Shown in pieces: positions 1 to 64,000 of a stretch of 64,000 nucleotides of DNA. Below the pieces are notes generated by a model, which was not told where the DNA came from, ran no database searches, and saw only the letters and a list, made by a program, of their open reading frames with translations. Where the stretch lies: the NCBI RefSeq assembly GCF_034067285.1, contig NZ_CP139286.1:1364001-1428000 (forward strand), given 5' to 3'. This DNA comes from Acinetobacter pittii. Its GTDB lineage: Bacteria; Pseudomonadota; Gammaproteobacteria; Pseudomonadales; Moraxellaceae. Both the position numbers and the translations under genes were made by a program. Every line of letters begins with the position of its first letter. Position 1 is the stretch's first letter.

Positions 1-2
1 AA

Positions 3-137
3 GAAGGATTTATTAATAGGGAAGTTTTTGCGGAAGTTCCTGTTAAAGTTGAGTATTCTTTAACTGAAGATGGCAAGAAATTAAACGGCTTGGTTGAGGT
101 GCTAAAAGAAGTAGGTACTTGGTTAAAAGCAAGATAG
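3..137 (+). CDS. HxlR-family regulator, C-terminal fragment
   Basis: This is the last 44 codons of a gene whose start lies left of the window. The visible residues include an EVPVKVEYSLTEDGK stretch followed by a helix rich in Leu and Val. That matches the wing and C-terminal helix of HxlR-type winged-helix regulators, where a V-x-Y-x-L-T-x-x-G motif is characteristic. The DNA-binding helix is not in view, so the target is unknown. The assignment rests on that motif only; another MarR-like winged-helix protein is possible but less likely. Confidence 0.75.
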   Translation, partial: EGFINREVFAEVPVKVEYSLTEDGKKLNGLVEVLKEVGTWLKAR

Positions 138-211
138 TTCAGCTATTTTTAGATTATGACGCCAGAAGATGAAATTAAGTTAAAGAACAATATCTATAAA
201 ATTTTAGGCAT

Positions 212-271
212 AAAAAAAGCCTGATGCTACGAATCAGGCTTCAGTATTCATCGACAATAGGAGTTGATGAA
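212..271. repeat. Paired-hairpin module 1
   Basis: An A7 run (212-218) precedes a 7-bp hairpin, GCCTGAT (219-225) with ATCAGGC (233-239). A second hairpin follows: TTCATCGAC (247-255) with GTTGATGAA (263-271), containing one G-U pair. The A-run makes the first hairpin a plausible terminator for minus-strand transcription. The same two-part layout recurs at 364-419. Confidence 0.6.
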
Positions 272-363
272 CAAGACCAATCTAACAGACCTGCTCTGTA
301 AAGGCAAACTGAGGCTTGAATTGCTGAGTCAGCTAAAATTAAATTTTTCAGAATATACGCATT

Positions 364-419
364 AAAAAAGCCCTTGCTCGAAAGCGAAGGGCTTAGTCAT
401 TCATTGATCTACCAATGAA
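364..419. repeat. Paired-hairpin module 2
   Basis: An A6 run (364-369) precedes a hairpin GCCCTT (370-375) with AAGGGC (387-392), whose upper part GCT/AGC pairs around a small loop. It is followed by a second hairpin TTCATTG (400-406) with CAATGAA (413-419). The layout copies module 1 while the first stem has a different sequence, so the structure rather than the sequence is conserved. Confidence 0.6.
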
Positions 420-718
420 CTATATAAGGCTCATCTCATACTAAGAACAGTATAACTGAATTTAGGGGAGTAGAGAAGAAAACCTTTAAATAGCTTACTT
501 ATTCTATTTGTACTTAATTTATTGAGGCATATAGCAAGTTACATCAATAGTAAACCAAGACACAAAACTTGCACTTTGTATTCTGGAGTGTGTGGTATTT
601 GTGTGTAAGCCCCGATTAGATTGGCTTTGGGAACGAAGCAATAGCGGTTAAATGATTCAAATAACGTTTGGAGTGAACATTTTGAAGAATCAGGGCGGAT
701 GTAAGCAAGGAAGTAAAT

Positions 719-961
719 ATGAATTTGATTAGATTAGAAGAACTCTCATTGATGAGTAATGCGGTTTTGACACCTCAATTAAACAATTGGCCATGTATAC
801 AATCAGCAAATTTAGAAGATACTGATTGTCAAAAGCATAGAGACAGTTTTTCCGAACAATCTGATAAAAAATTTCATAAAGAATGGCGAAAACAACAAAA
901 GAAAATACTTAAAAATATTCCGAGTAATGCTGTGTTACTCAGTATGAATGACTCTATTTAG
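719..961 (+). CDS. Small hypothetical protein, 80 aa
   Basis: I do not recognise this protein. It is hydrophilic and rich in Lys, Gln and Ser, with a basic stretch near residues 50-65 (KKFHKEWRKQQKKILK). It has no signal peptide or membrane segment. An AAGGA Shine-Dalgarno lies seven bases before the ATG, which is the main support for translation. It sits between the hairpin modules and a phage head-protein gene, so it may be part of a degraded mobile element. No function is proposed. Confidence 0.45.
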   Translation: MNLIRLEELSLMSNAVLTPQLNNWPCIQSANLEDTDCQKHRDSFSEQSDKKFHKEWRKQQKKILKNIPSNAVLLSMNDSI

Positions 962-1151
962 TCTAGGCATCAAACAATTTTATAAAGACATAAATTACAA
1001 GGATGAGCTGTTAGCTAAATAACTTTACGTAGCTACACTTGTTAGTCATAACTTCTTCTAGAGATACTGAAAATATTAATAAATAACGAATATGTAAGGG
1101 AAGACGGGCAAATAGAAAATAACAAAAAAGGCACTTCTGTAGAGGTAATTT

Positions 1152-2258
1152 ATGGTTAATCTTCACCAGAAATCACTTTTTGATGTTCTGACTCAACATC
1201 AGGCTTATCTATATCGAGCATCCTCAAGATCGGTCAATGAGCTTCTTAATTTATTTAATTCCGAAACGGTTAACATGCTTACCAAGTTAAGTAATTTGTT
1301 AGATGGACTAAATGAAAAGGAAAAAACAGCGCTAGCAGGTGGGCTTTACTCAACAGCTCCATTAAAAGAGATACGTGCACTAATTTCTCAATGGTTTAAT
1401 GTAACGAATGATGCACTCATTGATACGTTTACCGTCTCTGCTGTGGCATTGGCTGTCTATGAAGCCAGATATATGTCAAAAATTTTTGGTGGTAAACATA
1501 AAGAGTTAAAAGGTGAACAGCTCTATAAAGCTGCTAAACGTGTTCCTTTAGCAGGTGGCGCATTGGTAGATGAGTTGCTCTTGAAAATTGTAGAGGTGGC
1601 GCGTCAACGTGTCGAATATGCAATTCGGGATGGCCTTAATACTGGAGCCACAAATCAACAAATTATTCAAAGGATTCAGGGTACTAAACGCCTTAAATAT
1701 GAAGATGGACTATTAAATAGCACAAAGGCAGATATTGAACGAACTGTACGTACAATTCGAAGCCATATATCCAATCAGGCCTATTTAAATAGCTATAAAC
1801 AGTTAAAGTTTGAATATGTCAGATTTGTAAGTGTCCTTGATGGAAGAACCTCTAAAGTGTGTGCTGCACTTGATAGTAGTGTCTGGACCATCAATGATCC
1901 TACAAAGAAAGTTCCTCCTCTACATCCTCATTGTCGTAGTATTTTAATTCCAACACATGAAGATGGTCAGCTCGTAGGCAGCCGAGCTTTCATTATGGAT
2001 GAAAGAAAATTTAAGGATATTCCTAAAAGTGAACGTGAACAATTAACTGGTCAATTAGATGCAAATACTTCTTTTAAAGAATTTTTTAAATTGACAGATG
2101 ATTTCTTTCAAAAAGAGTGGCTAGGACCTAAAAGGTATCAACTATATAAAGAAGGGGAATTCGATTTTGATAAGTTTTTTGATCCAGAAGGGCGATTATA
2201 TACACTTGAGGAGCTTAAAGAACTGGATGAGCGGGCTTTTAAAGCTTTGGGATTGTGA
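1152..2258 (+). CDS. Phage Mu F / SPP1 gp7-like head morphogenesis protein
   Basis: The 368-aa product carries the C-terminal signature of the phage head morphogenesis family: FVSVLDGRTSKVCAALD near residue 226, then PPLHPHCRS near residue 257, with the conserved Asp, Cys and His-x-x-Cys-Arg positions. In Mu and SPP1 such proteins are minor head components made next to the portal gene. Here no portal, terminase or capsid gene is nearby, so this is likely an orphan left from a prophage. A GAGG Shine-Dalgarno six bases before the ATG and an intact frame suggest it is still translatable. The N-terminal 200 residues are mostly helical and not diagnostic. Some family members are fused to toxins, but I see no such domain here. 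Confidence 0.8.
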   Translation: MVNLHQKSLFDVLTQHQAYLYRASSRSVNELLNLFNSETVNMLTKLSNLLDGLNEKEKTALAGGLYSTAPLKEIRALISQWFNVTNDALIDTFTVSAVALAVYEARYMSKIFGGKHKELKGEQLYKAAKRVPLAGGALVDELLLKIVEVARQRVEYAIRDGLNTGATNQQIIQRIQGTKRLKYEDGLLNSTKADIERTVRTIRSHISNQAYLNSYKQLKFEYVRFVSVLDGRTSKVCAALDSSVWTINDPTKKVPPLHPHCRSILIPTHEDGQLVGSRAFIMDERKFKDIPKSEREQLTGQLDANTSFKEFFKLTDDFFQKEWLGPKRYQLYKEGEFDFDKFFDPEGRLYTLEELKELDERAFKALGL

Positions 2259-2419
2259 TTGAGGACCGCAGCATTTGGATAGGATTTTTATCTTAAATAA
2301 CTTTTTTGGTTTTAACTAAATATACACACTTAAACAATTAGTTGAAAAAAGTTTCCATTATTTAGTCAGGTAGCATGTTAAGTTTTTCTCAATCATAAAA
2401 AGTTAAAAAGGATGAGAAT

Positions 2420-2683
2420 ATGAAATTTTCCTACCAAGATCTTGACGGAAATAATGTTGAAGTGGAATGTGAAAGTTATATCCATATCCCATCAGGAGCG
2501 GCTGTAAAATCTACAGAAGCTGGCAATTATCATATTACTGAAAATTTTAGCTTCTATAAAAAAATAGAAGCTGATTCTGTACCCATCTATCGATTTGCTA
2601 TTGATCGCAATTCTAATGTGTTTAACAGTGATGAACTTCCCGCACTCGCTCAAATCGGCAAAGATTGGAAAAATTTAGACTAG
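2420..2683 (+). CDS. Hypothetical protein, 87 aa
   Basis: A small acidic, soluble protein that I do not recognise. It begins MKFSYQDLDG and has a pattern of short beta-like stretches (VEVECESYIHI, YHITENFSFYKK). There is no signal peptide, membrane segment or cysteine cluster. A GGATGAG sequence shortly before the ATG is a good ribosome binding site, and a hairpin terminator follows the stop codon, so it looks like a single-gene unit. Its place just after the phage gene could mean phage cargo, but nothing in the sequence proves that. Confidence 0.6.
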   Translation: MKFSYQDLDGNNVEVECESYIHIPSGAAVKSTEAGNYHITENFSFYKKIEADSVPIYRFAIDRNSNVFNSDELPALAQIGKDWKNLD

Positions 2684-2697
2684 TTTTCAATCCTTCT

Positions 2698-2720
2698 AAA
2701 GCCCTCACCCGAGGGTTTTA
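2698..2720 (+). terminator. Terminator after the 87-aa gene
   Basis: CCCTC (2702-2706) pairs with GAGGG (2711-2715), flanked by AAA on the left and TTTTA on the right. It lies 19 bases after the stop and between convergent genes, so it may serve both. Confidence 0.6.
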
Positions 2721-2738
2721 GACTAAATTTTAAATGAT

Positions 2739-3593
2739 TTATTTCTTTTTAAATACAAGCATTAAGCCTATTAAAATTGCCATCATTCCAATTAAACCTG
2801 CCAGTGGCAACTTATTTTTCAAAATTAGAAAATCTAAAATTGCAGTAACCACAGGGACTAAATAAAACAAGCTTGTAACATTTACAATATTGCCCTGACT
2901 TAGAAGCCGGTAAAGTAAAAGTTGAGCAACTACAGAAATTAAAATTCCAAGAAATAACACCGAAATAATGAGTTGTGAATTCCACATTATTTCAAAATGT
3001 TCAAACGGAACTATAAATAAGCAAACGACAAGACTGACTACATATTGGAGCGGTAAGATATCAGTTGGAGCTTGTTGAATATTCTTTTGCATGATGGCGC
3101 CAAACGTTATACAGATCAGTGCAGCCAAGGCAAAGCATATGCCAATTGGAGCGATAAAAGATATAGTCAGACTTTTCCACACTAAAAGGATGAGTCCGGC
3201 TAAAGCAATAAATAGCCCTAATAATCTTTCTTTTTGTAAATTCTTTTCTAGAAGACAAAGCGTCAAGATTGGCTGTATTCCCATGATTGTTGCCATTAAA
3301 CCAGGAGTAACCCCGTGAGCCATCGCTTTGAAATAACAGATTGAATAACCTGCAATCATGAGCAATCCAGTCAGTAAAACTTGCTTTCGAGTTCCGTGCT
3401 TGGGTAAGAACCTTTTTCTGAAAATCGCAAGTAACAACAGAACAATCAAAGCGATAGAAAATCTTAGAATTAATAATGCTATGGGTGAGGCATTATCGAG
3501 TCCCCATCGAGTAAAAATCGCGGCACTTCCCCAAAGTAAAACGAAAATAGATGTCGCACTTTGTGATGCGAGCAGCTGTTTATTTAGGCGCAT
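2739..3593 (-). CDS. EamA/DMT-family transporter
   Basis: A 284-aa membrane protein with about ten hydrophobic segments, the size and pattern of the drug/metabolite transporter superfamily with two EamA repeats. The first repeat starts near LLWGSAAIFTRWGLD and the second near ICITFGAIMQKN. It ends in the usual short basic tail (FKKK). Such proteins sit in the inner membrane and export amino acids, metabolites or drugs; the substrate cannot be read from the sequence. A strong AGGAGGAGG ribosome binding site lies just before the ATG. It is divergent from the LysR gene at 3819, a common regulator-target layout, so that LysR protein is a candidate regulator (inference). Confidence 0.88.
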   Translation of the reverse strand: MRLNKQLLASQSATSIFVLLWGSAAIFTRWGLDNASPIALLILRFSIALIVLLLLAIFRKRFLPKHGTRKQVLLTGLLMIAGYSICYFKAMAHGVTPGLMATIMGIQPILTLCLLEKNLQKERLLGLFIALAGLILLVWKSLTISFIAPIGICFALAALICITFGAIMQKNIQQAPTDILPLQYVVSLVVCLFIVPFEHFEIMWNSQLIISVLFLGILISVVAQLLLYRLLSQGNIVNVTSLFYLVPVVTAILDFLILKNKLPLAGLIGMMAILIGLMLVFKKK

Positions 3594-3818
3594 AAAACCT
3601 CCTCCTAGTGCGTAATATCTAAGAAATACGAAGTGATAAAATAATTTTTAAGTACAGTGATTAAAGGTTTATTTAGTCATTAAGCAATTCATGGATAACT
3701 TTTTTAAGAAAAATGAATTGGTTTAACTTCTTCTAATTTCAGTATGAGAGAGACAACAAATAAAGAAAAGCGCATAATTCTTTTATATACTATTTGAAAA
3801 TCGAATAGATAAATCCTC

Positions 3819-4688
3819 ATGAATTTAAAAAACCTACAGATCGATTGGTTAAAGTGTTTTGTCACCGTAGTAGATACAGGCTCACTATCGAATGCAGCCC
3901 CTGAGTTATACCGCTCACAGTCTGCTGTTAGCATGCAATTGAAAAAACTAGAAGAAGCGCTACATTGCCAACTTTTAATACGAACACATCGACAAATTGA
4001 ATTAACGTCGCAAGGGCAGCTACTTTTAGGTTATGCACGTCGTATTCTTGACTTGCATGCTGAAGCTCAAATGGCATTTCACGGAGATGAACTGAAAGGG
4101 CGTATACGTCTTGGGGTACCCGATGATTATGCAGCGAAATATTTAACGCCCGTACTGAAGCGTTTTGCGCCACGTTATGGAGGAGTTGAAATCGAGTTGA
4201 TCTGTGAGCAATCTACTTCGTTAATACCGCGGGTAGAAAATGGGGATATAGATTTGGCATTAATTTCAAGAGATAACGCTCGTCAAGGCACACTTTTATT
4301 TCATGAACCGATGGTGTGGGTAGGCTCCCCACAGTTTGAGCTTTGGCGAGAAGACCCACTTCCAATTGCAGTTTATGAAAGTACCAGCCAAGCAAAAAAG
4401 AGTGCGATTAATTCCTTAGCATTACAAGGACGCCGTTATCGTGTGGTATATAACAGTTCAAGCTTAGCAGGCCAAATTGCAGCAGTTGAAAGTGGTTTAG
4501 CAATTGCTGTGTTCACACAGTGTAGTGCACCCGAGCATTTAACGATATTGGGGGCTGATCATGGCCTTGGACCTTTAGAACCGATGGAGGCCGCTGTCTA
4601 TCGAAGTAGAGCATCTTTAGAATCAAAAGCTGTAGATCACTTATATGACTTACTCATCAAAACACTTCGGCATTCGGTTAATGTTTGA
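3819..4688 (+). CDS. LysR-family transcriptional regulator
   Basis: The 289-aa product has an N-terminal winged helix (residues about 5-65) with the LysR pattern LSNAAPELYRSQSAVSMQLKKLE and then a co-inducer-binding domain. The recognition-helix residues SQSAVS are typical. Its gene is divergent from an EamA exporter across a 225-bp gap, which suggests that it controls that exporter and itself. The effector is unknown. Codon usage and length are normal for the family. Confidence 0.92.
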   Translation: MNLKNLQIDWLKCFVTVVDTGSLSNAAPELYRSQSAVSMQLKKLEEALHCQLLIRTHRQIELTSQGQLLLGYARRILDLHAEAQMAFHGDELKGRIRLGVPDDYAAKYLTPVLKRFAPRYGGVEIELICEQSTSLIPRVENGDIDLALISRDNARQGTLLFHEPMVWVGSPQFELWREDPLPIAVYESTSQAKKSAINSLALQGRRYRVVYNSSSLAGQIAAVESGLAIAVFTQCSAPEHLTILGADHGLGPLEPMEAAVYRSRASLESKAVDHLYDLLIKTLRHSVNV

Positions 4689-4871
4689 TTTTAACATTTT
4701 GGGGAACTACTTATATTTGTTTGCACATTTTGTTTTGAAATTTAAGATATATCTAAATAGCTTTACATTTTTGCGTTAAATCTACAAAAAAGCCTAGAAA
4801 CCTATGCTGATCGTAAAACTAATAAAAAGTATTTATTAACTCATTAATCTAAACAATTCATGAGGTGAAAC

Positions 4872-5003
4872 ATGACAAAAATTATAGCGTCCTTAGGTTT
4901 AGCTGCTTTTATTGCTTTAAGTGTGAGCGCTTGCCAAGGTGAAAACGACACAAACCAGCAAGATAAAACCACGACTCCACATTCAATGGATAAGGATTCA
5001 TAA
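4872..5003 (+). CDS. Small lipoprotein, 43 aa
   Basis: This short frame begins ATG ACA AAA and encodes a hydrophobic signal peptide (residues 4-19) ending in a lipobox, LSVSA followed by Cys21. The mature part is only 23 hydrophilic residues rich in Asp, Asn, Gln and Thr. It resembles the entericidin-sized lipoproteins of gamma-proteobacteria in layout, though I cannot claim homology. GAGGTG precedes the start by a few bases and a good terminator follows the stop, so it is a self-contained unit. It is likely anchored in the outer or inner membrane. Confidence 0.75.
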   Translation: MTKIIASLGLAAFIALSVSACQGENDTNQQDKTTTPHSMDKDS

Positions 5004-5020
5004 CCTAGTTAAATCTCTAA

Positions 5021-5046
5021 AGCCCGTCGTAAGATGGGTTTTTTTA
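5021..5046 (+). terminator. Rho-independent terminator
   Basis: CCCGTC pairs with GATGGG around a GTAA loop, followed by a run of seven T. It ends the transcript of the 43-aa lipoprotein. Confidence 0.85.
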
Positions 5047-5275
5047 TATCTTTTATTCTTATACCAAAGTGTGATTTGTAACTCAAAATATTTATTTTTA
5101 ACGGCACTGTTCAAAATATGTTGACTAGTACACTAGGTTTTAAATATATTTAAATTTGAAACTCATTATTTTAAATAGAACTCTATATTTAAAATAACTT
5201 GTTTAAATATCATCAGTTCAGAAATTTAACCTTTAAATTTGATTATAAAAATATAAATGAATCAAGGAGGTGGGT

Positions 5276-5563
5276 ATGGATGCTAAATTTCACTCTGAAA
5301 ATGAATATGGTTTTATATTAAATATATTGAACCATTATGTCGTGATAAAAAAGTCATTAAAAAATGACCATTATCCTTATGATTCATTTGGTTATCTTCT
5401 TGCTCTTTATCAGCCGCTAAAAGTCTATATTCCCCAACTTCCACATCCGAAAATTTATATTGAGATTGGTGGAATTTCTTATGACAGAATAATTGTTATG
5501 CAAACAGAAGAAGAGACAGAAGCCATGAATGTTTTAATGGATTTAGGACAGCTTGTTGTTTAA
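5276..5563 (+). CDS. Hypothetical protein, 95 aa
   Basis: I do not recognise this small soluble protein (MDAKFHSENEYGF...). It is rich in Tyr, Ile and His and has no signal peptide or membrane segment. The frame can be opened by a GTG at 5270, but an AAGGAGG ribosome binding site at 5264-5270 sits at ideal distance from the ATG at 5276, so I take the ATG. The next gene downstream is over 200 bases away and there is no clear operon partner. Confidence 0.65.
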   Translation: MDAKFHSENEYGFILNILNHYVVIKKSLKNDHYPYDSFGYLLALYQPLKVYIPQLPHPKIYIEIGGISYDRIIVMQTEEETEAMNVLMDLGQLVV

Positions 5564-5805
5564 AAATTAAGTGATTTTTTAAATGAGTTCAATTTACTTA
5601 CGGACACTTTTTCTTGAGTAAATTGAACAAAAAACTTTAAGTGAAAAATAGAGTTAAACAGTAGAACTCATAAAATTATTCCGTGTTTTAATTTATCTTT
5701 TTAAACAAAGCCTTTAATAAGATACAAAAAACCACAAAAGCTAAATCTATAACTTTAAAAGAATTTGTTTATATAACTAAGACTATTATAAAACAGGAAA
5801 TTGTA

Positions 5806-6168
5806 ATGAAAAAAATACTTTTAACAGCATTGGCTGGATGTGCTTTATTAGGTAGTAATGCTGTGATGGCTAAACCAGATGCTGCTTTATTAAAAGAAGC
5901 GACAAAGAATGTAGTCGCAGTATCTAAAATAAAAACTTTAGCTGATGAAGCTGGGGTAACTTTAACAGGAACTATTGTAAAGCATATTGCTGGTGATCAT
6001 TTTGAGCTCAAAGATGCAACTGGTTCCATCATTATTGATATCGATGATGACTTATGGAAGCCTTTACAGTTAAAAGCAGGGGATAAAGTCCGTGTGGTGG
6101 GAGAGGTAGATAAGCATAGAGTTAAACCTACCGATATTGAAGTTTTTCAGATTGAACGAGTTAAATAA
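5806..6168 (+). CDS. YgiW/YdeI-like periplasmic stress protein (BOF domain)
   Basis: A 120-aa exported protein. Residues 1-22 form a signal peptide ending AVMA. The rest is a bacterial OB-fold domain with the family pattern VTLTGTIVKHIAGDHFELKDATG, then IDIDDDLW and the repeat-like KAGDKVRVVGEVDK and IEVFQIERV. Family members such as E. coli YgiW and YdeI are small periplasmic proteins linked to peroxide, metal and peptide stress. The length is normal. It is a single-gene unit ended by a strong hairpin shared with the convergent GNAT gene. Confidence 0.88.
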   Translation: MKKILLTALAGCALLGSNAVMAKPDAALLKEATKNVVAVSKIKTLADEAGVTLTGTIVKHIAGDHFELKDATGSIIIDIDDDLWKPLQLKAGDKVRVVGEVDKHRVKPTDIEVFQIERVK

Positions 6169-6210
6169 AACAGTTTAATTTGCATAAATCGTATTCATCT
6201 TAATAAAAAG

Positions 6211-6240
6211 AAAACTCCTACTTTTAGGAGTTTTCTTTTA
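6211..6240. terminator. Bidirectional terminator
   Basis: A perfect 10-bp stem, AAAACTCCTA (6211-6220) with TAGGAGTTTT (6225-6234), around a CTTT loop. T-rich flanks on both strands and its position between convergent genes indicate use in both directions. Confidence 0.88.
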
Positions 6241-6257
6241 AAGACAATAACTTTCTA

Positions 6258-6764
6258 TTATTGTGTCGCATTAAATGCCTCATGATATGCAACATTCGCT
6301 TTTGGAATATTGCCGGAGAAAGTTAGAGCTTGAAAATACTCACTCGGTACATCAGGCAGAATTAGCTCAGGATAATTTTTAAAACCAAATCTGTTGTAAT
6401 AGCTTGGATCACCTAATAAAACACATCCTTGTGCTTCGAGTTTTTTTAATTTTTCCAATGATTTATTCATGAGGAGTGAGCCAATACCACGACCTTGTTT
6501 AGCGGGGTGAACAGAAATAGGACCTAAACCATACCAACCTATTTCACCTGAACTTATTTGAACGGGTGAAATGGCAACATGGCCAATAATAGAGCCATCT
6601 TCAATTGCCACTAGAGAAATAATGAGTTGACCGTGAGTTCTTAAACTATTAACAATAAAATGTTCGGTATGACTTGTGTGCTCAGCATTTTCAAAAGCTG
6701 CTTTTGTTAGTTTTTCTATCGCTTCAATATCTTTATCTTGCTCATCACGAATAATAATATTCAT
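6258..6764 (-). CDS. GNAT-family N-acetyltransferase (YhbS-like)
   Basis: The 168-aa product has the GNAT fold: an N-terminal IRDEQDKDIEAIEKLT strand-helix, GLGPISVHP as the beta-4 strand, and the acetyl-CoA pyrophosphate loop QGRGIG at residues 90-95. A later LLGDPSYYNRFGF motif is typical of the YhbS subgroup of predicted acetyltransferases. The acceptor substrate is unknown. It is a monocistronic gene convergent with the BOF-protein gene. The start is the first ATG and gives the expected length. Confidence 0.9.
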   Translation of the reverse strand: MNIIIRDEQDKDIEAIEKLTKAAFENAEHTSHTEHFIVNSLRTHGQLIISLVAIEDGSIIGHVAISPVQISSGEIGWYGLGPISVHPAKQGRGIGSLLMNKSLEKLKKLEAQGCVLLGDPSYYNRFGFKNYPELILPDVPSEYFQALTFSGNIPKANVAYHEAFNATQ

Positions 6765-7142
6765 TAAAAAACTCTTCCAGATTTATTGATTAGCTATACG
6801 GCTTAACAGTTAGATAAGTTCTCTTTATTGGTTTTTGTCGAAATATCCATAAAAGAAATTTAAATATCTATTTAGATTTTAGTCTAAGTAATTCAATTAT
6901 GATAGCTAACTCATATAAGCCTTATTTTTATTATTTTACCAAACGTTAAATTATTTTTAACTTTATTTATGCCATTCGTCAGAAAAATTAGATAACTATT
7001 TCATATAATTAATGCTATAAATTGATAGAGTTATCTAAATTAATTTTGTTTAATAAATATACTGATTGATAAAAAAGGCAACTTGGCTATATTCCATACA
7101 TATATTGCAAAATCAGCAATATATTTCTAGGATGGAATAAAA
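6765..7142. other. AT-rich divergent intergenic region upstream of the OmpW-like gene
   Basis: This 378-bp gap contains the promoters of the GNAT gene (leftward) and the porin gene (rightward). I cannot place either promoter with confidence because the whole stretch is AT-rich. The one clear structure is the hairpin at 7090-7139 just before the porin start. Confidence 0.6.
7090..7139 (+). promoter_or_regulatory. Leader hairpin covering the ribosome binding site of the OmpW-like gene
   Basis: Two nested inverted repeats can be seen. The outer is TATTCCAT (7090-7097) with ATGGAATA (7132-7139). The inner is ATATATTGC (7100-7108) with GCAATATAT (7116-7124), with a 7-base loop. The outer right arm includes the GGA that would be the Shine-Dalgarno for the ATG at 7143, so folding should hide it. 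A role as thermosensor or small-RNA target is inference. Confidence 0.5.
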
Positions 7143-8255
7143 ATGAAAAAAAGAGTAATAAAAATAGCAATAGTGAGCTCATTATCTGTAATAACAAGCA
7201 TGAGTTATGCGGAAGGATTTAAAAGATTCTCTGTATCTGCTGGATGGTTACATGTAATGCCACAAGGTAAAGCTAATCCGTTTAATATTAATACCGCTGT
7301 TAAAAATGGAACTGCTGCTAAAGTTGGCACTATTTCAACAACAAGCTTTTTAAACTCTGTTGATCCAAATGCCACAGAGGTAGATTTGGGCGGCGGAGTC
7401 TTTAATCAAAAAGAATTTCTAGACCTGGTTCTCAAAGAGAAGTCTATGCGAGAAATTATTCTTGATGCAGATGGCAATATTAAACCTGAAGTTTCAGGTA
7501 TTGCGACGGTTCGAGGAATCGAAAACTGGCAACAAAATGATGCAGGGCTTGAAGTTGATGATGTAGATACGTTGGGATTAACCTTTAACTATTATCTGAA
7601 TGATAATGTGTCTTTACAATTTATTGGCGGAATTCCACCTAAAGTGGACGTTAAAGGTAAAGGAGAAATCTTAGCGCCATTAAGTGGAGTCGCCATGTCT
7701 CCGTTTGACTTGGTAAAATACCTTTTTCCGAATGGGATTGCCTTGGGTCAAGCGATTCCAATTACTAACTTAGGAAATAAATCTAAAGCGGCATCTATTC
7801 GAGCCTGGACACCTACGATAGAAGCACAATACCAATTTGGTAGAAGCGGAGTAAATAAGTTTAGACCTTATATTGGTGCGGGCTTAATGTATGCTCATTT
7901 TAATGATATTAAACTTAATGATGGAATTCACTCTGATTTAGTCTCCGCAGGTCATATGATTCAAAATGTCTTAGATGGTAAAGCTGGAGCGGCTTTAGAT
8001 CGAAAAGAGTCGAGCGGAAAAATGGTGGTTAATGTCGATACAGATGATGCAATAGCCCCTATTTTTACTGCTGGTTTTACCTATGATTTTAATGACTCAT
8101 GGTATACGGTTGCTTCAGTATCATATGCAAAACTAAACAACAAAGCACAAATTGATGTAGTTAATCAAAATACTGGGACTCGCTTAATACATGCAACAAC
8201 AAAAGTTGATATTGATCCGCTGATTACCTATTTAGGGGTAGGGTATCGATTCTAA
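7143..8255 (+). CDS. OmpW-family outer membrane protein, long form
   Basis: The 370-aa precursor has a signal peptide (residues 1-23, ending SYAEG) and a mature part with OmpW features: FSVSAGWLHVMPQGKANPFN at the start, a central PTIEAQYQFGRSGVNKFRPYIGAGLMYAHF, and a C-terminal TYLGVGYRF ending in Phe as beta-barrel proteins do. OmpW proteins are eight-stranded barrels of roughly 200 residues that pass small hydrophobic molecules. This one is far longer; the extra sequence lies after the first strand and around residues 255-295, presumably as external loops. It is followed by a strong bidirectional hairpin and is a single-gene unit. Its translation may be controlled by the leader hairpin. 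Confidence 0.85.
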   Translation: MKKRVIKIAIVSSLSVITSMSYAEGFKRFSVSAGWLHVMPQGKANPFNINTAVKNGTAAKVGTISTTSFLNSVDPNATEVDLGGGVFNQKEFLDLVLKEKSMREIILDADGNIKPEVSGIATVRGIENWQQNDAGLEVDDVDTLGLTFNYYLNDNVSLQFIGGIPPKVDVKGKGEILAPLSGVAMSPFDLVKYLFPNGIALGQAIPITNLGNKSKAASIRAWTPTIEAQYQFGRSGVNKFRPYIGAGLMYAHFNDIKLNDGIHSDLVSAGHMIQNVLDGKAGAALDRKESSGKMVVNVDTDDAIAPIFTAGFTYDFNDSWYTVASVSYAKLNNKAQIDVVNQNTGTRLIHATTKVDIDPLITYLGVGYRF

Positions 8256-8265
8256 GTTTTAAAAA

Positions 8266-8308
8266 AAGGTATCTCAGAATTAATAATATTAAATTTTTGA
8301 GATACCTT
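8266..8308. terminator. Terminator after the OmpW-like gene
   Basis: AAGGTATCTCA (8266-8276) pairs perfectly over 11 bp with TGAGATACCTT (8298-8308). A-rich and T-rich flanks are present, and it starts about ten bases after the stop codon. Confidence 0.85.
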
Positions 8309-8420
8309 ATTTGTTACTATTTATAAAAAACAACTATTACTTATTAAACTTATACATAAAGTAAAATTCTATAAAACTATTTTTAATATAATAATTTAAA
8401 AATATTTTGAGGGTTGGAAA

Positions 8421-8849
8421 TTGAAAAAAATCATTAAAACTTTATTTTTAACATCATTAATCTCAATGACTTCATTTACTATTTATGCAAAAAATATTGA
8501 ACAAAAAGTTAATTTTTTACAAGGTTCACCGCATACTAATTTAACTGGAAAATTTCAGGGCTATAATGATGTGCGGTATAGAATTTATGCAAAAAAAGGT
8601 CAAATATTAAAGTTTGATATTAATAGTCTTGGTAATTTAGCCTACATTAATATTTTTGCACCCGGAACAAAACCTGGTAAAGATACAGCATTATTGATTG
8701 GCTCAACAGTAGGTTTTAAAGGAGAGCTAATTTTACCAGCCGATGGTGATTATATTATTCAAGTTTATCAAATGCGTAATAGTGCCCGTAAAAATAAAAC
8801 TGTGAAATATAATTTAGACCTTGAACTTTTAAATAAAGTAAAAAAATAA
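8421..8849 (+). CDS. PliG-like inhibitor of g-type lysozyme
   Basis: A 142-aa exported protein with a signal peptide ending near residue 23 (TIYA). The mature part follows E. coli PliG (YcgK) as I remember it: RIYAKKGQILKFDI, then ILPADGDYIIQVYQMRNSAR and KNKTVKYNLDLEL. The block R-N-x-A-R-K-N-K-T-x-K-Y-N is distinctive. PliG binds goose-type lysozyme in the periplasm and shields peptidoglycan from host or rival enzymes. The only usable start is TTG at 8421, preceded by GAGGG and GGAAA; no ATG gives a signal peptide. Confidence is in the family; the inhibitory activity itself is inferred. Confidence 0.78.
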   Translation: MKKIIKTLFLTSLISMTSFTIYAKNIEQKVNFLQGSPHTNLTGKFQGYNDVRYRIYAKKGQILKFDINSLGNLAYINIFAPGTKPGKDTALLIGSTVGFKGELILPADGDYIIQVYQMRNSARKNKTVKYNLDLELLNKVKK

Positions 8850-8860
8850 GAATTGATAAA

Positions 8861-8892
8861 ATTTACTAGCTCTCAAATGAGAACTAGTAAAT
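8861..8892. terminator. Inverted repeat between convergent genes
   Basis: Arms 8861-8875 and 8878-8892 pair over 15 bp with one mismatch (C/A) and a two-base loop. There is no long T-run on either side, but the position between convergent stop codons supports a shared terminator. Confidence 0.6.
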
Positions 8893-8914
8893 TTGCACAA
8901 TAGTCTGAAAAAAA

Positions 8915-10501
8915 CTATTCGGCTAATGTAAATGACTCACTTATACCGCAATTTTCTACAAACAATGGGTCGTGTGAAATGAGTAATACGGCGCCTTCAT
9001 AACTCTGAATTGCATGAGCGAGTAACTCCTTAGATTCAATATCTAAGTGATTTTCGGGTTCATCTAATAACAGAAGTTCAGGTGTAGGTTTTATCTGACT
9101 AAGAGCCAATAAAGCTACTTTTAGTTTTTCACCACCACTTAGCTGAGACAGTAGTTGTGTACCTTTATCACCGCGGATTCGGAGTTGACCTAATAAATTC
9201 CGCCACTCGACTTCTGAAAGTTCATTATTCAGTTGAGTTAGATTGTTAATCACAGTCATCTCGTCACATAAAAAGCTAAAGTTCTGGTCGAGATAGAAAC
9301 ACCCTACAGATAAGTGGATGCTGTCACATGGCTGCTTGTTCTGTTCATAAATTGCTTTAAGCAAAGTTGACTTTCCAATGCCATTTTGTCCAGTTATGTG
9401 AATTTTTTGAGCAGCTTGTACAGCGAGATCAATGGGTCTTTGAGTTCCATGTTTCAGTTTAAGTTTTTTAATACGAAGTATTTCACCTGATTTCTTCTGA
9501 AAAGTTGGGAATACAAACTGTTGAGGTTTGACGGTTTCAAGAAGCATTTTCTTGTCTTTTAATTCATTTTGACTGTTCGAAATTTGTCGTTGATGTTGAG
9601 ACTGTAGAGCGGCAATACTTTGGCCTGCTTGTTCCTTTTTAAAGTCGAGCAAAATTTTGGCTTGAGAATTTGATTCTCTTAATTTATTACCAGCACGCTC
9701 ACGTTTTTGAGCTTTCATTAATACATCATGCTGCTTTTGCTTCATGTGTTTAACTTCACGTTGGTTTTGTTGAATGGATTGCTCCAGAGCAGCAATATTT
9801 ATCTGATATTGCTCATAAAATTTTTCATAGTTTCCTGTGGTGTGATGTAGTCCATGTTCATTTAAATGATAAATATGGTCTACTTCATTTAATAAAGTCC
9901 GATCATGGCTAATAATCAGTCCACCTGCTGGGTGTTTTTTCAAATGATTAATTAACCATTGCCTAGATTCCTGATCTAGATGATTGCTAGGCTCATCAAG
10001 TAATAGATAGTGATCTGTTTTTAGAAATAAACAGCTTAAAGCTAACTTGGTTTTTTGACCTTCACTTAAATTTTTAACTGGAAAATCTAAATCTGTTGGT
10101 AAACCAGCATTTTCTAATAGGGTATTCCATAAGGTGGGTAAGTCCCATTTACCTTCTAATAAATCATAATCTTCAAAACTAGCATCACCTTGTTCGACTC
10201 TTTTAAAAGCCTGATAAATATTTAAGATATTTAATGCTTCGGCAATGGTCAGCGCCGTCAAACGATGTAATTGAGGTAAATATGCATGCTTCACATGCCA
10301 AGATATTTGGCCAGAAATAAAAATTGAATCTGCTGCAAGCGTCTCATTTAACATTTGCATAAGCAAAGATTTACCTTGGCCATTACGACCAATTAGTGCA
10401 GATACCTGATTTGATTCAAGACTAAAATTTAGATGCTTAAACATTACCTTTGAAGGGAATTCTAAGGTAAGTTGCGATATTACACATGCCTGTTGAGTCA
10501 T
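8915..10501 (-). CDS. ABC-F family ATPase
   Basis: The 528-aa protein holds two ATP-binding cassettes with no membrane segment, the ABC-F layout. Walker A motifs are GRNGQGKS (residues 38-45) and GQNGIGKS (near 372). Signature motifs are LSEGQKTKLALS and LSGGEKLKVALL. Walker B stretches end in LLLDEPSNHLD and LLLDEPENHLD. A charged coiled linker (about 230-310, with QREVKHMKQKQ and KAQKRERAGNK) separates the domains. ABC-F proteins act on the ribosome; some give antibiotic resistance, others are housekeeping. I take the ATG at 10501 because the GAGG inside the upstream candidate start (10513) serves as its ribosome binding site. The sub-family cannot be fixed by eye. Confidence 0.92.
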   Translation of the reverse strand: MTQQACVISQLTLEFPSKVMFKHLNFSLESNQVSALIGRNGQGKSLLMQMLNETLAADSIFISGQISWHVKHAYLPQLHRLTALTIAEALNILNIYQAFKRVEQGDASFEDYDLLEGKWDLPTLWNTLLENAGLPTDLDFPVKNLSEGQKTKLALSCLFLKTDHYLLLDEPSNHLDQESRQWLINHLKKHPAGGLIISHDRTLLNEVDHIYHLNEHGLHHTTGNYEKFYEQYQINIAALEQSIQQNQREVKHMKQKQHDVLMKAQKRERAGNKLRESNSQAKILLDFKKEQAGQSIAALQSQHQRQISNSQNELKDKKMLLETVKPQQFVFPTFQKKSGEILRIKKLKLKHGTQRPIDLAVQAAQKIHITGQNGIGKSTLLKAIYEQNKQPCDSIHLSVGCFYLDQNFSFLCDEMTVINNLTQLNNELSEVEWRNLLGQLRIRGDKGTQLLSQLSGGEKLKVALLALSQIKPTPELLLLDEPENHLDIESKELLAHAIQSYEGAVLLISHDPLFVENCGISESFTLAE

Positions 10502-10720
10502 AAAAAACCTCATAAATACAGGATGTACAAAATAGGAGAGTAATAATTTTTAGGAGAGATGGTAAATCACAAAAATAGTCTATTTTGCACATCAAAGAAA
10601 GAAAAAATTGATGAGAAAAAAGACTTACTTCATTGGCGTGACTCACAAAATTTGGGGGAATAATGAACTATTCTATAGAGGTTTTAGATAAGTGTAAAAT
10701 TTCTAGGAGTTATTCTGTTA

Positions 10721-10748
10721 AAAAGCCCAATCATTAGATTGGGCTTTT
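10721..10748 (-). terminator. Terminator of the universal stress protein gene
   Basis: A perfect 12-bp stem, AAAAGCCCAATC (10721-10732) with GATTGGGCTTTT (10737-10748), loop ATTA. On the minus strand it is followed by T-rich sequence, just past the usp stop. Confidence 0.9.
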
Positions 10749-10762
10749 GTCTTTCTAGGGTT

Positions 10763-11206
10763 TTACTCTTTTACGACTAAAACTTGAATTTTAGTGCTAT
10801 TTAAAACATCTTGAGCAAAACTACCTAATATTAGTTTTTGGAAGCCTTTACGACCATGTGAACCAATCACAATCAAATCAGAACCTAAGTCTTCTACAGC
10901 TTTCAAAATACCATCTGAAGAAATTTCACCTTGGATAATTTGAGTCTCTGCATCAATACCTTCTTCTGCACATAAAGCTTTTACTTTAGCGAGAGTCTTT
11001 TCTGCATTGGCACGTGCTTCAACAAAATAATCTTTTACAACAGGTGAGATGTAATAAAAATCTACGCCACTAAAAGGGTCTACCGCAACCAAACTAATGG
11101 CGGTCAATTTACTACCAAATGCCTTTGCAATGTGGGCTGCCTGTCTAGCTGCTGCTAAAGAAATTTCAGAACCATCTACTGGTACAATAATATGTTGATA
11201 ATTCAT
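10763..11206 (-). CDS. Universal stress protein (UspA family)
   Basis: The 147-aa product has the single-domain UspA fold. It starts with HIIVPVDGSEISLAAA and ends with the ATP-binding signature G-x2-G-x9-G-S, seen as GSHGRKGFQKLILGS, then DVLNSTKIQVLVVKE. Presence of the full signature suggests an ATP-binding member. The protein is cytoplasmic and is typically induced by starvation and oxidative or membrane stress. It is transcribed alone with a perfect terminator. Confidence 0.95.
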   Translation of the reverse strand: MNYQHIIVPVDGSEISLAAARQAAHIAKAFGSKLTAISLVAVDPFSGVDFYYISPVVKDYFVEARANAEKTLAKVKALCAEEGIDAETQIIQGEISSDGILKAVEDLGSDLIVIGSHGRKGFQKLILGSFAQDVLNSTKIQVLVVKE

Positions 11207-11494
11207 GATGTTATTCCTCTTATTTACAGTTGTTATATGTATGAAGCTTTTATTAATTAAAGATTAACATATTTCATTCTTTGGAGACATCTATTCAATT
11301 GAAAGTATTTGAAATTAAACAAAAACAATATAAATCATTATTTTGAATGAATTTTCTGCTTCACTGTAAATGGGTGACCACACTACAGAAGTAAATCTTT
11401 AATATTTACATGAAAATTACAAAAAATTACTATTCATATTTCTGTCACATAGAACCCGTATAACAAAATAGTAAATTTAGGGGGAGAAAGGAAG

Positions 11495-11722
11495 ATGGCA
11501 GATTTAACAGCAAAGAAAGTAAATAAGCTCATTGAAGAGTTTCGTCAAACCGGTAAAGAACCCCAAAAATTAATCATTGGCTACAAAACTTATGCCAGAC
11601 TCATGACGGAAGATAAATTTGCAGAAAAAGTTGTTCCTTCACTCGAAGATTCAAAAGAACGTTTATATAAAAATTTAAAAATTAAACTTGTAACTGAAAA
11701 ACATTACTTTGAAATTCGTTAA
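11495..11722 (+). CDS. Small conserved-looking hypothetical protein, 75 aa
   Basis: A charged, soluble 75-aa protein beginning MADLTAKKVNKLIEEFRQTGKEPQ. It has a predicted helix at residues 5-20 and alternating Lys/Glu toward the end. I cannot name a family. A GGGGGAGAAAGGA stretch before the ATG provides a strong ribosome binding site. No neighbour is close enough to be an operon partner. Expression is likely; function is unknown. Confidence 0.65.
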   Translation: MADLTAKKVNKLIEEFRQTGKEPQKLIIGYKTYARLMTEDKFAEKVVPSLEDSKERLYKNLKIKLVTEKHYFEIR

Positions 11723-11897
11723 AAATTATGTGAACTGCATCACTCGTTATTAAAACAAAGTAACACTAATTAAGTTTAATAACATGATTATTGTATGATG
11801 ATACAAATTAATAGTGTAACCAACATTTGAAAACAGCAATCGTTTATAAACTCGATAAAATAAATTGCTTTTATTTTAAGTAGTGGAATAAATTGAA

Positions 11898-12071
11898 ATG
11901 CCAACATTTAGTGTAATTATATTCTATATATTAGCTATATTAGGTGCTATAGCTATTATTTGTGGACTATTCAGTTTAAGTGTTTTTTTAATTGTCATTG
12001 GGTTAGGTGTATTATTTGCAGCATTACTATTAAAAAATGAGTTTAAAATAGATATTTTATTTTGGGAATAA
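11898..12071 (+). CDS. Small membrane protein, 57 aa
   Basis: This short frame encodes two hydrophobic helices (residues about 5-24 and 26-46) joined by a Gly-Leu-Phe turn, and a short polar tail KNEFKIDILFWE. The composition, almost wholly Ile, Leu, Ala, Gly and Phe, fits a two-pass inner-membrane peptide. The ribosome binding site is weak (GGAATAAATTGAA). A small hairpin follows within 60 bases of the stop. I do not recognise a family, and it could be a chance frame in AT-rich DNA. Confidence 0.45.
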   Translation: MPTFSVIIFYILAILGAIAIICGLFSLSVFLIVIGLGVLFAALLLKNEFKIDILFWE

Positions 12072-12126
12072 ATATAATATTTATCTTTAATTTAATTTTC
12101 ATCGACTAGAAAAAGTATTTCAATAT

Positions 12127-12149
12127 AACTGACATAAAAAGTGTCAGTT
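12127..12149 (+). terminator. Weak hairpin after the 57-aa frame
   Basis: AACTGACA (12127-12134) pairs with TGTCAGTT (12142-12149) around TAAAAAG, followed by TTAAAATA. An 8-bp stem with a short T-run, so a weak terminator at best. Confidence 0.4.
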
Positions 12150-12318
12150 TTAAAATATTAAATTTAGATTTATTTTGATCAAAATAATTACAATAAAATA
12201 TAAAAGTAGAAAATATTAAATTTATTTAAGTATTTAAAACTAAAAAAGATTCCTTTAGGATAAAATTAAAATTGTAAGAACGTTTTGATCTATTAAACAA
12301 TAACAAAGTGAGGTGAGC

Positions 12319-12762
12319 ATGTCTTATAAGTATGAGTATGCAGGGTTCTGGTTAAGATTTGGTGCAATGATTATTGATAGTCTGATTCTTTTTTTAGCAA
12401 TTATTCCAGCGGCATGGATTTTTTATCGGGGAGATTATGACTTGGTTTTTGCTACTGGCTTAAGTAGTCAGCCACAAAATTATTTGTTCGATCTTATTGT
12501 GAACTATGCATTTCCTTTCTTGTATTCAGTTTTATGTTGGTTGTATTTTGCGGGAACACCTGGTAAACGTTTAATGCGATTAAAAGTTTTAGATGAAAAA
12601 ACAGGCAATAAGCTCACTGTTATGCAAAGTATTATCCGCTACATTGGCTATATTCCATCAATTTTAGTGTTTGGCATTGGCCTTTTCTGGGTTGCATTTG
12701 ATTCTAAAAAACAAGGGTGGCATGACAAAATGGCAAAAACAGTCGTAGTCAGAGAGCTATAA
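12319..12762 (+). CDS. RDD-family membrane protein
   Basis: A 147-aa protein with three hydrophobic segments and the RDD pattern: AGFWLRFGAMIIDSLIL near the start (Arg and Asp in the first helix) and, later, GTPGKRLMRLKVLDEKTG with FDSKKQGWHDKMAKTVVV at the end. RDD proteins sit in the inner membrane; a few act in ion or metabolite transport, most have no assigned role. The frame opens at GTG 12313, but GAGG five bases before the ATG at 12319 decides the start. It stands alone, with a strong terminator shared with the convergent benE-like gene. Confidence 0.88.
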   Translation: MSYKYEYAGFWLRFGAMIIDSLILFLAIIPAAWIFYRGDYDLVFATGLSSQPQNYLFDLIVNYAFPFLYSVLCWLYFAGTPGKRLMRLKVLDEKTGNKLTVMQSIIRYIGYIPSILVFGIGLFWVAFDSKKQGWHDKMAKTVVVREL

Positions 12763-12776
12763 GAATTATGGCAAAG

Positions 12777-12818
12777 GCGTTCATAGCATTGAAAATAGCA
12801 GGCTATGAACGCTTTTTA
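12777..12818. terminator. Bidirectional terminator
   Basis: GCGTTCATAGC (12777-12787) pairs with GCTATGAACGC (12802-12812), followed by TTTTTATT. It ends the RDD gene and lies next to the stop of the convergent transporter gene. Confidence 0.85.
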
Positions 12819-13994
12819 TTAGTTTCTTTTGGTTTTAAATTTAAGTATTACAAATACAAGGATACCGACAATTAATCCCCAAAATGCTGAACCAATACCG
12901 AAAAATTGAATACCCGAAGCACTACATAAAAAGGTAAATAATGCGGCTTCACGTTCTTCAACTTGAGCAAAGGCAATTGCAACGTTGTGGCTAATCGTAC
13001 CAAGTAAAGCAATGCCTGCCAAAGCTACAATAAAAATGTGAGGAAATGACATCAATAAACTTGTGAGTGTTGCAGCAAACAAGCCCATTAAGATGTAGAA
13101 AAATCCGCAGCTCATGCCCGCAATATAGCGTTTGTTAGGGTCAGGATGAACTTGATCATCTAAGCTTACCGCAGCACTAATGGCAGCAATATTTACGGTG
13201 TAACAACCAAAAGGGGCAAGCAAAGCTTGAGTTAAACCTGTCCAGCCAATGAGTTGGTTAACGTGTGGTTTGTAACCATAACTTTTGATCATGGCAATTC
13301 CCGGTAAATATTGCGAGGCCATATTAATCACAAACAGTGGTAAAGCTAAGCCCAACAGTGCCGACCAACTAAAGTCTGGACTAATCCAAACAGGCTTTGC
13401 TAAAGACCACTGAAGTGTAGGCATATGAAATTCTAAAAAAACGGGGCAGAGGGCAATTCCTGCAATTGCGGTAAATACAATGCTATAACGCGGCCACAAT
13501 CTTTTTGTAATGACATATATGCTAAGTAAGGACAAAATAAATGCCCAATCATTTTGTAAACTTGCGAAAAGTGAGATACCAAATTTGAGTAAGACTCCAG
13601 CAAGCATGGCACTGGTTAAGCTTTGAGGAATATATGACAAAGCTTTTTGAAAAATACCTGAAAAGCCCAAAATAGCAGTGAGTAAACCACCCACTAAAAA
13701 AGCACCAATCGCTTCATTTAAACTATATCCACTGCCTGTTGCCATAATTAAAGCAAGACCAGCGGTTGACCATGAAGTCGCTACGGGATACTTAAATTTC
13801 CAAGAAAGAATGAGTCCCGATAAGCCAATTCCTAGACCTAATGCCCAAAACCAAGAGGTAATCTGTTCAGGTGAAGCACCTAAAATTTGAGCCGCTTGAA
13901 TGACTAAAACGGCCGAAACACTAATACCGATTAAAAAAGTAATAAAGCCAGCAAATACTGCCGGAATTGAAAAATCTTGAAGAATCTTTTGCAT
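12819..13994 (-). CDS. BenE-family benzoate/H+ symporter-like protein
   Basis: A 391-aa inner-membrane protein with 11-12 hydrophobic helices. Motifs match the BenE family: PAVFAGFITFLIGISVSAVLVIQAA at the N-terminus (read in parts), FPVATSWSTAGLAL-like KYPVATSWSTAGLAL, and the conserved FGCYTVNIAAISAAV segment. BenE is associated with aromatic acid uptake in Acinetobacter, but no benzoate-catabolic genes are near, so the substrate here is open. It is divergent from an Lrp/AsnC regulator gene, a possible controller (inference). Confidence 0.85.
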   Translation of the reverse strand: MQKILQDFSIPAVFAGFITFLIGISVSAVLVIQAAQILGASPEQITSWFWALGLGIGLSGLILSWKFKYPVATSWSTAGLALIMATGSGYSLNEAIGAFLVGGLLTAILGFSGIFQKALSYIPQSLTSAMLAGVLLKFGISLFASLQNDWAFILSLLSIYVITKRLWPRYSIVFTAIAGIALCPVFLEFHMPTLQWSLAKPVWISPDFSWSALLGLALPLFVINMASQYLPGIAMIKSYGYKPHVNQLIGWTGLTQALLAPFGCYTVNIAAISAAVSLDDQVHPDPNKRYIAGMSCGFFYILMGLFAATLTSLLMSFPHIFIVALAGIALLGTISHNVAIAFAQVEEREAALFTFLCSASGIQFFGIGSAFWGLIVGILVFVILKFKTKRN

Positions 13995-14180
13995 AATACG
14001 TGTTCTAAATCCAAGAAAAGTTTATAGGCTTCTGCCATTGCTTCCAGTTGGGGTGAATTTAACAATTTTTTTTAAGAAGGTGCTTTCTATTTTGAGCATA
14101 AAAAAGAAATAATATTTTTAAAATATTGAATAATGCTATTATTTATTTCGGAACTAATAATTAATTTGGGATATTATTTT

Positions 14181-14654
14181 ATGGAAGAGCAAGCTGAAAA
14201 TTTGACACCCCTTGAACTGAAAATTATGCGTGCTTTACAAGAAAATGGACGTTTAAGTAATGCTGAGTTGGCAAAACTTGTAGGCATTAGTACATCATCT
14301 TGTTGGAATCATACTCAGCGCCTTTTTAAGATTGGGGCCATCTTGGATGTTCGTGCTCGGATCAATCCCCATACCGTTCAACGTGGTACTGTGGTGTTAG
14401 TCGGTGTAGTTTTGGATCGTTCAACTCCTGATAGCTTTCAGGCTTTTGAACAAGCATCGGGTGATTTGGAAAATGTTTTAGAATGTTATCTGGTAGCTGG
14501 GGAAGTCGATTATTTTCTCAAAATCCGTGTTAAAGATTTAGCTGCGTTTAATCGATTTCATAGCGAAAAGATTATTGCTTTACCCGGAGTAAGACAAGTC
14601 AGAACATTTTTTGTGCTGAATGAAGTTAAAACAGATGGCATGCTGGCATTTTAA
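14181..14654 (+). CDS. Lrp/AsnC-family transcriptional regulator
   Basis: The 157-aa protein has an N-terminal helix-turn-helix (LTPLELKIMRALQENGRL, then LAKLVGISTSSCWNHTQRL) and a C-terminal RAM domain (ECYLVAGEVDYFLKIRVKDL). The ligand loop GEVDYFLK resembles the amino-acid sensing G-x-x-D-Y motif. I chose the ATG at 14181 because it gives the usual Lrp length; a start at 14133 would add a hydrophobic leader not found in the family. It lies between a BenE-type transporter and a convergent leucine exporter-type gene, so control of amino-acid export is a reasonable guess. Confidence 0.9.
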   Translation: MEEQAENLTPLELKIMRALQENGRLSNAELAKLVGISTSSCWNHTQRLFKIGAILDVRARINPHTVQRGTVVLVGVVLDRSTPDSFQAFEQASGDLENVLECYLVAGEVDYFLKIRVKDLAAFNRFHSEKIIALPGVRQVRTFFVLNEVKTDGMLAF

Positions 14655-14704
14655 TGGCTCATCATGCTTTAACTTTCTAATACAAAACTGATAGGGTAAA
14701 ATGA

Positions 14705-15355
14705 TTAAATCGTTGAAGTTGCTAGTTTTAAACCAAACCCAAAAAATAGAATTCCTACGAGAAAGATTCCGCTTGCTGCAATTTTATGGTTCTCTTTAAA
14801 AAATGCCGAGAGTTTGATGCCAGAGAAGATTAATGCAGTTAAATAACTAAAACTAATAATCTGTAAAATAATCGCTAAAATTAAAAAGCTCAGAGCAGGA
14901 TAAGCGTAGTCTGGTTCAACAAATTGAACAAAGAAAGAGAGGAAAAATAAAATTGCTTTAGGATTGAGTAAACTGATACTAAGTGCTGTTTTATAAGGAT
15001 GAATTTTATCTAAAGCGGGTAAATCGGCCATTTCTGGTTGACGTTGATTACGTTGTTTCCAGCGTTGAATACTGCCTTGTAATAGTTTAAAGCCTAAGTA
15101 AGAAAGATAAAGTGCACCTGTTAATTTAAGAATAACAAATACCCATGGAAAGGCTTTAAGTAAAGAAGCAGCACCAAGCACTGTACACAGCATTAAAATA
15201 AGGTCACCGGTGAAAATACCGAATGCACCCATATATCCGGTTTTAATGCCGTAACGTGAAGCAATTGACATCACATAAAGAGAATTGGGTCCGGGCAATA
15301 ACACAATTAGGAATGTACCAATAATATATGTTGTTAAGTCTGTTATGCCGAACAC
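14705..15355 (-). CDS. LysE/RhtB-family amino acid exporter, LeuE-like
   Basis: A 216-aa protein with about six membrane helices and the LysE family N-terminus TFLIVLLPGPNSLYVMS. Later stretches, YLSYLGFKLLQGS and LLNPKAILFFLSFFVQFV, are close to E. coli LeuE as I remember it, with the same overall length. LeuE exports leucine and related amino acids. The gene follows talA on the same strand but a clear terminator separates them, and it faces the Lrp-type gene, which could sense the amino acid exported (inference). Confidence 0.88.
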   Translation of the reverse strand: MFGITDLTTYIIGTFLIVLLPGPNSLYVMSIASRYGIKTGYMGAFGIFTGDLILMLCTVLGAASLLKAFPWVFVILKLTGALYLSYLGFKLLQGSIQRWKQRNQRQPEMADLPALDKIHPYKTALSISLLNPKAILFFLSFFVQFVEPDYAYPALSFLILAIILQIISFSYLTALIFSGIKLSAFFKENHKIAASGIFLVGILFFGFGLKLATSTI

Positions 15356-15372
15356 GAGAAACCCAATAAAAA

Positions 15373-15403
15373 ACCGATTTTTGTCATGATAACAAAAATC
15401 GGT
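15373..15403 (-). terminator. Terminator of the transaldolase gene
   Basis: ACCGATTTTTGT (15373-15384) pairs with ACAAAAATCGGT (15392-15403), a 12-bp stem. On the minus strand it is followed by a T-run (complement of AATAAAAAA), just after the tal stop. Confidence 0.88.
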
Positions 15404-15428
15404 GATTTTGTATGAAAAGTGCAGTTTT

Positions 15429-16418
15429 TTAAGATTTTATTTCCGCATCAATTCCAAAAGACTGACGTAACAAAAGGCTTAATTGGTCACGTGCTTTGAT
15501 AAAGCCATCAACACCACCTTGTAAAAGCTGAAATGCCATTAAGTCATGGTTAAGTTCATCTTTAAAGCTTTGTTCATCTTGCGCTGGTCGAACAATCGCT
15601 TCTGCTTGTTTTGCTTGAGAGGCATCAAGTGCCGCATCAACTGTACGTGTATCTTGCTCAAGTTGGGTAAGTAAACTTGGTGAGATCGTAAGTAAATCAC
15701 ATCCAGCAAGACCAAGTACTTGGTCGATGCTACGGAAGCTTGCACCCATCACTTGAGTTGGAATGTTTTGCTGTTTGTAATAGGTATAGATTTTCTTCAC
15801 TGATACAACACCTGGGTCTTTTTCGATTGGGTAAGCATCTACACCTTCAGCTTTTTTGTACCAATCTAAGATACGACCTACAAATGGCGAAATTAAAGTT
15901 ACTTTTGCATCTGCACATGCTTGAGCTTGATGTAAACCGAAAAGGAGGGTGAGGTTACAAGCAATACCTTCAGCTTCTAATACTTTAGCAGCTTGAATAC
16001 CTTCCCAAGTCGAAGCAATTTTAATCAGAATACGTGACTGATCAATCCCATAACCTTTGTAAAGTTCACATAATTCATGTGCTTTTTGAATAGTTGCTTC
16101 AGTGTCATATGAAAGTGCAGCATCCACTTCTGTTGAAACTCGGCCTTCGATCAGTTTTAAAATTTCTACACCAAATTTTACGGTTAGAATATCAATGGTT
16201 CTTTCGATTAATTCATCATTGGTATAGCCTTCTTCTTTGGCTTGATAATAAGCATCTTCAATGAGCTCTTTACTTTCTGGTTGTTCTGCTGCTGCCGTAA
16301 TCAATGAAGGATTAGTCGTCGCGTCTAATGGACGGAATTTACGAATTGCATCAAGGTCACTACTGTCGGCAACAACGGTCGTTAATGTTTTTAATTGGTC
16401 AAGTGCTGTATGAGTCAT
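15429..16418 (-). CDS. tal: Transaldolase
   Basis: The 329-aa product matches TalB-type transaldolases in length and sequence. It has the N-terminal FRPLDATTNPSLITAAA, the active-site strand RILIKIASTWEGIQAA containing the Schiff-base lysine, and CNLTLLFGLHQAQACADA and LISPFVGRILDW. The enzyme moves a dihydroxyacetone unit between sedoheptulose-7-phosphate and glyceraldehyde-3-phosphate in the non-oxidative pentose phosphate pathway. The gene is alone, ended by its own terminator, and starts at the first ATG. Confidence 0.97.
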   Translation of the reverse strand: MTHTALDQLKTLTTVVADSSDLDAIRKFRPLDATTNPSLITAAAEQPESKELIEDAYYQAKEEGYTNDELIERTIDILTVKFGVEILKLIEGRVSTEVDAALSYDTEATIQKAHELCELYKGYGIDQSRILIKIASTWEGIQAAKVLEAEGIACNLTLLFGLHQAQACADAKVTLISPFVGRILDWYKKAEGVDAYPIEKDPGVVSVKKIYTYYKQQNIPTQVMGASFRSIDQVLGLAGCDLLTISPSLLTQLEQDTRTVDAALDASQAKQAEAIVRPAQDEQSFKDELNHDLMAFQLLQGGVDGFIKARDQLSLLLRQSFGIDAEIKS

Positions 16419-16548
16419 TGATATTCAACATCTTCAGTAATAAATCTTATGTTTTCTTTATAGCACAAAGTCTATTCATGCTGTCGATATATCAATTGTT
16501 ATCTTTCAAAGAAAAACGTTTAGGTTCTGCATCTAAATTGAAATAATT

Positions 16549-17442
16549 TTAAGGCACCTGTTGCATTCTTTGCGTACGGATATACTCAATGAGATATCTA
16601 GCAGCGGCACCAAGTTCACTTTCCCGGCTCCAAACCAAGTCGACATAATATTCAAAGCGTGGAGTGAAATCCAATAAATCCAATACTTTAAGTTTATTTT
16701 TTAATTCAGGGTTTTCTTTAAACATTTCTTGAGGAAGAACACCCCAACCTAGATTACGTAAAATCATTAAACAAGCAGAGTGGTGGTTGTCTGTACGCCA
16801 ATAATGTTTTGAAAAAAGTAATTCAGGCTTTAAAGTCTCATCACGACTTGCGACTACAATTTGTCGTGTAGTGAGGATCTGCTCATAAGAAACCTGATTT
16901 TGGCTGGCTAGAGGATGGTTATTTGAAATGACTGGAATTAGAGCCTCACGTTTTAGTTCTACAAATTGTTCTCTATTATCTAAGTTCTCGCGTTCAAACA
17001 TCAGTGCAAGTTGGGCAGACCCGTCCAATAGCATTTGGAGCGCATCTTCTTGAGGGGCAGACACAATATTAATTTGTAAGTCTGGAAAGCGGTTCTCTAA
17101 AAGACAAATATAGTCAGTCCAATTGGTATGTAAGAGTTCAGAGACAATCACTATAGTTAAATTAGCTTCTAACCCTGTACTTAATGCATGAGCATGTTGT
17201 TTCCATTGATTCATCTCAATCAAAAGCTGAGATGTCTTTTCATATAAAACTCGTGCTTCGTCAGTAGGAATAGGTTCACGGCCTTTACGGTCAAATAATG
17301 TTAAGTTCAGATCAATTTCTAAGTTGGCAATAGACATGCTTACAGCCGAAGGAACTTTGCCAAGTTTACGGGCTGCTGCAGAAAAAGAGCCAGTTTCAAT
17401 CACAGCTTGAAACATGAGTAGTTGTTCTTGATTAATATTCAT
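16549..17442 (-). CDS. aceR: AceR-type LysR regulator of the AceI efflux pump
   Basis: A 297-aa LysR-type regulator. The winged helix covers residues about 1-62 (FQAVIETGSFSAAARKLGK, then VSMSIANLEIDL) and the co-inducer domain follows. It is divergent, with a 90-bp gap, from the PACE pump gene aceI. In A. baumannii the neighbouring LysR protein AceR binds chlorhexidine and activates aceI, and short-chain diamines are natural substrates of the pump. The symbol is given by this synteny and family. The inverted repeat at 17466-17480 is a candidate binding site. Confidence 0.88.
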   Translation of the reverse strand: MNINQEQLLMFQAVIETGSFSAAARKLGKVPSAVSMSIANLEIDLNLTLFDRKGREPIPTDEARVLYEKTSQLLIEMNQWKQHAHALSTGLEANLTIVIVSELLHTNWTDYICLLENRFPDLQINIVSAPQEDALQMLLDGSAQLALMFERENLDNREQFVELKREALIPVISNNHPLASQNQVSYEQILTTRQIVVASRDETLKPELLFSKHYWRTDNHHSACLMILRNLGWGVLPQEMFKENPELKNKLKVLDLLDFTPRFEYYVDLVWSRESELGAAARYLIEYIRTQRMQQVP

Positions 17443-17465
17443 CTGTCAAAAAAACTGAAAGAACC

Positions 17466-17480
17466 TGATTGGATTAATCA
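17466..17480. promoter_or_regulatory. Candidate AceR operator
   Basis: TGATT and AATCA flank a 5-base spacer, with a GATTAATC palindrome inside. It lies in the 90-bp gap between divergent aceR and aceI, where a LysR protein would be expected to bind. No experiment or alignment supports it here. Confidence 0.35.
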
Positions 17481-17532
17481 ATATTATAAAAATAAAATGC
17501 ACATTATCCAAGTAATTATTGAGTATTTAAAA

Positions 17533-17967
17533 ATGTTGATTTCCAAGAGAAGACTCATTCATGCAATCAGTTATGAAGGAATTTTATTGGTCATCATTGC
17601 GATTGCATTAAGTTTTATTTTTGATATGCCGATGGAAGTGACCGGAACACTCGGTGTGTTTATGGCGGTGGTTTCAGTTTTCTGGAATATGATTTTTAAC
17701 CATTATTTCGAAAAAGTAGAGCATAAATATAATTGGGAAAGAACGATCCCTGTACGGATTTTACATGCGATTGGTTTTGAAGGCGGTTTGCTGATTGCGA
17801 CTGTACCGATGATCGCCTATATGATGCAGATGAGTGTTATTGATGCATTTATTTTAGATATTGGCTTAACCTTATGTATTTTGGTTTATACCTTTATTTT
17901 TCAGTGGTGTTATGACTATATCGAAGATAAATTTTTCCCCGATGCTAAAGCTGCATCACTTCATTAA
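17533..17967 (+). CDS. aceI: AceI, PACE-family chlorhexidine/diamine efflux protein
   Basis: The 144-aa product has four membrane helices in two tandem bacterial transmembrane-pair repeats, each opening with an R-x-x-H-A-I-x-x-E-G-type motif (RRLIHAISYEG and RILHAIGFEGG). Glu15, the residue needed for function in A. baumannii AceI, is present, and as far as I recall the sequence is nearly identical to AceI. The pump exports chlorhexidine and short diamines such as putrescine and cadaverine across the inner membrane. The frame extends upstream to 17422 but only the ATG at 17533 gives the known N-terminus MLISKRR. A strong terminator follows. Confidence 0.95.
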   Translation: MLISKRRLIHAISYEGILLVIIAIALSFIFDMPMEVTGTLGVFMAVVSVFWNMIFNHYFEKVEHKYNWERTIPVRILHAIGFEGGLLIATVPMIAYMMQMSVIDAFILDIGLTLCILVYTFIFQWCYDYIEDKFFPDAKAASLH

Positions 17968-17985
17968 GCTAATCTATTGAAATGA

Positions 17986-18011
17986 AATAAGCACCCAAAA
18001 GGGTGCTTATT
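17986..18011. terminator. Bidirectional terminator after aceI
   Basis: A perfect 11-bp stem, AATAAGCACCC with GGGTGCTTATT, loop AAAA, then TTG. It lies between the convergent aceI and thiolase genes. Confidence 0.88.
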
Positions 18012-18031
18012 TTGTTAGTTCATTATAGAAA

Positions 18032-19600
18032 TTATTTTTCTACAATCGCAACCACACCTTCACCACCTGCTGTACAGATCGAGATTAATGCGCGGCCTGA
18101 ACCTTTTTGATTAATCAATTTAGCAGCAGTAGCTAAGATACGACCACCAGTTGCAGCAAATGGATGGCCTGCACCTAAAGATGAACCATTTACGTTCAGT
18201 TTAGAGCGATCGATTGAACCCAAAGGTGCATCTAAACCAAGACGTTCTTTACAGAATTTTTCATCTTCCCAAGCTTTCAAAGTAGATAACACTTGAGATG
18301 CGAATGCTTCATGGATTTCGTAGAAATCAAAATCTTGAAGTTTAAGATTCGCACGTTTAAGCATACGAGGTACTGCATAAGCAGGAGCCATCAATAAGCC
18401 TTCTTTAGGACCGTTCTTGCCAATGAAGTCAACAGCTGCTGTTTCAGAGAAAGAAAGGTAAGCTAAAACTTCATGACCGTTTTCTTTTGCCCATTCTTCA
18501 GAAGCAAGCAAGACAACAGAAGCACCGTCAGTTAACGGAGTTGAGTTACCAGCTGTCATTGTTGCAGTTTCGCCTTTACCGAAAACTGGTTTTAATTTAG
18601 CTAGCTTTTCAACTGTGCTGTCTGCACGTAAGTTGTTGTCACGGTTAAGACCTAAGAATGGAGTCATTAAGTCATCAAAGAAACCACGCTCATAAGCAGC
18701 AGCAAGTTTTTGATGGCTGCTAGCAGCTAACTCATCTTGTGCTTCGCGAGTGATACCCCATTCTAAAGCAGTGATTGCTTGGTGCTCACCCATTGAAAGG
18801 CCAGTACGTGGTTCACCGTTACTTGGTGCATCAAGAAGCTTTTTAAAATCAATTTTTGTTAAAGCTTTAAGACGGTCTTTACCAGTTTTAGCAACATTGA
18901 GTTCAAGTAAAACTTTACGTAAACCATCACCTACAGCAATCGGTGCATCAGACGTGGTGTCTACACCACCGGCAATACCTACGTCAATTTGACCAAGTGC
19001 AATTTTGTTTGCAACAACAAAAGCTGCTTGTAAACCTGTACCACAAGCAATTTGAATGTCATAAGCAGGAGTTTCAGGAGCAAGATCTGTGCTCAATACA
19101 ACTTCACGAGTCATATTGAAGTCACGACTATGTTTTAAAACAGCACCCGCAACGACTTCACCAATACGCTTACCTTGTAAATTAAAGCGCTCAACCAAAC
19201 CGTTTAATGCTGCTGTCAGCATGTCAGAATTAGACGCTTTAAAATAAGCAGTATTTGAACGTGCAAATGGAATACGGTTGCCACCAATAATTGCAACGCG
19301 GCGAACAGTGTTTTGGCTCATGGTTTTATCCTGTTGAACAGAAGTTTTGGTTTTTGTTGCTTTTGGTTCTGCAGCTACATTTGAAGATGTAGAAGTAGTT
19401 GCTGTAGCGGCACTCTTAGTACGGGGGCTACGTGCAGGTGCAGTCGTTGAACGAGTACGTGTCGTTTTTGGAGTATTAGTTGCTGCTTTAGGAGTAGTAC
19501 TGTTACGCTTAGCCGTGTTAGAAGCCGGCTTTGATGTATTTGACACTTTTTCCTGAGCAGAATTTTCGACTGCTGGATTTTCTTGAGTTGGTTTGCTCAT
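18032..19600 (-). CDS. Acetyl-CoA C-acyltransferase (thiolase) with a long disordered N-terminal extension
   Basis: The 522-aa frame has two parts. Residues 1-93 are almost entirely Thr, Ser, Ala, Lys, Pro and Arg. From Met94 (MSQNTVRRVAIIGGNRIPF) it is a full thiolase with the nucleophile Cys186 in IACGTGLQAA, NGEPRTGLSMGEHQA, the EIHEAFASQ His, and the C-terminal CTAGGEG motif. Counted from Met94 the nucleophile is Cys93, near the family norm of about 90, so the extension is extra. Both starts have a ribosome binding site (GGAAAAG before 19600, AGGA seven bases before 19321), so two isoforms are possible. It is divergent from an HMW FabG-MaoC pair, as mycobacterial fadA2 is, which suggests work on beta-ketoacyl-CoA. 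Confidence 0.9.
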   Translation of the reverse strand: MSKPTQENPAVENSAQEKVSNTSKPASNTAKRNSTTPKAATNTPKTTRTRSTTAPARSPRTKSAATATTSTSSNVAAEPKATKTKTSVQQDKTMSQNTVRRVAIIGGNRIPFARSNTAYFKASNSDMLTAALNGLVERFNLQGKRIGEVVAGAVLKHSRDFNMTREVVLSTDLAPETPAYDIQIACGTGLQAAFVVANKIALGQIDVGIAGGVDTTSDAPIAVGDGLRKVLLELNVAKTGKDRLKALTKIDFKKLLDAPSNGEPRTGLSMGEHQAITALEWGITREAQDELAASSHQKLAAAYERGFFDDLMTPFLGLNRDNNLRADSTVEKLAKLKPVFGKGETATMTAGNSTPLTDGASVVLLASEEWAKENGHEVLAYLSFSETAAVDFIGKNGPKEGLLMAPAYAVPRMLKRANLKLQDFDFYEIHEAFASQVLSTLKAWEDEKFCKERLGLDAPLGSIDRSKLNVNGSSLGAGHPFAATGGRILATAAKLINQKGSGRALISICTAGGEGVVAIVEK

Positions 19601-19834
19601 AAGGCTTTTCCAAGCATATTAACGATATTCTTATAAGCTACCTTAACACAATTCAAATAGACCTGTATTGACTAGAATGACATTGTAGATAGCATTCAGG
19701 TCAAGACATCAAAAGATGAACTCAAGTATGATTTGGGATGACTCTAATGAACGGCCGCTTTCATATTGTTCCTCTCCATTTCATAACATAATGAAGCCTG
19801 TCGTAGAAAATCATTTTTTTGAGAGATAATAATC

Positions 19835-21226
19835 ATGACTGATCAATACCAAGCATTTACACAATCTCCTATTGGTAAATTCGTTGTCAAAAATCTGGGT
19901 TTACCATCACCTGTTGTATTAGAGCGTTTTGAAAGTGCTCAGCCAGTAGTGAATGGTGCAGTATTGGTTGGCGCAGCGCCGTCAAGTGTATTGTCTGGTG
20001 CGATTGCACAAGTACTTAGCAATATTCATGCAGATAGCTATGTAGGTAATCATGTTGCATTACAGCAAGAAGCTGCAAAAGTTGGTTTAAATTTACGCCC
20101 ATTTAATGCAGGCGATAAAGAATCAAAATTCAAAGCAGTAGTATTTGATGCGTCTGGTATCCAAAACTCAGAACAGTTAAATGAACTTTATAAATTCTTT
20201 AACCCGATTGCACGTCAAGTTGCGACTTCTGGTCGTGTGATTGTTATTGGTACAACACCTGAAACTGCAAAAACTGTAAAACAGGCGATTGCTCAGCGTG
20301 CACTTGAAGGCTTTATTAAATCTGTAGGTAAAGAATTTAAAAAGGGTATTACTGCCCAAGTTGTATATGTAGATGAAGGTGCTGCTGCAAACCTTGAATC
20401 AACTTTACGTTTCTTACTTTCTCCACGTTCAGCTTATGTGTCTGGTCAAGTAATTCGTGTTTCTAAAGCAGATGTAGTTGATGTTGATTGGGCAAAACCG
20501 CTTGCTGGTAAAACTGCGTTGGTAACAGGTGCGAGCCGTGGTATCGGTGAAGCAATTGCACATGTATTGGCACGTGACGGCGCGCATGTTATTTGTTTAG
20601 ACGTGCCCCAACAACAAGCTGATCTTGACCGTGTAGCTGCTGATATTGGTGGCTCTACATTGGCAATTGACATTACAGCTGCTGATGCGGGCGAAAAAAT
20701 TAAAGCTGCTGCTGCAAAACAAGGTGGTTTAGATATTATCGTTCATAACGCGGGTATTACTCGTGACAAAACTTTGGCAAACATGAAGCCAGAGCTTTGG
20801 GACTTGGTAATTAACATTAACTTGTCTGCTGCTGAACGCGTAAATGACTATTTATTAGAAAATGATGGTCTAAATGCAAATGGCCGCATTGTTTGTGTAT
20901 CATCAATTAGCGGTATTGCGGGTAACCTTGGTCAAACCAACTATGCTGCATCGAAAGCTGGTGTAATTGGCCTAGTGAAATTTACTGCACCTATTCTAAA
21001 AAATGGTATTACCATCAACGCAGTAGCTCCTGGCTTTATTGAGACACAAATGACAGCTGCAATTCCATTTGCAATTCGTGAAGCTGGTCGCCGTATGAAC
21101 TCGATGCAACAAGGTGGTTTACCTGTTGATGTAGCAGAAACGATTGCATGGTTTGCATCAACTGCTTCTACAGGCGTAAATGGCAACGTTGTACGTGTGT
21201 GTGGTCAAAGCTTGTTGGGCGCTTAA
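19835..21226 (+). CDS. High-molecular-weight 3-oxoacyl reductase (FabG4-like)
   Basis: The 463-aa protein is about twice the size of ordinary FabG. Residues 1-215 form a Rossmann-like domain without a clear nucleotide motif. Residues about 225-463 are a complete short-chain dehydrogenase: GASRGIGEA for the dinucleotide, NAGIT, then Ser in VSSISG and YAASKAG for the Tyr-Lys pair. This two-domain form is the FabG4 type, which reduces 3-oxoacyl-CoA with NADH in mycobacteria. The divergent thiolase and downstream MaoC hydratase repeat the fadA2/fabG4/htdX arrangement, so a role in a fatty acyl-CoA cycle is inferred. A GAGAG ribosome binding site precedes the ATG. Confidence 0.9.
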   Translation: MTDQYQAFTQSPIGKFVVKNLGLPSPVVLERFESAQPVVNGAVLVGAAPSSVLSGAIAQVLSNIHADSYVGNHVALQQEAAKVGLNLRPFNAGDKESKFKAVVFDASGIQNSEQLNELYKFFNPIARQVATSGRVIVIGTTPETAKTVKQAIAQRALEGFIKSVGKEFKKGITAQVVYVDEGAAANLESTLRFLLSPRSAYVSGQVIRVSKADVVDVDWAKPLAGKTALVTGASRGIGEAIAHVLARDGAHVICLDVPQQQADLDRVAADIGGSTLAIDITAADAGEKIKAAAAKQGGLDIIVHNAGITRDKTLANMKPELWDLVININLSAAERVNDYLLENDGLNANGRIVCVSSISGIAGNLGQTNYAASKAGVIGLVKFTAPILKNGITINAVAPGFIETQMTAAIPFAIREAGRRMNSMQQGGLPVDVAETIAWFASTASTGVNGNVVRVCGQSLLGA

Positions 21227-21243
21227 GCACTTTTAGTGAAATA

Positions 21244-21267
21244 GGGGTGCTTGTGCATCCCTTTTTT
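21244..21267 (+). terminator. Terminator-like hairpin between the fabG4-like and maoC genes
   Basis: GGGGTGC (21244-21250) pairs with GCATCCC (21255-21261) with one G-U, followed by six T. It lies in the 74-bp gap of a likely operon, so it may act as a partial attenuator. Confidence 0.65.
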
Positions 21268-21300
21268 ATTCAAGAATCTATAAATTATAAAAGGTTAGGT

Positions 21301-22155
21301 ATGAATACTCGTCATTTTAGCCAGCTACCAAAAGCGGCATTGGCTTACCCAAAAGTAGTACAAGGTTTAATTTTTAAAAAGCCTAAGGGCCCAAAAATCT
21401 TACCGCAAGTTGAATATGTGGTTGATGCTCTAGAAATTGATCAGAACCATCTCAAAGCGTATAACGAAGTATGTGGTTTTAAAAATAATGGCTTTGTACC
21501 AGCAATTTATTTGGCTGTGCTTTCTCAAAGTTTGCAAATGCATATGATGACGGCAGAAGCCTTTCCATTTCCAATTTTAGGTTTAGTGCATATCCGCAAC
21601 CAGATTAAACAGACTAGACCAATTGGTGTAACTGAAAAACTAACTTTGTCATGCAAATTTGGGGAACTAAAACCGCATGATAAAGGTGTTCAGTTTGACT
21701 TTATTACCACGGCAAAAATTGGCAATGAAGTGGTGATGGAAGGCTTAACCACTTATTTATCTCGCCAAAAAGTTGAGAAAAGAGTGGGTGAGAAAGCTAA
21801 AGAAGAACAAGCACCTTCTTATGCTCCAAAAGCCCAGTGGGATATTTTAGAAAACACTGGCCGCCGTTACGCAAAAGTGTCTGGTGATTTTAACTTAATC
21901 CATATCCATGCCATCACAGCAAAAGCATTTGGTTTTAAACAAGCAATTGCTCATGGTATGTGGAGCAAAGCAAAAGCTTTAGCTAATCTTGAGCTGCCAA
22001 ATGCTTATGAAGCAGATGTGTGGTTTAAGCTGCCAATGTTCTTGCCATCAAAAGTTGAGTTTTTAACTGCCAATGCAGACAAAAAGACTGATTTCTTGAT
22101 TCGTAATGCGAAATCACAAAAACCGCATGTTGCAGGAACAGTAAAAGCATTATAA
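21301..22155 (+). CDS. MaoC-family (R)-hydratase, HtdX-like
   Basis: The 284-aa product has a C-terminal hot-dog hydratase domain with the motif YAKVSGDFNLIHIHAITAKAFGF followed by AIAHGMW; the Asp and His of this block are the catalytic pair of R-specific enoyl-CoA hydratases. The N-terminal half is a second, degenerate hot-dog fold. The enzyme would hydrate 2-enoyl-CoA or remove water from 3-hydroxyacyl-CoA, the step after the neighbouring reductase. I use the ATG at 21301; a longer frame from 21148 would overlap the upstream gene and lacks a ribosome binding site. Confidence 0.88.
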   Translation: MNTRHFSQLPKAALAYPKVVQGLIFKKPKGPKILPQVEYVVDALEIDQNHLKAYNEVCGFKNNGFVPAIYLAVLSQSLQMHMMTAEAFPFPILGLVHIRNQIKQTRPIGVTEKLTLSCKFGELKPHDKGVQFDFITTAKIGNEVVMEGLTTYLSRQKVEKRVGEKAKEEQAPSYAPKAQWDILENTGRRYAKVSGDFNLIHIHAITAKAFGFKQAIAHGMWSKAKALANLELPNAYEADVWFKLPMFLPSKVEFLTANADKKTDFLIRNAKSQKPHVAGTVKAL

Positions 22156-22162
22156 AAATATC

Positions 22163-22190
22163 AGCAGCCTAAGCAAATGTTTGGGCTGCT
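22163..22190 (+). terminator. Terminator after the maoC-like gene
   Basis: AGCAGCCTAA (22163-22172) pairs with TTGGGCTGCT (22181-22190), one G-U pair, followed by TTTG. Confidence 0.6.
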
Positions 22191-22226
22191 TTTGAGCAAA
22201 ATAACAAAAAATGCAAGGAACTTCAT

Positions 22227-23486
22227 GTGATTAAAGAAATTTTACTGGCCGATACCCATAACTATCACGGTATTTTAGATGAACGTTTTATTGATTTAGC
22301 TCACCAGTTCAGCCGTCTTCAAGATGCTAGAACAGGACAAGGTGGAGCTGCTTTAGCGGTTTATTTTAGAGGCCAAAAAGTTGTAGATATCTACACCGGT
22401 CTACAATCACAAAATGAAGCTTGGCAACCTGAAACTTTGGCAGTTTGCTACTCTACGGGTAAAGGTGTACTTGCAACTTTAGCGCATATTTTAGTAAGTG
22501 AAGGTTTTTTAGAATACGACAAACCGATTACGACCTGTTGGCCTGAGTTTGCTCAAAATGGAAAAGAGCAAATGACATTGCGCCATGTGCTAAGCCATCA
22601 AAGCGGCATGTTTGATGTTCGTAATATCATCGAAAGTGCGAGAGAAATGCTTGACTGGTCACATATGTTAGATGTGGTTGCGGCGACTAAGCCTAGATTC
22701 CTTGCAGGAGAGGGTAATGCCTACCAAGCCTTAACATTTGGTTGGTTGGTGGGTGGTGTACTCGAAAAAGCAACTGGTCAATCTCTAGATCAGCTCATGC
22801 AAAAATATCTGGTTGAACCTTTGCAGTTAGATGGTGCTTACTTTGGAACGCCTGTAAGCGAGTTAGATCGTGTAGCACGTTTAATAATTCAACCGAAACC
22901 AGAAAAACCAGCGTCTACTCAAGCTGAAAAACCTAAAAAGCCTCAGCCCCGTAAAAGTTCACTTTCTGAAAAAATGATTACGTGGACTGGACAAGACCCG
23001 CAAGATTTTCAGGATGCCATGATTCCAAAAGGAATGAAAAATTTTAGTTTCTTTAGTGATGAGGGACTTCAAGCAGTCATTCCGGCAGCGAACGGCACGT
23101 TTACTGCAAATAGCCTTGCTAAAATTTATGCGATGCTAGCAAATCAAGGTGAATGGGATGGACAACAATTGATTCGCCCAGAAGTATTTAAAGAACTTAG
23201 TACTATTCAAAGTTATGCACGTGATCGTGTCATGCCAATTCCGATGAATTGGCGTTTAGGCTATCACCGTATTATTACCATGGGTAAACGCGCTAAAAAT
23301 GGCTTTGGACATATTGGTTACAACGGTTCAGGGGCGTGGTGCGATCCTGAGCGTGATCTTAGCTTTGCCTATACGCATAACTTCCAGATTGGTTCAATAA
23401 CGGGCGATTACCGTTTATGGGGACTGACTCAAGAAGCCTTACGGTGTACCGACCAAATTTTAAAAGGCCGTAAAGGCTGGTTCTAA
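22227..23486 (+). CDS. Beta-lactamase-fold serine hydrolase (esterase-like)
   Basis: A 419-aa protein of the class C beta-lactamase / esterase EstB family. Ser76 and Lys79 form the S-x-x-K motif in CYSTGKG. A later Tyr (GEGNAYQALTFGW) and GHIGYNGSG near the end supply the other active-site elements. A Lys/Pro/Gln-rich insert lies around residues 225-250. There is no signal peptide, so it is probably a cytoplasmic esterase rather than a beta-lactamase. The start is GTG, with AAGGAA six bases before; the overlapping ATG at 22225 runs into a stop at once. It follows the fatty acyl genes and may act on a related ester. Confidence 0.85.
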   Translation: MIKEILLADTHNYHGILDERFIDLAHQFSRLQDARTGQGGAALAVYFRGQKVVDIYTGLQSQNEAWQPETLAVCYSTGKGVLATLAHILVSEGFLEYDKPITTCWPEFAQNGKEQMTLRHVLSHQSGMFDVRNIIESAREMLDWSHMLDVVAATKPRFLAGEGNAYQALTFGWLVGGVLEKATGQSLDQLMQKYLVEPLQLDGAYFGTPVSELDRVARLIIQPKPEKPASTQAEKPKKPQPRKSSLSEKMITWTGQDPQDFQDAMIPKGMKNFSFFSDEGLQAVIPAANGTFTANSLAKIYAMLANQGEWDGQQLIRPEVFKELSTIQSYARDRVMPIPMNWRLGYHRIITMGKRAKNGFGHIGYNGSGAWCDPERDLSFAYTHNFQIGSITGDYRLWGLTQEALRCTDQILKGRKGWF

Positions 23487-23500
23487 TTTTAATATTTTAA

Positions 23501-23527
23501 AGCTGGTATTTTTAAGCAATGCCAGCT
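23501..23527. terminator. Terminator between convergent genes
   Basis: AGCTGGTATT (23501-23510) pairs with AATGCCAGCT (23518-23527), one G-U pair, between the serine hydrolase gene and the tetR gene. Confidence 0.65.
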
Positions 23528-23533
23528 CAATAT

Positions 23534-24112
23534 TTATAATAATTCTAGTCGAATAATCGCTTCGGTATGGCGCTTGAAGTCTTCTTCAGCTAAACCTTGT
23601 AATCCAAGTTGATAAATACCTTCTAATCCGCACACAAAGGCAATGAGTCGCCACGCAATGTCTGTTGAGTTGGATATGTTTTTAAATTCACCTTGTTGTT
23701 TGCCACATTCAATGGCCTGCACAATTGTTTCATGCCAACTCTGCATAGCAAGGTTATAAGCCTTTCGTATTTCAATATCTTGTTCAATTAAGAGTTCAGC
23801 TTCATTCCATAGGCGTAGGTAGGGCTGAAGTCTATCGATGTTTTCTGCACCCAATAAAATGAAGACTCTTTGAAATTGGCTAGTTGTTTTTAAGGTTTGT
23901 TCAATTTCATCAAGCTGTTCCATCAGCTTTAAAAAAGCTTCAGCTTTTAAATGAGATGCCGAAGAAAAATGATGATGAACTTGTCCTGTGGAGGTTTGTG
24001 CTTCTGTTGCGATTCGACGTACCGTCATAGCTGCAAAACCTTCAGCCAAAGCAACTTGCATGGCGGCTTGCAGAATCATTTCTCTGCGTTGATCGCGATT
24101 AAGATAGGCCAT
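23534..24112 (-). CDS. TetR-family repressor of the AmvA efflux pump
   Basis: The 192-aa product has a TetR helix-turn-helix: REMILQAAMQVALAEGFAAMTVRRIA, then TSTGQVHHHFSSASHL (read in parts). The C-terminal ligand domain is variable. I chose the ATG at 24112 because AGGTGA lies seven bases upstream; the longer frame to 24142 lacks one. It is divergent from amvA with overlapping promoters and two operators, the layout of an SmvR-type local repressor induced by cationic biocides. Autoregulation is expected since its -35 lies in operator 2. Confidence 0.9.
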   Translation of the reverse strand: MAYLNRDQRREMILQAAMQVALAEGFAAMTVRRIATEAQTSTGQVHHHFSSASHLKAEAFLKLMEQLDEIEQTLKTTSQFQRVFILLGAENIDRLQPYLRLWNEAELLIEQDIEIRKAYNLAMQSWHETIVQAIECGKQQGEFKNISNSTDIAWRLIAFVCGLEGIYQLGLQGLAEEDFKRHTEAIIRLELL

Positions 24113-24161
24113 GTTTATTTCACCTGACTGAATTCGACACAAACTACATTAAAATTAAAAG

Positions 24162-24176
24162 TTGGACAAGTGTCCA
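24162..24176. promoter_or_regulatory. Operator 1 for the TetR repressor
   Basis: TTGGACA (24162-24168), spacer AG, TGTCCAG (24171-24177, last base outside the perfect palindrome). The core TGGACA/TGTCCA is a perfect inverted repeat and overlaps the -35 box of amvA. Confidence 0.75.
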
Positions 24177-24190
24177 GTTGTGTATATAAT
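24162..24190 (+). promoter_or_regulatory. amvA promoter
   Basis: -35 TTGGAC at 24162-24167 and -10 TATAAT at 24185-24190 with a 17-bp spacer, near the sigma-70 consensus. The -35 lies inside operator 1. Confidence 0.75.
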
Positions 24191-24215
24191 AACCACAATT
24201 TGAACACATGTCCAA
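24186..24215 (-). promoter_or_regulatory. tetR promoter, overlapping the amvA promoter
   Basis: On the minus strand, -35 TTGGAC (24215-24210) and -10 TATTAT (24191-24186) with an 18-bp spacer. The -35 lies in operator 2 and the -10 overlaps that of amvA, so the two promoters face and cross each other. Confidence 0.6.
24200..24215. promoter_or_regulatory. Operator 2 for the TetR repressor
   Basis: TTGAACA, spacer CA, TGTCCAA: the same inverted repeat as operator 1 with one mismatch in the left arm. It lies just downstream of the expected amvA start site. Confidence 0.72.
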
Positions 24216-24237
24216 GTTCTGGATATCGAAGAGCGTT

Positions 24238-25716
24238 ATGCAAAAGAAATGGTTAATCCTGACAATTATTGTCCTTATATATTTACCAGTTACGATTGAC
24301 GCAACAGTGATGCATGTTGCAACACCATCTTTAAGTGCAGCATTGAATTTAACTGCCAATCAGCTTTTATGGATCATTGATATTTATTCACTGATTATGG
24401 CGGGTTTGATTTTGCCAATGGGTGCACTCGGTGATCGTATTGGCTTTAAAAAATTATTATTTATTGGAACCGCAGTTTTTGGTGTTGGTTCGCTAGCTGC
24501 TGCCTTTTCTCCAACTGCCTACGCCCTAATTGCTTCCCGTGCTGTTTTGGGGTTAGGGGCAGCTATGCTTATTCCTGCCACTTTATCTGGCATTCGTAAT
24601 GCTTTTACCGAAGAAAAGCAGAGAAATTTTGCACTTGGACTTTGGTCTACAGTAGGTGGTGGAGGGGCAGCTTTCGGTCCATTGGTAGGTGGTTTTGTAC
24701 TAGAACATTTTCATTGGGGAGCCGTGTTCCTCATTAACATACCGATTATTTTAGTGGTTTTGCTCATGATCGTGATGATCATTCCTAAACAACAAGAGAA
24801 AACCGATCAGCCTATTAACTTAGGGCAAGCTTTAATCTTGGTTGTAGCAATTTTAAGTCTTATCTATTCAATCAAATCGGCTATGTATAACTTCTCGGTA
24901 CTTACGGTTGTGATGTTCGTAGTGGGTATAAGCACATTAATTCACTTCATTCGAAGCCAAAAAAGAAGTACGACGCCAATGATTGATTTGGAGTTATTTA
25001 AACATCCGGTGATTTCTACCAGCATTGTCATGGCTGTTGTTTCGATGATTGCTTTGGTTGGGTTCGAATTACTTTTGTCTCAAGAGTTGCAGTTTGTACA
25101 TGGGTTTTCGCCGTTACAGGCAGCGATGTTTATTATTCCATTTATGATTGCAATTAGTTTAGGTGGTCCACTCGCAGGAATCTGTTTAAATAAATGGGGA
25201 CTTAGACTTGTATCTACTGTTGGTATTTTAATAAGTGGATTTAGTTTATGGGGGCTCGCTCAGCTTAATTTCTCGACCGATCACTTTTTAGCATGGACGT
25301 GTATGGTCTTTTTAGGCTTTAGCATTGAAATTGCCTTATTGGCTTCCACCGCTGCCATTATGTCATCTGTACCGCCTCAAAAAGCGAGTGCAGCAGGTGC
25401 TATTGAAGGGATGGCCTATGAGCTTGGCGCTGGTTTGGGCGTTGCTATTTTTGGATTAATGTTGTCTTGGTTTTACAGTCGTTCAATTATTTTGCCAGAA
25501 CAGCTTCCGACAAGCTTAATTGAAAAAGCGAGTATTTCGATTGGTGAAACTATGCAATTAGCATCTAATCTTGAAAATCCTTTGGGTGGACAATTAATTG
25601 CAGTTGCACAGCAAGCTTTTAGCTATGCACATAGTTGGGTGCTTACCATCTCCGCCATTTGTTTCTTCCTTTTAACTGTATTTGTCTGGTTTAGTTTTCC
25701 AAAGAAAGTAAATTAG
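24238..25716 (+). CDS. amvA: AmvA/SmvA-type 14-helix MFS efflux pump
   Basis: A 492-aa inner-membrane protein of the 14-helix DHA2 drug:H+ antiporter family. It has MQKKWLILTIIVLIYLP, then TIDATVMHVATPSL (motif D1-like), LGDRIGFKKLLFIG (motif A) and LGLGAAMLIPATLSGIRNAF (motif B/C region). Length and sequence fit A. baumannii AmvA as remembered, which exports dyes, disinfectants such as benzalkonium and chlorhexidine, and erythromycin. The frame runs upstream to 24208, but that would lie inside the operator; the ATG at 24238 gives the known N-terminus. Control by the divergent TetR protein is visible in the two operators. Confidence 0.93.
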   Translation: MQKKWLILTIIVLIYLPVTIDATVMHVATPSLSAALNLTANQLLWIIDIYSLIMAGLILPMGALGDRIGFKKLLFIGTAVFGVGSLAAAFSPTAYALIASRAVLGLGAAMLIPATLSGIRNAFTEEKQRNFALGLWSTVGGGGAAFGPLVGGFVLEHFHWGAVFLINIPIILVVLLMIVMIIPKQQEKTDQPINLGQALILVVAILSLIYSIKSAMYNFSVLTVVMFVVGISTLIHFIRSQKRSTTPMIDLELFKHPVISTSIVMAVVSMIALVGFELLLSQELQFVHGFSPLQAAMFIIPFMIAISLGGPLAGICLNKWGLRLVSTVGILISGFSLWGLAQLNFSTDHFLAWTCMVFLGFSIEIALLASTAAIMSSVPPQKASAAGAIEGMAYELGAGLGVAIFGLMLSWFYSRSIILPEQLPTSLIEKASISIGETMQLASNLENPLGGQLIAVAQQAFSYAHSWVLTISAICFFLLTVFVWFSFPKKVN

Positions 25717-25730
25717 AATATTTCATAGTA

Positions 25731-25768
25731 TTTAAAGTTTCGGTAGACAGTTTTTCCGAAACTTTAAA
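25731..25768 (+). terminator. Hairpin after amvA
   Basis: TTTAAAGTTTCGG (25731-25743) pairs perfectly with CCGAAACTTTAAA (25756-25768), loop 12 bases. It has no T-run beyond the stem, but starts 15 bases after the amvA stop. Confidence 0.65.
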
Positions 25769-25885
25769 ATCATTGATAGTTCAGACAAATGGTGTAGTTC
25801 GCAGTTTATCTGTACGGATATGAGCTTTATGCGTTCACTCTCTTTTAAAAACAAAGTATGCTTATGCCTGTAACAAGGAGCATAC

Positions 25886-27952
25886 ATGTATCAAGTACTT
25901 GCTAGAAAATACCGTCCACGTAATTTCAATGAGTTAGTGGGGCAAAACCACGTTTCTCGTGCATTAAGCAGTGCATTGGAACGCGGCCGTCTTCACCATG
26001 CTTATTTATTTACAGGAACGCGTGGTGTAGGTAAAACTACAATTGCACGTATTTTAGCCAAGTGTTTGAACTGTGAAACGGGTGTGACTTCTACGCCATG
26101 TGAAGTCTGTGCCACTTGTAAGGCGGTAAATGAAGGCCGCTTTATTGACCTAATCGAAATCGATGCTGCTTCAAGAACAAAAGTAGAAGATACGCGTGAA
26201 CTTTTAGACAACGTTCCTTATGCGCCAACGCAAGGTCGTTTTAAAGTTTACTTGATTGACGAAGTACATATGCTATCGACGCATTCTTTTAATGCGTTAT
26301 TAAAAACACTCGAAGAGCCACCAGAACACGTTAAATTTCTGTTTGCAACCACAGACCCGCAAAAGCTGCCAATTACGGTCATTTCACGTTGTTTGCAATT
26401 TACTCTGCGTCCTTTAGCTGTAGATGAAATTACCAAGCATCTTGGCGCTATTCTTGAAAAAGAACAGATTACTGCTGACCAAGATGCAATTTGGCAAATT
26501 GCCGAATCTGCTCAAGGTTCATTACGTGATGCATTATCTTTAACTGACCAAGCCATTGCTTATGGACAGGGTGCGGTACATCACCAAGATGTTAAAGAAA
26601 TGCTTGGCTTAATTGATCGCACCATTATTTATGATTTGATTTTAGCGATTCATCAGAACCAACGTGAGAAAGTTAGTCAGCTTTTATTGCAATTTAGACA
26701 TCAAGCGCTAGATGTTTCACTGGTGCTGGATCAGTTGATTTCGACATTGCATGAATTGGCAATTTTGCAATATTTGCCTGATTTGAGTTTGAAATATAGC
26801 GATGAAATCAATCGCAAAATCATGCAGCTGTCTAAGCTGATTTCTGCTCAAGATTTGCAGCTTTACTATCAGATCGCGTGTAAAGGACGTTCAGACTTAC
26901 AACTTGCCGTGACGCAAGAGCAAGGTTTTGAAATGTGCGTTTTACGCTTATTGGCATTCCGTCCTTTAGCACCAAATGAAATTGTAGTGTCAGAGCCAGT
27001 TCAGCAAAATGGGCAAGCAGTGGTAGCTTTGAGTCAACAGACTCAGCCCACAGCTCAGGAGATTACTCCAGTAAATACTGTTCAGCCTGTTGAAGTTATT
27101 AGTCAACCCGCTATGGTTGAACCTGAACCTGAACCTGAACCTGAACCTGAACCTGAACCTGAACCACAGTCTAATCAGGATTTAATGGTATTCGACCCAA
27201 ATCATCATGAGCTGATTGGGCTTGAGTCAGCAGCTGTTCAAGAAACAGTTAGTGTTCTGGAAGAAGATTTCATTCCGGTACCAGAGCAAAAGTTAGTACA
27301 AGTTCAGGCAGAGACTCAAGCCAAACAAATTGAATCTGAACCAGCTTTCTCTGCTGAACCTCAAGGTTTGTTTGAATCATCTAGCGCTGAATTTTCCCTT
27401 GGTCAAGATGCACCTATAACTCATGATTTGCCTGCTGAACCTGTTGTTGAACAACAGTCATTGGTGCAGTCTGAAGTTATTGAAACAGTTGCCGTTGTAA
27501 AAGACTCTAGCGTAACTGATAATGAGCAGCTTATGCCTCAAGATATCTTGAAGCTTTCTCCTCAAGTTTTGGAAGGTGAGTGGACACTTGAAAAATGGGA
27601 ATACTGGTTTAGAAATAGTCAACTGTCTCCAGCGGTTCAAGAACTTGCTCAGCATGGTGTGATGACTGGTGAAATTGGTGGCAATACTGTTTTCCATATT
27701 CCTCAAGAATATGAAAATATGCTGACTCAATTACAACAAGGGCTTATTGATGCATTAAATGGACAATGGCCGAATACTCAATTTACAGTTGAATATGGTG
27801 CTTTAAATACATCTACCCCATATACCATTCAAAGTGCACGTAAAGAAAAGGCCTTTCACCGAGCAGCTGAGCTATTACAGCAACAGCCAGTCATTAAGAG
27901 TCTCATAGAAACTTTTGATGGCGAACTGCAAAATATTCAATTAAAGCCTTAA
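25886..27952 (+). CDS. dnaX: DNA polymerase III subunit gamma/tau
   Basis: The 688-aa protein opens with the AAA+ clamp-loader domain: Walker A GTRGVGKTT at residues 44-52, a zinc site with four Cys (CLNCETG...CEVCATC), Walker B LIDEVHML and the Arg finger region TVISRCLQF. Domain III ends near residue 370. A long acidic, Gln/Pro/Glu-rich linker (375-560), including eight Glu-Pro pairs, leads to a C-terminal domain that would bind the polymerase alpha subunit. It is the tau form; I see no clear A-rich slippery site like that of E. coli, so gamma production is not supported. The start has an AAGGAG ribosome binding site. Confidence 0.96.
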   Translation: MYQVLARKYRPRNFNELVGQNHVSRALSSALERGRLHHAYLFTGTRGVGKTTIARILAKCLNCETGVTSTPCEVCATCKAVNEGRFIDLIEIDAASRTKVEDTRELLDNVPYAPTQGRFKVYLIDEVHMLSTHSFNALLKTLEEPPEHVKFLFATTDPQKLPITVISRCLQFTLRPLAVDEITKHLGAILEKEQITADQDAIWQIAESAQGSLRDALSLTDQAIAYGQGAVHHQDVKEMLGLIDRTIIYDLILAIHQNQREKVSQLLLQFRHQALDVSLVLDQLISTLHELAILQYLPDLSLKYSDEINRKIMQLSKLISAQDLQLYYQIACKGRSDLQLAVTQEQGFEMCVLRLLAFRPLAPNEIVVSEPVQQNGQAVVALSQQTQPTAQEITPVNTVQPVEVISQPAMVEPEPEPEPEPEPEPEPQSNQDLMVFDPNHHELIGLESAAVQETVSVLEEDFIPVPEQKLVQVQAETQAKQIESEPAFSAEPQGLFESSSAEFSLGQDAPITHDLPAEPVVEQQSLVQSEVIETVAVVKDSSVTDNEQLMPQDILKLSPQVLEGEWTLEKWEYWFRNSQLSPAVQELAQHGVMTGEIGGNTVFHIPQEYENMLTQLQQGLIDALNGQWPNTQFTVEYGALNTSTPYTIQSARKEKAFHRAAELLQQQPVIKSLIETFDGELQNIQLKP
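27119..27166 (+). repeat. GAACCT hexanucleotide repeat in dnaX
   Basis: Seven exact tandem GAACCT units (27119-27160) and an eighth variant unit GAACCA encode eight Glu-Pro pairs in the linker of tau. Copy changes keep the frame, so length variation between strains is likely. Confidence 0.92.
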
Positions 27953-27973
27953 ATTCATCTAAGTTTTGATCTG

Positions 27974-28013
27974 GTGAAGAATATGAAAATCATAGTATTT
28001 TCATATTCTTCAC
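27974..28013. terminator. Long inverted repeat after dnaX
   Basis: Arms of 17 bp (27974-27990 and 27997-28013) pair perfectly around a CATAGT loop. It starts 22 bases after the dnaX stop. There is no T-run, so termination by this hairpin is plausible but not certain; it may instead protect the 3' end. Confidence 0.6.
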
Positions 28014-28097
28014 TGGATTGAAATATTCAGGTCATGTCACTGTCATTGTACTTTTCTATGTTAGCCATTTTAGATTTTAAATGGATTGTACATAGCA

Positions 28098-28250
28098 ATG
28101 AAAAGGCAATGCACTGGAATAAATTTTTTTAAATATTCATATCTTTTATTAATTGGCGCGATTCTGCTGAGTGGTTGTAACGACTCATCAAATGATAATT
28201 CAAATACGCCAGATACAGGTAAAAAGCCTGTAATGCGCTGTGCTCCATAA
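28098..28250 (+). CDS. Small lipoprotein, 50 aa, upstream of phospholipase C
   Basis: A short frame with a hydrophobic signal (residues about 13-24) and a lipobox LLSG before Cys27. The mature part, 24 residues, is rich in Asn, Asp and Ser and ends with KKPVMRCAP. The ribosome binding site is weak. Its stop lies 26 bases before the phospholipase C start, so the two are probably co-transcribed. It might be a small accessory or anchor for the exported enzyme; that is a guess from position only. Confidence 0.6.
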   Translation: MKRQCTGINFFKYSYLLLIGAILLSGCNDSSNDNSNTPDTGKKPVMRCAP

Positions 28251-28276
28251 ACTTAAATAATAAAAAGAACCTGATC

Positions 28277-30505
28277 ATGATTACACGCCGTAAATTTTTA
28301 AATTACTCTTTAAATATGGGTTTTGGTGCTGCGGCATTGGCAGCTTTCCCATCGAGTATTCAAAAAGCTTTAGCAATTCCTGCAAACAATAAAACAGGCA
28401 CCATTCAGGATGTCGAACACGTTATTATCTTAATGCAGGAAAACCGATCTTTTGACCATTACTTTGGAACATTAAAAGGTGTTCGAGGTTTTGCTGATCG
28501 TTTTACGATTCCTTTGCCCAGTGGCCGTCGTGTCTGGGAGCAGCTTAGAAGTAATGGACAAGTTTTAACACCTTTTCACTTGGATGGAACGGCCAATAAT
28601 GCACAGCGTGCAGATGGGACGCCACATACATGGAATGACAGTCAGTTGGCTTGGGACAATGGGCGTATGGCGAACTGGCCAACCCACAAAACTGATATCT
28701 CCATGGGCTATTTTAAAGAAAAAGAAATTCCATATCAGTTTGCACTTGCGAATGCCTTTACGATTTGTGATGCCTACCATTGCTCTATGCATACAGGAAC
28801 AGATGCAAATCGTTCTTATCATTTGACGGGTACCAATGGTGCAACACCGACCAAGCGTTCATTTGTGAACAATGAGTGGGACTGGATTGATGGCAACCCA
28901 GCGACGGCAGATCGTGGTTATACATGGAAGACCTATGCCGAGCGTTTAGAAGAAGCAGGCATAAACTGGATTTGTTATCAAAATATGCCAGATGAATGGG
29001 GCGATAATATGCTTGGTGCATTTCGTACGTTTAGAAAGGCGAACATTGCATCTGGTTATCCAGTTTCAAGCGGCGGCGAACCGAATAAACCGTATGCCGA
29101 TACGGGTCAAAAGCTACCGTATAAAGCCTATGATGCTGCGACCGATAATGCCAAAAACCCCCTATACAAAGGCATTGCAAATACGTTGCCGGGTAATAAA
29201 CCAGAAGAATATCTTGACGCTTTTAAACGAGACATTCGTGAGGGTAAATTACCGCAAGTTTCTTGGATTAATGCGCCATCAATTTATTGTGAACATCCGG
29301 ATCCTTCAAGCCCAGTTCAAGGGGCATGGTTTATTCAAGAAATTATTGACGCGTTAACTGCGGTGCCTGAAGTCTGGAGTAAAACTGCACTCATTATCAA
29401 TTTCGATGAAAATGATGGTTACTTTGACCATGTGCCATCACCATCAGCGCCATCTCGTCTTAAAAATGGTCAGTACGCTGGAAAATCAACATTAAGCAGT
29501 GCTGATATGCAGGACGAATATTTTGACCATGCTGCACCTGAGGGAAGCCATTCTCAGCCTACACCTGATGGACGAGTTTATGGTCCGGGTCCGCGTGTCC
29601 CGTTATATGTGATTTCTCCATGGAGCCGTGGTGGTTGGGTCAACTCACAAGTTTTTGACCATACCTCTGTACTCATGTTTTTAGAAAAACGTTTTGGAAT
29701 AAAAGAGCCGAATATCAGTCCATATCGCCGTGCAGTGTGTGGTGATTTAACCAGTGCATTTAACTTTAAAACACCAAATGCAGATATTTTACCGCAGCTT
29801 AATGGTAAACAAACCCGTGTGCAGGCAGATGAGTTAAGAGAAAATCAAGAAGCTTTGCCAGCTGTTCCCGTACCGACAGATATTAAGTTGCCGATTCAAC
29901 AGAGTGGCATACGTCTGTCACGTGCGCTACCTTACGAGCTGCATACCAGTGCGCGCTGTAAAGCAGATGGGACGGTACAATTGATATTCTCTAATACGGG
30001 TACGCAAGCAGCGGTTTTCCACGTATATGACAAGCTCAACTTAGACCGTATTCCAAAGCGTTATATTGTAGAGCCGAATAAAACGCTAGATGATGAATGG
30101 GACGCTTTAAAAGATAATTTAGGTCGTTACGACTTATGGGTACTCGGTCCAAATGGCTACCATCGTCATTTTAAAGGAGATACTCAACGTATTGTCGATA
30201 GTGGCGTTAAACCAGAAATTCGAGTGTGTTATGACGTTGCCAACGGTGATGTGTATGTCGAACTCATGAATGAAGGAACTAAGGATACAATATTGACGGT
30301 AAAACCTTGTGCATACCGCCAAGATGCACCGTTACAACTGACCATAAAAGCAGGTCAAGTCGTTAAACAACATTGGGCTTTGGCTGACGTAGGACATTGG
30401 TATGATTTTGAAATCACCAGTCAAAGTGATCCGTATTATTACCGACGTTTTGCTGGTCGAGTTGAGACGGGTGAAGACTCCTTTAGTGATCCTGCAATGA
30501 TATAA
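28277..30505 (+). CDS. plc: Phosphocholine-specific phospholipase C, Tat-exported
   Basis: The 742-aa protein starts with a twin-arginine signal (MITRRKFLNYSL, hydrophobic to about residue 34). The catalytic phosphoesterase domain follows with VEHVIILMQENRSFDHYFGTL near residue 48, and IINFDENDGYFDHV and HTSVLMFLEKRFG later. Two C-terminal beta-domains (about 560-650 and 655-740) match the paired domains of bacterial PlcN/PlcH enzymes. It cleaves phosphatidylcholine and related lipids after export through the Tat system. Acinetobacter species usually have two such genes; which one this is cannot be told here. A strong terminator follows. Confidence 0.93.
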   Translation: MITRRKFLNYSLNMGFGAAALAAFPSSIQKALAIPANNKTGTIQDVEHVIILMQENRSFDHYFGTLKGVRGFADRFTIPLPSGRRVWEQLRSNGQVLTPFHLDGTANNAQRADGTPHTWNDSQLAWDNGRMANWPTHKTDISMGYFKEKEIPYQFALANAFTICDAYHCSMHTGTDANRSYHLTGTNGATPTKRSFVNNEWDWIDGNPATADRGYTWKTYAERLEEAGINWICYQNMPDEWGDNMLGAFRTFRKANIASGYPVSSGGEPNKPYADTGQKLPYKAYDAATDNAKNPLYKGIANTLPGNKPEEYLDAFKRDIREGKLPQVSWINAPSIYCEHPDPSSPVQGAWFIQEIIDALTAVPEVWSKTALIINFDENDGYFDHVPSPSAPSRLKNGQYAGKSTLSSADMQDEYFDHAAPEGSHSQPTPDGRVYGPGPRVPLYVISPWSRGGWVNSQVFDHTSVLMFLEKRFGIKEPNISPYRRAVCGDLTSAFNFKTPNADILPQLNGKQTRVQADELRENQEALPAVPVPTDIKLPIQQSGIRLSRALPYELHTSARCKADGTVQLIFSNTGTQAAVFHVYDKLNLDRIPKRYIVEPNKTLDDEWDALKDNLGRYDLWVLGPNGYHRHFKGDTQRIVDSGVKPEIRVCYDVANGDVYVELMNEGTKDTILTVKPCAYRQDAPLQLTIKAGQVVKQHWALADVGHWYDFEITSQSDPYYYRRFAGRVETGEDSFSDPAMI

Positions 30506-30512
30506 GTAGAGA

Positions 30513-30554
30513 GGGGCAAAAAGAGTAGTTTATTTTCTTTTTGCCCCATTTTTT
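30513..30554. terminator. Bidirectional terminator after plc
   Basis: GGGGCAAAAAGA (30513-30524) pairs with TCTTTTTGCCCC (30536-30547), followed by ATTTTTTA. It lies between convergent genes. Confidence 0.9.
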
Positions 30555-30987
30555 ATAATAAATAACTTTCTAAAACCTCACGAACTGTCTCAGAAATAGG
30601 TACAATTTTACGCGTTTCGCGATCAACAAACACATGAACAAAATGTCCTTGAGCTGACGCTTGGTCTTGACCTTGTTTAAAGATTGCCAATTCATAGCGT
30701 AAAGATGTGGTGCCGATTTTACCAATCGCAACACCCACTTGAATAATTTCTGGAAATGACAATTCCTGATTAAAGCTACAAGCTGAATCGACGACTAACC
30801 CAATTGATTTTGCTTCATGAATATCAAAACCTGTTTTTTGAATCAGTAATGCATTGGCTGCTGTATCAAAATAGCTATAGTAAGTCACATTATTCACATG
30901 ACCATAAATATCGTTATCTGCCCAACGCGTTTGAATGTCTAAAAAGAACTTAAATTGATCACGGTTTTTTAAAACGGGTTTAGTCAT
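30553..30987 (-). CDS. Acyl-CoA thioesterase (4HBT hot-dog family)
   Basis: The 144-aa protein has the 4-hydroxybenzoyl-CoA thioesterase signature TRWADNDIYGHVNNVTYYSYFD, in which the Asp in ADNDIYGHVNN is the usual catalytic residue. The length is that of single-domain YbgC/FadM-type enzymes, which hydrolyse acyl-CoA thioesters in the cytoplasm. Its ATG shares one base with the TGA of the upstream alcohol dehydrogenase gene (TGATG), so the two are translationally coupled. Confidence 0.9.
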   Translation of the reverse strand: MTKPVLKNRDQFKFFLDIQTRWADNDIYGHVNNVTYYSYFDTAANALLIQKTGFDIHEAKSIGLVVDSACSFNQELSFPEIIQVGVAIGKIGTTSLRYELAIFKQGQDQASAQGHFVHVFVDRETRKIVPISETVREVLESYLL

Positions 30988-32150
30988 CAATGAATCGCCT
31001 GATAAATTGCCAAAGCAGCGGCTTCTGTCATGTCACGTGGATTATTTTGTAGTAGGCGGGTTTGCAACATGGCATCTTGAGCAAGTCTAGGTAAGCTAGA
31101 CTCATCAATACCCAGATCTCTAAGTTTTAAAGTCAAACCACTACGGTCTAAATGGTTTTGCATATGATCAATAAACAGATCACATAGACCATCGGTGCTG
31201 CCATTACTATATGGATCTAACCATTGCATAAGCTCTGCATAATATTGTTTAGCATGTGGTGCATTAAATTTTAATACTTCAACCAATACTAAGGCATTGG
31301 TGTGACCATGCGAAAGATGAAAATGTCCACCCAGTGGATAAGCTAAAGCATGTACCGCAGCAACGGGCGAGTTTGCAAATGCCTGACCTGCAAGCATTGA
31401 GCCGAACAGCATATTTTGCCTTGCTTCCAAATCATTGCCGTTCTTAAGAACTTTCGGTAAGTTATGATTTAGTAGCTTGAGTGCATGTTTGGCTAAAATA
31501 TCGGTATATATATTTTTTTTGTGCTTAGAGGTATATGCCTCAATGGCATGCACCATCGCATCAATACCTGTTGCAGCAGTAATATGGGCTGGAAGGTTTT
31601 GAGTAAAGGTTGCATCAAGAATTGCTGTGTCGGCATACAGTACTGGAGAAACAATCCCCATTTTTGTCGTTTCACCAGTAGTCACAATTGAGATTGGCGT
31701 TACTTCTGAGCCAGTACCAGCCGTAGTAGGAATCAAAATAAGCGGAAGGCGAGTTGTGGTGACCTGATTTACACCATACATCTCTTGCAAATGTTGAGTT
31801 TGGTTGGGGTGGGCGAGTAAAGCAATAACTTTTGCAACATCTAAAGAGCTACCACCACCAAAACCAATAATGACATCGACATTTTGCTGTTTTGCATAAT
31901 TGGCTGCATCTAAAACCACTTGTTCTGGTGGGTCAGCCTGCACATCCGCATAAATGACATATTCAATATTGAGGGTATCTAAAATTTGAAGGATGGGACG
32001 GTGTAATTGATTTTTAACCATACCCGCGTCAGTGACCAGCAATAACTTACGGTAAGTTTTTGAGGACAATATATTCTGTAATTCTTGTATAGAGCCTAAG
32101 CCAGAGATGATATTTGGAACAGTTTGAAATTGAAAATGGCTCATATACAT
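30987..32150 (-). CDS. Iron-containing alcohol dehydrogenase
   Basis: A 387-aa group III alcohol dehydrogenase. The dinucleotide domain has VIIGFGGGSSLDVAK and the all-helical domain has the metal-binding His residues in AVHALAYPLGGHFHLSHGHTNALV (read in parts). TTAGTGSEVTPISIV is also typical. Such NAD(P)-dependent, Fe or Zn enzymes oxidise alcohols or reduce aldehydes; the substrate is unknown. I use the ATG at 32150, which follows AAGGAA closely; an ATG six bases later (32144) is nearly as good. The coupled thioesterase suggests that acyl or aldehyde groups are released as acids and alcohols (inference). Confidence 0.9.
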   Translation of the reverse strand: MYMSHFQFQTVPNIISGLGSIQELQNILSSKTYRKLLLVTDAGMVKNQLHRPILQILDTLNIEYVIYADVQADPPEQVVLDAANYAKQQNVDVIIGFGGGSSLDVAKVIALLAHPNQTQHLQEMYGVNQVTTTRLPLILIPTTAGTGSEVTPISIVTTGETTKMGIVSPVLYADTAILDATFTQNLPAHITAATGIDAMVHAIEAYTSKHKKNIYTDILAKHALKLLNHNLPKVLKNGNDLEARQNMLFGSMLAGQAFANSPVAAVHALAYPLGGHFHLSHGHTNALVLVEVLKFNAPHAKQYYAELMQWLDPYSNGSTDGLCDLFIDHMQNHLDRSGLTLKLRDLGIDESSLPRLAQDAMLQTRLLQNNPRDMTEAAALAIYQAIH

Positions 32151-32297
32151 TATTTCCTTATTTTTGAACATTATTGTTGAATGGTTCTATAAGATTCAAG
32201 CTTCAAATAAGTTAGCATAAGACACTTTAAAATAAAGCATTCTCGTAAGGTGATTTTATAGCTCAGCATTTAAACCAGCAAAAGCAAATTTAGAATA

Positions 32298-32338
32298 CAA
32301 AAAACTCCGCTCACTATCGACTAATGGCGGGGTTTTTT
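32298..32338 (+). terminator. Orphan terminator
   Basis: AAAAACTCCGC (about 32300-32310) pairs with GCGGGGTTTTT (32327-32337) with a G-U pair, followed by further T. No plus-strand gene ends before it. Confidence 0.65.
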
Positions 32339-32361
32339 ATTATTAAGTATTTCTGTAATAT
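32333..32361 (+). repeat. Direct repeat copy 1 (29 bp)
   Basis: Shares 27 of 29 bases with 32747-32775, including the shared core TTAAGTATTTCTGTAA. It begins in the T-run of the orphan terminator. The two copies flank one small gene. Confidence 0.75.
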
Positions 32362-32509
32362 GAATTTAATAGTATAAACAAATACGTATTTCCTGTTTTT
32401 AGAGGTTAGATGTCTTTTTCGTTAGGACCATTTCTGGTTGAGAAGGGAAAACAAGGTCTTTTTATTATTAAGAAAAAACATAATTTTTTGAGGTGGAATT
32501 TAAATAGTG

Positions 32510-32740
32510 ATGTACACAATTAGATATGTTCATCGGAACAATACTTACTATATCGCTTCGAACAACGAAGGAAATTTTATTATTCTTGAGTCACTTGACT
32601 CGGAGTTTCGCATGGGGCATCAAATTTCATATGATGGTGAAAAAGTATTTAACCTGACACTAAATGATGAAACAGATGCAGTCATTAAACTGGAGAGTAA
32701 CGAAAAAGGCGCATATGAGTACTTACATTCAGTTAAGTAA
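32510..32740 (+). CDS. Hypothetical protein, 76 aa, between direct repeats
   Basis: An acidic, soluble protein (MYTIRYVHRNNTYYIASNNEGNF...) with alternating short beta-like stretches and no signal peptide or membrane segment. I do not recognise it. The frame opens at GTG 32507, directly followed by ATG 32510; a GAGGTGGA lies rather far upstream, so the true start is uncertain. The gene is bracketed by two copies of a 29-bp direct repeat, with terminators on both sides. Confidence 0.55.
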   Translation: MYTIRYVHRNNTYYIASNNEGNFIILESLDSEFRMGHQISYDGEKVFNLTLNDETDAVIKLESNEKGAYEYLHSVK

Positions 32741-32746
32741 ATAAGC

Positions 32747-32775
32747 TTTTTTATTCTTAAGTATTTCTGTAAGAT
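32747..32775 (+). repeat. Direct repeat copy 2 (29 bp)
   Basis: Differs from 32333-32361 at two positions only (C for A, and G for T). It starts six bases after the stop of the 76-aa gene. Confidence 0.75.
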
Positions 32776-32833
32776 CCCCGAGTTGCTTTAAACAACAATA
32801 AACCTTAATGATCAGCGCAAAAGTCATAAGGGG

Positions 32834-32863
32834 AAAGCCTACTTGAAAAAGTAGGCTTTTTTT
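32834..32863 (+). terminator. Rho-independent terminator
   Basis: AAAGCCTAC (32834-32842) pairs with GTAGGCTTT (32851-32859), then more T. It ends transcripts from the 76-aa gene or from the stretch between. Confidence 0.85.
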
Positions 32864-33111
32864 ATATCGTGTCTCGAGTTCTTTGATATGGCTGAGTCAT
32901 AAGAAAGGATAAAAGATCAGATAGTTTATCGACCGATTTATCAACTTTTAATCTATTGATAAACATTATTTTCCTTTTCAACCCATGTGAGTTTTGACAA
33001 AATGCAACAAGTCACATGGTCAATGCGGTTGTCACAAATTTATAGTTTGTTAAGATTTTGCGTGCACCCAATTTATTTTTATTTAATTCAAAAGTTTGGA
33101 TGTAATTTCTA

Positions 33112-33615
33112 ATGGAAACACAATATAAGGTGTTATGTGTCTGTTTAGGAAATATTTGCCGTTCTCCCACGGCTGAGGTGGTTTTTAGACATTATTGTGA
33201 CGCACATCAACTCAGTGTCATTGTCGATTCAGCTGGAACAAGTAATTATCATCCAAATAAAGCGTCAGATCAGCGCAGTCAGTTGCATGCTAAAAAAAGA
33301 GGCTATGACTTATCGTCTTTACGAGCAAGACAACTTTCAACTCAAGACTTTTTAGAGTTTGATTTGATTTTGGCAATGGATCATCAAAATTTTGAAGATA
33401 TTCATGAAGTACTGCAAAGAGCAGTCTCACAATTTGGCGCTCATCAAATTCGTGCAAAAGTAGCTTTAATGAGTGAGCATGATCCTGAATATCCACAACA
33501 AGCGTTGCCAGATCCTTATTATGGCGGTGCGGATGGCTTTGAACGTGTACTCAATCAATGTGAGTCTAGTAGTTTGGCGTGGGTTAATATTTTAAAAAAA
33601 CAATTGAATGTTTAA
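33112..33615 (+). CDS. Low-molecular-weight protein-tyrosine phosphatase
   Basis: The 167-aa protein has the phosphatase P-loop Cys11-x5-Arg17-Ser (CLGNICRS) and the general-acid motif DPYYGG near residue 133. This is the low-molecular-weight fold. In Acinetobacter a related enzyme (Wzb/Ptp) works with a Wzc kinase in capsule export, but no capsule gene is nearby; this one heads a murB operon and its substrate is unknown. The gene overlaps a possible murB start. Confidence 0.92.
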
Positions 33616-33634
33616 GAATAGGTTTTTCAACACA

Positions 33635-34669
33635 ATGCAAATTCAGAATCAAGTACAGCTTAAGCCATTCAATACCTTAAGTTTAGATGCAACCGTTTCT
33701 CACTATACTAAAGTTGCCAATATTCACGATATTGAAGAAGCTTTAGATTTTGCAGAGCAGCATCAGTTAAATGTACTTGTATTATCGGGCGGTAGTAATA
33801 TGTTGTTGCCGCAGCAGATTAATGCTTTAGTTATTCATCTTGATATTCAGGGAATTGAAGTTTTATCGAACGATCATGATTTTGTTCGGGTTAAGGTTGG
33901 TGCAGGCCAAGTCTGGCATGATTTTGTTTTATACAGCACTGAGCAAAACTGGTTTGGTTTGCAAAATCTTGCACTTATTCCAGGCTTAGTCGGCGCTTCT
34001 CCCGTACAAAACATTGGGGCTTATGGGGTAGAGGTGGGTGAGTTTATTGAGTCAGTACAAGTGTATGATCGTAAATTAAAACAAACTCAAACAATTTTAG
34101 CGGCTGACTGCCATTTCGCCTACCGCCATAGTATTTTTAAAGATGATCCGAACCGTTACATTATTACGCATGTCACTTTTAAATTACTTAAACAGCCACG
34201 CTTAAAACTTAACTATGGCGATTTGAAACAAGCAGTTGGAGATAATCAGACTGCTGAAAATTTACAGAATCAGGTCATCCATATTCGCCAAAGTAAGCTT
34301 CCTGATCCAAAAGAATATCCAAATGTAGGTAGTTTCTTTAAAAATCCGATTGTTAGTCCTCAAGAGTTTGAGCGCTTAGTCACACAATTCTCAACAATTC
34401 CTCATTATCCTCAAGTGAATGGAAACGTTAAAATTGCAGCAGGATGGTTAATTGATCAGGCAGGTTGGAAAGGGAAGCAACTCGATATGGTGGGGATGTT
34501 CCATAAACAGGCATTAGTTTTGGTGAATTATGCCAATGCATCTCTTACTGATGTAAAGAAAACTTATCAGGCTGTACAACATGATGTTGATCAGCGTTTC
34601 CATATTATGTTAGAACCAGAGCCTGTGCTTTATAACAGTTTAGGTTTAATTGAAAATCATACGGAATAG
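33635..34669 (+). CDS. murB: UDP-N-acetylmuramate dehydrogenase
   Basis: A 344-aa FAD enzyme of peptidoglycan synthesis that reduces UDP-GlcNAc-enolpyruvate with NADPH to UDP-MurNAc in the cytoplasm. Family motifs are [10 protein letters not shown] at the start, [35 protein letters not shown] and [13 protein letters not shown]. It is a type I MurB as in E. coli. The frame opens at 33608 inside the upstream gene, but the ATG at 33635 matches the N-terminus of other MurB proteins. It is second in a four-gene operon with small gaps. Confidence 0.97.
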
Positions 34670-34673
34670 TTTT

Positions 34674-35798
34674 ATGCCAAAAGTACACTTAATGGTACGT
34701 TTAGTCCAAGTAGTCACCGTACTATTTGTGCTATTAGGCTGTTTCGTGGTTTTTTTATATTCACCGTTTTATTCAAAACTTATTGTAGCTGGGCTTAATT
34801 ATTTTGTTCCTGTTGACGTTAATCAGGTTGCCGCTGAGAGCCAAAGACAGGCTTCGTTAAGTGAACATGATAATTTAGAACCTGGTTCAAATTTATGGAT
34901 TGCTCGTCAGGCGTATTTAAAATTGACAGAGCAAGCTTTACGTGAAAAAAAGACATCTGATCTGACCTATATTCAAGAAAATTATAAAGCCTTACAGCAA
35001 ATTATTCTTTTAGAAGAAAAGGAACAGGATACAGAAGAACAGGAAACCACGGTAACCGTTCCTCTAGTTGCTAAAAATTCAGAAATTGATGCTGCAGACG
35101 AGGCGAGTAGCCCTGTTGATGAAACACTTTTTATTAATAGTTCTGAAAATAAGGCACTTACCGAGCAATATACAGAGTTTTTAGCAAGAAAACCTGTGGT
35201 ATCGGAGCATCAAGAAGCTGTCAGTGAACCTGAACAGAAAATCGAATATGTACGTAAAAATCCAATACCTGTACAACCTAAAAAGTTATCAGAGCCTTAT
35301 GCAATTGTTGTGTTGGGCGGAGGATTAACTTTAGACAAAAATGGTAAAGATATTGTAGTGAATGGCTATACGCGTTTGCGATTAGAAAAAACTTTAGAAG
35401 TTGAAAAACAAAATCATCTACCTATTGTACTGAGTGGTGTAGAAGCGCCTTATATGCAAGCTTGGTTAAAAGAGCGCGGTGTTGATGCCAAGCTATTAGA
35501 AAAGCGTAGTATGAACACATGTGAAAATACTCGTTTTAGCTCTTTATTGCTTCAGAAAAAAGGTGGAGCACCGACGGTGATGCTGGTTACAGATGAATAT
35601 CATATGCCGCGTACACGCCGACTCTTTGCCTTAAATGGTATAGAAACAATTCCTGTTGTGGCACCAATGCCAACTCCACTGACGCGCTGGCAACCAAGTG
35701 TGCAAAATTACGATCATAGCCGCCGTGCAAATTATGAATTACTTGCGACAATTCGCGACATGTTGTTTGGCTCAAGTGATTGTCGAGAGGTTCCTTAA
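34674..35798 (+). CDS. YdcF/SanA-like DUF218 membrane protein
   Basis: A 374-aa protein with one N-terminal membrane helix (about residues 5-30), a long acidic, Glu/Gln-rich periplasmic stretch (60-200), then a DUF218 domain beginning YAIVVLGGGLTLDKNG and containing LSGVEAPYMQAWLKERGV, MNTCENTRFSS and MLVTDEYHMPRTRRLF. Relatives such as ElyC and SanA influence cell-envelope integrity and undecaprenyl-phosphate use. The position after murB agrees with an envelope role. I use the ATG at 34674; a start at 34650 would overlap murB. Its stop overlaps the next start (TAATG). Confidence 0.88.
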   Translation: MPKVHLMVRLVQVVTVLFVLLGCFVVFLYSPFYSKLIVAGLNYFVPVDVNQVAAESQRQASLSEHDNLEPGSNLWIARQAYLKLTEQALREKKTSDLTYIQENYKALQQIILLEEKEQDTEEQETTVTVPLVAKNSEIDAADEASSPVDETLFINSSENKALTEQYTEFLARKPVVSEHQEAVSEPEQKIEYVRKNPIPVQPKKLSEPYAIVVLGGGLTLDKNGKDIVVNGYTRLRLEKTLEVEKQNHLPIVLSGVEAPYMQAWLKERGVDAKLLEKRSMNTCENTRFSSLLLQKKGGAPTVMLVTDEYHMPRTRRLFALNGIETIPVVAPMPTPLTRWQPSVQNYDHSRRANYELLATIRDMLFGSSDCREVP

Positions 35799-36826
35799 TG
35801 TCAGATATTCCATTTCTCAATCCTGCCGTATTAAAACAATTAGATTTACCGGTTCCTAACCGTGATCTTACGCCGCAGGTTTTGAGTCCACTCAATTTAA
35901 ATACATTAGAAGAACCTTCTCGTGATTTGTTAGCTTACCGCAAATTATATGGTTTACATTTACTTGAATGTGACCATTGGCAGGGCTATGTTCAAATGCC
36001 TTTATTCCGTTTGCATGTACAAGTTTTTAAACCCAAAGTAGAAAAAATACAAGGTACAGTTTGCCTATTGCATGGTTATCTTGAACATAGCGGTATTTAT
36101 CAGCCAATTATCCGTGAAATTCTTGAGCAGGGTTTTAGCATCATTACTTATGATTTGCCTGGTCACGGATTAAGTGATGGTTCACCGGCCAGTATTAAAA
36201 ATTTTGATCATTATCAGCAAGTTTTGATGGCTGTTTATCAATATGTAAAACATGCAGATCAATTGCCAAAGCCATGGGTTGGTATCGGTCAGAGTACGGG
36301 GGGCGCAATCTGGATGCATCACCTATTGGAGTATGCTGAAAAACGGCAAGATCCGATTGTAGATCGAGTACTTTTACTTTCTCCTTTGATTCGACCGGCA
36401 AAAACTGCATGGTGGCATAACCCTGTTGGATTGGGCATTATTCGCCGTATTAAACGTCAAGTACCAAGACACTTTAGACGTAATAATCATAATCCTGAAT
36501 TTTTGCGTTTTATTCGTTTAAAAGATCCGTTACAACCCCGAATGATGGGAATGGACTGGATTTTGGCCATGTCAAAATGGATGCAAGAAATGGAAGCGCG
36601 ACCTGCTTGCCGTATCCCAGTCTGGCTTGCACAAGGTGCTCTCGATCAAACGGTTGATTGGCGTTACAACATTGAATTTATTCGTCGTAAATTTAGACTG
36701 CAAACGTTGTTAATGCTTGAAGAAGGTTCTCATCAATTAATTAATGAACGTGCGGATATACGTGCCGCATTAACAGGATTGATTCCGGCCTTTTTACATG
36801 CAAAGCCAAAACATTTTTATTATTAA
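35798..36826 (+). CDS. Alpha/beta hydrolase (monoacylglycerol lipase-like)
   Basis: The 342-aa product is a serine hydrolase of the S33 lysophospholipase type. It has the oxyanion HGYLEHSGIY, DLPGHGLSDG, and the nucleophile elbow GQSTG with Ser166. The acid is probably in GALDQTVDW and the His in EGSHQLINE. There is no signal peptide. It would cleave monoacylglycerols or lysophospholipids. The ATG overlaps the stop of the ydcF-like gene (TAATG) with GAGAGG upstream, so the genes are coupled. A hairpin follows the stop. Confidence 0.9.
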   Translation: MSDIPFLNPAVLKQLDLPVPNRDLTPQVLSPLNLNTLEEPSRDLLAYRKLYGLHLLECDHWQGYVQMPLFRLHVQVFKPKVEKIQGTVCLLHGYLEHSGIYQPIIREILEQGFSIITYDLPGHGLSDGSPASIKNFDHYQQVLMAVYQYVKHADQLPKPWVGIGQSTGGAIWMHHLLEYAEKRQDPIVDRVLLLSPLIRPAKTAWWHNPVGLGIIRRIKRQVPRHFRRNNHNPEFLRFIRLKDPLQPRMMGMDWILAMSKWMQEMEARPACRIPVWLAQGALDQTVDWRYNIEFIRRKFRLQTLLMLEEGSHQLINERADIRAALTGLIPAFLHAKPKHFYY

Positions 36827-36832
36827 AAAATA

Positions 36833-36865
36833 ATGCATCTATCCAAAAATTTTAGATAGATGCAT
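36833..36865. terminator. Hairpin between convergent genes
   Basis: ATGCATCTATC (36833-36843) pairs perfectly with GATAGATGCAT (36855-36865). An A-run on the left gives a T-run for minus-strand transcripts. Confidence 0.7.
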
Positions 36866-36965
36866 GAATCCGGGGCTTTATTTTTTAATTTTGATAAAGT
36901 TGTATGAAGTATTGATAGGGAGATGCATCCCACTATAAATGCTTAACTAATAAAATTAATATCAA

Positions 36966-38639
36966 TTAAAAATGATTAGCATCCGCCATATTCCACATTC
37001 GATAATAAAAATTATCATCTTCATTATTAAGTTCAGACTGTAAAAGTTCACCTTCTTTTAAGAAAAAATGCAATTGAGCATAGTTCTTAATTTCACGGTC
37101 ATTTACTCGCTGAGCTAAATGATGAGCTTTAATATCAGAAGGATGACGTAAACCAGCAGCAGCAATCATTTCTGATAATGCATGCAATGTGTTTTTATGG
37201 AAATTAAATACTCGTTCTGATTTAGTCGGTACATCAATTGCCTTTTGACGATCTTTATCTTGGGTTGCAACGCCTACTGGGCATTGGTTGGTATGACAGC
37301 TTTGTGCCTGGATACACCCGACAGCAAACATGAAACCACGTGCCGAGTTAACCCAATCTGCACCGAGCGCAAAAGTACTCGCAATATCAAATGCACTAAT
37401 GATTTTTCCACTCGCGCCAATTTTAACTTGATCTCTTAGCCCTGCACCGACAAGTGTGTTATGGACAAAGCGTAAGCCTTCACGTAATGGAGTACCGATA
37501 TTGTCGCTAAACTCAATTGGTGCTGCTCCTGTACCACCTTCAGAACCATCAACAACAATAAAATCAGGAACAATTTTTGTTTCAAGCATTGCTTTAACAA
37601 TACTCATAAATTGCCAAGGTTGGCCAATACACAATTTAAAACCAACTGGCTTACCACCAGATAATGTGCGTAACTTTTGTAAGAAATGCATCATTTCAAT
37701 TGGGGTAGAAAAACTAGAATGCTTGGCAGGAGAAATACAATCGTGATCGCGCGAAACACCACGTATTTGAGCAATTTCTTCGGTAATTTTATGTTTAGGT
37801 AAAATACCGCCGTGACCAGGTTTGGCACCCTGTGAAAGCTTCAGCTCGATCATTTTGATCTGTGGTAATTGAGATTGCTTGGCAAATTTTTGCTCGTCAA
37901 ATTTTCCATCAAGCGTACGACAACCAAAATAACCACTGGCAATTTGCCAAACAATATCACCGCCATTTTCCAGATGATAAGGGCTTAAACTTCCTTCGCC
38001 AGTATCATGATAAAAACCGCCTAATTGTGCTCCTTTATTTAAGGCACGAATTGCATTGGCACTTAAACTACCAAAGCTCATGGCAGAAATATTCATAATA
38101 GATGCGCTATACGGTTGTAGGCATTGTGCATTACCTACCTGAATACGGAAGCTTTTTGGATCTGCGGGCGGGCAAGGGCTTATTGAGTGAACAATAAAAC
38201 GATAATTTTCTTGATAAACATCGATGATTGAACCAAAAGGTTTATCTGCATTTTCATTTTTAGCACGTTGATAAACTAAGCTTCTTTGCATGCGTGAAAA
38301 AGGTAGAGCATCTTGATCCGCTTCAATAAAGTATTGGCGAATTTCAGGACGGATATCTTCAAACAAAAAACGAAAATGCCCCATAATTGGGTAATTTCTT
38401 AATATTGAATGTTTATTCTGCAAAACATCATAGAGACCTAATAAGCTTAAGGCGCCTGTAACCACCCATAAACCGTTAAGGAGAGTGTCAGAAACAAAAT
38501 AGTAGATACTGTGAGGGGTATATACAGTACGAAACCACGTAATACTGAGCGCAGTAAAAATACATAAAAACCAGATAGAATGGCGTGAGAAAAATGTATT
38601 GAGAAATTTATGTCGAATGATTTGTGCTGGACTCGCCAT
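36966..38639 (-). CDS. FMN-binding glutamate synthase family protein, membrane-anchored
   Basis: The 557-aa product has one or two N-terminal hydrophobic helices (FLCIFTALSITWF and GLWVVTGALSLLGLY) and then the central FMN barrel of glutamate synthase. Typical stretches are ISAMSFGSLSANAIRALN, GEGSLSPYHLENGGDIVWQ, KPGHGGILPK, VVDGSEGGTGAAP and the Cys-rich CIQAQSCHTNQCPVGVATQ that suggests a 3Fe-4S site. It lacks the amidotransferase domain of GltB, so it is not a full glutamate synthase and its substrate is unknown. I use the ATG at 38639; the longer TTG-started frame has no support. It is a single-gene unit. Confidence 0.88.
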   Translation of the reverse strand: MASPAQIIRHKFLNTFFSRHSIWFLCIFTALSITWFRTVYTPHSIYYFVSDTLLNGLWVVTGALSLLGLYDVLQNKHSILRNYPIMGHFRFLFEDIRPEIRQYFIEADQDALPFSRMQRSLVYQRAKNENADKPFGSIIDVYQENYRFIVHSISPCPPADPKSFRIQVGNAQCLQPYSASIMNISAMSFGSLSANAIRALNKGAQLGGFYHDTGEGSLSPYHLENGGDIVWQIASGYFGCRTLDGKFDEQKFAKQSQLPQIKMIELKLSQGAKPGHGGILPKHKITEEIAQIRGVSRDHDCISPAKHSSFSTPIEMMHFLQKLRTLSGGKPVGFKLCIGQPWQFMSIVKAMLETKIVPDFIVVDGSEGGTGAAPIEFSDNIGTPLREGLRFVHNTLVGAGLRDQVKIGASGKIISAFDIASTFALGADWVNSARGFMFAVGCIQAQSCHTNQCPVGVATQDKDRQKAIDVPTKSERVFNFHKNTLHALSEMIAAAGLRHPSDIKAHHLAQRVNDREIKNYAQLHFFLKEGELLQSELNNEDDNFYYRMWNMADANHF

Positions 38640-39313
38640 ATTGGAACAAATTCCTAATGTTTTACTGGCACATACCTTGCCAAGAAGCAAGTCAAACTAC
38701 AAGTATGGAATTGTTAGCTCAAACCTAAAATAAAGTAGAAGATATAAAATCCACACAAATAATAAAAATTAAGGGGGTTATTTATTTTAGATAAATTCTA
38801 TTTTTAAATGTGAAGTTACTCGGAGCTGAGAATTAAATTTTTTGCTTTTTATTGTCTTTTCTAGATCTCTTAATTAATTTAAAGAAATCTAATATATTTT
38901 TAATTTTACACAGCGAATTGGAGTGGGGGAAATAGGATGACTTAATTTAGATTGAAAGCGAAATTTTGAATATATCGGAATTTATAGAGGGGTTTATCGA
39001 TAATGTTGTTTTAGGATGAGTAAAAACAGAAAAAGACAAATTAAAAAAATAAGAAAAAACATCTGATGATTAAATACCTTATGAATATTAAATGTATTTT
39101 TACACAAGTTAACAGATTGTACAAATTAAATTACAGTTCTCTTTTCCCTTATTTTTTCTTTCTTATCCATAAAAAATGCTTTTAGAGACAATGGAATTAA
39201 CGATAATTTAGTTATTTGTATTACAAAACAAAGTGTTAAAATTAAAAAGTTGGGATGTTTTGATATATGACTATCTCTAATTTTAACCTATTGAAAATGC
39301 AAAGGTTTACAGC
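38640..39313. other. Long AT-rich divergent intergenic region
   Basis: A 674-bp region between divergent genes. It must hold both promoters, but the sequence is so AT-rich that no single promoter stands out. I see no small gene, RNA, hairpin or repeat that I can support. Confidence 0.55.
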
Positions 39314-40477
39314 TTGTTCCAACCACTTACCATCCAAACTAGACTTGGCGGATTCTACTTTTTCTACTATTCCATTGTTGGTACATTCATGCCTTATTGG
39401 AATTTGTATCTTCAAGATCAAGGATTTAATTATCAAGAAATTGGTGTTTTATCATCAATTGCGATTGTAACGCGTTTTTTTGCACCGTTAGTTTGGGGCT
39501 GGATTGCTGATAAATCTGGTAAACGAATGCTACTTGTCCGGCTGGCAACTTGGATAGAGTCCTGTATATGGTTAGCTATTTTTATAGTGCCAAATACTTT
39601 TCAGTCAATTGCTTTGCTCATGCTTATTTTTAGTTTCTTTCAAAATGCTATTTTAGCTCAATTTGAAGGTGTTACTTTATTTTGGTTGGGTGACCAAAAA
39701 GCGAAGCTTTACGGCAAAATTCGTAAATGGGGGTCTGTTGGGTTTATTGTTGGGGTATTCACTATTGGAGCAATTTTAGAAATAGTGCCTATTTCAATGC
39801 TCCCAATTTTATTATTAATTATTGCTTCACTGGCCTTCGTCTGGTCTTTCACAATCCGCGAACCTGATAGTGCACCTACCTCACAAAAACATTTAGAACC
39901 TTTACTTCCTGTTCTTAAACGTCCAACTGTGGCTGCATTTTTTGCAATTGAATTTATTCTGCTTTTTTCACATGCGCCTTTTTATAGTTTCTATAGTAAT
40001 TTTCTGAAATCTTTAAGTTTTAGTACCACTCAAATTGGTTTCTTATGGGCTATGGGGGTTTTTGCTGAAATTTTTATGTTTTCAATTGCTGCAAAAGTTT
40101 TTCAACATTTCTCATGGCGTATTTTGGTAATTGTTTGCTTAATATTGACGAGCATACGTTGGATGATGGTTGCAATATTTTCACATTATTTTGTTGGTCA
40201 AATTTTTGCGCAGTGTTTGCACGCTTTTAGTTTTGGTTTATTTCATTTAATTGCGATGCGAGTAATTTTTCAGAACTTCTCAGCGGGACAACAGGGCCGC
40301 GGACAAGCACTTTACAGCACGATGTGGGGATTAGGGGTAGCCTTTGGTAGTGTTTTAGCTGGGCATTTCTGGAAAATTCTTTCTGGTGAAGTCATCTTTA
40401 TGTGTGCAAGTGCGGTGGTGCTATTAGGCCTAGGTTTTGTGATGTGGCTTCCTAAACAAATTGACTCTTCCACATAA
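39314..40477 (+). CDS. MFS transporter (HcaT / nucleoside-symporter-like)
   Basis: A 387-aa inner-membrane protein with 12 hydrophobic helices. The N-terminus TRLGGFYFFYYSIVGTFMPYW and the GWIADKSGKRMLL loop match the MFS group that includes 3-phenylpropionate transporter HcaT and the LacY-like permeases. Another family block is KLYGKIRKWGSVGFIVG. The substrate is unknown. No in-frame ATG gives a full first helix; TTG at 39314, preceded by AAAGG, is the best start. It stands alone. Confidence 0.85.
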   Translation: MFQPLTIQTRLGGFYFFYYSIVGTFMPYWNLYLQDQGFNYQEIGVLSSIAIVTRFFAPLVWGWIADKSGKRMLLVRLATWIESCIWLAIFIVPNTFQSIALLMLIFSFFQNAILAQFEGVTLFWLGDQKAKLYGKIRKWGSVGFIVGVFTIGAILEIVPISMLPILLLIIASLAFVWSFTIREPDSAPTSQKHLEPLLPVLKRPTVAAFFAIEFILLFSHAPFYSFYSNFLKSLSFSTTQIGFLWAMGVFAEIFMFSIAAKVFQHFSWRILVIVCLILTSIRWMMVAIFSHYFVGQIFAQCLHAFSFGLFHLIAMRVIFQNFSAGQQGRGQALYSTMWGLGVAFGSVLAGHFWKILSGEVIFMCASAVVLLGLGFVMWLPKQIDSST

Positions 40478-40636
40478 GTTTGAGGTGAGATAAAACTTTA
40501 ATAACTTTAGTATTGAAAAAAGCAAATAAATATAAAATTGTTTGTTGACTTGTTGTGGCACGTTACAGTTGAAAAATATTGTTTTTATATGGTTATGGAG
40601 CAATGATTTTCTAAAAAAATATGCTAACTTAAGTTC

Positions 40637-41140
40637 ATGCGTTTAATGATTAATAAATCTATGAAAAATATTTATATTATTGGATTATTGTGGGCTTGTT
40701 CTGGTTTAGCTGTGGCAGAAACAGCTACTCAACAGCCAGCCGAACAACCTGTTCGGACTGCAAGTAATCCTAACGCTATACGTATTGTTACGCGTCCTGA
40801 AATTATGGGATTATGGGGAATGGAGATTCCAAATAATAAGAAATGTGTGGAATATTATAACTTTCGTAGTAGTAACGATGTAGTGATTAAAAGCGGTCAG
40901 GAATGGTCTTATGGTATTTATGAATATCAACCATCTGATGATCCTAAAGAGCAGCTAGCCGCTTTAGTGATGCAAATTAAATTTGATAATAATAAAGTAG
41001 ATTGTTCTGGTCAGAAGCAAGACCAAACAGGGGATGTCTCACAATATTTTGTACAATGGAAAAACGATCATACCATCAATTTCTGTTCGACTGCGAAGGG
41101 TGAGCAATGCTTTGCGACTCTGCGTAGAGTGTTACCATAA
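40637..41140 (+). CDS. Exported hypothetical protein, 167 aa
   Basis: The protein has a signal peptide: three in-frame Met (residues 1, 4 and 9) precede the hydrophobic IYIIGLLWACSGLAVA. The mature part is hydrophilic with four Cys (NNKKCVEYY, KVDCSGQ, INFCST, GEQCFATL) that could form two disulfides. I do not recognise a family. ATG 40637 and ATG 40661 are both possible starts; neither has a good ribosome binding site. It is probably periplasmic. A strong terminator shared with accC follows. Confidence 0.7.
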   Translation: MRLMINKSMKNIYIIGLLWACSGLAVAETATQQPAEQPVRTASNPNAIRIVTRPEIMGLWGMEIPNNKKCVEYYNFRSSNDVVIKSGQEWSYGIYEYQPSDDPKEQLAALVMQIKFDNNKVDCSGQKQDQTGDVSQYFVQWKNDHTINFCSTAKGEQCFATLRRVLP

Positions 41141-41154
41141 AATGATAGATATAA

Positions 41155-41184
41155 AAAAAGCCTCTTAAAAATAAGAGGCTTTTT
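41155..41184. terminator. Bidirectional terminator
   Basis: A perfect 13-bp stem, AAAAAGCCTCTTA (41155-41167) with TAAGAGGCTTTTT (41172-41184), between the convergent 167-aa gene and accC. Confidence 0.92.
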
Positions 41185-41187
41185 TTA

Positions 41188-42555
41188 TTATGCAGTTTCA
41201 GCTTTCTTTTCTTCCACTTGCTTTAACAAGTGTTTTTCAAGGTAATGAATGTCCATTGCTTGAGAGCAGAAGCTCTTATCTTGCAAAATAAGATCTTTAT
41301 GCAAAGGAATATTTGTTTTAATTCCTGTAAGGATCATTTCATCTAATGCTTGACGCATACGTGCAATTGAAGTTTCACGATCTTTACCATGAGAAATCAA
41401 TTTAGCAATCATAGAGTCATAGTAAGGAGGAATGCTATATTCTGGGTAGATATGAGAATCTAAACGAATACCTGCACCACCTGGCGCATAGAAACTTTCG
41501 ATTTTACCTGGTGAAGGTAAGAAAGTTGTCGGGTCTTCTGCATTGATACGGCATTCAATTGCATGTCCCTGAACTTTAATGTCTTCTTGTTGAAGCTCTA
41601 GTCCTAGGCCACCTGCAATACGTAACTGCTGTTCAATAATATCAACACCAGTAACCATTTCAGTTACAGGGTGCTCTACCTGAACACGAGTATTCATTTC
41701 AATAAAGAAGAATTCACCGTCTTCAAATAAGAATTCAAATGTACCAGCACCACGATATTGCATTAACTGACAAGCATGAACACAAGCTTCTAAAATATCA
41801 GCTCGAGCTTGCTCTGGTAAATTCGGTGCAGGTGCTTCTTCTAGTACTTTTTGATGACGACGTTGTAATGAACAGTCGCGGTCATATAAATGGATTGCAT
41901 GACCATTACCATCACCAAGAACTTGAACTTCGACATGGCGAGGTTTTTGTAAGAAGCGTTCCATGTAAACGGTATCATCACCGAACCACATTTCTGCATC
42001 ACGCTGCGCTGCTTGAACTGATTCAAGTAGTGTATCTACACGCTCAACAATACGCATACCACGTCCACCACCACCAGAAGCGGCTTTAACAATAAGCGGG
42101 AAGCCAATTTCTTTCGCTTCTGCCAATGCATTGTGGATGGTCACTGCATGATCACAACCTGGTACAGTAGGTACGCCAGCTTTTTTCATGGCAACAATCG
42201 CAGAAACTTTATTCCCCATAAGGCGAATATGTTCTGGACGAGGGCCAATAAAAGTAAAGCCTGAACTTTCTACAATTTCAGCAAACTCAGCATTTTCTGA
42301 AAGGAAACCATAACCCGGGTGAATAGCATCAGCACCGGTAATTTCTGCAGCAGTAATAATTGCCGGGATATTTAAATAGCTATCACTACTTGCGCCCGGA
42401 CCAATACATACTGCTTCATCAACAAAACGTAAATGCATCAAATCCTTATCGGCATCTGAATAGATACCAACAGTCTTGATTCCTAATGTTTTACAAGCCC
42501 GGGTAATACGTAAAGCGATTTCACCACGGTTTGCAATTAAAACTTTTTGCAACAT
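41188..42555 (-). CDS. accC: Acetyl-CoA carboxylase, biotin carboxylase subunit
   Basis: The 455-aa protein matches AccC in length. It has the N-terminal [17 protein letters not shown], the ATP-grasp glycine loop [33 protein letters not shown] and [18 protein letters not shown]. The enzyme carboxylates biotin on AccB using ATP and bicarbonate, the first step of fatty acid synthesis. It follows accB by 17 bases, in the usual aroQ-accB-accC order. Confidence 0.98.
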
Positions 42556-42572
42556 AGACGTCCCCGGGGTAA

Positions 42573-42992
42573 TTACGCGCGATAACGGAATAAAGGTTGA
42601 CCGAATTGGATAACTTCACCATTTTTCACTAAAATTTCTTCAATCACGCCACTTTGAGTTGCTTCAATTGGGTTCATGATTTTCATTGCTTCAATAATAC
42701 CCAAAGTTTCACCAGCAGATACAGTTTGACCTACTTTAACAAATGGTGCTTCGCCTGGGCTTGGAGCAGCGTAGAACACGCCAACCATTGGAGAAGTTTC
42801 AACTGCTCCACGCGGTGTTTTTGCAACTGGTGCTTCTGCAACAGGAGCAGCCGGAAGTGCTACACCAGCCGCAGCAACGACAGGATTGCGACGAGTTAAA
42901 GCGATTGATTGATCACCTTCTTTAACTTCGATCGCTTGCAAGTCAGACTCAATCATTAAATCGATGAGTTTCTTAATTTTGCGGATATCCAT
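42573..42992 (-). CDS. accB: Biotin carboxyl carrier protein
   Basis: A 139-aa protein with the biotinylation motif EAMKIM (Lys104) in the C-terminal lipoyl-like domain, and [19 protein letters not shown] typical of BCCP. The Ala/Pro-rich linker at 39-66 separates it from the N-terminal helix. It carries the carboxyl group between AccC and the AccAD transferase. It lies 17 bases from both aroQ and accC. Confidence 0.98.
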
Positions 42993-43009
42993 GGGCGACT
43001 ATTCCTAAA

Positions 43010-43465
43010 CTAGTTTGGGTTAGATGGTTGAATTTTTTCAATAGCGTAATCGAGTGCAAAACGATAGCCTTTTGCACCTAGACCACAAATCACGCCAATT
43101 GCTTTATCAGATAAATAAGAATGGTGTCTGAATGCCTCTCTTGCATGGACATTCGACAAATGTACTTCAATGAATGGAATCGCAACGCCAAGTAGGGCAT
43201 CACGTAGAGCAACGGAAGTGTGGGTGAGGGCAGCAGGGTTAATAATAATAAGTTTTACGCCTTCAGTTTGTGCCTGATGAATACGATCAACAATGGCACC
43301 TTCCCAGTTGCTTTGAAAAGTATCTAATGTAATTGAAGCTTGTTGAGCTTGATTAATAAGTTGTTGGTTAATATCACCTAAGGTAAGATGACCATATACT
43401 TCTGGTTCGCGTTTTCCCAGCAAATTCAAATTCGGTCCATGAATCACCAAAATGGTCGAACTCAT
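43010..43465 (-). CDS. aroQ: 3-dehydroquinate dehydratase, type II
   Basis: The 151-aa product is a type II dehydroquinase: [17 protein letters not shown] with the active-site Tyr, [15 protein letters not shown] (family QSN-x-E), [16 protein letters not shown], and [17 protein letters not shown] with the catalytic His. It makes 3-dehydroshikimate in the shikimate pathway. It heads the aroQ-accB-accC operon, an arrangement common in gamma-proteobacteria. Confidence 0.97.
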
Positions 43466-43700
43466 TCAGATTGCTCCAGCTCTAAAGTTGCAAATATTCT
43501 TTGCAAGATGTCTGCAAAGTTTGCTTATTATGGCATATGTTTCTACAATTTTTTTATAATTTGTTTTCATCGTCGCAGAAAGGGTATACCAAATTCGGCT
43601 TATATATTGTAAATTTTGCGATGATTTAGCAATGTTAAAAAATGACAAAATTTCAAGTAATTTAATGGAGCTTATTTTAAACTGAATTGACAAAAACAGT

Positions 43701-45026
43701 TCATGTATTTTGTGTAACGACTATAGAGTTCTCTCCAATCACTAATAGTTCATTCCACCGAGTCAGATAGTTTTTTGAACGGTGGCATTGTTTCATATGC
43801 CAAGATGAACTTCGAGAATGATAACCGACTTGTAAATAGTGACTACCGAATCGGTTACGAACTGTGCTGAGCGTTTGCATCAATTGTTGTCTTTGATGAA
43901 TTAACTCCAGAGGTTGCCATAAATCATCAATGTGATGTTGACGGGGATGCAAACCACAAAATAAAACTCCAATCTTAATATATTTCTTATTTTCTTTATA
44001 TAAAACATCAATTTGTTGCATTGCTGCTTTTGTTAGTATGCATAGATCATCTGTTGCATAATTTAAGCCTATCGCTTGAGATGATGCTTTTTTATAAGGT
44101 GGTTTATCTATTTTTTCATAAAGCATGACTTGAATGCAGGCACATAGCTGCTCTTGTTTCATTAAACGGCGATGAGCACGGTTGAGATGGAAAATAAGTG
44201 CTTGTTTAATAATCTCAATACTGGATAAAGCTTGAGCAAAACTACGTGAAGCTAAAATTCGTTTTGTGACGATGGCAGGATCATCGAGTTGAATACAGGA
44301 TTGGCCTTTTAGCTCACGAATGGTACGTGCCATCACCACAGAAAAAGCTTTTGCTAAATGATGCTCATTGGCAAAAGTTAAGTCTAAGCATGAATAAATC
44401 TCATAGCTTCGTAATTGTTTGACCAATTGATAGCCAATTCCCCACACTTCTTTGACCGAAGTATTTTGCATGAGGTCTTCAAGAAGCAAAGGATCTAAAG
44501 TGATGAAATTACAAATTTTATTAAAGCTTGGAATCTTTTTAGCATAGTGATTGGCTAATTTTGCTTGAGTTTTTGAATATCCGATACCAATACAGCAAGG
44601 TAAGCTTAACCAATTTTCTAGAGTTTCTACGACTTTGGCACAGTAAGAGTGAATATCTATAGACTGTAGGTAAGGGGTAAGGCGAATAAAGCATTCGTCA
44701 ATAGAATAAGCTTCTAAATCATCGGGTGAGAAAAACTCCCCAAGTACTGAAAAAAAGCGACGCGACATCTCGGCATATAAAGTGTAGTTACTTGAATAGA
44801 CGTGTACACCTGCTTGAAGAGCGTCTTGCTCGATTTGATACCATGGAATACCCATTTTGATACCCATGTTTTTTGCTTCTTCACTACGTGATACAACACA
44901 TCCATCGTTGTTAGAAAGTACTACAACAGGCAGACCAATAAGTTTGGGGTTAAATAAGCGCTCACAACTGACATAACAATTATTAATGTCGACAAGCGCG
45001 TAAATTTCGCGGTGTGAGATTTCCAT
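43701..45026 (-). CDS. umuC: DNA polymerase V catalytic subunit UmuC
   Basis: A 441-aa Y-family polymerase. It has IYALVDINNCYVSCERLFNP with the first catalytic Asp, SIDECFIRLTPY with the Asp-Glu pair, and the thumb and little-finger regions (GIGYSKTQAKLANHYAK, VWGIGYQLVKQL). UmuC with cleaved UmuD copies past DNA damage. No umuD lies beside it; Acinetobacter is known to keep several separate umu genes. I use ATG 45026, which has GGGG nine bases upstream; ATG 45041 is possible. A UmuDAb-like damage box lies about 80 bases upstream. Confidence 0.95.
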   Translation of the reverse strand: MEISHREIYALVDINNCYVSCERLFNPKLIGLPVVVLSNNDGCVVSRSEEAKNMGIKMGIPWYQIEQDALQAGVHVYSSNYTLYAEMSRRFFSVLGEFFSPDDLEAYSIDECFIRLTPYLQSIDIHSYCAKVVETLENWLSLPCCIGIGYSKTQAKLANHYAKKIPSFNKICNFITLDPLLLEDLMQNTSVKEVWGIGYQLVKQLRSYEIYSCLDLTFANEHHLAKAFSVVMARTIRELKGQSCIQLDDPAIVTKRILASRSFAQALSSIEIIKQALIFHLNRAHRRLMKQEQLCACIQVMLYEKIDKPPYKKASSQAIGLNYATDDLCILTKAAMQQIDVLYKENKKYIKIGVLFCGLHPRQHHIDDLWQPLELIHQRQQLMQTLSTVRNRFGSHYLQVGYHSRSSSWHMKQCHRSKNYLTRWNELLVIGENSIVVTQNT

Positions 45027-45105
45027 TATGATTTGCCCCATTAAAAATATTGGTAAAACTACATATTGATATTGCTTTCATAAACACAGTGAGGTGGTGT
45101 GTTAA

Positions 45106-45126
45106 CTGAAAAAATTACATCTTGAA
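45106..45126. promoter_or_regulatory. UmuDAb/DdrR-type damage box upstream of umuC
   Basis: This 21-bp segment contains TGAAAAA and TTACAT and ends CTTGAA. It matches 17 of 21 positions of the palindrome that I recall for the A. baumannii UmuDAb repressor, whose halves read TTGAAAA and TTTTCAA. Its place before a umuC gene supports damage-induced control. Confidence 0.55.
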
Positions 45127-45239
45127 TATGTAACAAAATCAAGTTAACAAAGTTTCTAACGGAAAGCTAGAGGAGTTCTGCGGGTTTACCTCAAGTTAAC
45201 CATGGAAAAAATAGATAAGGGTTTAAAGTTTTTAATAAA

Positions 45240-45266
45240 AAAAGGAGATCGTATAGATCTCCTTTT
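45240..45266 (-). terminator. Terminator of the TonB-dependent receptor gene
   Basis: AAAAGGAGATC (45240-45250) pairs with GATCTCCTTTT (45256-45266), loop GTATA. On the minus strand it is followed by a T7 run, 27 bases after the receptor stop. Confidence 0.92.
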
Positions 45267-45292
45267 GATGAAACATTCTAAGTTATTTTTGA

Positions 45293-47530
45293 TTACCACT
45301 TATGACTATAAGAAACTTTCAGCGTTGCACCATTTGCCACTAAATGGCTAGTGTTATCACTTGTTCTTAATAGTTGGCTGTAGAGAGGATAGTACTTACG
45401 GTTAAACATGTTCTCTAAACCGATCGTCACAGTATCTTTTTTGTTAAGCACAAAGCTACTAATTAAATCTGCTGTTGTATAAGTTTTTACATCGTAACGA
45501 CCAAAACCATTTACGCCATTCAATCGATAATCTTCTGCGCCAAAGTATGTGGCTTGCAGGCGATTTGTCCAAGTTTCAGTTGGGCTATAAGAAACGTAAG
45601 CTGTGAGTTTTAATGGTGGAATACGGAAGCCTGTCATGTCTTGTTCAGCACCGTTTTGCGGTTTTTCACGACCTTTCATCCACGTAACGCTACCACCCGT
45701 TCCCCAAATGTTCGCATCGTCCAGATAGTCAAAAGTTGCTTCCACACCAGTAACTTTTTCTTTGGTTCTAGCAAGTACTAGACCGTTATTGAATGATTGC
45801 ACAGCGCCTAGGTCAGAAGTAGAGTGGAAGACCGCTAAACTTGAAGAGAAGTTATTGAAGTTTCCTTTCCAGCCCAACTCGTAGTTATCTACTTTTACAG
45901 GCTCTAAGAATGACGAACCAAGGTTAAAACCTTCGCCAGCATTACGAATAATCAAACCTACATCAGGTAATTGGAAACCTTGGTTAAACGATGCATAAAT
46001 CGAGTTTTGATCATTTGGTGAGAAAGTCAAATTGGCATTGTATAACCATGCATCAGCTTTCACTTTTCCGCCTGGAACTGTATAAGGGTTAGTCTTGCCC
46101 AATTGTGATAATGGAACAAAGCTATCAATTTGGGCATAGCTATCTTCATAACGTGTACCAGCTTCTGCTGACCATTGATCATTAAAGCGGTGCTTTAACT
46201 GTACAAAACCACCGACACTTTGCGTGGTGAGCTCAGGCAAATAAATAAGCTTGCCAGTTTTTACAAACTCTAAGCCACCAGATTGATCATAAATTTTTTG
46301 ATCAAAAATATCTAAAGGCATTTCGCTTTTTTCACGGCTAAAGTCGCCCCCCCAAACCAATGAGGTATCCCCTAAAAACTCAAGTGGTGTGGTAACAGTT
46401 AAGCGGCTACCGAGTACGTTATTTTCTTGATAAATCTGATCGACTTGTCCACCACGATTTGCATTTTTTCGTGCATCAAATGGTGAAAAACGGGTAAAGA
46501 AGTCGCGGTAATAAATTTGAGCATCGACCTTATTACCAAAAAAGTCTTTATGGTTATAAGTTAAGTTGTAGATCTGGTTTTCGTTTTTATTTTGGTCTTT
46601 GAGCTTTAAGCCTTTAATGGCTTTAGCTGGTACGGTTCCGGCAGGGGCATTCTTCACACTTGGGTCAGATGCATAATCTGAGTCTTGCTCGGCATTGTAG
46701 TAATTTGCAGCAAACTGTAGATATTGGTTGTCATCAATATGATAACCAAGTTTACCGCCTACGCTGTAGCCATCGGAATCATATAAATCACCCTGACTTG
46801 GTTCAGGTGCAACACGGTCACCGCTTGCATCATACGGGCTACCAATACGTTGGTAACCAAAGTCGAGCGCATAATCAAAAGCGTTAAAGCTGCCTGTGAA
46901 ATATTGATGAATATCGCCACTTAAAGCATTAGAACGGAAATTTGTTAAAGGTGTTTGAAGTCCAACCACGGTTTTAGCTGTAGGTTCACCACCCGCAGCT
47001 TTTGTGGTAATTGAAATAATACCGCCAGCAGCACCACCACCATAAATTGCGTTACTGCCTCGAATCACTTCAATGTTGGCAATACTTTCAGGGTCAATTG
47101 CTGAAAGTCCGCGTGATGTGTCGCGGGTCAGGTTCATTGGTACGCCATCGACCAAGATGAGGGCATTACGGCCACGTAAAGTTTGGCCGTAATCGGTAAT
47201 GGTTCGGCTTGAATCTGACAGGCCCGGTACGGCTTTCGCTAAAACGGTTGCAATACTGCCAGATGAACCATTTCTTAAAAGTTCAATTTGCTTTTCATCT
47301 AGCTTGGTTACTTGCTTGGCAGAAGTAGAAAGTTCATCTGCACGTGAAGCGGTAATTGTGATTGTAGGTAATGCTTCAGGCTTTTTTTCAGCATCGGTGG
47401 CCTCAGAAGACGAGGCTGCAAAGGCTGAGTTTGAGAGAAAGATGGCCCCACCAAGTGAAAGGAGTGGAATAATATTTTTTACTTCAGACTTCCTCGTAAA
47501 AAGTTTGTGACTTTTTATCTTATTTCCCAT
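45293..47530 (-). CDS. TonB-dependent siderophore receptor
   Basis: A 745-aa outer-membrane receptor. Residues 1-38 are a signal peptide ending NSAFA. A TonB-box-like PTITITASR follows, then a plug with VLAKAVPGLSDSSRTI, RGRNALILVDGVPMN and VIRGSNAIYGGGAAGGIISI. The rest is a 22-strand barrel ending LKVSYSHKW. It would take up a ferric siderophore with energy from TonB/ExbBD. It is transcribed after the siderophore genes but has its own leader with a Fur-like box, and its likely ligand is the product of the adjacent locus. Confidence 0.92.
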   Translation of the reverse strand: MGNKIKSHKLFTRKSEVKNIIPLLSLGGAIFLSNSAFAASSSEATDAEKKPEALPTITITASRADELSTSAKQVTKLDEKQIELLRNGSSGSIATVLAKAVPGLSDSSRTITDYGQTLRGRNALILVDGVPMNLTRDTSRGLSAIDPESIANIEVIRGSNAIYGGGAAGGIISITTKAAGGEPTAKTVVGLQTPLTNFRSNALSGDIHQYFTGSFNAFDYALDFGYQRIGSPYDASGDRVAPEPSQGDLYDSDGYSVGGKLGYHIDDNQYLQFAANYYNAEQDSDYASDPSVKNAPAGTVPAKAIKGLKLKDQNKNENQIYNLTYNHKDFFGNKVDAQIYYRDFFTRFSPFDARKNANRGGQVDQIYQENNVLGSRLTVTTPLEFLGDTSLVWGGDFSREKSEMPLDIFDQKIYDQSGGLEFVKTGKLIYLPELTTQSVGGFVQLKHRFNDQWSAEAGTRYEDSYAQIDSFVPLSQLGKTNPYTVPGGKVKADAWLYNANLTFSPNDQNSIYASFNQGFQLPDVGLIIRNAGEGFNLGSSFLEPVKVDNYELGWKGNFNNFSSSLAVFHSTSDLGAVQSFNNGLVLARTKEKVTGVEATFDYLDDANIWGTGGSVTWMKGREKPQNGAEQDMTGFRIPPLKLTAYVSYSPTETWTNRLQATYFGAEDYRLNGVNGFGRYDVKTYTTADLISSFVLNKKDTVTIGLENMFNRKYYPLYSQLLRTSDNTSHLVANGATLKVSYSHKW

Positions 47531-47572
47531 TGTCTCGCCCTGAGAGTGATTTTAAATTTGTCGAATTATAAG

Positions 47573-47587
47573 TGAGAATGATTGTAA
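47573..47587. promoter_or_regulatory. Fur-box-like site upstream of the receptor gene
   Basis: TGAGAAT, G, ATTGTAA compared with the Fur 7-1-7 consensus TGATAAT-N-ATTATCA shows three mismatches. It is about 45 bases before the receptor start. Confidence 0.6.
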
Positions 47588-47683
47588 TTCACAATATCGT
47601 TGTTGGACAAAAAATAATAAAATTCGTTTTTATTAATTGTTGTGTAGAGGACCGTATTTCTATCGCTCTACACGACTGAAAAT

Positions 47684-48463
47684 TTATGAGATTTCCTTAT
47701 AAGAATTCAAATGATTTTGATGGGCACGGCGAATAATACTTCGGTCATCACCGAGTACAAAAAGCTGAACGGATTGTTGTTTCCAAGCTGCAATATCTTC
47801 AGGTTGTCGAGGAATAGCACAGAAATGTTTTTGGCTATTTTTAGTCTTTAAATACATCTCTTGAACTTTTTCTTTCATTTTGGGATGGCTAGTTTGCCAC
47901 GGCATTCCCATCGATTGAGAAAGGTCGGCAGCACCTTCCAGAATAATATCTATACCTTCAACTTTTAGAATTGCATCTAGTTGCTCCAGTCCTTCCAAGC
48001 TTTCAATCATGGCAATGACGACCGTTTCGTTTGCAGCCTGTTGAACAAAACTCGCTAAATCGTCCATGCCATAGCGATTTAACCTTGTCGAATTCAGCCC
48101 CCTTTGTCCAAGCGGCATGTAGTGACAATAGTTCACGGCCTCTTGTGCTTGCTGGGCATTTTCAATACGCGGAAACACAATACCCGTTACCCCTGCATCG
48201 AGCAGAGGTAGAATCAAATGATTGGCATTTAATGGCACTCTCACGAAGACATCAAGCCTTATGGCTCTAGCAGCTAAAATCATAGTCTCGACTTGAGACG
48301 TACTAAATAAAGTATGTTCTAAGTCGATAATGATGAAGTCATAGCCGGCAAGTGCCAGTTGCTCGACATTAATGGGAGAGGCTACGGAACAAAATATTCC
48401 GTAGAGCGTCTCGCCGTGTGCTATTCGTTTCTTAAAAGAAATCGAATATTTATTCATATTCAA
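47684..48463 (-). CDS. SbnG-like citrate synthase (HpcH/HpaI aldolase family)
   Basis: The 259-aa protein is of the HpcH/HpaI aldolase fold: GYDFIIIDLEHTLFST, FVRVPLNANHLILPLLDAGVTGIVFPRIE and AMIESLEGLEQLD (read in parts). In staphyloferrin B synthesis SbnG makes citrate from oxaloacetate and acetyl-CoA in the cytoplasm, so that the siderophore does not depend on the TCA cycle. Position after the SbnE/F-like gene, with a 14-bp overlap, supports that role over sugar catabolism. A second ATG at 48457 is a possible start. Confidence 0.82.
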   Translation of the reverse strand: MNMNKYSISFKKRIAHGETLYGIFCSVASPINVEQLALAGYDFIIIDLEHTLFSTSQVETMILAARAIRLDVFVRVPLNANHLILPLLDAGVTGIVFPRIENAQQAQEAVNYCHYMPLGQRGLNSTRLNRYGMDDLASFVQQAANETVVIAMIESLEGLEQLDAILKVEGIDIILEGAADLSQSMGMPWQTSHPKMKEKVQEMYLKTKNSQKHFCAIPRQPEDIAAWKQQSVQLFVLGDDRSIIRRAHQNHLNSYKEIS

Positions 48464-51400
48464 TTTCCTTAATAAGACTAAGCGGGTTTGGTGTGGTTTG
48501 TACTCTTAGGCGAATTTCCGGAAGGAAACGGCGACTCGCCAGCTGTTCAATGTCGATAGTGTCATCTGTAAAGTTAAATAATTCATATCGTTCGCTAAAT
48601 TCTGGGTGAGCTTCTTTATGCTGATTGATGATGGTTCTTAACATAGTCCAGAATTTGATTTCATCAAAGTCATAATGTTCATTTAAGAAAATTGCTAACT
48701 CTGCCAAATTTACAAACCACAGCGCATCTTGAGTAAAGTCTCTTAACTCATTTGGAGAATGGGTTTCCAAGAAAGAGTTCGGGTTAATTTTGGCATGTTC
48801 TTTCGGCGCATCTTGCAAGTTAGGTAAAAGGTCGGGCTCGCGCAACAGATGACGACTAAAACGAATGCCATCATGGAAATCTTTCAAAGCAGCTTTAACA
48901 GGTAAGCCATTTTTATGAATGAGCACCATGTTTTGTGCATGTGACTCTAAAGCGAGGCCGTGGCACCATAAAATATGCATGATCGGTAAATAAGCATTGG
49001 TGAGTAACTTTTCTAACCAGAACTCGATCCCGTACTCTTGAATCCACTCATCAATTAAAGGTTTTTGGTCTGTATCGAGTTGCATTAGACCGGTTACTGG
49101 CGTTGCTGATTCACCTTCTTTTAAGTAACTGTAAATACTTTCGCGCCAAATGCAGGCGAGTGCGCCGTATTGAACTGGAAGAGCAATTGGCTGGTTAATT
49201 GAAAGACCGCCAATCTCTCTTAAAATAACAGGTTTGCGTTGTTTTTCTAAAATATGATCTTGCTCAACAATGTTATAAAGCCAGTCACTCATTTTTGCAG
49301 CATTTTGAACGGTATGCGGTGCCAATACACGAGAGGTAGAAGTATTAACCAAGTTCATTGCCAATTTGAGAGAAAGCGCCGAGATATCACTAATATTTGA
49401 TAAGGTTCGAATTGACTGCTGTGGTAAATAGGTTGGACCTTCAATATCTAACGGAATGATGAGTTGGTTGCTGATTGCATCTTGATAATACAGTTCAATA
49501 ATTTTATCCCACTGCCAAGGATGAATTGGGGTGAGGATATAATCTTTAAAATCTACATTGTTATCTTTCAATTGATCGTTAATGACTTGTAGATCTTTCT
49601 CTGAAAAATGCTGTTTATAAAGCTGTTCTAAGTTAATTGTTTCACTTAAAACCAGTTTGCATAAACTGTTATGAGTCGCGACCCATTGAACCGTAAAACC
49701 TTCAGAAAGCTCGGGTGCATATTTCTGGTTTTCCTTTAAATCGAAGCCGATACGAGATTTAAAACTTGGATGATATAAATGCGCATTGGTAATTCGTGCT
49801 TCTTGTTCTAGGTAAGGCAAGGTTCTTAAAGGTTGAGCAGGTGCTTGGCTTAAAGTTTGCGTATGTTTAACGTAAGTTAAATTGAGTTCATCATTAAAGT
49901 TTTGCCATTTCACAGGATCAGCTTCAATAATATTTTTGAGGTCGGCAAGTAGTGTTTTTAAGTTAGGGCGAGTTTCAGTGTCTAACGTAATATCAGAACG
50001 GACTAAGCTTGAAGGATCTAACTTAATTCGTTTGAAGCTGAAATGTCTCTTGGCCGCGCAAGTATAAAAAACTGTATCGGAAATATAGAACTTGATCTGA
50101 CCTTTAGAAAACTCGTATTTAAAAGTATTTTCAAAAATGAGTGCTTCTAATAATTGGCCCATCACGCGATTTTCCGCAAGGGTTTTATAATTGGTTTGTT
50201 GCGTTGGTTGAAGAGGGCAAAGCGCTTCTGCGCCGCGATATTTATAAATAGGGTTTTCAACTTCAATCCAGATAGGATTGCCACCACTGTGGTAGAGCGT
50301 ATTTAACATATTTGCCTTGATTGGTAATGTGAGTGAATGAATTAATAAATCGCGGTACTGCTGACCTTTTGCGCTAAAATTTTCTTGTGTGAGCGTAAGA
50401 CGGGTGGCTTGCCAAAGTTCAGATTCTTCAATCACGGTAACTCGTGCAATTGCACTGATGAGATGAGCAATGTGATTGATCACGAGATAATATTTTAAAA
50501 AGGTCCATGCATCTTTTTGAGAGAACCAAACAGTACTATCTTCAGAAATAGATGAGTTGTCTTCTATCATTTCTGGAACAATACTAATGCCTTCCATATC
50601 TCGAAGAATAAGGCGATGTGGATAGCCGTTTTTAAATTCCATCAAACTGTTTTGCATATGCGCTTCTACGCTAATACCTTTATTTGCAAACAACTCAATT
50701 AATGGAATAAGTGAAACTTTAACGTACTGTTTCCACCAAAAGGTAATGAAGTCTTTGGCATCTTTCGATTGTAAATTTTGATTTGGGGCAGCTTGCTGAA
50801 TGAAGCTTAAAAGTGGGATTTCATGATGTTCGTTTTCTTCAACCAAGCCGCCGAGCATTCTGGTATTTTCTAATACCTCTGGCGTGAGTCCTGCTCGATA
50901 AATAATGCCAAATGAACTTTCAAGCTCAGGAATTTTGACTGTTTTTGCTTCTAACTCTGGCAGAATCACAAGGTCGGGATATTGCTCATTAATCTTATGA
51001 TTGATAATGATTTTGCTTGCATCAATGGCACGCTCCATTTCATCCATTGGGTTATTACGAATGAAACTGGTAATTCGTACATCAATCGAGAGCTTTAAGA
51101 ACAGGTTCGATTGAGGTAACCACACGGTACGAACGGATGAAGTAGGCCACACTGTTTGACCTAAAGCACCTAGATAAATAACGTCTTGGTTATCTAAATG
51201 TTTCTTTAAAGATGGATGTTGAAGTAAGAAGTTGGCTTGCCAAGGGTGAGTTGGCATCAGCTCATAGTTTGCGAAGTTTTCTTGCAAACGCTCTTTTGCG
51301 GTCTCTAAAACTTCATCTTCAATATGGTAAGAAGGCTGTTCTTCACTTACCAGCTTTTGAATTAGAGAAGAATGAACCGCGAAGTAGTGGAGTTGGAAAC

Positions 51401-51977
51401 ATGCGCCTAACTCAGGACTATACTTTTTCATGTCTTCTTTAGAAAAACCTAAATTGGCTTTAGAAGTCACATGAAAAGGATGTCCATATAACATGCCTTG
51501 TTCGGTTGCCTGAAAACCGCTTAATGCTTTAGTTGCTGATTGGGAAGGCTTATTTTCTAAAAAGAATTTTGTATTCTCGATACTATTAGCAATATCAAAA
51601 TACAGGTTCTTATTTTGTTTTTTATCTTTAAATAAGCTATTCAGCTCATCTGTAATCAGCTTCACTAAATTTTTAGGGTCGGTAAGCGAGTCAAATGTAT
51701 TGTTGCTTAAGTTTTGTAGGCTAAAACCACGTTGATATCTATGATAACCAGTGGTGGATAGATGTTGAACTGCGCCATAAACAACTGTGTTAGATGCATT
51801 AAATGTATAAGCAAAATATAGGGTGTCTGGGCGCTCCGTATACAGTGTGAATAAAGGAGAATCTTGAGCTGGAATAATGTGCTCTTCAAGATTCACTTTA
51901 AGTTCACGAAAGAAAGTATTCAGGTACTGTTCGAAAAGTTTATAAGACCATGCATCTGTTGTAATAATTGAGTTCAT
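48450..51977 (-). CDS. SbnE-SbnF fusion, double NIS siderophore synthetase
   Basis: One unbroken 1175-aa frame with two IucA/IucC synthetases. The N-half (to about 590) has GHPFH (165-169), MPTHPWQ (His244) and PTSSVRTVW, and follows S. aureus SbnE as I remember it. The C-half has YHPSFKSRIGF, TPIHPWQ (His819), QQSIRTLS, NTSTSRVLAPHT, LALESHAQN and ALKDFHDGIRF and follows SbnF. Each half has its own adenylate-binding motifs, so both look active. NIS synthetases join citrate or its derivatives to amines using ATP. The start overlaps the exporter stop (ATGA), so it is translationally coupled. Confidence 0.9.
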   Translation of the reverse strand: MNSIITTDAWSYKLFEQYLNTFFRELKVNLEEHIIPAQDSPLFTLYTERPDTLYFAYTFNASNTVVYGAVQHLSTTGYHRYQRGFSLQNLSNNTFDSLTDPKNLVKLITDELNSLFKDKKQNKNLYFDIANSIENTKFFLENKPSQSATKALSGFQATEQGMLYGHPFHVTSKANLGFSKEDMKKYSPELGACFQLHYFAVHSSLIQKLVSEEQPSYHIEDEVLETAKERLQENFANYELMPTHPWQANFLLQHPSLKKHLDNQDVIYLGALGQTVWPTSSVRTVWLPQSNLFLKLSIDVRITSFIRNNPMDEMERAIDASKIIINHKINEQYPDLVILPELEAKTVKIPELESSFGIIYRAGLTPEVLENTRMLGGLVEENEHHEIPLLSFIQQAAPNQNLQSKDAKDFITFWWKQYVKVSLIPLIELFANKGISVEAHMQNSLMEFKNGYPHRLILRDMEGISIVPEMIEDNSSISEDSTVWFSQKDAWTFLKYYLVINHIAHLISAIARVTVIEESELWQATRLTLTQENFSAKGQQYRDLLIHSLTLPIKANMLNTLYHSGGNPIWIEVENPIYKYRGAEALCPLQPTQQTNYKTLAENRVMGQLLEALIFENTFKYEFSKGQIKFYISDTVFYTCAAKRHFSFKRIKLDPSSLVRSDITLDTETRPNLKTLLADLKNIIEADPVKWQNFNDELNLTYVKHTQTLSQAPAQPLRTLPYLEQEARITNAHLYHPSFKSRIGFDLKENQKYAPELSEGFTVQWVATHNSLCKLVLSETINLEQLYKQHFSEKDLQVINDQLKDNNVDFKDYILTPIHPWQWDKIIELYYQDAISNQLIIPLDIEGPTYLPQQSIRTLSNISDISALSLKLAMNLVNTSTSRVLAPHTVQNAAKMSDWLYNIVEQDHILEKQRKPVILREIGGLSINQPIALPVQYGALACIWRESIYSYLKEGESATPVTGLMQLDTDQKPLIDEWIQEYGIEFWLEKLLTNAYLPIMHILWCHGLALESHAQNMVLIHKNGLPVKAALKDFHDGIRFSRHLLREPDLLPNLQDAPKEHAKINPNSFLETHSPNELRDFTQDALWFVNLAELAIFLNEHYDFDEIKFWTMLRTIINQHKEAHPEFSERYELFNFTDDTIDIEQLASRRFLPEIRLRVQTTPNPLSLIKEIEYE

Positions 51978-53179
51978 TCTTGTGCCTCTTTTAAAATTGT
52001 ATCCATTAAGAATCTGTTCAAAATCACCACTAATCCCGCACCGATAAAAAATAGTGAAGTGCAGATTAATGCAGCGGTAATATTGAAAAATGAGTAGGTG
52101 AGGGTGATGGTGATTGGGCCAATAAGTTGCCCTAAAACAAAGGCACTGTTAGAAATACCAATCACTTTTCCTTGGCTTTGAGCGCCAGCTTTTAGAGACA
52201 TTGTGTGTAAGATCGAAGGAATCAAAGCTGCAAAGCAGAAACCTTGTATGAGTCGTAATATAAGAATCAGCCAGAGATTAGAAACCCAGATCAATGCAAA
52301 AATTGTGATGCCACAAATTAAAGATGCATAAACGAAGTTATTAAAAGAATCTCCTTTATGGTCATTTCGTTTTCCCCAATAGGTTGCTGCAATAAAAGCC
52401 GCGCCCCACGAGAGTGCATGAATTGTTCCTGTTAAGCTTGCAGCAGATAACGATGAATGAATGCTCTGGCTTATTTCACTAATGTATAAAACAAAGCAAG
52501 ACACTAAGCCAAAGCCGCCCGCTTGAACCAAAATACCGGCGCTTAACCATGAAAAAATCGTTCTATCAAAGAAGGTTGGAAGCTTAGATTTCTCTTTGGT
52601 TTTTGACGCTTCGGTTTTAACGGGATTGGTTAATACAAATGACGCAATCAAAATTAAGGTCATCACAACAAATGCAGTCGCGTTAAGTAATACTTCAACT
52701 CTCCACTGATCCATAAATATCCCACCGAGAACCGGACCACATAGGCAAGCAAGCGCAACACTACTTTGTAGTTGCCCAAAAGCGGCACCTCGTTGTTGTT
52801 CATTGGAAAGATATGAAACATAGGCATTTAAAATCACGGAAAGACCGCAAAACCCGAGTAAAATTCGCGCAAAAATAAATAGGTATAAATGCTGGGCGCT
52901 CGCCATAAGCAATATTGAAATACAGAAACCAGCCAAAGAAAGTAACAAGGCTTTTTTATGGCCGAATGTGTCGGATAGATGACCCACAATCGGTGCTGTA
53001 AATAAACTGCCAATAGCCGGAGCTGCGAGTGCCAAACCTGCCCAGATAGTGGGAGCACTCATATGCGCCGTCAGTTTTTCCATATAAAGCGGCATGATTG
53101 GAATAAGTACCATAAGCCCAAAAGTGGAAAAAAACTGACAGAGCAAAATAATGAAATGATCTAGGCGAGATGAGCGCAT
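51974..53179 (-). CDS. SbnD-like MFS siderophore exporter
   Basis: A 401-aa inner-membrane protein with 12 helices. The first loop motif GHLSDTFGHKKALLLSLAG is an MFS signature, and QFFSTFGLMVLIPIMPLY starts the first helix. Position between the SbnC-like and SbnE/F-like genes equals that of sbnD in S. aureus, so it should export the finished siderophore. It begins four bases after the upstream stop and overlaps the next start by four. Confidence 0.88.
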   Translation of the reverse strand: MRSSRLDHFIILLCQFFSTFGLMVLIPIMPLYMEKLTAHMSAPTIWAGLALAAPAIGSLFTAPIVGHLSDTFGHKKALLLSLAGFCISILLMASAQHLYLFIFARILLGFCGLSVILNAYVSYLSNEQQRGAAFGQLQSSVALACLCGPVLGGIFMDQWRVEVLLNATAFVVMTLILIASFVLTNPVKTEASKTKEKSKLPTFFDRTIFSWLSAGILVQAGGFGLVSCFVLYISEISQSIHSSLSAASLTGTIHALSWGAAFIAATYWGKRNDHKGDSFNNFVYASLICGITIFALIWVSNLWLILILRLIQGFCFAALIPSILHTMSLKAGAQSQGKVIGISNSAFVLGQLIGPITITLTYSFFNITAALICTSLFFIGAGLVVILNRFLMDTILKEAQE

Positions 53180-53182
53180 GAT

Positions 53183-54877
53183 TTAGATGTCCATGGTCTC
53201 ATAGCTAGAAACACACAAGTTCTGATAAGGGTTTGGTGTGGTTCCGATTTTACTTGGCATGCCTGTTGAGTCACTTTCTTGCGCGAGTAAAGGGGTAAGT
53301 AGCTGTTTGAATGGCCAAGTCTTATTGTCAAAAAGATAAGTTTGAATTTGTGATTTTGTTTGCTCTGAAATCGATTGGGTTTCTACAAAATCTTGAATAA
53401 TGTCTTGAACCATTTCCCAAAAATCGCTTTCTGTACGATCTGTATATTTCAAAGTCGCTAAAGCAATTGGGTAGAGGTTAATTTGAATCCCTAAAGTAAT
53501 GAAGTAGTTAAATAAGTCCTCATTTTTAGTAAAGATAAGATTGTTCGGCGTACTGGTATCAATGGTATAGATCGGAGGTATAAAACCGCTTTCTTCAATG
53601 GCTGTTGTACATATTCTTAAGGTATCGTGGTCTCGTAAAATAAAGCATTTAAACTTATTATTTTCATAACACACCATGGTGTTTTGCCCGTGGCATTCCG
53701 GCATGATGCCTTTTGCCCAAAGCGTTAAGAATGTTTGAATAAAATGAACACTTAAGTCTTTTAGTAATGACCATTTGTCACCTTCAATGCCCAATGTTTC
53801 CCAAGGGTCAACATAAGTACAGCTTAAAGCTGACATGGTAATAGGAGAGACATTTTTATCTTGGCAAAAATCAGGTAAATGTCTGACTTGGCAACCGATT
53901 ACACCTAAATTTTTTACAATCGGCTCTTGTTTACCCAACACCCACCAATGCGTTTCATTACTCAAAAAGAGACGATTTTTTAATAAAGAAGTTTCATTAA
54001 TGACTTCATTTAAAAAATCATAAGCCGTATGCCCATTCATTAAATAACGACCTGGCATAGAGCGGATTGCGCCTAATGTTTTAGCATTGGTCGAGAGTTT
54101 TAAATGTAGAGTAGGGTTTGCGTTATGAATAAGCGTTCTTAATGAAGAAGTCGGTGAGCCAATTGTCGTGACATGGTTCAGGTCAATAGCGCCGTACTTA
54201 TTTTCATCAAACTTTAAATAGCGATGTTGAGTCTCTAACAAAGGCAGGGCTAAGTAGTCATCTGAAAGCTCAGCCATTTTTTCAGTAATATGCTTGTCCT
54301 CAGCTTCTGATAACAGAAGCTCTTTATGAGGAATCGATTCCATATTATTGATGACGTCATCTTTCTTAAAAGCCCACCAATACACCTCAATTTCTTTTTG
54401 AGTTGTGAGTGGTGCAAGTTCACCTTTTGAGTGAGCGAACGGATGAAATGGACGGTCGGCTACCAGCGAGAGCAGTTCGCTAGTAACTAAAGGCGATGAA
54501 AATGAAAGTGCTGACTGTAAAATTTGAGGAATTTTTTCAGCCGTTACTAAGTTGTCAAGCCAATAATTAATTGCTTTCTGACGGTGTGGTGACGGCCACC
54601 AAGACGCTTGGGTTAAATAGTTAAAAACTTCAGAAATAGAAATTTTAGACGTCGTATTGTTTAAGAGGTTATAAAGCAGAACTTCGGGTTGGGTGACATA
54701 GAAAGGATTTACACCATCTACTTTTAAACAGTTTAAATAGAGTTCCAACTCATCATTGAGAGTTATTGCCAGATGCGGCTTTTTATAGGAAATATGATCT
54801 TTAAAATCTCCATAATTCTCCATGTAGAGAGCATCTATCGTTTTTTGTAGTTGTGCTGTGTAAATCCGATCTAACAT
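53183..54877 (-). CDS. SbnC-like NIS siderophore synthetase
   Basis: A 564-aa IucA/IucC-family protein. It has RPFHPFAHSKGEL, GSPTSSLRTLIH (adenylate loop), HLKLSTNAKTLGAIRSM, GIMPECHGQNTMV and CFILRDHDTLRI, and ends with SKIGTTPNPYQNL. In staphyloferrin B synthesis SbnC, a type B enzyme, attaches 2-oxoglutarate as the last step. Third place in the sbnA-sbnB order supports this role. The frame opens at 54952 inside the sbnB-like gene; I take the ATG at 54877, downstream of that gene's stop, with AGGA upstream. Confidence 0.85.
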   Translation of the reverse strand: MLDRIYTAQLQKTIDALYMENYGDFKDHISYKKPHLAITLNDELELYLNCLKVDGVNPFYVTQPEVLLYNLLNNTTSKISISEVFNYLTQASWWPSPHRQKAINYWLDNLVTAEKIPQILQSALSFSSPLVTSELLSLVADRPFHPFAHSKGELAPLTTQKEIEVYWWAFKKDDVINNMESIPHKELLLSEAEDKHITEKMAELSDDYLALPLLETQHRYLKFDENKYGAIDLNHVTTIGSPTSSLRTLIHNANPTLHLKLSTNAKTLGAIRSMPGRYLMNGHTAYDFLNEVINETSLLKNRLFLSNETHWWVLGKQEPIVKNLGVIGCQVRHLPDFCQDKNVSPITMSALSCTYVDPWETLGIEGDKWSLLKDLSVHFIQTFLTLWAKGIMPECHGQNTMVCYENNKFKCFILRDHDTLRICTTAIEESGFIPPIYTIDTSTPNNLIFTKNEDLFNYFITLGIQINLYPIALATLKYTDRTESDFWEMVQDIIQDFVETQSISEQTKSQIQTYLFDNKTWPFKQLLTPLLAQESDSTGMPSKIGTTPNPYQNLCVSSYETMDI

Positions 54878-54894
54878 TTTAGTTATTCCTATTC

Positions 54895-55908
54895 TTATAA
54901 AAGCGGTAGAACTGTGCCAACGTTTTGTTCTTGTGCGGCATTGAAGAACCACTTGGCGCAGACAATGTCATCAATCGCCATGCCCATTGGGTTGAGCAAA
55001 ATGATTTCATCTTCATGTTCGCGGCCGTTTTTATGACCAATAATGATGTCGCCAAGTTCGGCATGCAGTTTTTCACGGCTGAATAAGCCATCTTCAACGA
55101 GTACGTTGATGACTTTCTTTTCTCGGTTTGATTGGTCCCAGTCATCTACAATCACTTTGTCTACTTTTAAGAAGACTTCGGGCTCAATATCCATAATTGA
55201 AATATTTGAAACAAAGCAGCCTTTTTTAAGCCATTCAAATGGAATGTAAGGTTTATCTGAAACGGTACAGGTAATAAGGACATCGGCTTGCTCAATTGCA
55301 GACTTAGCGCTGTCATGAATTTCAATTTCTAATTGCAGATATTCCGATAAGAACAACGCTTTGAGTTTTGCAGCCGCTTCAGGGTTCACATCAAATAAAT
55401 GGATTTTTTTCACTTGAGCATATTGTTCAAGCACAGTTTTAATCTGCATTTGGGCAATTGGTCCGCAGCCAATTACGGTAATGTCTGAAAAGTCTTTTTT
55501 CGCTAGATATTTAATTGAAACACCCGTAATTGCAGCAGTTCGCATGGCACTAATTAAGCTGCCTTCCATCACCGCGACCGGATAATTTGTTTCTGAGTCA
55601 TTTAAAACAATCAGTGCGCTAGCACGAGGAATATTGAATTTTTTAGGGTTATGTTGTCTTGAGCCAATCCATTTAATTCCAGCAATCGGGTCATTGCCAC
55701 CTAAATAGCAAGGCATAGCAATAATGCGGTCAGCAATATGGTCGGCACCTTGCCAGCGAAGGTATGGTTTTAAGGGTTGTACAAACTGTTTATTTGCATG
55801 CAGGGTTAAACCTTCAGTAATCGCTTCAATAAATGAATTACTATGATTTGCGCCCAGATTTAATAAATCTGATTGACTTAAATAGCGAAGGGTAGCCAAA
55901 TTGCTCAT
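54895..55908 (-). CDS. SbnB-like dehydrogenase (ornithine cyclodeaminase family)
   Basis: The 337-aa product has an NAD-binding loop GCGPIA (147-152) in VIGCGPIAQMQ and the family blocks MEGSLISAMRTAAITGV and ISIMDIEPEVF. In S. aureus SbnB oxidises the SbnA product N-(1-amino-1-carboxyethyl)glutamate to 2,3-diaminopropionate and 2-oxoglutarate, two building blocks of staphyloferrin B. Place after the SbnA-like gene, 21 bases away, fits. The alternative, true ornithine cyclodeaminase, is less likely in this context. Confidence 0.9.
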   Translation of the reverse strand: MSNLATLRYLSQSDLLNLGANHSNSFIEAITEGLTLHANKQFVQPLKPYLRWQGADHIADRIIAMPCYLGGNDPIAGIKWIGSRQHNPKKFNIPRASALIVLNDSETNYPVAVMEGSLISAMRTAAITGVSIKYLAKKDFSDITVIGCGPIAQMQIKTVLEQYAQVKKIHLFDVNPEAAAKLKALFLSEYLQLEIEIHDSAKSAIEQADVLITCTVSDKPYIPFEWLKKGCFVSNISIMDIEPEVFLKVDKVIVDDWDQSNREKKVINVLVEDGLFSREKLHAELGDIIIGHKNGREHEDEIILLNPMGMAIDDIVCAKWFFNAAQEQNVGTVLPLL

Positions 55909-55929
55909 GAATATGTCCTAAGGAGAAAG

Positions 55930-56934
55930 TTAAACAACATTTTGTAAAGTAAGGTTTTCTTGGCGTCGTAAGTTTCGATTGAAGTGACGCTTCTTGATCA
56001 TTTCGAACCATTCATCTTCATAAACCAGATCGAGATAACGGTCGCCACGATCAGGCAACAACGTTAAGACGCATGAACCTTCTGGAATGGTTGGAATCAG
56101 TTTTTTGATGGCTGAAATAGATGAGCCGCTCGAACCGCCTGCAAAAATTCCTTCATGTTCAAGAAGCTCTCTGCAACCGAGTGCCGACTCATAGTCATCT
56201 ACATAAATGACATCATCAATTTCATCGGGGGAGAGTAGTGGGGGGACAGTACTTGCACCAATGCCAGGAATTTCGCGTGGACCAGATGTACCACCGAACA
56301 ACACAGAGCCGACGATATCGACTGCGATCACTTTTAATTCTGGAAATCTTTCTTTAAGGCGACGAGATACGCCCATAATCGTGCCTGAAGTGCTCGCCCC
56401 AATCACGAGGTAATCAATTTTGCGGTCAATTTGATTGAGGATTTCTTCTGCTTCACCAAAATAGTGGCTTTTCCAGTTGTTTGGATTTGCATACTGATTA
56501 ATCCAGACAGCATTCGGCAGTTGTTGGCAGAGTCGTTTTACAGTGTCAATTCTGGTTTTTAAGTAACCGCCGTTTTGGTCTTTTTCAGAGACCATTTCGA
56601 TATTGGCTTTGTAGAGCTTCAACATTTGTAAATTTGCTGAAGCAATTTTCGGGTCAATCACCGCAGTAAATTTTAATCCATAGATTTTGCATGCCATTGC
56701 AAGAGCAATAGCTAAGTTCCCTGACGAACTTTCAACAATATGACTATCCTTATTGATGACTCCAGATTTCAGACCTTCCTGTAGCATGAATAATGCTGGA
56801 CGGTCTTTAATACTTCCTCCTGGGTTTAACAATTCCATTTTCGCAATCACTGAGACTGATTGATGCGTGAATAGCCTTGATAGTTGTAATAGTGGCGTTT
56901 TACCTATGCATTCGAGAATATTTTCATGGATCAT
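55930..56934 (-). CDS. SbnA-like 2,3-diaminopropionate precursor synthase
   Basis: The 334-aa PLP enzyme is of the cysteine synthase fold: IGKTPLLQLSRLF, Lys43 in NPGGSIKDRP for the PLP Schiff base, ESSSGNLAIALAM, NQYANPNNWKSHYFG and TLLPDRGDRYLDLVY. The last two are shared with SbnA as I remember it and distinguish it from CysK. SbnA joins O-phosphoserine and glutamate. It is the first gene of the cluster, preceded by a Fur-like box. Confidence 0.92.
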   Translation of the reverse strand: MIHENILECIGKTPLLQLSRLFTHQSVSVIAKMELLNPGGSIKDRPALFMLQEGLKSGVINKDSHIVESSSGNLAIALAMACKIYGLKFTAVIDPKIASANLQMLKLYKANIEMVSEKDQNGGYLKTRIDTVKRLCQQLPNAVWINQYANPNNWKSHYFGEAEEILNQIDRKIDYLVIGASTSGTIMGVSRRLKERFPELKVIAVDIVGSVLFGGTSGPREIPGIGASTVPPLLSPDEIDDVIYVDDYESALGCRELLEHEGIFAGGSSGSSISAIKKLIPTIPEGSCVLTLLPDRGDRYLDLVYEDEWFEMIKKRHFNRNLRRQENLTLQNVV

Positions 56935-56967
56935 GGTAGATCTTCTCAGGTTTTTATGTGGTGTGAA

Positions 56968-56982
56968 TGATAATGATTATTA
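56968..56982. promoter_or_regulatory. Fur box of the siderophore operon
   Basis: TGATAAT, G, ATTATTA matches 14 of 15 positions of the 7-1-7 Fur consensus TGATAAT-N-ATTATCA. It is 34 bases before the sbnA-like start. Confidence 0.8.
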
Positions 56983-57506
56983 ATTTAATTATGATTACCA
57001 TTTGTGACAAGATTGTTGCTGTTTGTAACTCAAAAAAGGAGATAGTTAGAGGAATTTTCACTAATTTTTTTTAGGTAATTATTTGAATCGTAATATTTAA
57101 GTTTTATAGAAGGATAAATAAATAAATCTTTTTAAATATAACCACATAGGCAATAAATTACTTTTAAGCTAAAAAAATTAATTTAATTAAGACGTCTGTT
57201 TGAAATTACTTCGAAGAATTAAAAAGAAATTGATGACCAGACCCACATCAGTTATGTATCACTATTTTGTAGAGAACATAGCTAAGATGAAGGCTTAAAA
57301 AGAGAGGAATATTTGAAGGCTTTCTTAAAAGGCTGAGAATGATTAACTGAAATTGACTAAGTGGCAGTTATTGATATGAAAATGTCTGAAAATGATATGC
57401 TTAGATAGATATGATCATTTGCATAAGCACTGTATTTTCAATGGATCAGTTGAGTCCAGAAAGTATAGTAATGCGTGTTTCGCATTTTGTCTTATGGGTC
57501 TTTCAA

Positions 57507-57538
57507 GCTGTCTTTGTCACAAAAGACAGCATTTTTAT
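57507..57538 (+). terminator. Orphan plus-strand terminator
   Basis: GCTGTCTTT (57507-57515) pairs with AAAGACAGC (57522-57530), followed by ATTTTTAT. The T-run is on the plus strand only, so it does not simply end the leftward nasS transcript. Confidence 0.65.
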
Positions 57539-57558
57539 ACTGATTTGACCCAGATAGT

Positions 57559-58581
57559 TTATGAAGAATATCGCTGTTTGGCTTGATTATAAGCCTCAAG
57601 ATTAATGCATTGAGTTCCCAAACTTGTGATTTGTGCTTGGTCGATTTGAAGCTCATCCCATTTTTGCATTTGTTCGAGCAGCCAGTAAAAATCTTCTACT
57701 TTTGGAAGTGCACTTTCTTTTACTAAATGACGGACAATATCCTGAATCATGAAATATTTATCGACATGTACTTCTTCAGAACAATGAAAACGAACGATTC
57801 CAGACTCAACCAATAATTTTAAAATTGGCGCAAAGTCTTGTAACTCGCTCAACTCTTGTTGGGCTTTCATGATTGCGGCGGTGAGCGCGACGAGCGTTTG
57901 TGGATGCTGCTCCGCCCATTCTTGCGTTACGGCTAAAACCTTGTCAGCGACAGATGGAATAACGTTTTGGCTTGAGCAAATCATTTTACTTAAACCAAGA
58001 AGCTCACCTTGGGTATTCCAAGGCTCACCTACACAGAAACCATCAATCACATGTTTATCCAGTGCTTCGACCATGTATGGTGGCGGTAATGTTTTGAGCT
58101 GAATAGACTGTGCGATTTTTGGATTTGCTAAAGCCAACCATTCTCTTAAACAATAATGGTGAATAGAATGCTTAAACACATGCGCTAAAGAAAGAGGATG
58201 GCCTTGTTCAAGATAGCTCGCCACTTTTTGTGCTGTTACTTGTGCGGTGTCATTTTCTTGAATTGCAAGTTGACGAGTAAGCTTTTGACTTAAGCTAATA
58301 AAAGCACGGTTTTCACTTAAAACCAGCGATGTTTGTAGAGGTGTACCAATTTGATCTGCGCCTACAGCCGCCGCAGGTAACATTGCAGATAAGCAATGGG
58401 CTGCATCCAATAATCCAAAAGCAAGACGGTCGCGCAGACTCGCCCACGAGGCTTCTTTAACTAAAGTAACTTCTAAACCTTCTTCTTCAAAGAAACCTCT
58501 TTGCTTTGCCCAAAGCAACGCAAGACAATCAAGCAAAGGAATATAACCGAGTTGTAATTGAGTCTTTTCTAATCTGCTCAT
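57559..58581 (-). CDS. nasS: NasS-like nitrate sensor (NrtA/CmpA family)
   Basis: A 340-aa protein of the NrtA/CmpA ligand-binding fold, without a signal peptide, so cytoplasmic: LQLGYIPLLDCLALLWAKQRGFFEEEG at the start (read in parts), and FGLLDAAHCLSAMLPAA. In Azotobacter, Paracoccus and others NasS holds NasT inactive until nitrate or nitrite binds. It directly follows nasT on the same strand, which supports the role. The start is the first ATG, touching the nasT stop. Confidence 0.88.
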   Translation of the reverse strand: MSRLEKTQLQLGYIPLLDCLALLWAKQRGFFEEEGLEVTLVKEASWASLRDRLAFGLLDAAHCLSAMLPAAAVGADQIGTPLQTSLVLSENRAFISLSQKLTRQLAIQENDTAQVTAQKVASYLEQGHPLSLAHVFKHSIHHYCLREWLALANPKIAQSIQLKTLPPPYMVEALDKHVIDGFCVGEPWNTQGELLGLSKMICSSQNVIPSVADKVLAVTQEWAEQHPQTLVALTAAIMKAQQELSELQDFAPILKLLVESGIVRFHCSEEVHVDKYFMIQDIVRHLVKESALPKVEDFYWLLEQMQKWDELQIDQAQITSLGTQCINLEAYNQAKQRYSS

Positions 58582-59172
58582 TTATTCATCCTTTAGTTGA
58601 TTGCCAAGTAATTTTTGAGCGTCAAGTAAACGCCGTGCCATTTCTCCAATTGTAATGCGGTGGCTCATCGCATTTTTTCTAAGAAGCTGAAATGCAGTTT
58701 CTTCAGGTAGGCCATGCAGTTGCATCAGTAGCACTTTGGCTTTTTCGACATCCTTGCGGTCAGCAAGTTTGGTTTGAGCTTCTTTTAAATCACCTTCGAG
58801 TTTTTTGTGCTTTTTATATTGCTCAATTGAGATTTCTAAAATGGTATGTAAGCGGGAAGGGTCGATGCCATCCACAATATATGCAGTTACTCCCGCATCG
58901 ATGGCTTGTTTAATGGTGTCTTTATCAGAATTTTTGGTAAATAGAACTGTAGGCAGGTCATAACTACTGACACAACTTTCAATAATGTCACGATGGGGAT
59001 GATCCATATCAAGCAAGATGACATCAGCTTGTAAATGCTCCAGGCGGAAGATATTCAAATGATCCAAAGTAAGGCATGCGACTACTTCAAAATCATTTTC
59101 AAGCAAACTTTTTCTTATATAGTCGGCTCGCGCATGATCATCATCAATAAGGGCTATTTTGAGTTTTGGCAT
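58582..59172 (-). CDS. nasT: NasT-like ANTAR antiterminator
   Basis: The 196-aa protein has an N-terminal receiver-like domain (LKIALIDDDHARADYI, VILLDMDH) and a C-terminal ANTAR RNA-binding domain (KDVEKAKVLLMQLHGLPEETAFQLLRKNAM, read in parts; residues about 130-190). NasT, when freed from NasS by nitrate, binds a hairpin in the leader of nitrate assimilation mRNA and allows transcription to continue. The divergent nitrate transporter gene has a leader with a suitable hexaloop. Confidence 0.92.
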   Translation of the reverse strand: MPKLKIALIDDDHARADYIRKSLLENDFEVVACLTLDHLNIFRLEHLQADVILLDMDHPHRDIIESCVSSYDLPTVLFTKNSDKDTIKQAIDAGVTAYIVDGIDPSRLHTILEISIEQYKKHKKLEGDLKEAQTKLADRKDVEKAKVLLMQLHGLPEETAFQLLRKNAMSHRITIGEMARRLLDAQKLLGNQLKDE

Positions 59173-59491
59173 AAGTTCAGAAAATCAGGCTAAGAAAATG
59201 CGCCAATTCGACGCGTTTTTGTTATCAATTATTTAAGCAAGATTAATGCCATAGCAAACTAAAGAAAAAATCGAGCTTTATCGCTAAATTAGCATGCTTA
59301 ATGGCGCTACTGATCAATCTTGGTGCAAAAATGCGATTCATTTTGTAGCAGAGCGTATTTTTACCTGAACCCTATAAGTGTGCAAGGTTAGAGCAGTTAA
59401 AGATGTGAGAATGATCATTTTGATATTTAAAAAATTTTTATCTATATGAAAAATAATAATAAAAAAATATTAATTTAATTTTTAAAAAAGC

Positions 59492-59507
59492 TGGCATGCA
59501 AAATGCT
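59492..59507 (+). promoter_or_regulatory. Sigma-54-type promoter of the nitrate operon
   Basis: TGGCATG, four bases, ATGCT fits the RpoN consensus TGGCACG-N4-TTGCW, with GG and GC exactly 12 bases apart. A start near 59517 is expected. Control by NtrC under nitrogen limitation is inferred. Confidence 0.65.
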
Positions 59508-59519
59508 TATTCAATAACA

Positions 59520-59564
59520 GGTCGAAGACGACCATGAGTTTTAAAGACGGCCAATGAAGTCCGT
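59520..59564 (+). promoter_or_regulatory. Leader hairpins with an ANTAR-type hexaloop
   Basis: The first hairpin is GGTCG (59520-59524) with CGACC (59529-59533). The second is ACGG (59547-59550) with CCGT (59561-59564), closed by C52-G59 around the hexaloop AATGAA (59553-59558), which has A at position 1 and G at position 4 as ANTAR targets require. It is the likely NasT site. I could not find a clear T-run terminator after it. Confidence 0.5.
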
Positions 59565-59628
59565 TCTGATCGAGTTTGTGAATACCTAGGTGTGCACAAA
59601 GAAGTTACGTTCAGTCGGAGTGAAGGCA

Positions 59629-60969
59629 ATGTCTTTGAATTTGTCAGCCACAAAAGCAACATCTATTAAGCTGTTTAATTTTACAGTTCCAGCGATGCGG
59701 GCCTTCCACATGAGTTGGCTCGCTTTTTTTGCTTGCTTTTTTGCGTGGTTTGCCTGTGCGCCTCTCATGCCTGTCATTGCAGGTGAGTTCCATTTAACAA
59801 AAGACCAAATTGCTAACATTAGTATTGCGGCTGTTGCTGTCACGATTGTCGTACGTTTGATTGTCGGGCCTTTGTGTGACAAATATGGCCCACGTAAAGC
59901 ATACATCACGCTTTTACTTGTTGGCAGTATCCCAGTCATTGGGATCACTGCTGTTAGAAGTTATGAATCTTTTCTCTTTTTCCGCTTTTTGATTGGTGCC
60001 ATTGGCGCAAGCTTTGTCATCACTCAATATCACACCAGCGTCATGTTTGCTCCAAATGTAGTGGGCACAGCCAATGCAACCGCCGTAGGTTGGGGTAATG
60101 CCGGCGGTGGTACAACACAAGCCGTCATGCCTTTGATTCTCTCTGCAATTGTGATGTTTGGCGTTGAGCAATCTATGGGCTGGCGTATTGCACTTTTAAT
60201 GCCCGGCATAATGATGCTTGTGGTGGCATTTATGTACTGGAAATTTACCCAAGACTGTCCACAAGGCAACTTTGATGAGCTACGCGCTCAAGGCATTGCA
60301 ACCGATAGTGGTAAAAAAGGCGGCTGGGCTGTAATGAAACAAGCAGCTGGCAATTACCGTGTCTGGATTTTATTTGGTACATACGGCGCATGTTTTGGTG
60401 TTGAGATTTTTATGCACAACATCTTGGCCATGTACTACGTCGAAAAATTTCACTTTGGCTTAAAAGAGGCAGGCTTAACTGCCGGAATTTTAGGACTACT
60501 TGCCATCTTTGCTCGCTCTTTGGGAGGTTTTCTCTCTGACAAAGTAGCAATCAAAAAAGGTTTGGATGGCCGTACAAAACTACTCTTTGTCATGATTTTA
60601 GGCGAAGGGCTATTCCTGATTTTATTTTCACAAATGAATGTCGCGCACTTGGCCATCATGAGCATGGTGGTCTTTGCACTCTTCATCAACATGGCATGCG
60701 GTGCGACCTATGCCATGGTTCCATTTATCGACCGTGAAGCACTGGGTGGTGTGTCTGGCATTATCGGTGCCGGAGGCAATGCTGGGGCGGTCGTTGCAGG
60801 TTTTTTATTAAAAGGTATGACAGATATTCAATCTTGCCTGATGGCATTAGGTGGATTTGTCATTGTCGCTGGATGCTTCGTGATGTTGATTCGCTTCTCG
60901 GTAGAGCACAAGGCAAAAGAACAACGTCTATTTGAGCAAGCTATTTTAGAACGCAATAACGCAGCTTAA
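59629..60969 (+). CDS. Nitrate/nitrite MFS transporter (NarK/NasA type)
   Basis: A 446-aa inner-membrane protein with 12 helices of the nitrate/nitrite porter family. Typical blocks are FHMSWLAFFACFFAWFACAPLMP, RLIVGPLCDKYGPRKAY and the nitrate signature GNAGGGTTQAVMPLI and later GIIGAGGNAGAVVAGFLL. It imports nitrate for assimilation. The frame opens at 59590, but the ATG at 59629 gives the family N-terminus and has AAGG upstream. It is the first gene of an operon with nirB and a nirD-like gene. Confidence 0.92.
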   Translation: MSLNLSATKATSIKLFNFTVPAMRAFHMSWLAFFACFFAWFACAPLMPVIAGEFHLTKDQIANISIAAVAVTIVVRLIVGPLCDKYGPRKAYITLLLVGSIPVIGITAVRSYESFLFFRFLIGAIGASFVITQYHTSVMFAPNVVGTANATAVGWGNAGGGTTQAVMPLILSAIVMFGVEQSMGWRIALLMPGIMMLVVAFMYWKFTQDCPQGNFDELRAQGIATDSGKKGGWAVMKQAAGNYRVWILFGTYGACFGVEIFMHNILAMYYVEKFHFGLKEAGLTAGILGLLAIFARSLGGFLSDKVAIKKGLDGRTKLLFVMILGEGLFLILFSQMNVAHLAIMSMVVFALFINMACGATYAMVPFIDREALGGVSGIIGAGGNAGAVVAGFLLKGMTDIQSCLMALGGFVIVAGCFVMLIRFSVEHKAKEQRLFEQAILERNNAA

Positions 60970-60996
60970 AAGCAACGTGATTTGAGGAGAAACACT

Positions 60997-63543
60997 ATGA
61001 AATTGGTAATGATTGGTCATGGTATGGTGGGCCACAAATTCATCGAAGCCATTTTAGAAAAAGCAGATGATGAACTGGAAATCACGATTCTCGCGGAAGA
61101 GCCTCGTATCGCGTATGACCGCGTACATTTGACAGAATATTTTTCGGGGAAATCGGCAAAAGATTTATCTTTAGCTCGTTTTGACTTTGCCGATGCGCAT
61201 GGTATTGACTTACGTTTAAACACTAAAGCAACGGCAATTGATACAGCAGCGCAAACAGTTACAACCAACCATGGCGATGTGATTAGCTATGACAAATTGG
61301 TGTTGGCAACGGGTTCTTATGCATTTGTCCCCCCAATTCCAGGTAACGACCGTGAAAACTGTTTTGTTTACCGTACGATTGAAGACTTAGACGCGATTCG
61401 TGCAGCAAGTCTTAATGCAAAAACAGGTGTAGTTATTGGTGGTGGTTTACTGGGGCTTGAGGCAGCCAAAGCGTTGCGTGATTTAGATCTAGAAACTCAT
61501 GTTGTTGAGTTTGCACCACGTTTAATGGCAGTTCAAATTGATGACTTGGGCGGTAAAGTTTTACGCCGCAAAATCGAAGATCTTGGTGTAAAAGTTCATA
61601 CACAAAAAGCGACTCAGTCTATTGAATCGGGCAACAGCACTACGCATGTAATGAAATTTGCAGATGGTAGTGAGCTTGAAGCCGATGTCATTTTATTCTC
61701 TGCGGGGATCCGTCCACGTGATGAGCTTGCACGCAACAGTGGACTCGCGATTGGTGAGCGTGGCGGTATCGTCATTAATGATTACTGCCAAACTTCAGAT
61801 ACCAATATTTATGCCATTGGTGAATGTGCACTTTGGCAAAACAAAATTTATGGTTTGGTTGCTCCGGGCTATGACATGGCACGTATTGCAGCAAAACACA
61901 TTTTAGATGAAGAGTGTCATTGCTTCGCTGGTGCAGACATGAGCACTAAGTTGAAGTTGATGGGTGTGGACGTTGCCTCTGTAGGTGATGCGCATGCCAT
62001 GACGCCGGGTGCATTAAGCTATTTCTATGCAGATGAGCATGCACTGGTTTATAAAAAGATTGTTGTAAATGCCGACAAAACCAAATTGCTTGGTGCAGTT
62101 TTGGTGGGTGATGCCAAAGAATATAACGACCTTTTACAAATGATGTTAAACGGTCTGGCTTTACCGGAAGTTCCTGAAAGCTTGATTATGCCGGGCTTTG
62201 AGCAATCAGCAGGTAAGTCGGGTGGTAGTGGTGTAGATTTGCTGCCTGACAGCGCAACAATCTGTTCATGTAACAACGTCTCAAAAGCGGATATCTGCCA
62301 AGCAATTAGCGATGGTTCGACCTCTTTAGGTGCATTAAAGAAATGCACCAAAGCAGCAACAGCATGTGGTGGTTGTGCGCCATTAGTGACTCAAGTATTG
62401 AAATCTGAGTTACAACGTCAAGGTGTGACTGTAAATAACCATATTTGCGAACACTTCCCGTACTCGCGCCAAGAGTTGTATCACTTGGTTCGTGTTAATG
62501 AAATCAAAACTTTCGATGATTTGATTCATCAACATGGTCATGGTTTAGGGTGTGACATTTGTAAACCAGCTGCGGCAAACATTTTGGCCTCTTGCTGGAA
62601 TGATTTCGTACTTGAGCCAAGTCACGCAGGCTTACAAGACAGTAACGACTATTACTTGGGTAACATCCAAAAAGATGGTTCTTACTCGGTTGTGCCGCGT
62701 ATGGCAGGCGGTGAAGTGACTCCAGATGGTTTAATTGCCATTGGTCAAATCGCGAAAAAATATAACCTGTACACCAAAATTACTGGCGGTCAACGTGTTG
62801 ACATGTTCGGTGCGCAAGTTCACGAGCTTCCATTCATTTGGGAAGAGTTAAATGCTGCTGGTTTCGAGTCTGGTCATGCTTACGGTAAATCATTGCGTAC
62901 CGTGAAATCATGTGTGGGAAGTACTTGGTGCCGTTACGGTGTAGACAACTCGGTTGGTTTAGCGATCGAACTTGAAAACCGCTACAAAGGTTTACGTTCA
63001 CCACATAAATTAAAAATGGCTGTGTCTGGCTGTACACGTGAATGTGCGGAAGCACAAGGTAAAGACGTCGGTATTATCGCGACTGAAAAAGGTTGGAACC
63101 TTTATGTATGTGGTAACGGTGGTATGAAACCACGTCATGCAGAATTAATCGCCTCTGACCTCGATAAAGCAACGCTCATCCGTTATATCGACCGTTTCTA
63201 TATGTTCTACATCCAAACCGCAGACCGTTTACAACGTACCAGCGTATGGCGCGACAACATGGAAGGTGGCTTAGATTACCTTAAATCTGTAGTTGTAGAT
63301 GACTCTCTTGGTTTGGCTGCCGAGCTTGAGCGTCGTATGGAACACATTATTGGCACATATCAAGACGAATGGCGTACTGCGGTAGAAAATCCTGAAGTAC
63401 GTAAACGCTTCCAGACCTATATCAATGCAGATGCAAGTGAACAGGCCGATCCACACATTCAATTTACGACTGAACGTGGTCAGATCCGTCCATTAACTGA
63501 TGCTGAACGTTCAGAAGACCGCATTCCAATGGTTGAAGCATAA
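60997..63543 (+). CDS. nirB: Assimilatory nitrite reductase, large subunit
   Basis: The 848-aa protein has an FAD/NAD domain (MIGHGMVGHKF at the start, VVIGGGLLGLEAAKAL near 150), a BFD-like 2Fe-2S domain (ICSCNNVSKADIC, then TACGGCAPL, about residues 423-465), and siroheme/4Fe-4S domains with Cys in KSCVGSTWCRYG and SGCTRECAEAQGKDVG. It reduces nitrite to ammonia with NAD(P)H in the cytoplasm. GAGGAG lies before the ATG at 60997. It is 27 bases after the transporter gene. Confidence 0.96.
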   Translation: MKLVMIGHGMVGHKFIEAILEKADDELEITILAEEPRIAYDRVHLTEYFSGKSAKDLSLARFDFADAHGIDLRLNTKATAIDTAAQTVTTNHGDVISYDKLVLATGSYAFVPPIPGNDRENCFVYRTIEDLDAIRAASLNAKTGVVIGGGLLGLEAAKALRDLDLETHVVEFAPRLMAVQIDDLGGKVLRRKIEDLGVKVHTQKATQSIESGNSTTHVMKFADGSELEADVILFSAGIRPRDELARNSGLAIGERGGIVINDYCQTSDTNIYAIGECALWQNKIYGLVAPGYDMARIAAKHILDEECHCFAGADMSTKLKLMGVDVASVGDAHAMTPGALSYFYADEHALVYKKIVVNADKTKLLGAVLVGDAKEYNDLLQMMLNGLALPEVPESLIMPGFEQSAGKSGGSGVDLLPDSATICSCNNVSKADICQAISDGSTSLGALKKCTKAATACGGCAPLVTQVLKSELQRQGVTVNNHICEHFPYSRQELYHLVRVNEIKTFDDLIHQHGHGLGCDICKPAAANILASCWNDFVLEPSHAGLQDSNDYYLGNIQKDGSYSVVPRMAGGEVTPDGLIAIGQIAKKYNLYTKITGGQRVDMFGAQVHELPFIWEELNAAGFESGHAYGKSLRTVKSCVGSTWCRYGVDNSVGLAIELENRYKGLRSPHKLKMAVSGCTRECAEAQGKDVGIIATEKGWNLYVCGNGGMKPRHAELIASDLDKATLIRYIDRFYMFYIQTADRLQRTSVWRDNMEGGLDYLKSVVVDDSLGLAAELERRMEHIIGTYQDEWRTAVENPEVRKRFQTYINADASEQADPHIQFTTERGQIRPLTDAERSEDRIPMVEA

Positions 63544-63557
63544 CAAGGAGAATCTCT

Positions 63558-64000
63558 ATGAATATTGTACAAGACAAAAATATGCTTCCTGATGATCAAT
63601 GGATTGATGTATGTGCGCTCGATGATTTAACCCCAAATACTGGCGCAGGTGCGCTAGTGGGCGGTCAAGCGGTTGCAATCTTTCGCGTGGGGCATGAAAA
63701 ACGTGTTTACGTGTTAAGCAATAAAGATCCGTTTAGCCAAGCCAACGTCATGAGCCGCGGCATTATTGGCGATTTGCAAGGTGAACGGGTCATTGCATCG
63801 CCAATCTATAAACAACACTTTAGTTTGGCAACAGGTCGTTGTTTAGAAGATAAAGATCAAAAACTTTCAGTTTATCCGAGCAAAATTGTTGATGGTCGTG
63901 TTTTGATCAATCCTGTGCCGCAAAAAACTTATATTACCAATACAGGTGTGTCTCAAGACAAACTTAAACTGGTGTTGATTGGTAATGGTTTAGCAGGAAT
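63558..64000 (+). CDS. NirD-like domain joined to a second flavoprotein domain (cut by window end)
   Basis: The first 125 residues are a NirD-type Rieske-fold domain: WIDVCALDDLTPNTGAGALV, AIFRVGHEKRVYVLSNKDPF and IASPIYKQHFSLATGRCLED. The Cys-His ligands of true Rieske proteins are missing, as in other NirD. It does not stop there: after a linker (TYITNTGVSQD) a new FAD motif begins, LKLVLIGNGLAG, where the window ends. So the gene is a fusion of the nitrite reductase small subunit with another oxidoreductase, possibly the electron-supply part of an assimilatory nitrate reductase. AAGGAG precedes the ATG. Confidence 0.85.
   Translation, partial: MNIVQDKNMLPDDQWIDVCALDDLTPNTGAGALVGGQAVAIFRVGHEKRVYVLSNKDPFSQANVMSRGIIGDLQGERVIASPIYKQHFSLATGRCLEDKDQKLSVYPSKIVDGRVLINPVPQKTYITNTGVSQDKLKLVLIGNGLAG

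What the first reader, a model, noticed from the sequence alone, without database searches (positions are those of the whole stretch)
45293..57000. Staphyloferrin B-like siderophore locus in Acinetobacter
Seven clustered minus-strand genes run in the same order as S. aureus sbnA, B, C, D, E, F, G, followed by a TonB-dependent receptor gene. SbnA- and SbnB-like enzymes would make diaminopropionate and oxoglutarate, SbnG citrate, and the NIS synthetases would assemble them. The locus is distinct from what I recall of acinetobactin, fimsbactin and baumannoferrin. Whether it has been described in this genus I cannot check.
Basis: partly seen in the sequence, partly recalled or inferred. Interest (0 to 1): 0.85.

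Follow-up and report, generated by a model that had tools for sequence, protein, structure and literature searches.

The report
Altered staphyloferrin B operon in Acinetobacter
This is an apparently working operon for an iron-scavenging molecule, related to the staphyloferrin B genes of Staphylococcus but missing one step, and one of its enzymes has changed in a way that suggests it builds a different variant of the molecule.

Summary
Six minus-strand genes (sbnA, B, C, D, a fused E-F, G) and a TonB receptor fill 45293-56934 of a complete Acinetobacter chromosome, behind a Fur-box-like site. The operon is not new to the genus: PMC3179956 (2011) lists it for Acinetobacter sp. DR1 as 'Staphyloferrin B?' with sbnH missing, and PMC5658608 (2017) shows induction. 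The decarboxylase gene sbnH is absent in 10 of 10 named Acinetobacter loci, while an SbnH-like gene is present in 66 of 68 other loci (the other 2 are contig ends). In the same lineage the first synthetase domain, SbnE, diverged most. The arginine matching AcsD R501, proposed to hold the acceptor's carboxylate, is Phe in 17 of 17 covered Acinetobacter sequences and Arg in 358 of 358 covered SbnE-type sequences elsewhere. All genes are under purifying selection. I propose that SbnE now takes a carboxylate-free diamine, probably 1,3-diaminopropane, so SbnH is not needed and the product is a staphyloferrin B analogue (expected [M+H]+ 463.17, not 449.15). Against this: two related type A enzymes keep Arg, IucA has Tyr, and AcsD R501A is inactive. 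No chemistry was tested.

The parts
56968..56982 (.). Fur-box-like palindrome 33 bases before the sbnA start
   Evidence: One mismatch to TGATAATNATTATCA (consensus recalled); the only site in the window with at most one mismatch; 18 sites with up to three mismatches against 9.1 expected
55930..56934 (-). sbnA, L-Dap pathway synthase
   Evidence: TIGR03945 over cut-off; 5d84 SbnA E 3.7e-116
54895..55908 (-). sbnB, L-Dap pathway dehydrogenase
   Evidence: TIGR03944 over cut-off; 4m54 E 3.3e-120
53183..54877 (-). sbnC-like NIS synthetase (open to 54952)
   Evidence: NF033583 E 2.1e-74, below cut-off
51974..53179 (-). sbnD-like MFS exporter
   Evidence: MFS_1 E 9e-44; position and homology to the D genes of other sbn loci
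50223..51977 (-). SbnE half (residues 1-585) of the fused NIS synthetase, type A, AcsD/IucA-like
   Evidence: AcsD 2w02 E 7.2e-30, IucA 5jm7 E 5.1e-27; model of the fused protein mean pLDDT 85.6 matches NIS synthetase structures
50499..50501 (-). Codon 493 (Phe), aligned with AcsD Arg501
48450..50222 (-). SbnF half (residues 586-1175) of the fused NIS synthetase
   Evidence: NF033586 SbnF E 7.3e-174, AsbB 3to3 E 4.2e-105
47684..48457 (-). sbnG-like citrate synthase (open to 48463)
   Evidence: 4tv5 E 5.3e-61
47531..47683 (-). Gap between sbnG and the receptor; most other loci have sbnH right after sbnG
45293..47530 (-). TonB-dependent siderophore receptor
   Evidence: TIGR01783 260.6 bits over cut-off; RhtA model 266 bits below cut-off; 53-56% identical to receptors beside sbn loci of Cupriavidus, Burkholderia, Herbaspirillum and Collimonas over nearly full length

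Best explanation
An iron-repressed operon of the staphyloferrin B (sbn) family makes, exports and re-imports a citrate-based carboxylate siderophore. SbnA and SbnB supply L-Dap and 2-oxoglutarate, SbnG supplies citrate. The SbnE domain joins citrate to a first amine, the SbnF domain joins L-Dap to the other arm, SbnC caps the first amine with 2-oxoglutarate, SbnD exports the product and the TonB receptor takes up its iron complex. Unlike other sbn loci, this lineage lost the decarboxylase SbnH, and its SbnE domain lost the arginine thought to grip the carboxylate of the amino-acid acceptor. Most likely SbnE now takes a ready-made diamine without a carboxylate, probably 1,3-diaminopropane, so no decarboxylation is needed and the product is a staphyloferrin B analogue one CH2 larger. 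Shown: genes, order, purifying selection, absence of sbnH, residue changes. Inferred: enzyme functions (by homology), iron control, the diamine, the product.
For: Gene identities. SbnH-like gene in 66 of 68 other loci, 0 of 10 Acinetobacter loci; only LysA in the own genome for PF00278. In a Methylobacterium operon with the same E-F fusion a sbnH mutant is CAS-negative (PMC9301485 passages). SbnE has the largest Acinetobacter excess in substitutions per site and 4 of 63 strictly invariant columns changed against 0-2 in nine other clades. R493 is Phe in 17 of 17 and Arg in 358 of 358 covered SbnE-type rows; it aligns with AcsD R501, whose R501K mutant lost 14-fold activity with L-serine but kept or gained activity with diamines (PMC3323832). 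Catalytic E438, R301, K554 kept. dat and ddc-like genes side by side in the genome. Rhizoferrin pathways switch between free diamine and amino acid plus decarboxylase (PMC7857480 passages). dN/dS 0.008-0.105.
Against: No chemistry. A type A synthetase of S. meliloti pSymA (RhbC, recalled) and the one in the baumannoferrin-like cluster keep Arg although their recalled acceptors need not carry a carboxylate, and IucA has Tyr with a carboxylate-bearing acceptor (recalled). AcsD R501A is inactive with every acceptor tested. K554, the other proposed carboxylate contact, is kept. E566G also occurs in a Staphylococcus SbnE. Column counts alone are weak (E against the other genes p = 0.097), and at the 90% threshold Methylobacterium loses more E columns (12/112) than Acinetobacter (6/96). 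By ratio SbnB is more accelerated than SbnE (1.55 against 1.37).
Confidence: 0.5

Rival explanations
1. SbnE still uses L-Dap and nothing removes its carboxylate: the product is a carboxylated staphyloferrin B (2-oxoglutarate-Dap-citrate-Dap, [M+H]+ 493.14).
For: SbnA and SbnB are kept and highly conserved; sbnH is absent.
Against: It predicts change in the SbnF and SbnC pockets rather than SbnE, but conserved columns changed are E 6/96, F 1/119, C 2/55, and the Arg proposed to bind the acceptor carboxylate is the one lost.
Confidence: 0.17
2. The product is true staphyloferrin B: another decarboxylase in the cell (LysA, Ddc or an unrelated enzyme) removes the carboxylate, either from citryl-Dap or from free L-Dap to give ethylenediamine.
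For: The receptor is 53-56% identical to receptors beside beta-proteobacterial sbn loci; LysA- and Ddc-type genes exist.
Against: No linked gene; 15 of 16 carriers have a single PF00278 match; acting on citryl-Dap would leave the SbnE change unexplained (the free ethylenediamine version would explain it).
Confidence: 0.17
3. SbnE now takes some other acceptor that is not a simple diamine, giving a shorter or differently built citrate siderophore.
For: The pocket changed at several positions.
Against: SbnC is kept under purifying selection (dN/dS 0.09-0.105) and needs a second amine to cap.
Confidence: 0.12
4. The operon is decaying and makes nothing.
For: A step required elsewhere is missing.
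Against: Frames intact; dN/dS 0.008-0.105 for all genes in three close comparisons; in A. oleivorans DR1 the operon is induced together with higher CAS activity (PMC5658608 passages; that genome also has an acinetobactin-type cluster).
Confidence: 0.04

Closest known systems
Staphyloferrin B (sbnA-I) locus of Staphylococcus aureus
   Same: sbnA to sbnG homologues in the same order
   Different: E and F fused; no sbnH, no sbnI; a TonB receptor instead of the sir transporter (sir recalled and in PMC3179956 passages); SbnE lacks the conserved Arg
sbnA-H loci of Marinomonas, Marinobacter and Zobellella (L051, L045, L058)
   Same: Nearest relatives in six of seven trees; same order and same E-F fusion
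   Different: They have an SbnH-like gene and SbnE Arg
sbn cluster of Methylobacterium aquaticum 22A (PMC9301485)
   Same: E-F fusion, no sbnI
   Different: Has sbnH, and its mutant is CAS-negative
Acinetobacter sp. DR1 / A. oleivorans DR1 sbn operon (PMC3179956, PMC5658608)
   Same: Almost certainly the same operon, sbnH missing
   Different: The papers' passages do not mention the E-F fusion (2017 calls sbnE missing) or the SbnE change
AcsD of achromobactin biosynthesis
   Same: Best solved match to the SbnE half by single sequence (E 7.2e-30); catalytic residues shared
   Different: AcsD keeps Arg501; its acceptor is L-serine
Baumannoferrin cluster of Acinetobacter
   Same: Also NIS-type and also built on 1,3-diaminopropane; a cluster of this kind sits at the same site in G067
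   Different: Different gene set with an N-hydroxylase-like gene and three separate synthetases

Membership tests
Staphyloferrin B biosynthesis locus | SbnA and SbnB (L-Dap synthesis) | tested here: met
   Both over curated cut-offs
Staphyloferrin B biosynthesis locus | Three NIS synthetase units SbnC, SbnE, SbnF | tested here: met
   Three IucA_IucC domains in two genes; SbnC and SbnF models match below cut-off
Staphyloferrin B biosynthesis locus | SbnG-type citrate synthase | tested here: met
   Best PDB match 4tv5 E 5.3e-61
Staphyloferrin B biosynthesis locus | SbnH decarboxylase | tested here: not met
   No such gene in the operon; single PF00278 and PF02784 gene in the genome is LysA
Staphyloferrin B biosynthesis locus | Conserved SbnE acceptor-site Arg | tested here: not met
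   Phe493
Staphyloferrin B biosynthesis locus | Product is staphyloferrin B | not testable with these tools
   Needs mass spectrometry
Baumannoferrin cluster | Amine N-hydroxylase, three separate NIS synthetases and FhuF-like protein | tested here: not met
   None of that set among the ORFs of at least 100 aa in 43000-60500; such a cluster sits at the same site in G067
Acinetobactin or fimsbactin clusters | NRPS genes | not tested
   No NRPS was searched for; the operon proteins match NIS families

The most novel reading that the evidence does not exclude
Acinetobacter makes a new siderophore, a homo-staphyloferrin B built on the genus's own polyamine 1,3-diaminopropane. It arose when the decarboxylase SbnH was lost together with a change of a conserved arginine in the amine pocket of SbnE: a natural rewiring of a pathway from 'amino acid, then decarboxylate' to 'take the ready-made diamine'.
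Probability: 0.38. Interest if true: 0.75.

Novelty: new variant of a known kind. Interest (0 to 1): 0.58.

Why it matters
Since 2011 the question mark behind 'Staphyloferrin B?' in Acinetobacter has had no answer in the papers I found (searches; open-licence papers only). The genomes give a sharp, cheap prediction: the three candidate products differ by 14 and 44 mass units. The operon is in 16 of 175 Acinetobacter genomes, and the named carriers are mostly species of the calcoaceticus-baumannii complex, so its product matters for iron biology in this group. It would also be a natural example of acceptor specificity changing in an NIS synthetase, at the residue that mutagenesis of AcsD had pointed to.

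Tried and rejected
A decaying operon was rejected. The E-F fusion as the novelty was rejected: it occurs in marine Gammaproteobacteria and Methylobacterium. So in that one genome (G137) a trans-acting enzyme is not excluded. The general rule 'Arg means carboxylate acceptor' was tested and does not hold across all type A synthetases. first showed 39 non-Arg rows at position 493: 38 came from cutting fused proteins at residue 650, which took the wrong domain, and one was a gap. redid it by profile (359 Arg, 8 Asp, 7 uncovered outside Acinetobacter); one search then sorted rows by domain type: 358 of 358 covered SbnE-type rows have Arg, 3 SbnE-type rows are uncovered, and 13 rows (8 Asp, 4 uncovered, 1 Arg) are SbnF-type. 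The one uncovered Acinetobacter-like row is P0034. A structure model gave the expected folds for the whole protein, but no coordinates were at hand, so it does not test the pocket.
Full report
What is there. The window is bases 1364001-1428000 of a single-contig 3.69 Mb Acinetobacter chromosome. The minus strand carries, in transcription order, sbnA, sbnB, an sbnC-like synthetase, an sbnD-like exporter, a 1175-aa double synthetase, sbnG and a TonB receptor. SbnA and SbnB pass their curated cut-offs and a named SbnA is the best solved match for the first. For SbnB and SbnG the best PDB matches are 4m54 and 4tv5, which I recall as S. aureus SbnB and SbnG. The two halves of the long protein are an AcsD/IucA-like type A domain and an SbnF/AsbB-like domain. 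A structure model of the whole protein (mean pLDDT 85.6, pTM 0.62) matches solved NIS synthetases over about 600 columns; every one of the 50 rows listed (of 58 at E <= 0.001) is such an enzyme. A Fur-box-like palindrome lies 33 bases before sbnA. To the right are nitrate/nitrite genes and to the left accC and an aroQ-like gene (recognised by eye).

Is it known? In part. PMC3179956 (passages) lists Acinetobacter sp. DR1 as 'Staphyloferrin B?' and footnotes that the sbnH homologue is missing. PMC5658608 (passages) reports the A. oleivorans DR1 operon, says sbnE and sbnI are missing, and finds it induced, with more CAS activity, on a long alkane. PMC11089254 (passages) notes an antiSMASH region with SbnA/SbnB in A. 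pittii S-30. PMC10483418, PMC9162365 and PMC13320182 do not contain the word staphyloferrin (term searches). I found no report of the product in the paper searches, which cover open-licence papers only and whose listings I saw in part.

Distribution. The fused gene is in 16 of 175 Acinetobacter genomes searched: the window's own, 14 others at 94-97% identity and one at 66% (77 of 175 have some NIS match). A named-genome scan found 301 relatives and kept the best 80, 78 distinct loci: 10 Acinetobacter (A. lactucae twice, calcoaceticus twice, nosocomialis twice, seifertii, pittii, stercoris, one unnamed species) and 68 others. All ten Acinetobacter loci have A-B-C-D-EF-G-receptor and no SbnH-like gene (L040 starts inside sbnA). 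Of the 68 others, 54 have an SbnH-like gene right after sbnG, 12 have one elsewhere in the locus, and 2 (L065, L110) end at the contig edge after sbnG. The detection used the window genome's LysA as query, so it finds the enzyme family, not SbnH activity. The window genome has one PF00278 gene, followed by what I recognise by eye as dapF, and 15 of 16 carriers have one PF00278 match; G137 has two.

Loss was probably derived. In trees of six of seven proteins (not SbnG; weak support, 67, for SbnB) Acinetobacter groups with Marinomonas, Marinobacter and Zobellella, whose clusters have sbnH (17 chosen taxa). In a Methylobacterium operon with the same fusion a sbnH mutant is CAS-negative (PMC9301485 passages), so sbnH is needed in such an operon where it exists.

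The enzyme before the lost step changed. Against the Pseudoalteromonas/Rheinheimera outgroup the Acinetobacter branch (two species used) exceeds its sister by 0.62 substitutions per site in SbnE, 0.38 in C, 0.35 in D, 0.20 in F and B, 0.14 in G and 0.07 in A; against the second outgroup G rises to 0.35 and the rest are the same. By ratio SbnB is higher (1.55) than SbnE (1.37), from a small base. Of columns at least 90% conserved in other loci, those changed in every Acinetobacter sequence are E 6/96, A 4/99, G 3/56, B 2/125, C 2/55, F 1/119, D 0/32 (51 loci for D, E, F, G and 49 for A, B, C; 17 rearranged or incomplete loci of 68 were dropped beforehand). These counts alone are weak (E against F p = 0.047, E against the other six p = 0.097). 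As a control, strictly invariant E columns lost in one clade: Acinetobacter 4/63; nine other clades 0, 0, 2, 1, 0, 0, 0, 0, 1. At the 90% threshold, however, Methylobacterium loses 12/112 E columns and also more than Acinetobacter in every other protein.

Which residue. I flagged R493F as a possible lost carboxylate contact before looking it up (note). Both the single-sequence and the profile alignment put it on AcsD R501, and the mutagenesis primers in PMC3323832 fit that numbering. That paper (passages and whole Discussion) proposes that R501 and K563 hold the L-carboxylate of the acceptor. R501K lost 14-fold activity with L-serine and kept or gained activity with ethylenediamine and 1,2-diaminopropane; R501A was inactive with every acceptor, explained there by R501 also positioning the base E442. 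In the window protein E442, R305 and K563 correspond to E438, R301 and K554, all kept. In one search, 17 of 17 covered Acinetobacter rows have Phe and 358 of 358 covered SbnE-type rows outside Acinetobacter have Arg. Staphylococcus roterodami and Ralstonia SbnE have Arg. The rows are not independent, and loci overlap database proteins.

Limits of the residue argument. A type A synthetase of S. meliloti pSymA (RhbC, recalled; the record is unannotated) and the type A enzyme of the baumannoferrin-like cluster keep Arg, and IucA has Tyr. So Arg is not a general sign of a carboxylate acceptor. The argument rests on a coincidence within one family: the lineage that lost the decarboxylase also lost the conserved pocket Arg of the enzyme that makes the decarboxylase's substrate.

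Which amine. dat (845 bits, over cut-off) and a group II decarboxylase gene lie side by side in this genome, the route to 1,3-diaminopropane as I recall it. Acinetobacter uses that diamine in baumannoferrin (PMC10483418 passage). [quoted passage not shown] Rhizoferrin pathways use either a free diamine or an amino acid plus decarboxylase (PMC7857480 passages). Expected [M+H]+: 463.167 with 1,3-diaminopropane, 449.151 staphyloferrin B, 493.141 undecarboxylated.

Working operon. dN/dS against A. lactucae, A. pittii and A. nosocomialis is 0.008-0.105 over all genes, SbnE 0.054-0.091. Against the more distant A. stercoris synonymous sites were saturated for six of eight genes or domains.

Side finding. 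In G067, listed as the same species, the same site carries a baumannoferrin-like cluster instead, yet keeps the sbn receptor gene and a 93-base remnant spanning the end of sbnEF and the start of sbnG. So the sbn genes were once there and were replaced, and that strain may still use the sbn siderophore without making it.

Noticed in passing
L128 (G067:C1:642800-660800) against window 44519-58386: Siderophore swap at one site: in a genome listed as the same species, a baumannoferrin-like cluster replaces sbnA-G, but the sbn TonB receptor gene and a 93-base sbnEF/sbnG remnant (86% identical to window 48419-48506) remain.
   Followed up: partly
   Followed up: partly
P0051-P0093: Many long proteins found with the fused query (named sources Pseudonocardiaceae and others) seem to be fused the other way, a SbnC-like domain before the SbnE domain.
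   Followed up: no
P0034: A UniRef entry from the nematode Ditylenchus dipsaci joins a TonB plug domain to an SbnE-like stretch 75% identical to the window; likely bacterial contamination.
   Followed up: no
L116 (G137): A LysA/SbnH-like decarboxylase with what looks like an acyl-carrier tail, on another contig than that genome's sbn operon.
   Followed up: partly
window 45293-47530: The receptor is closer to receptors beside beta-proteobacterial sbn loci (53-56%) than to those beside the operon's nearest relatives (39-44%), so receptor and synthesis genes may have different origins.
   Followed up: no
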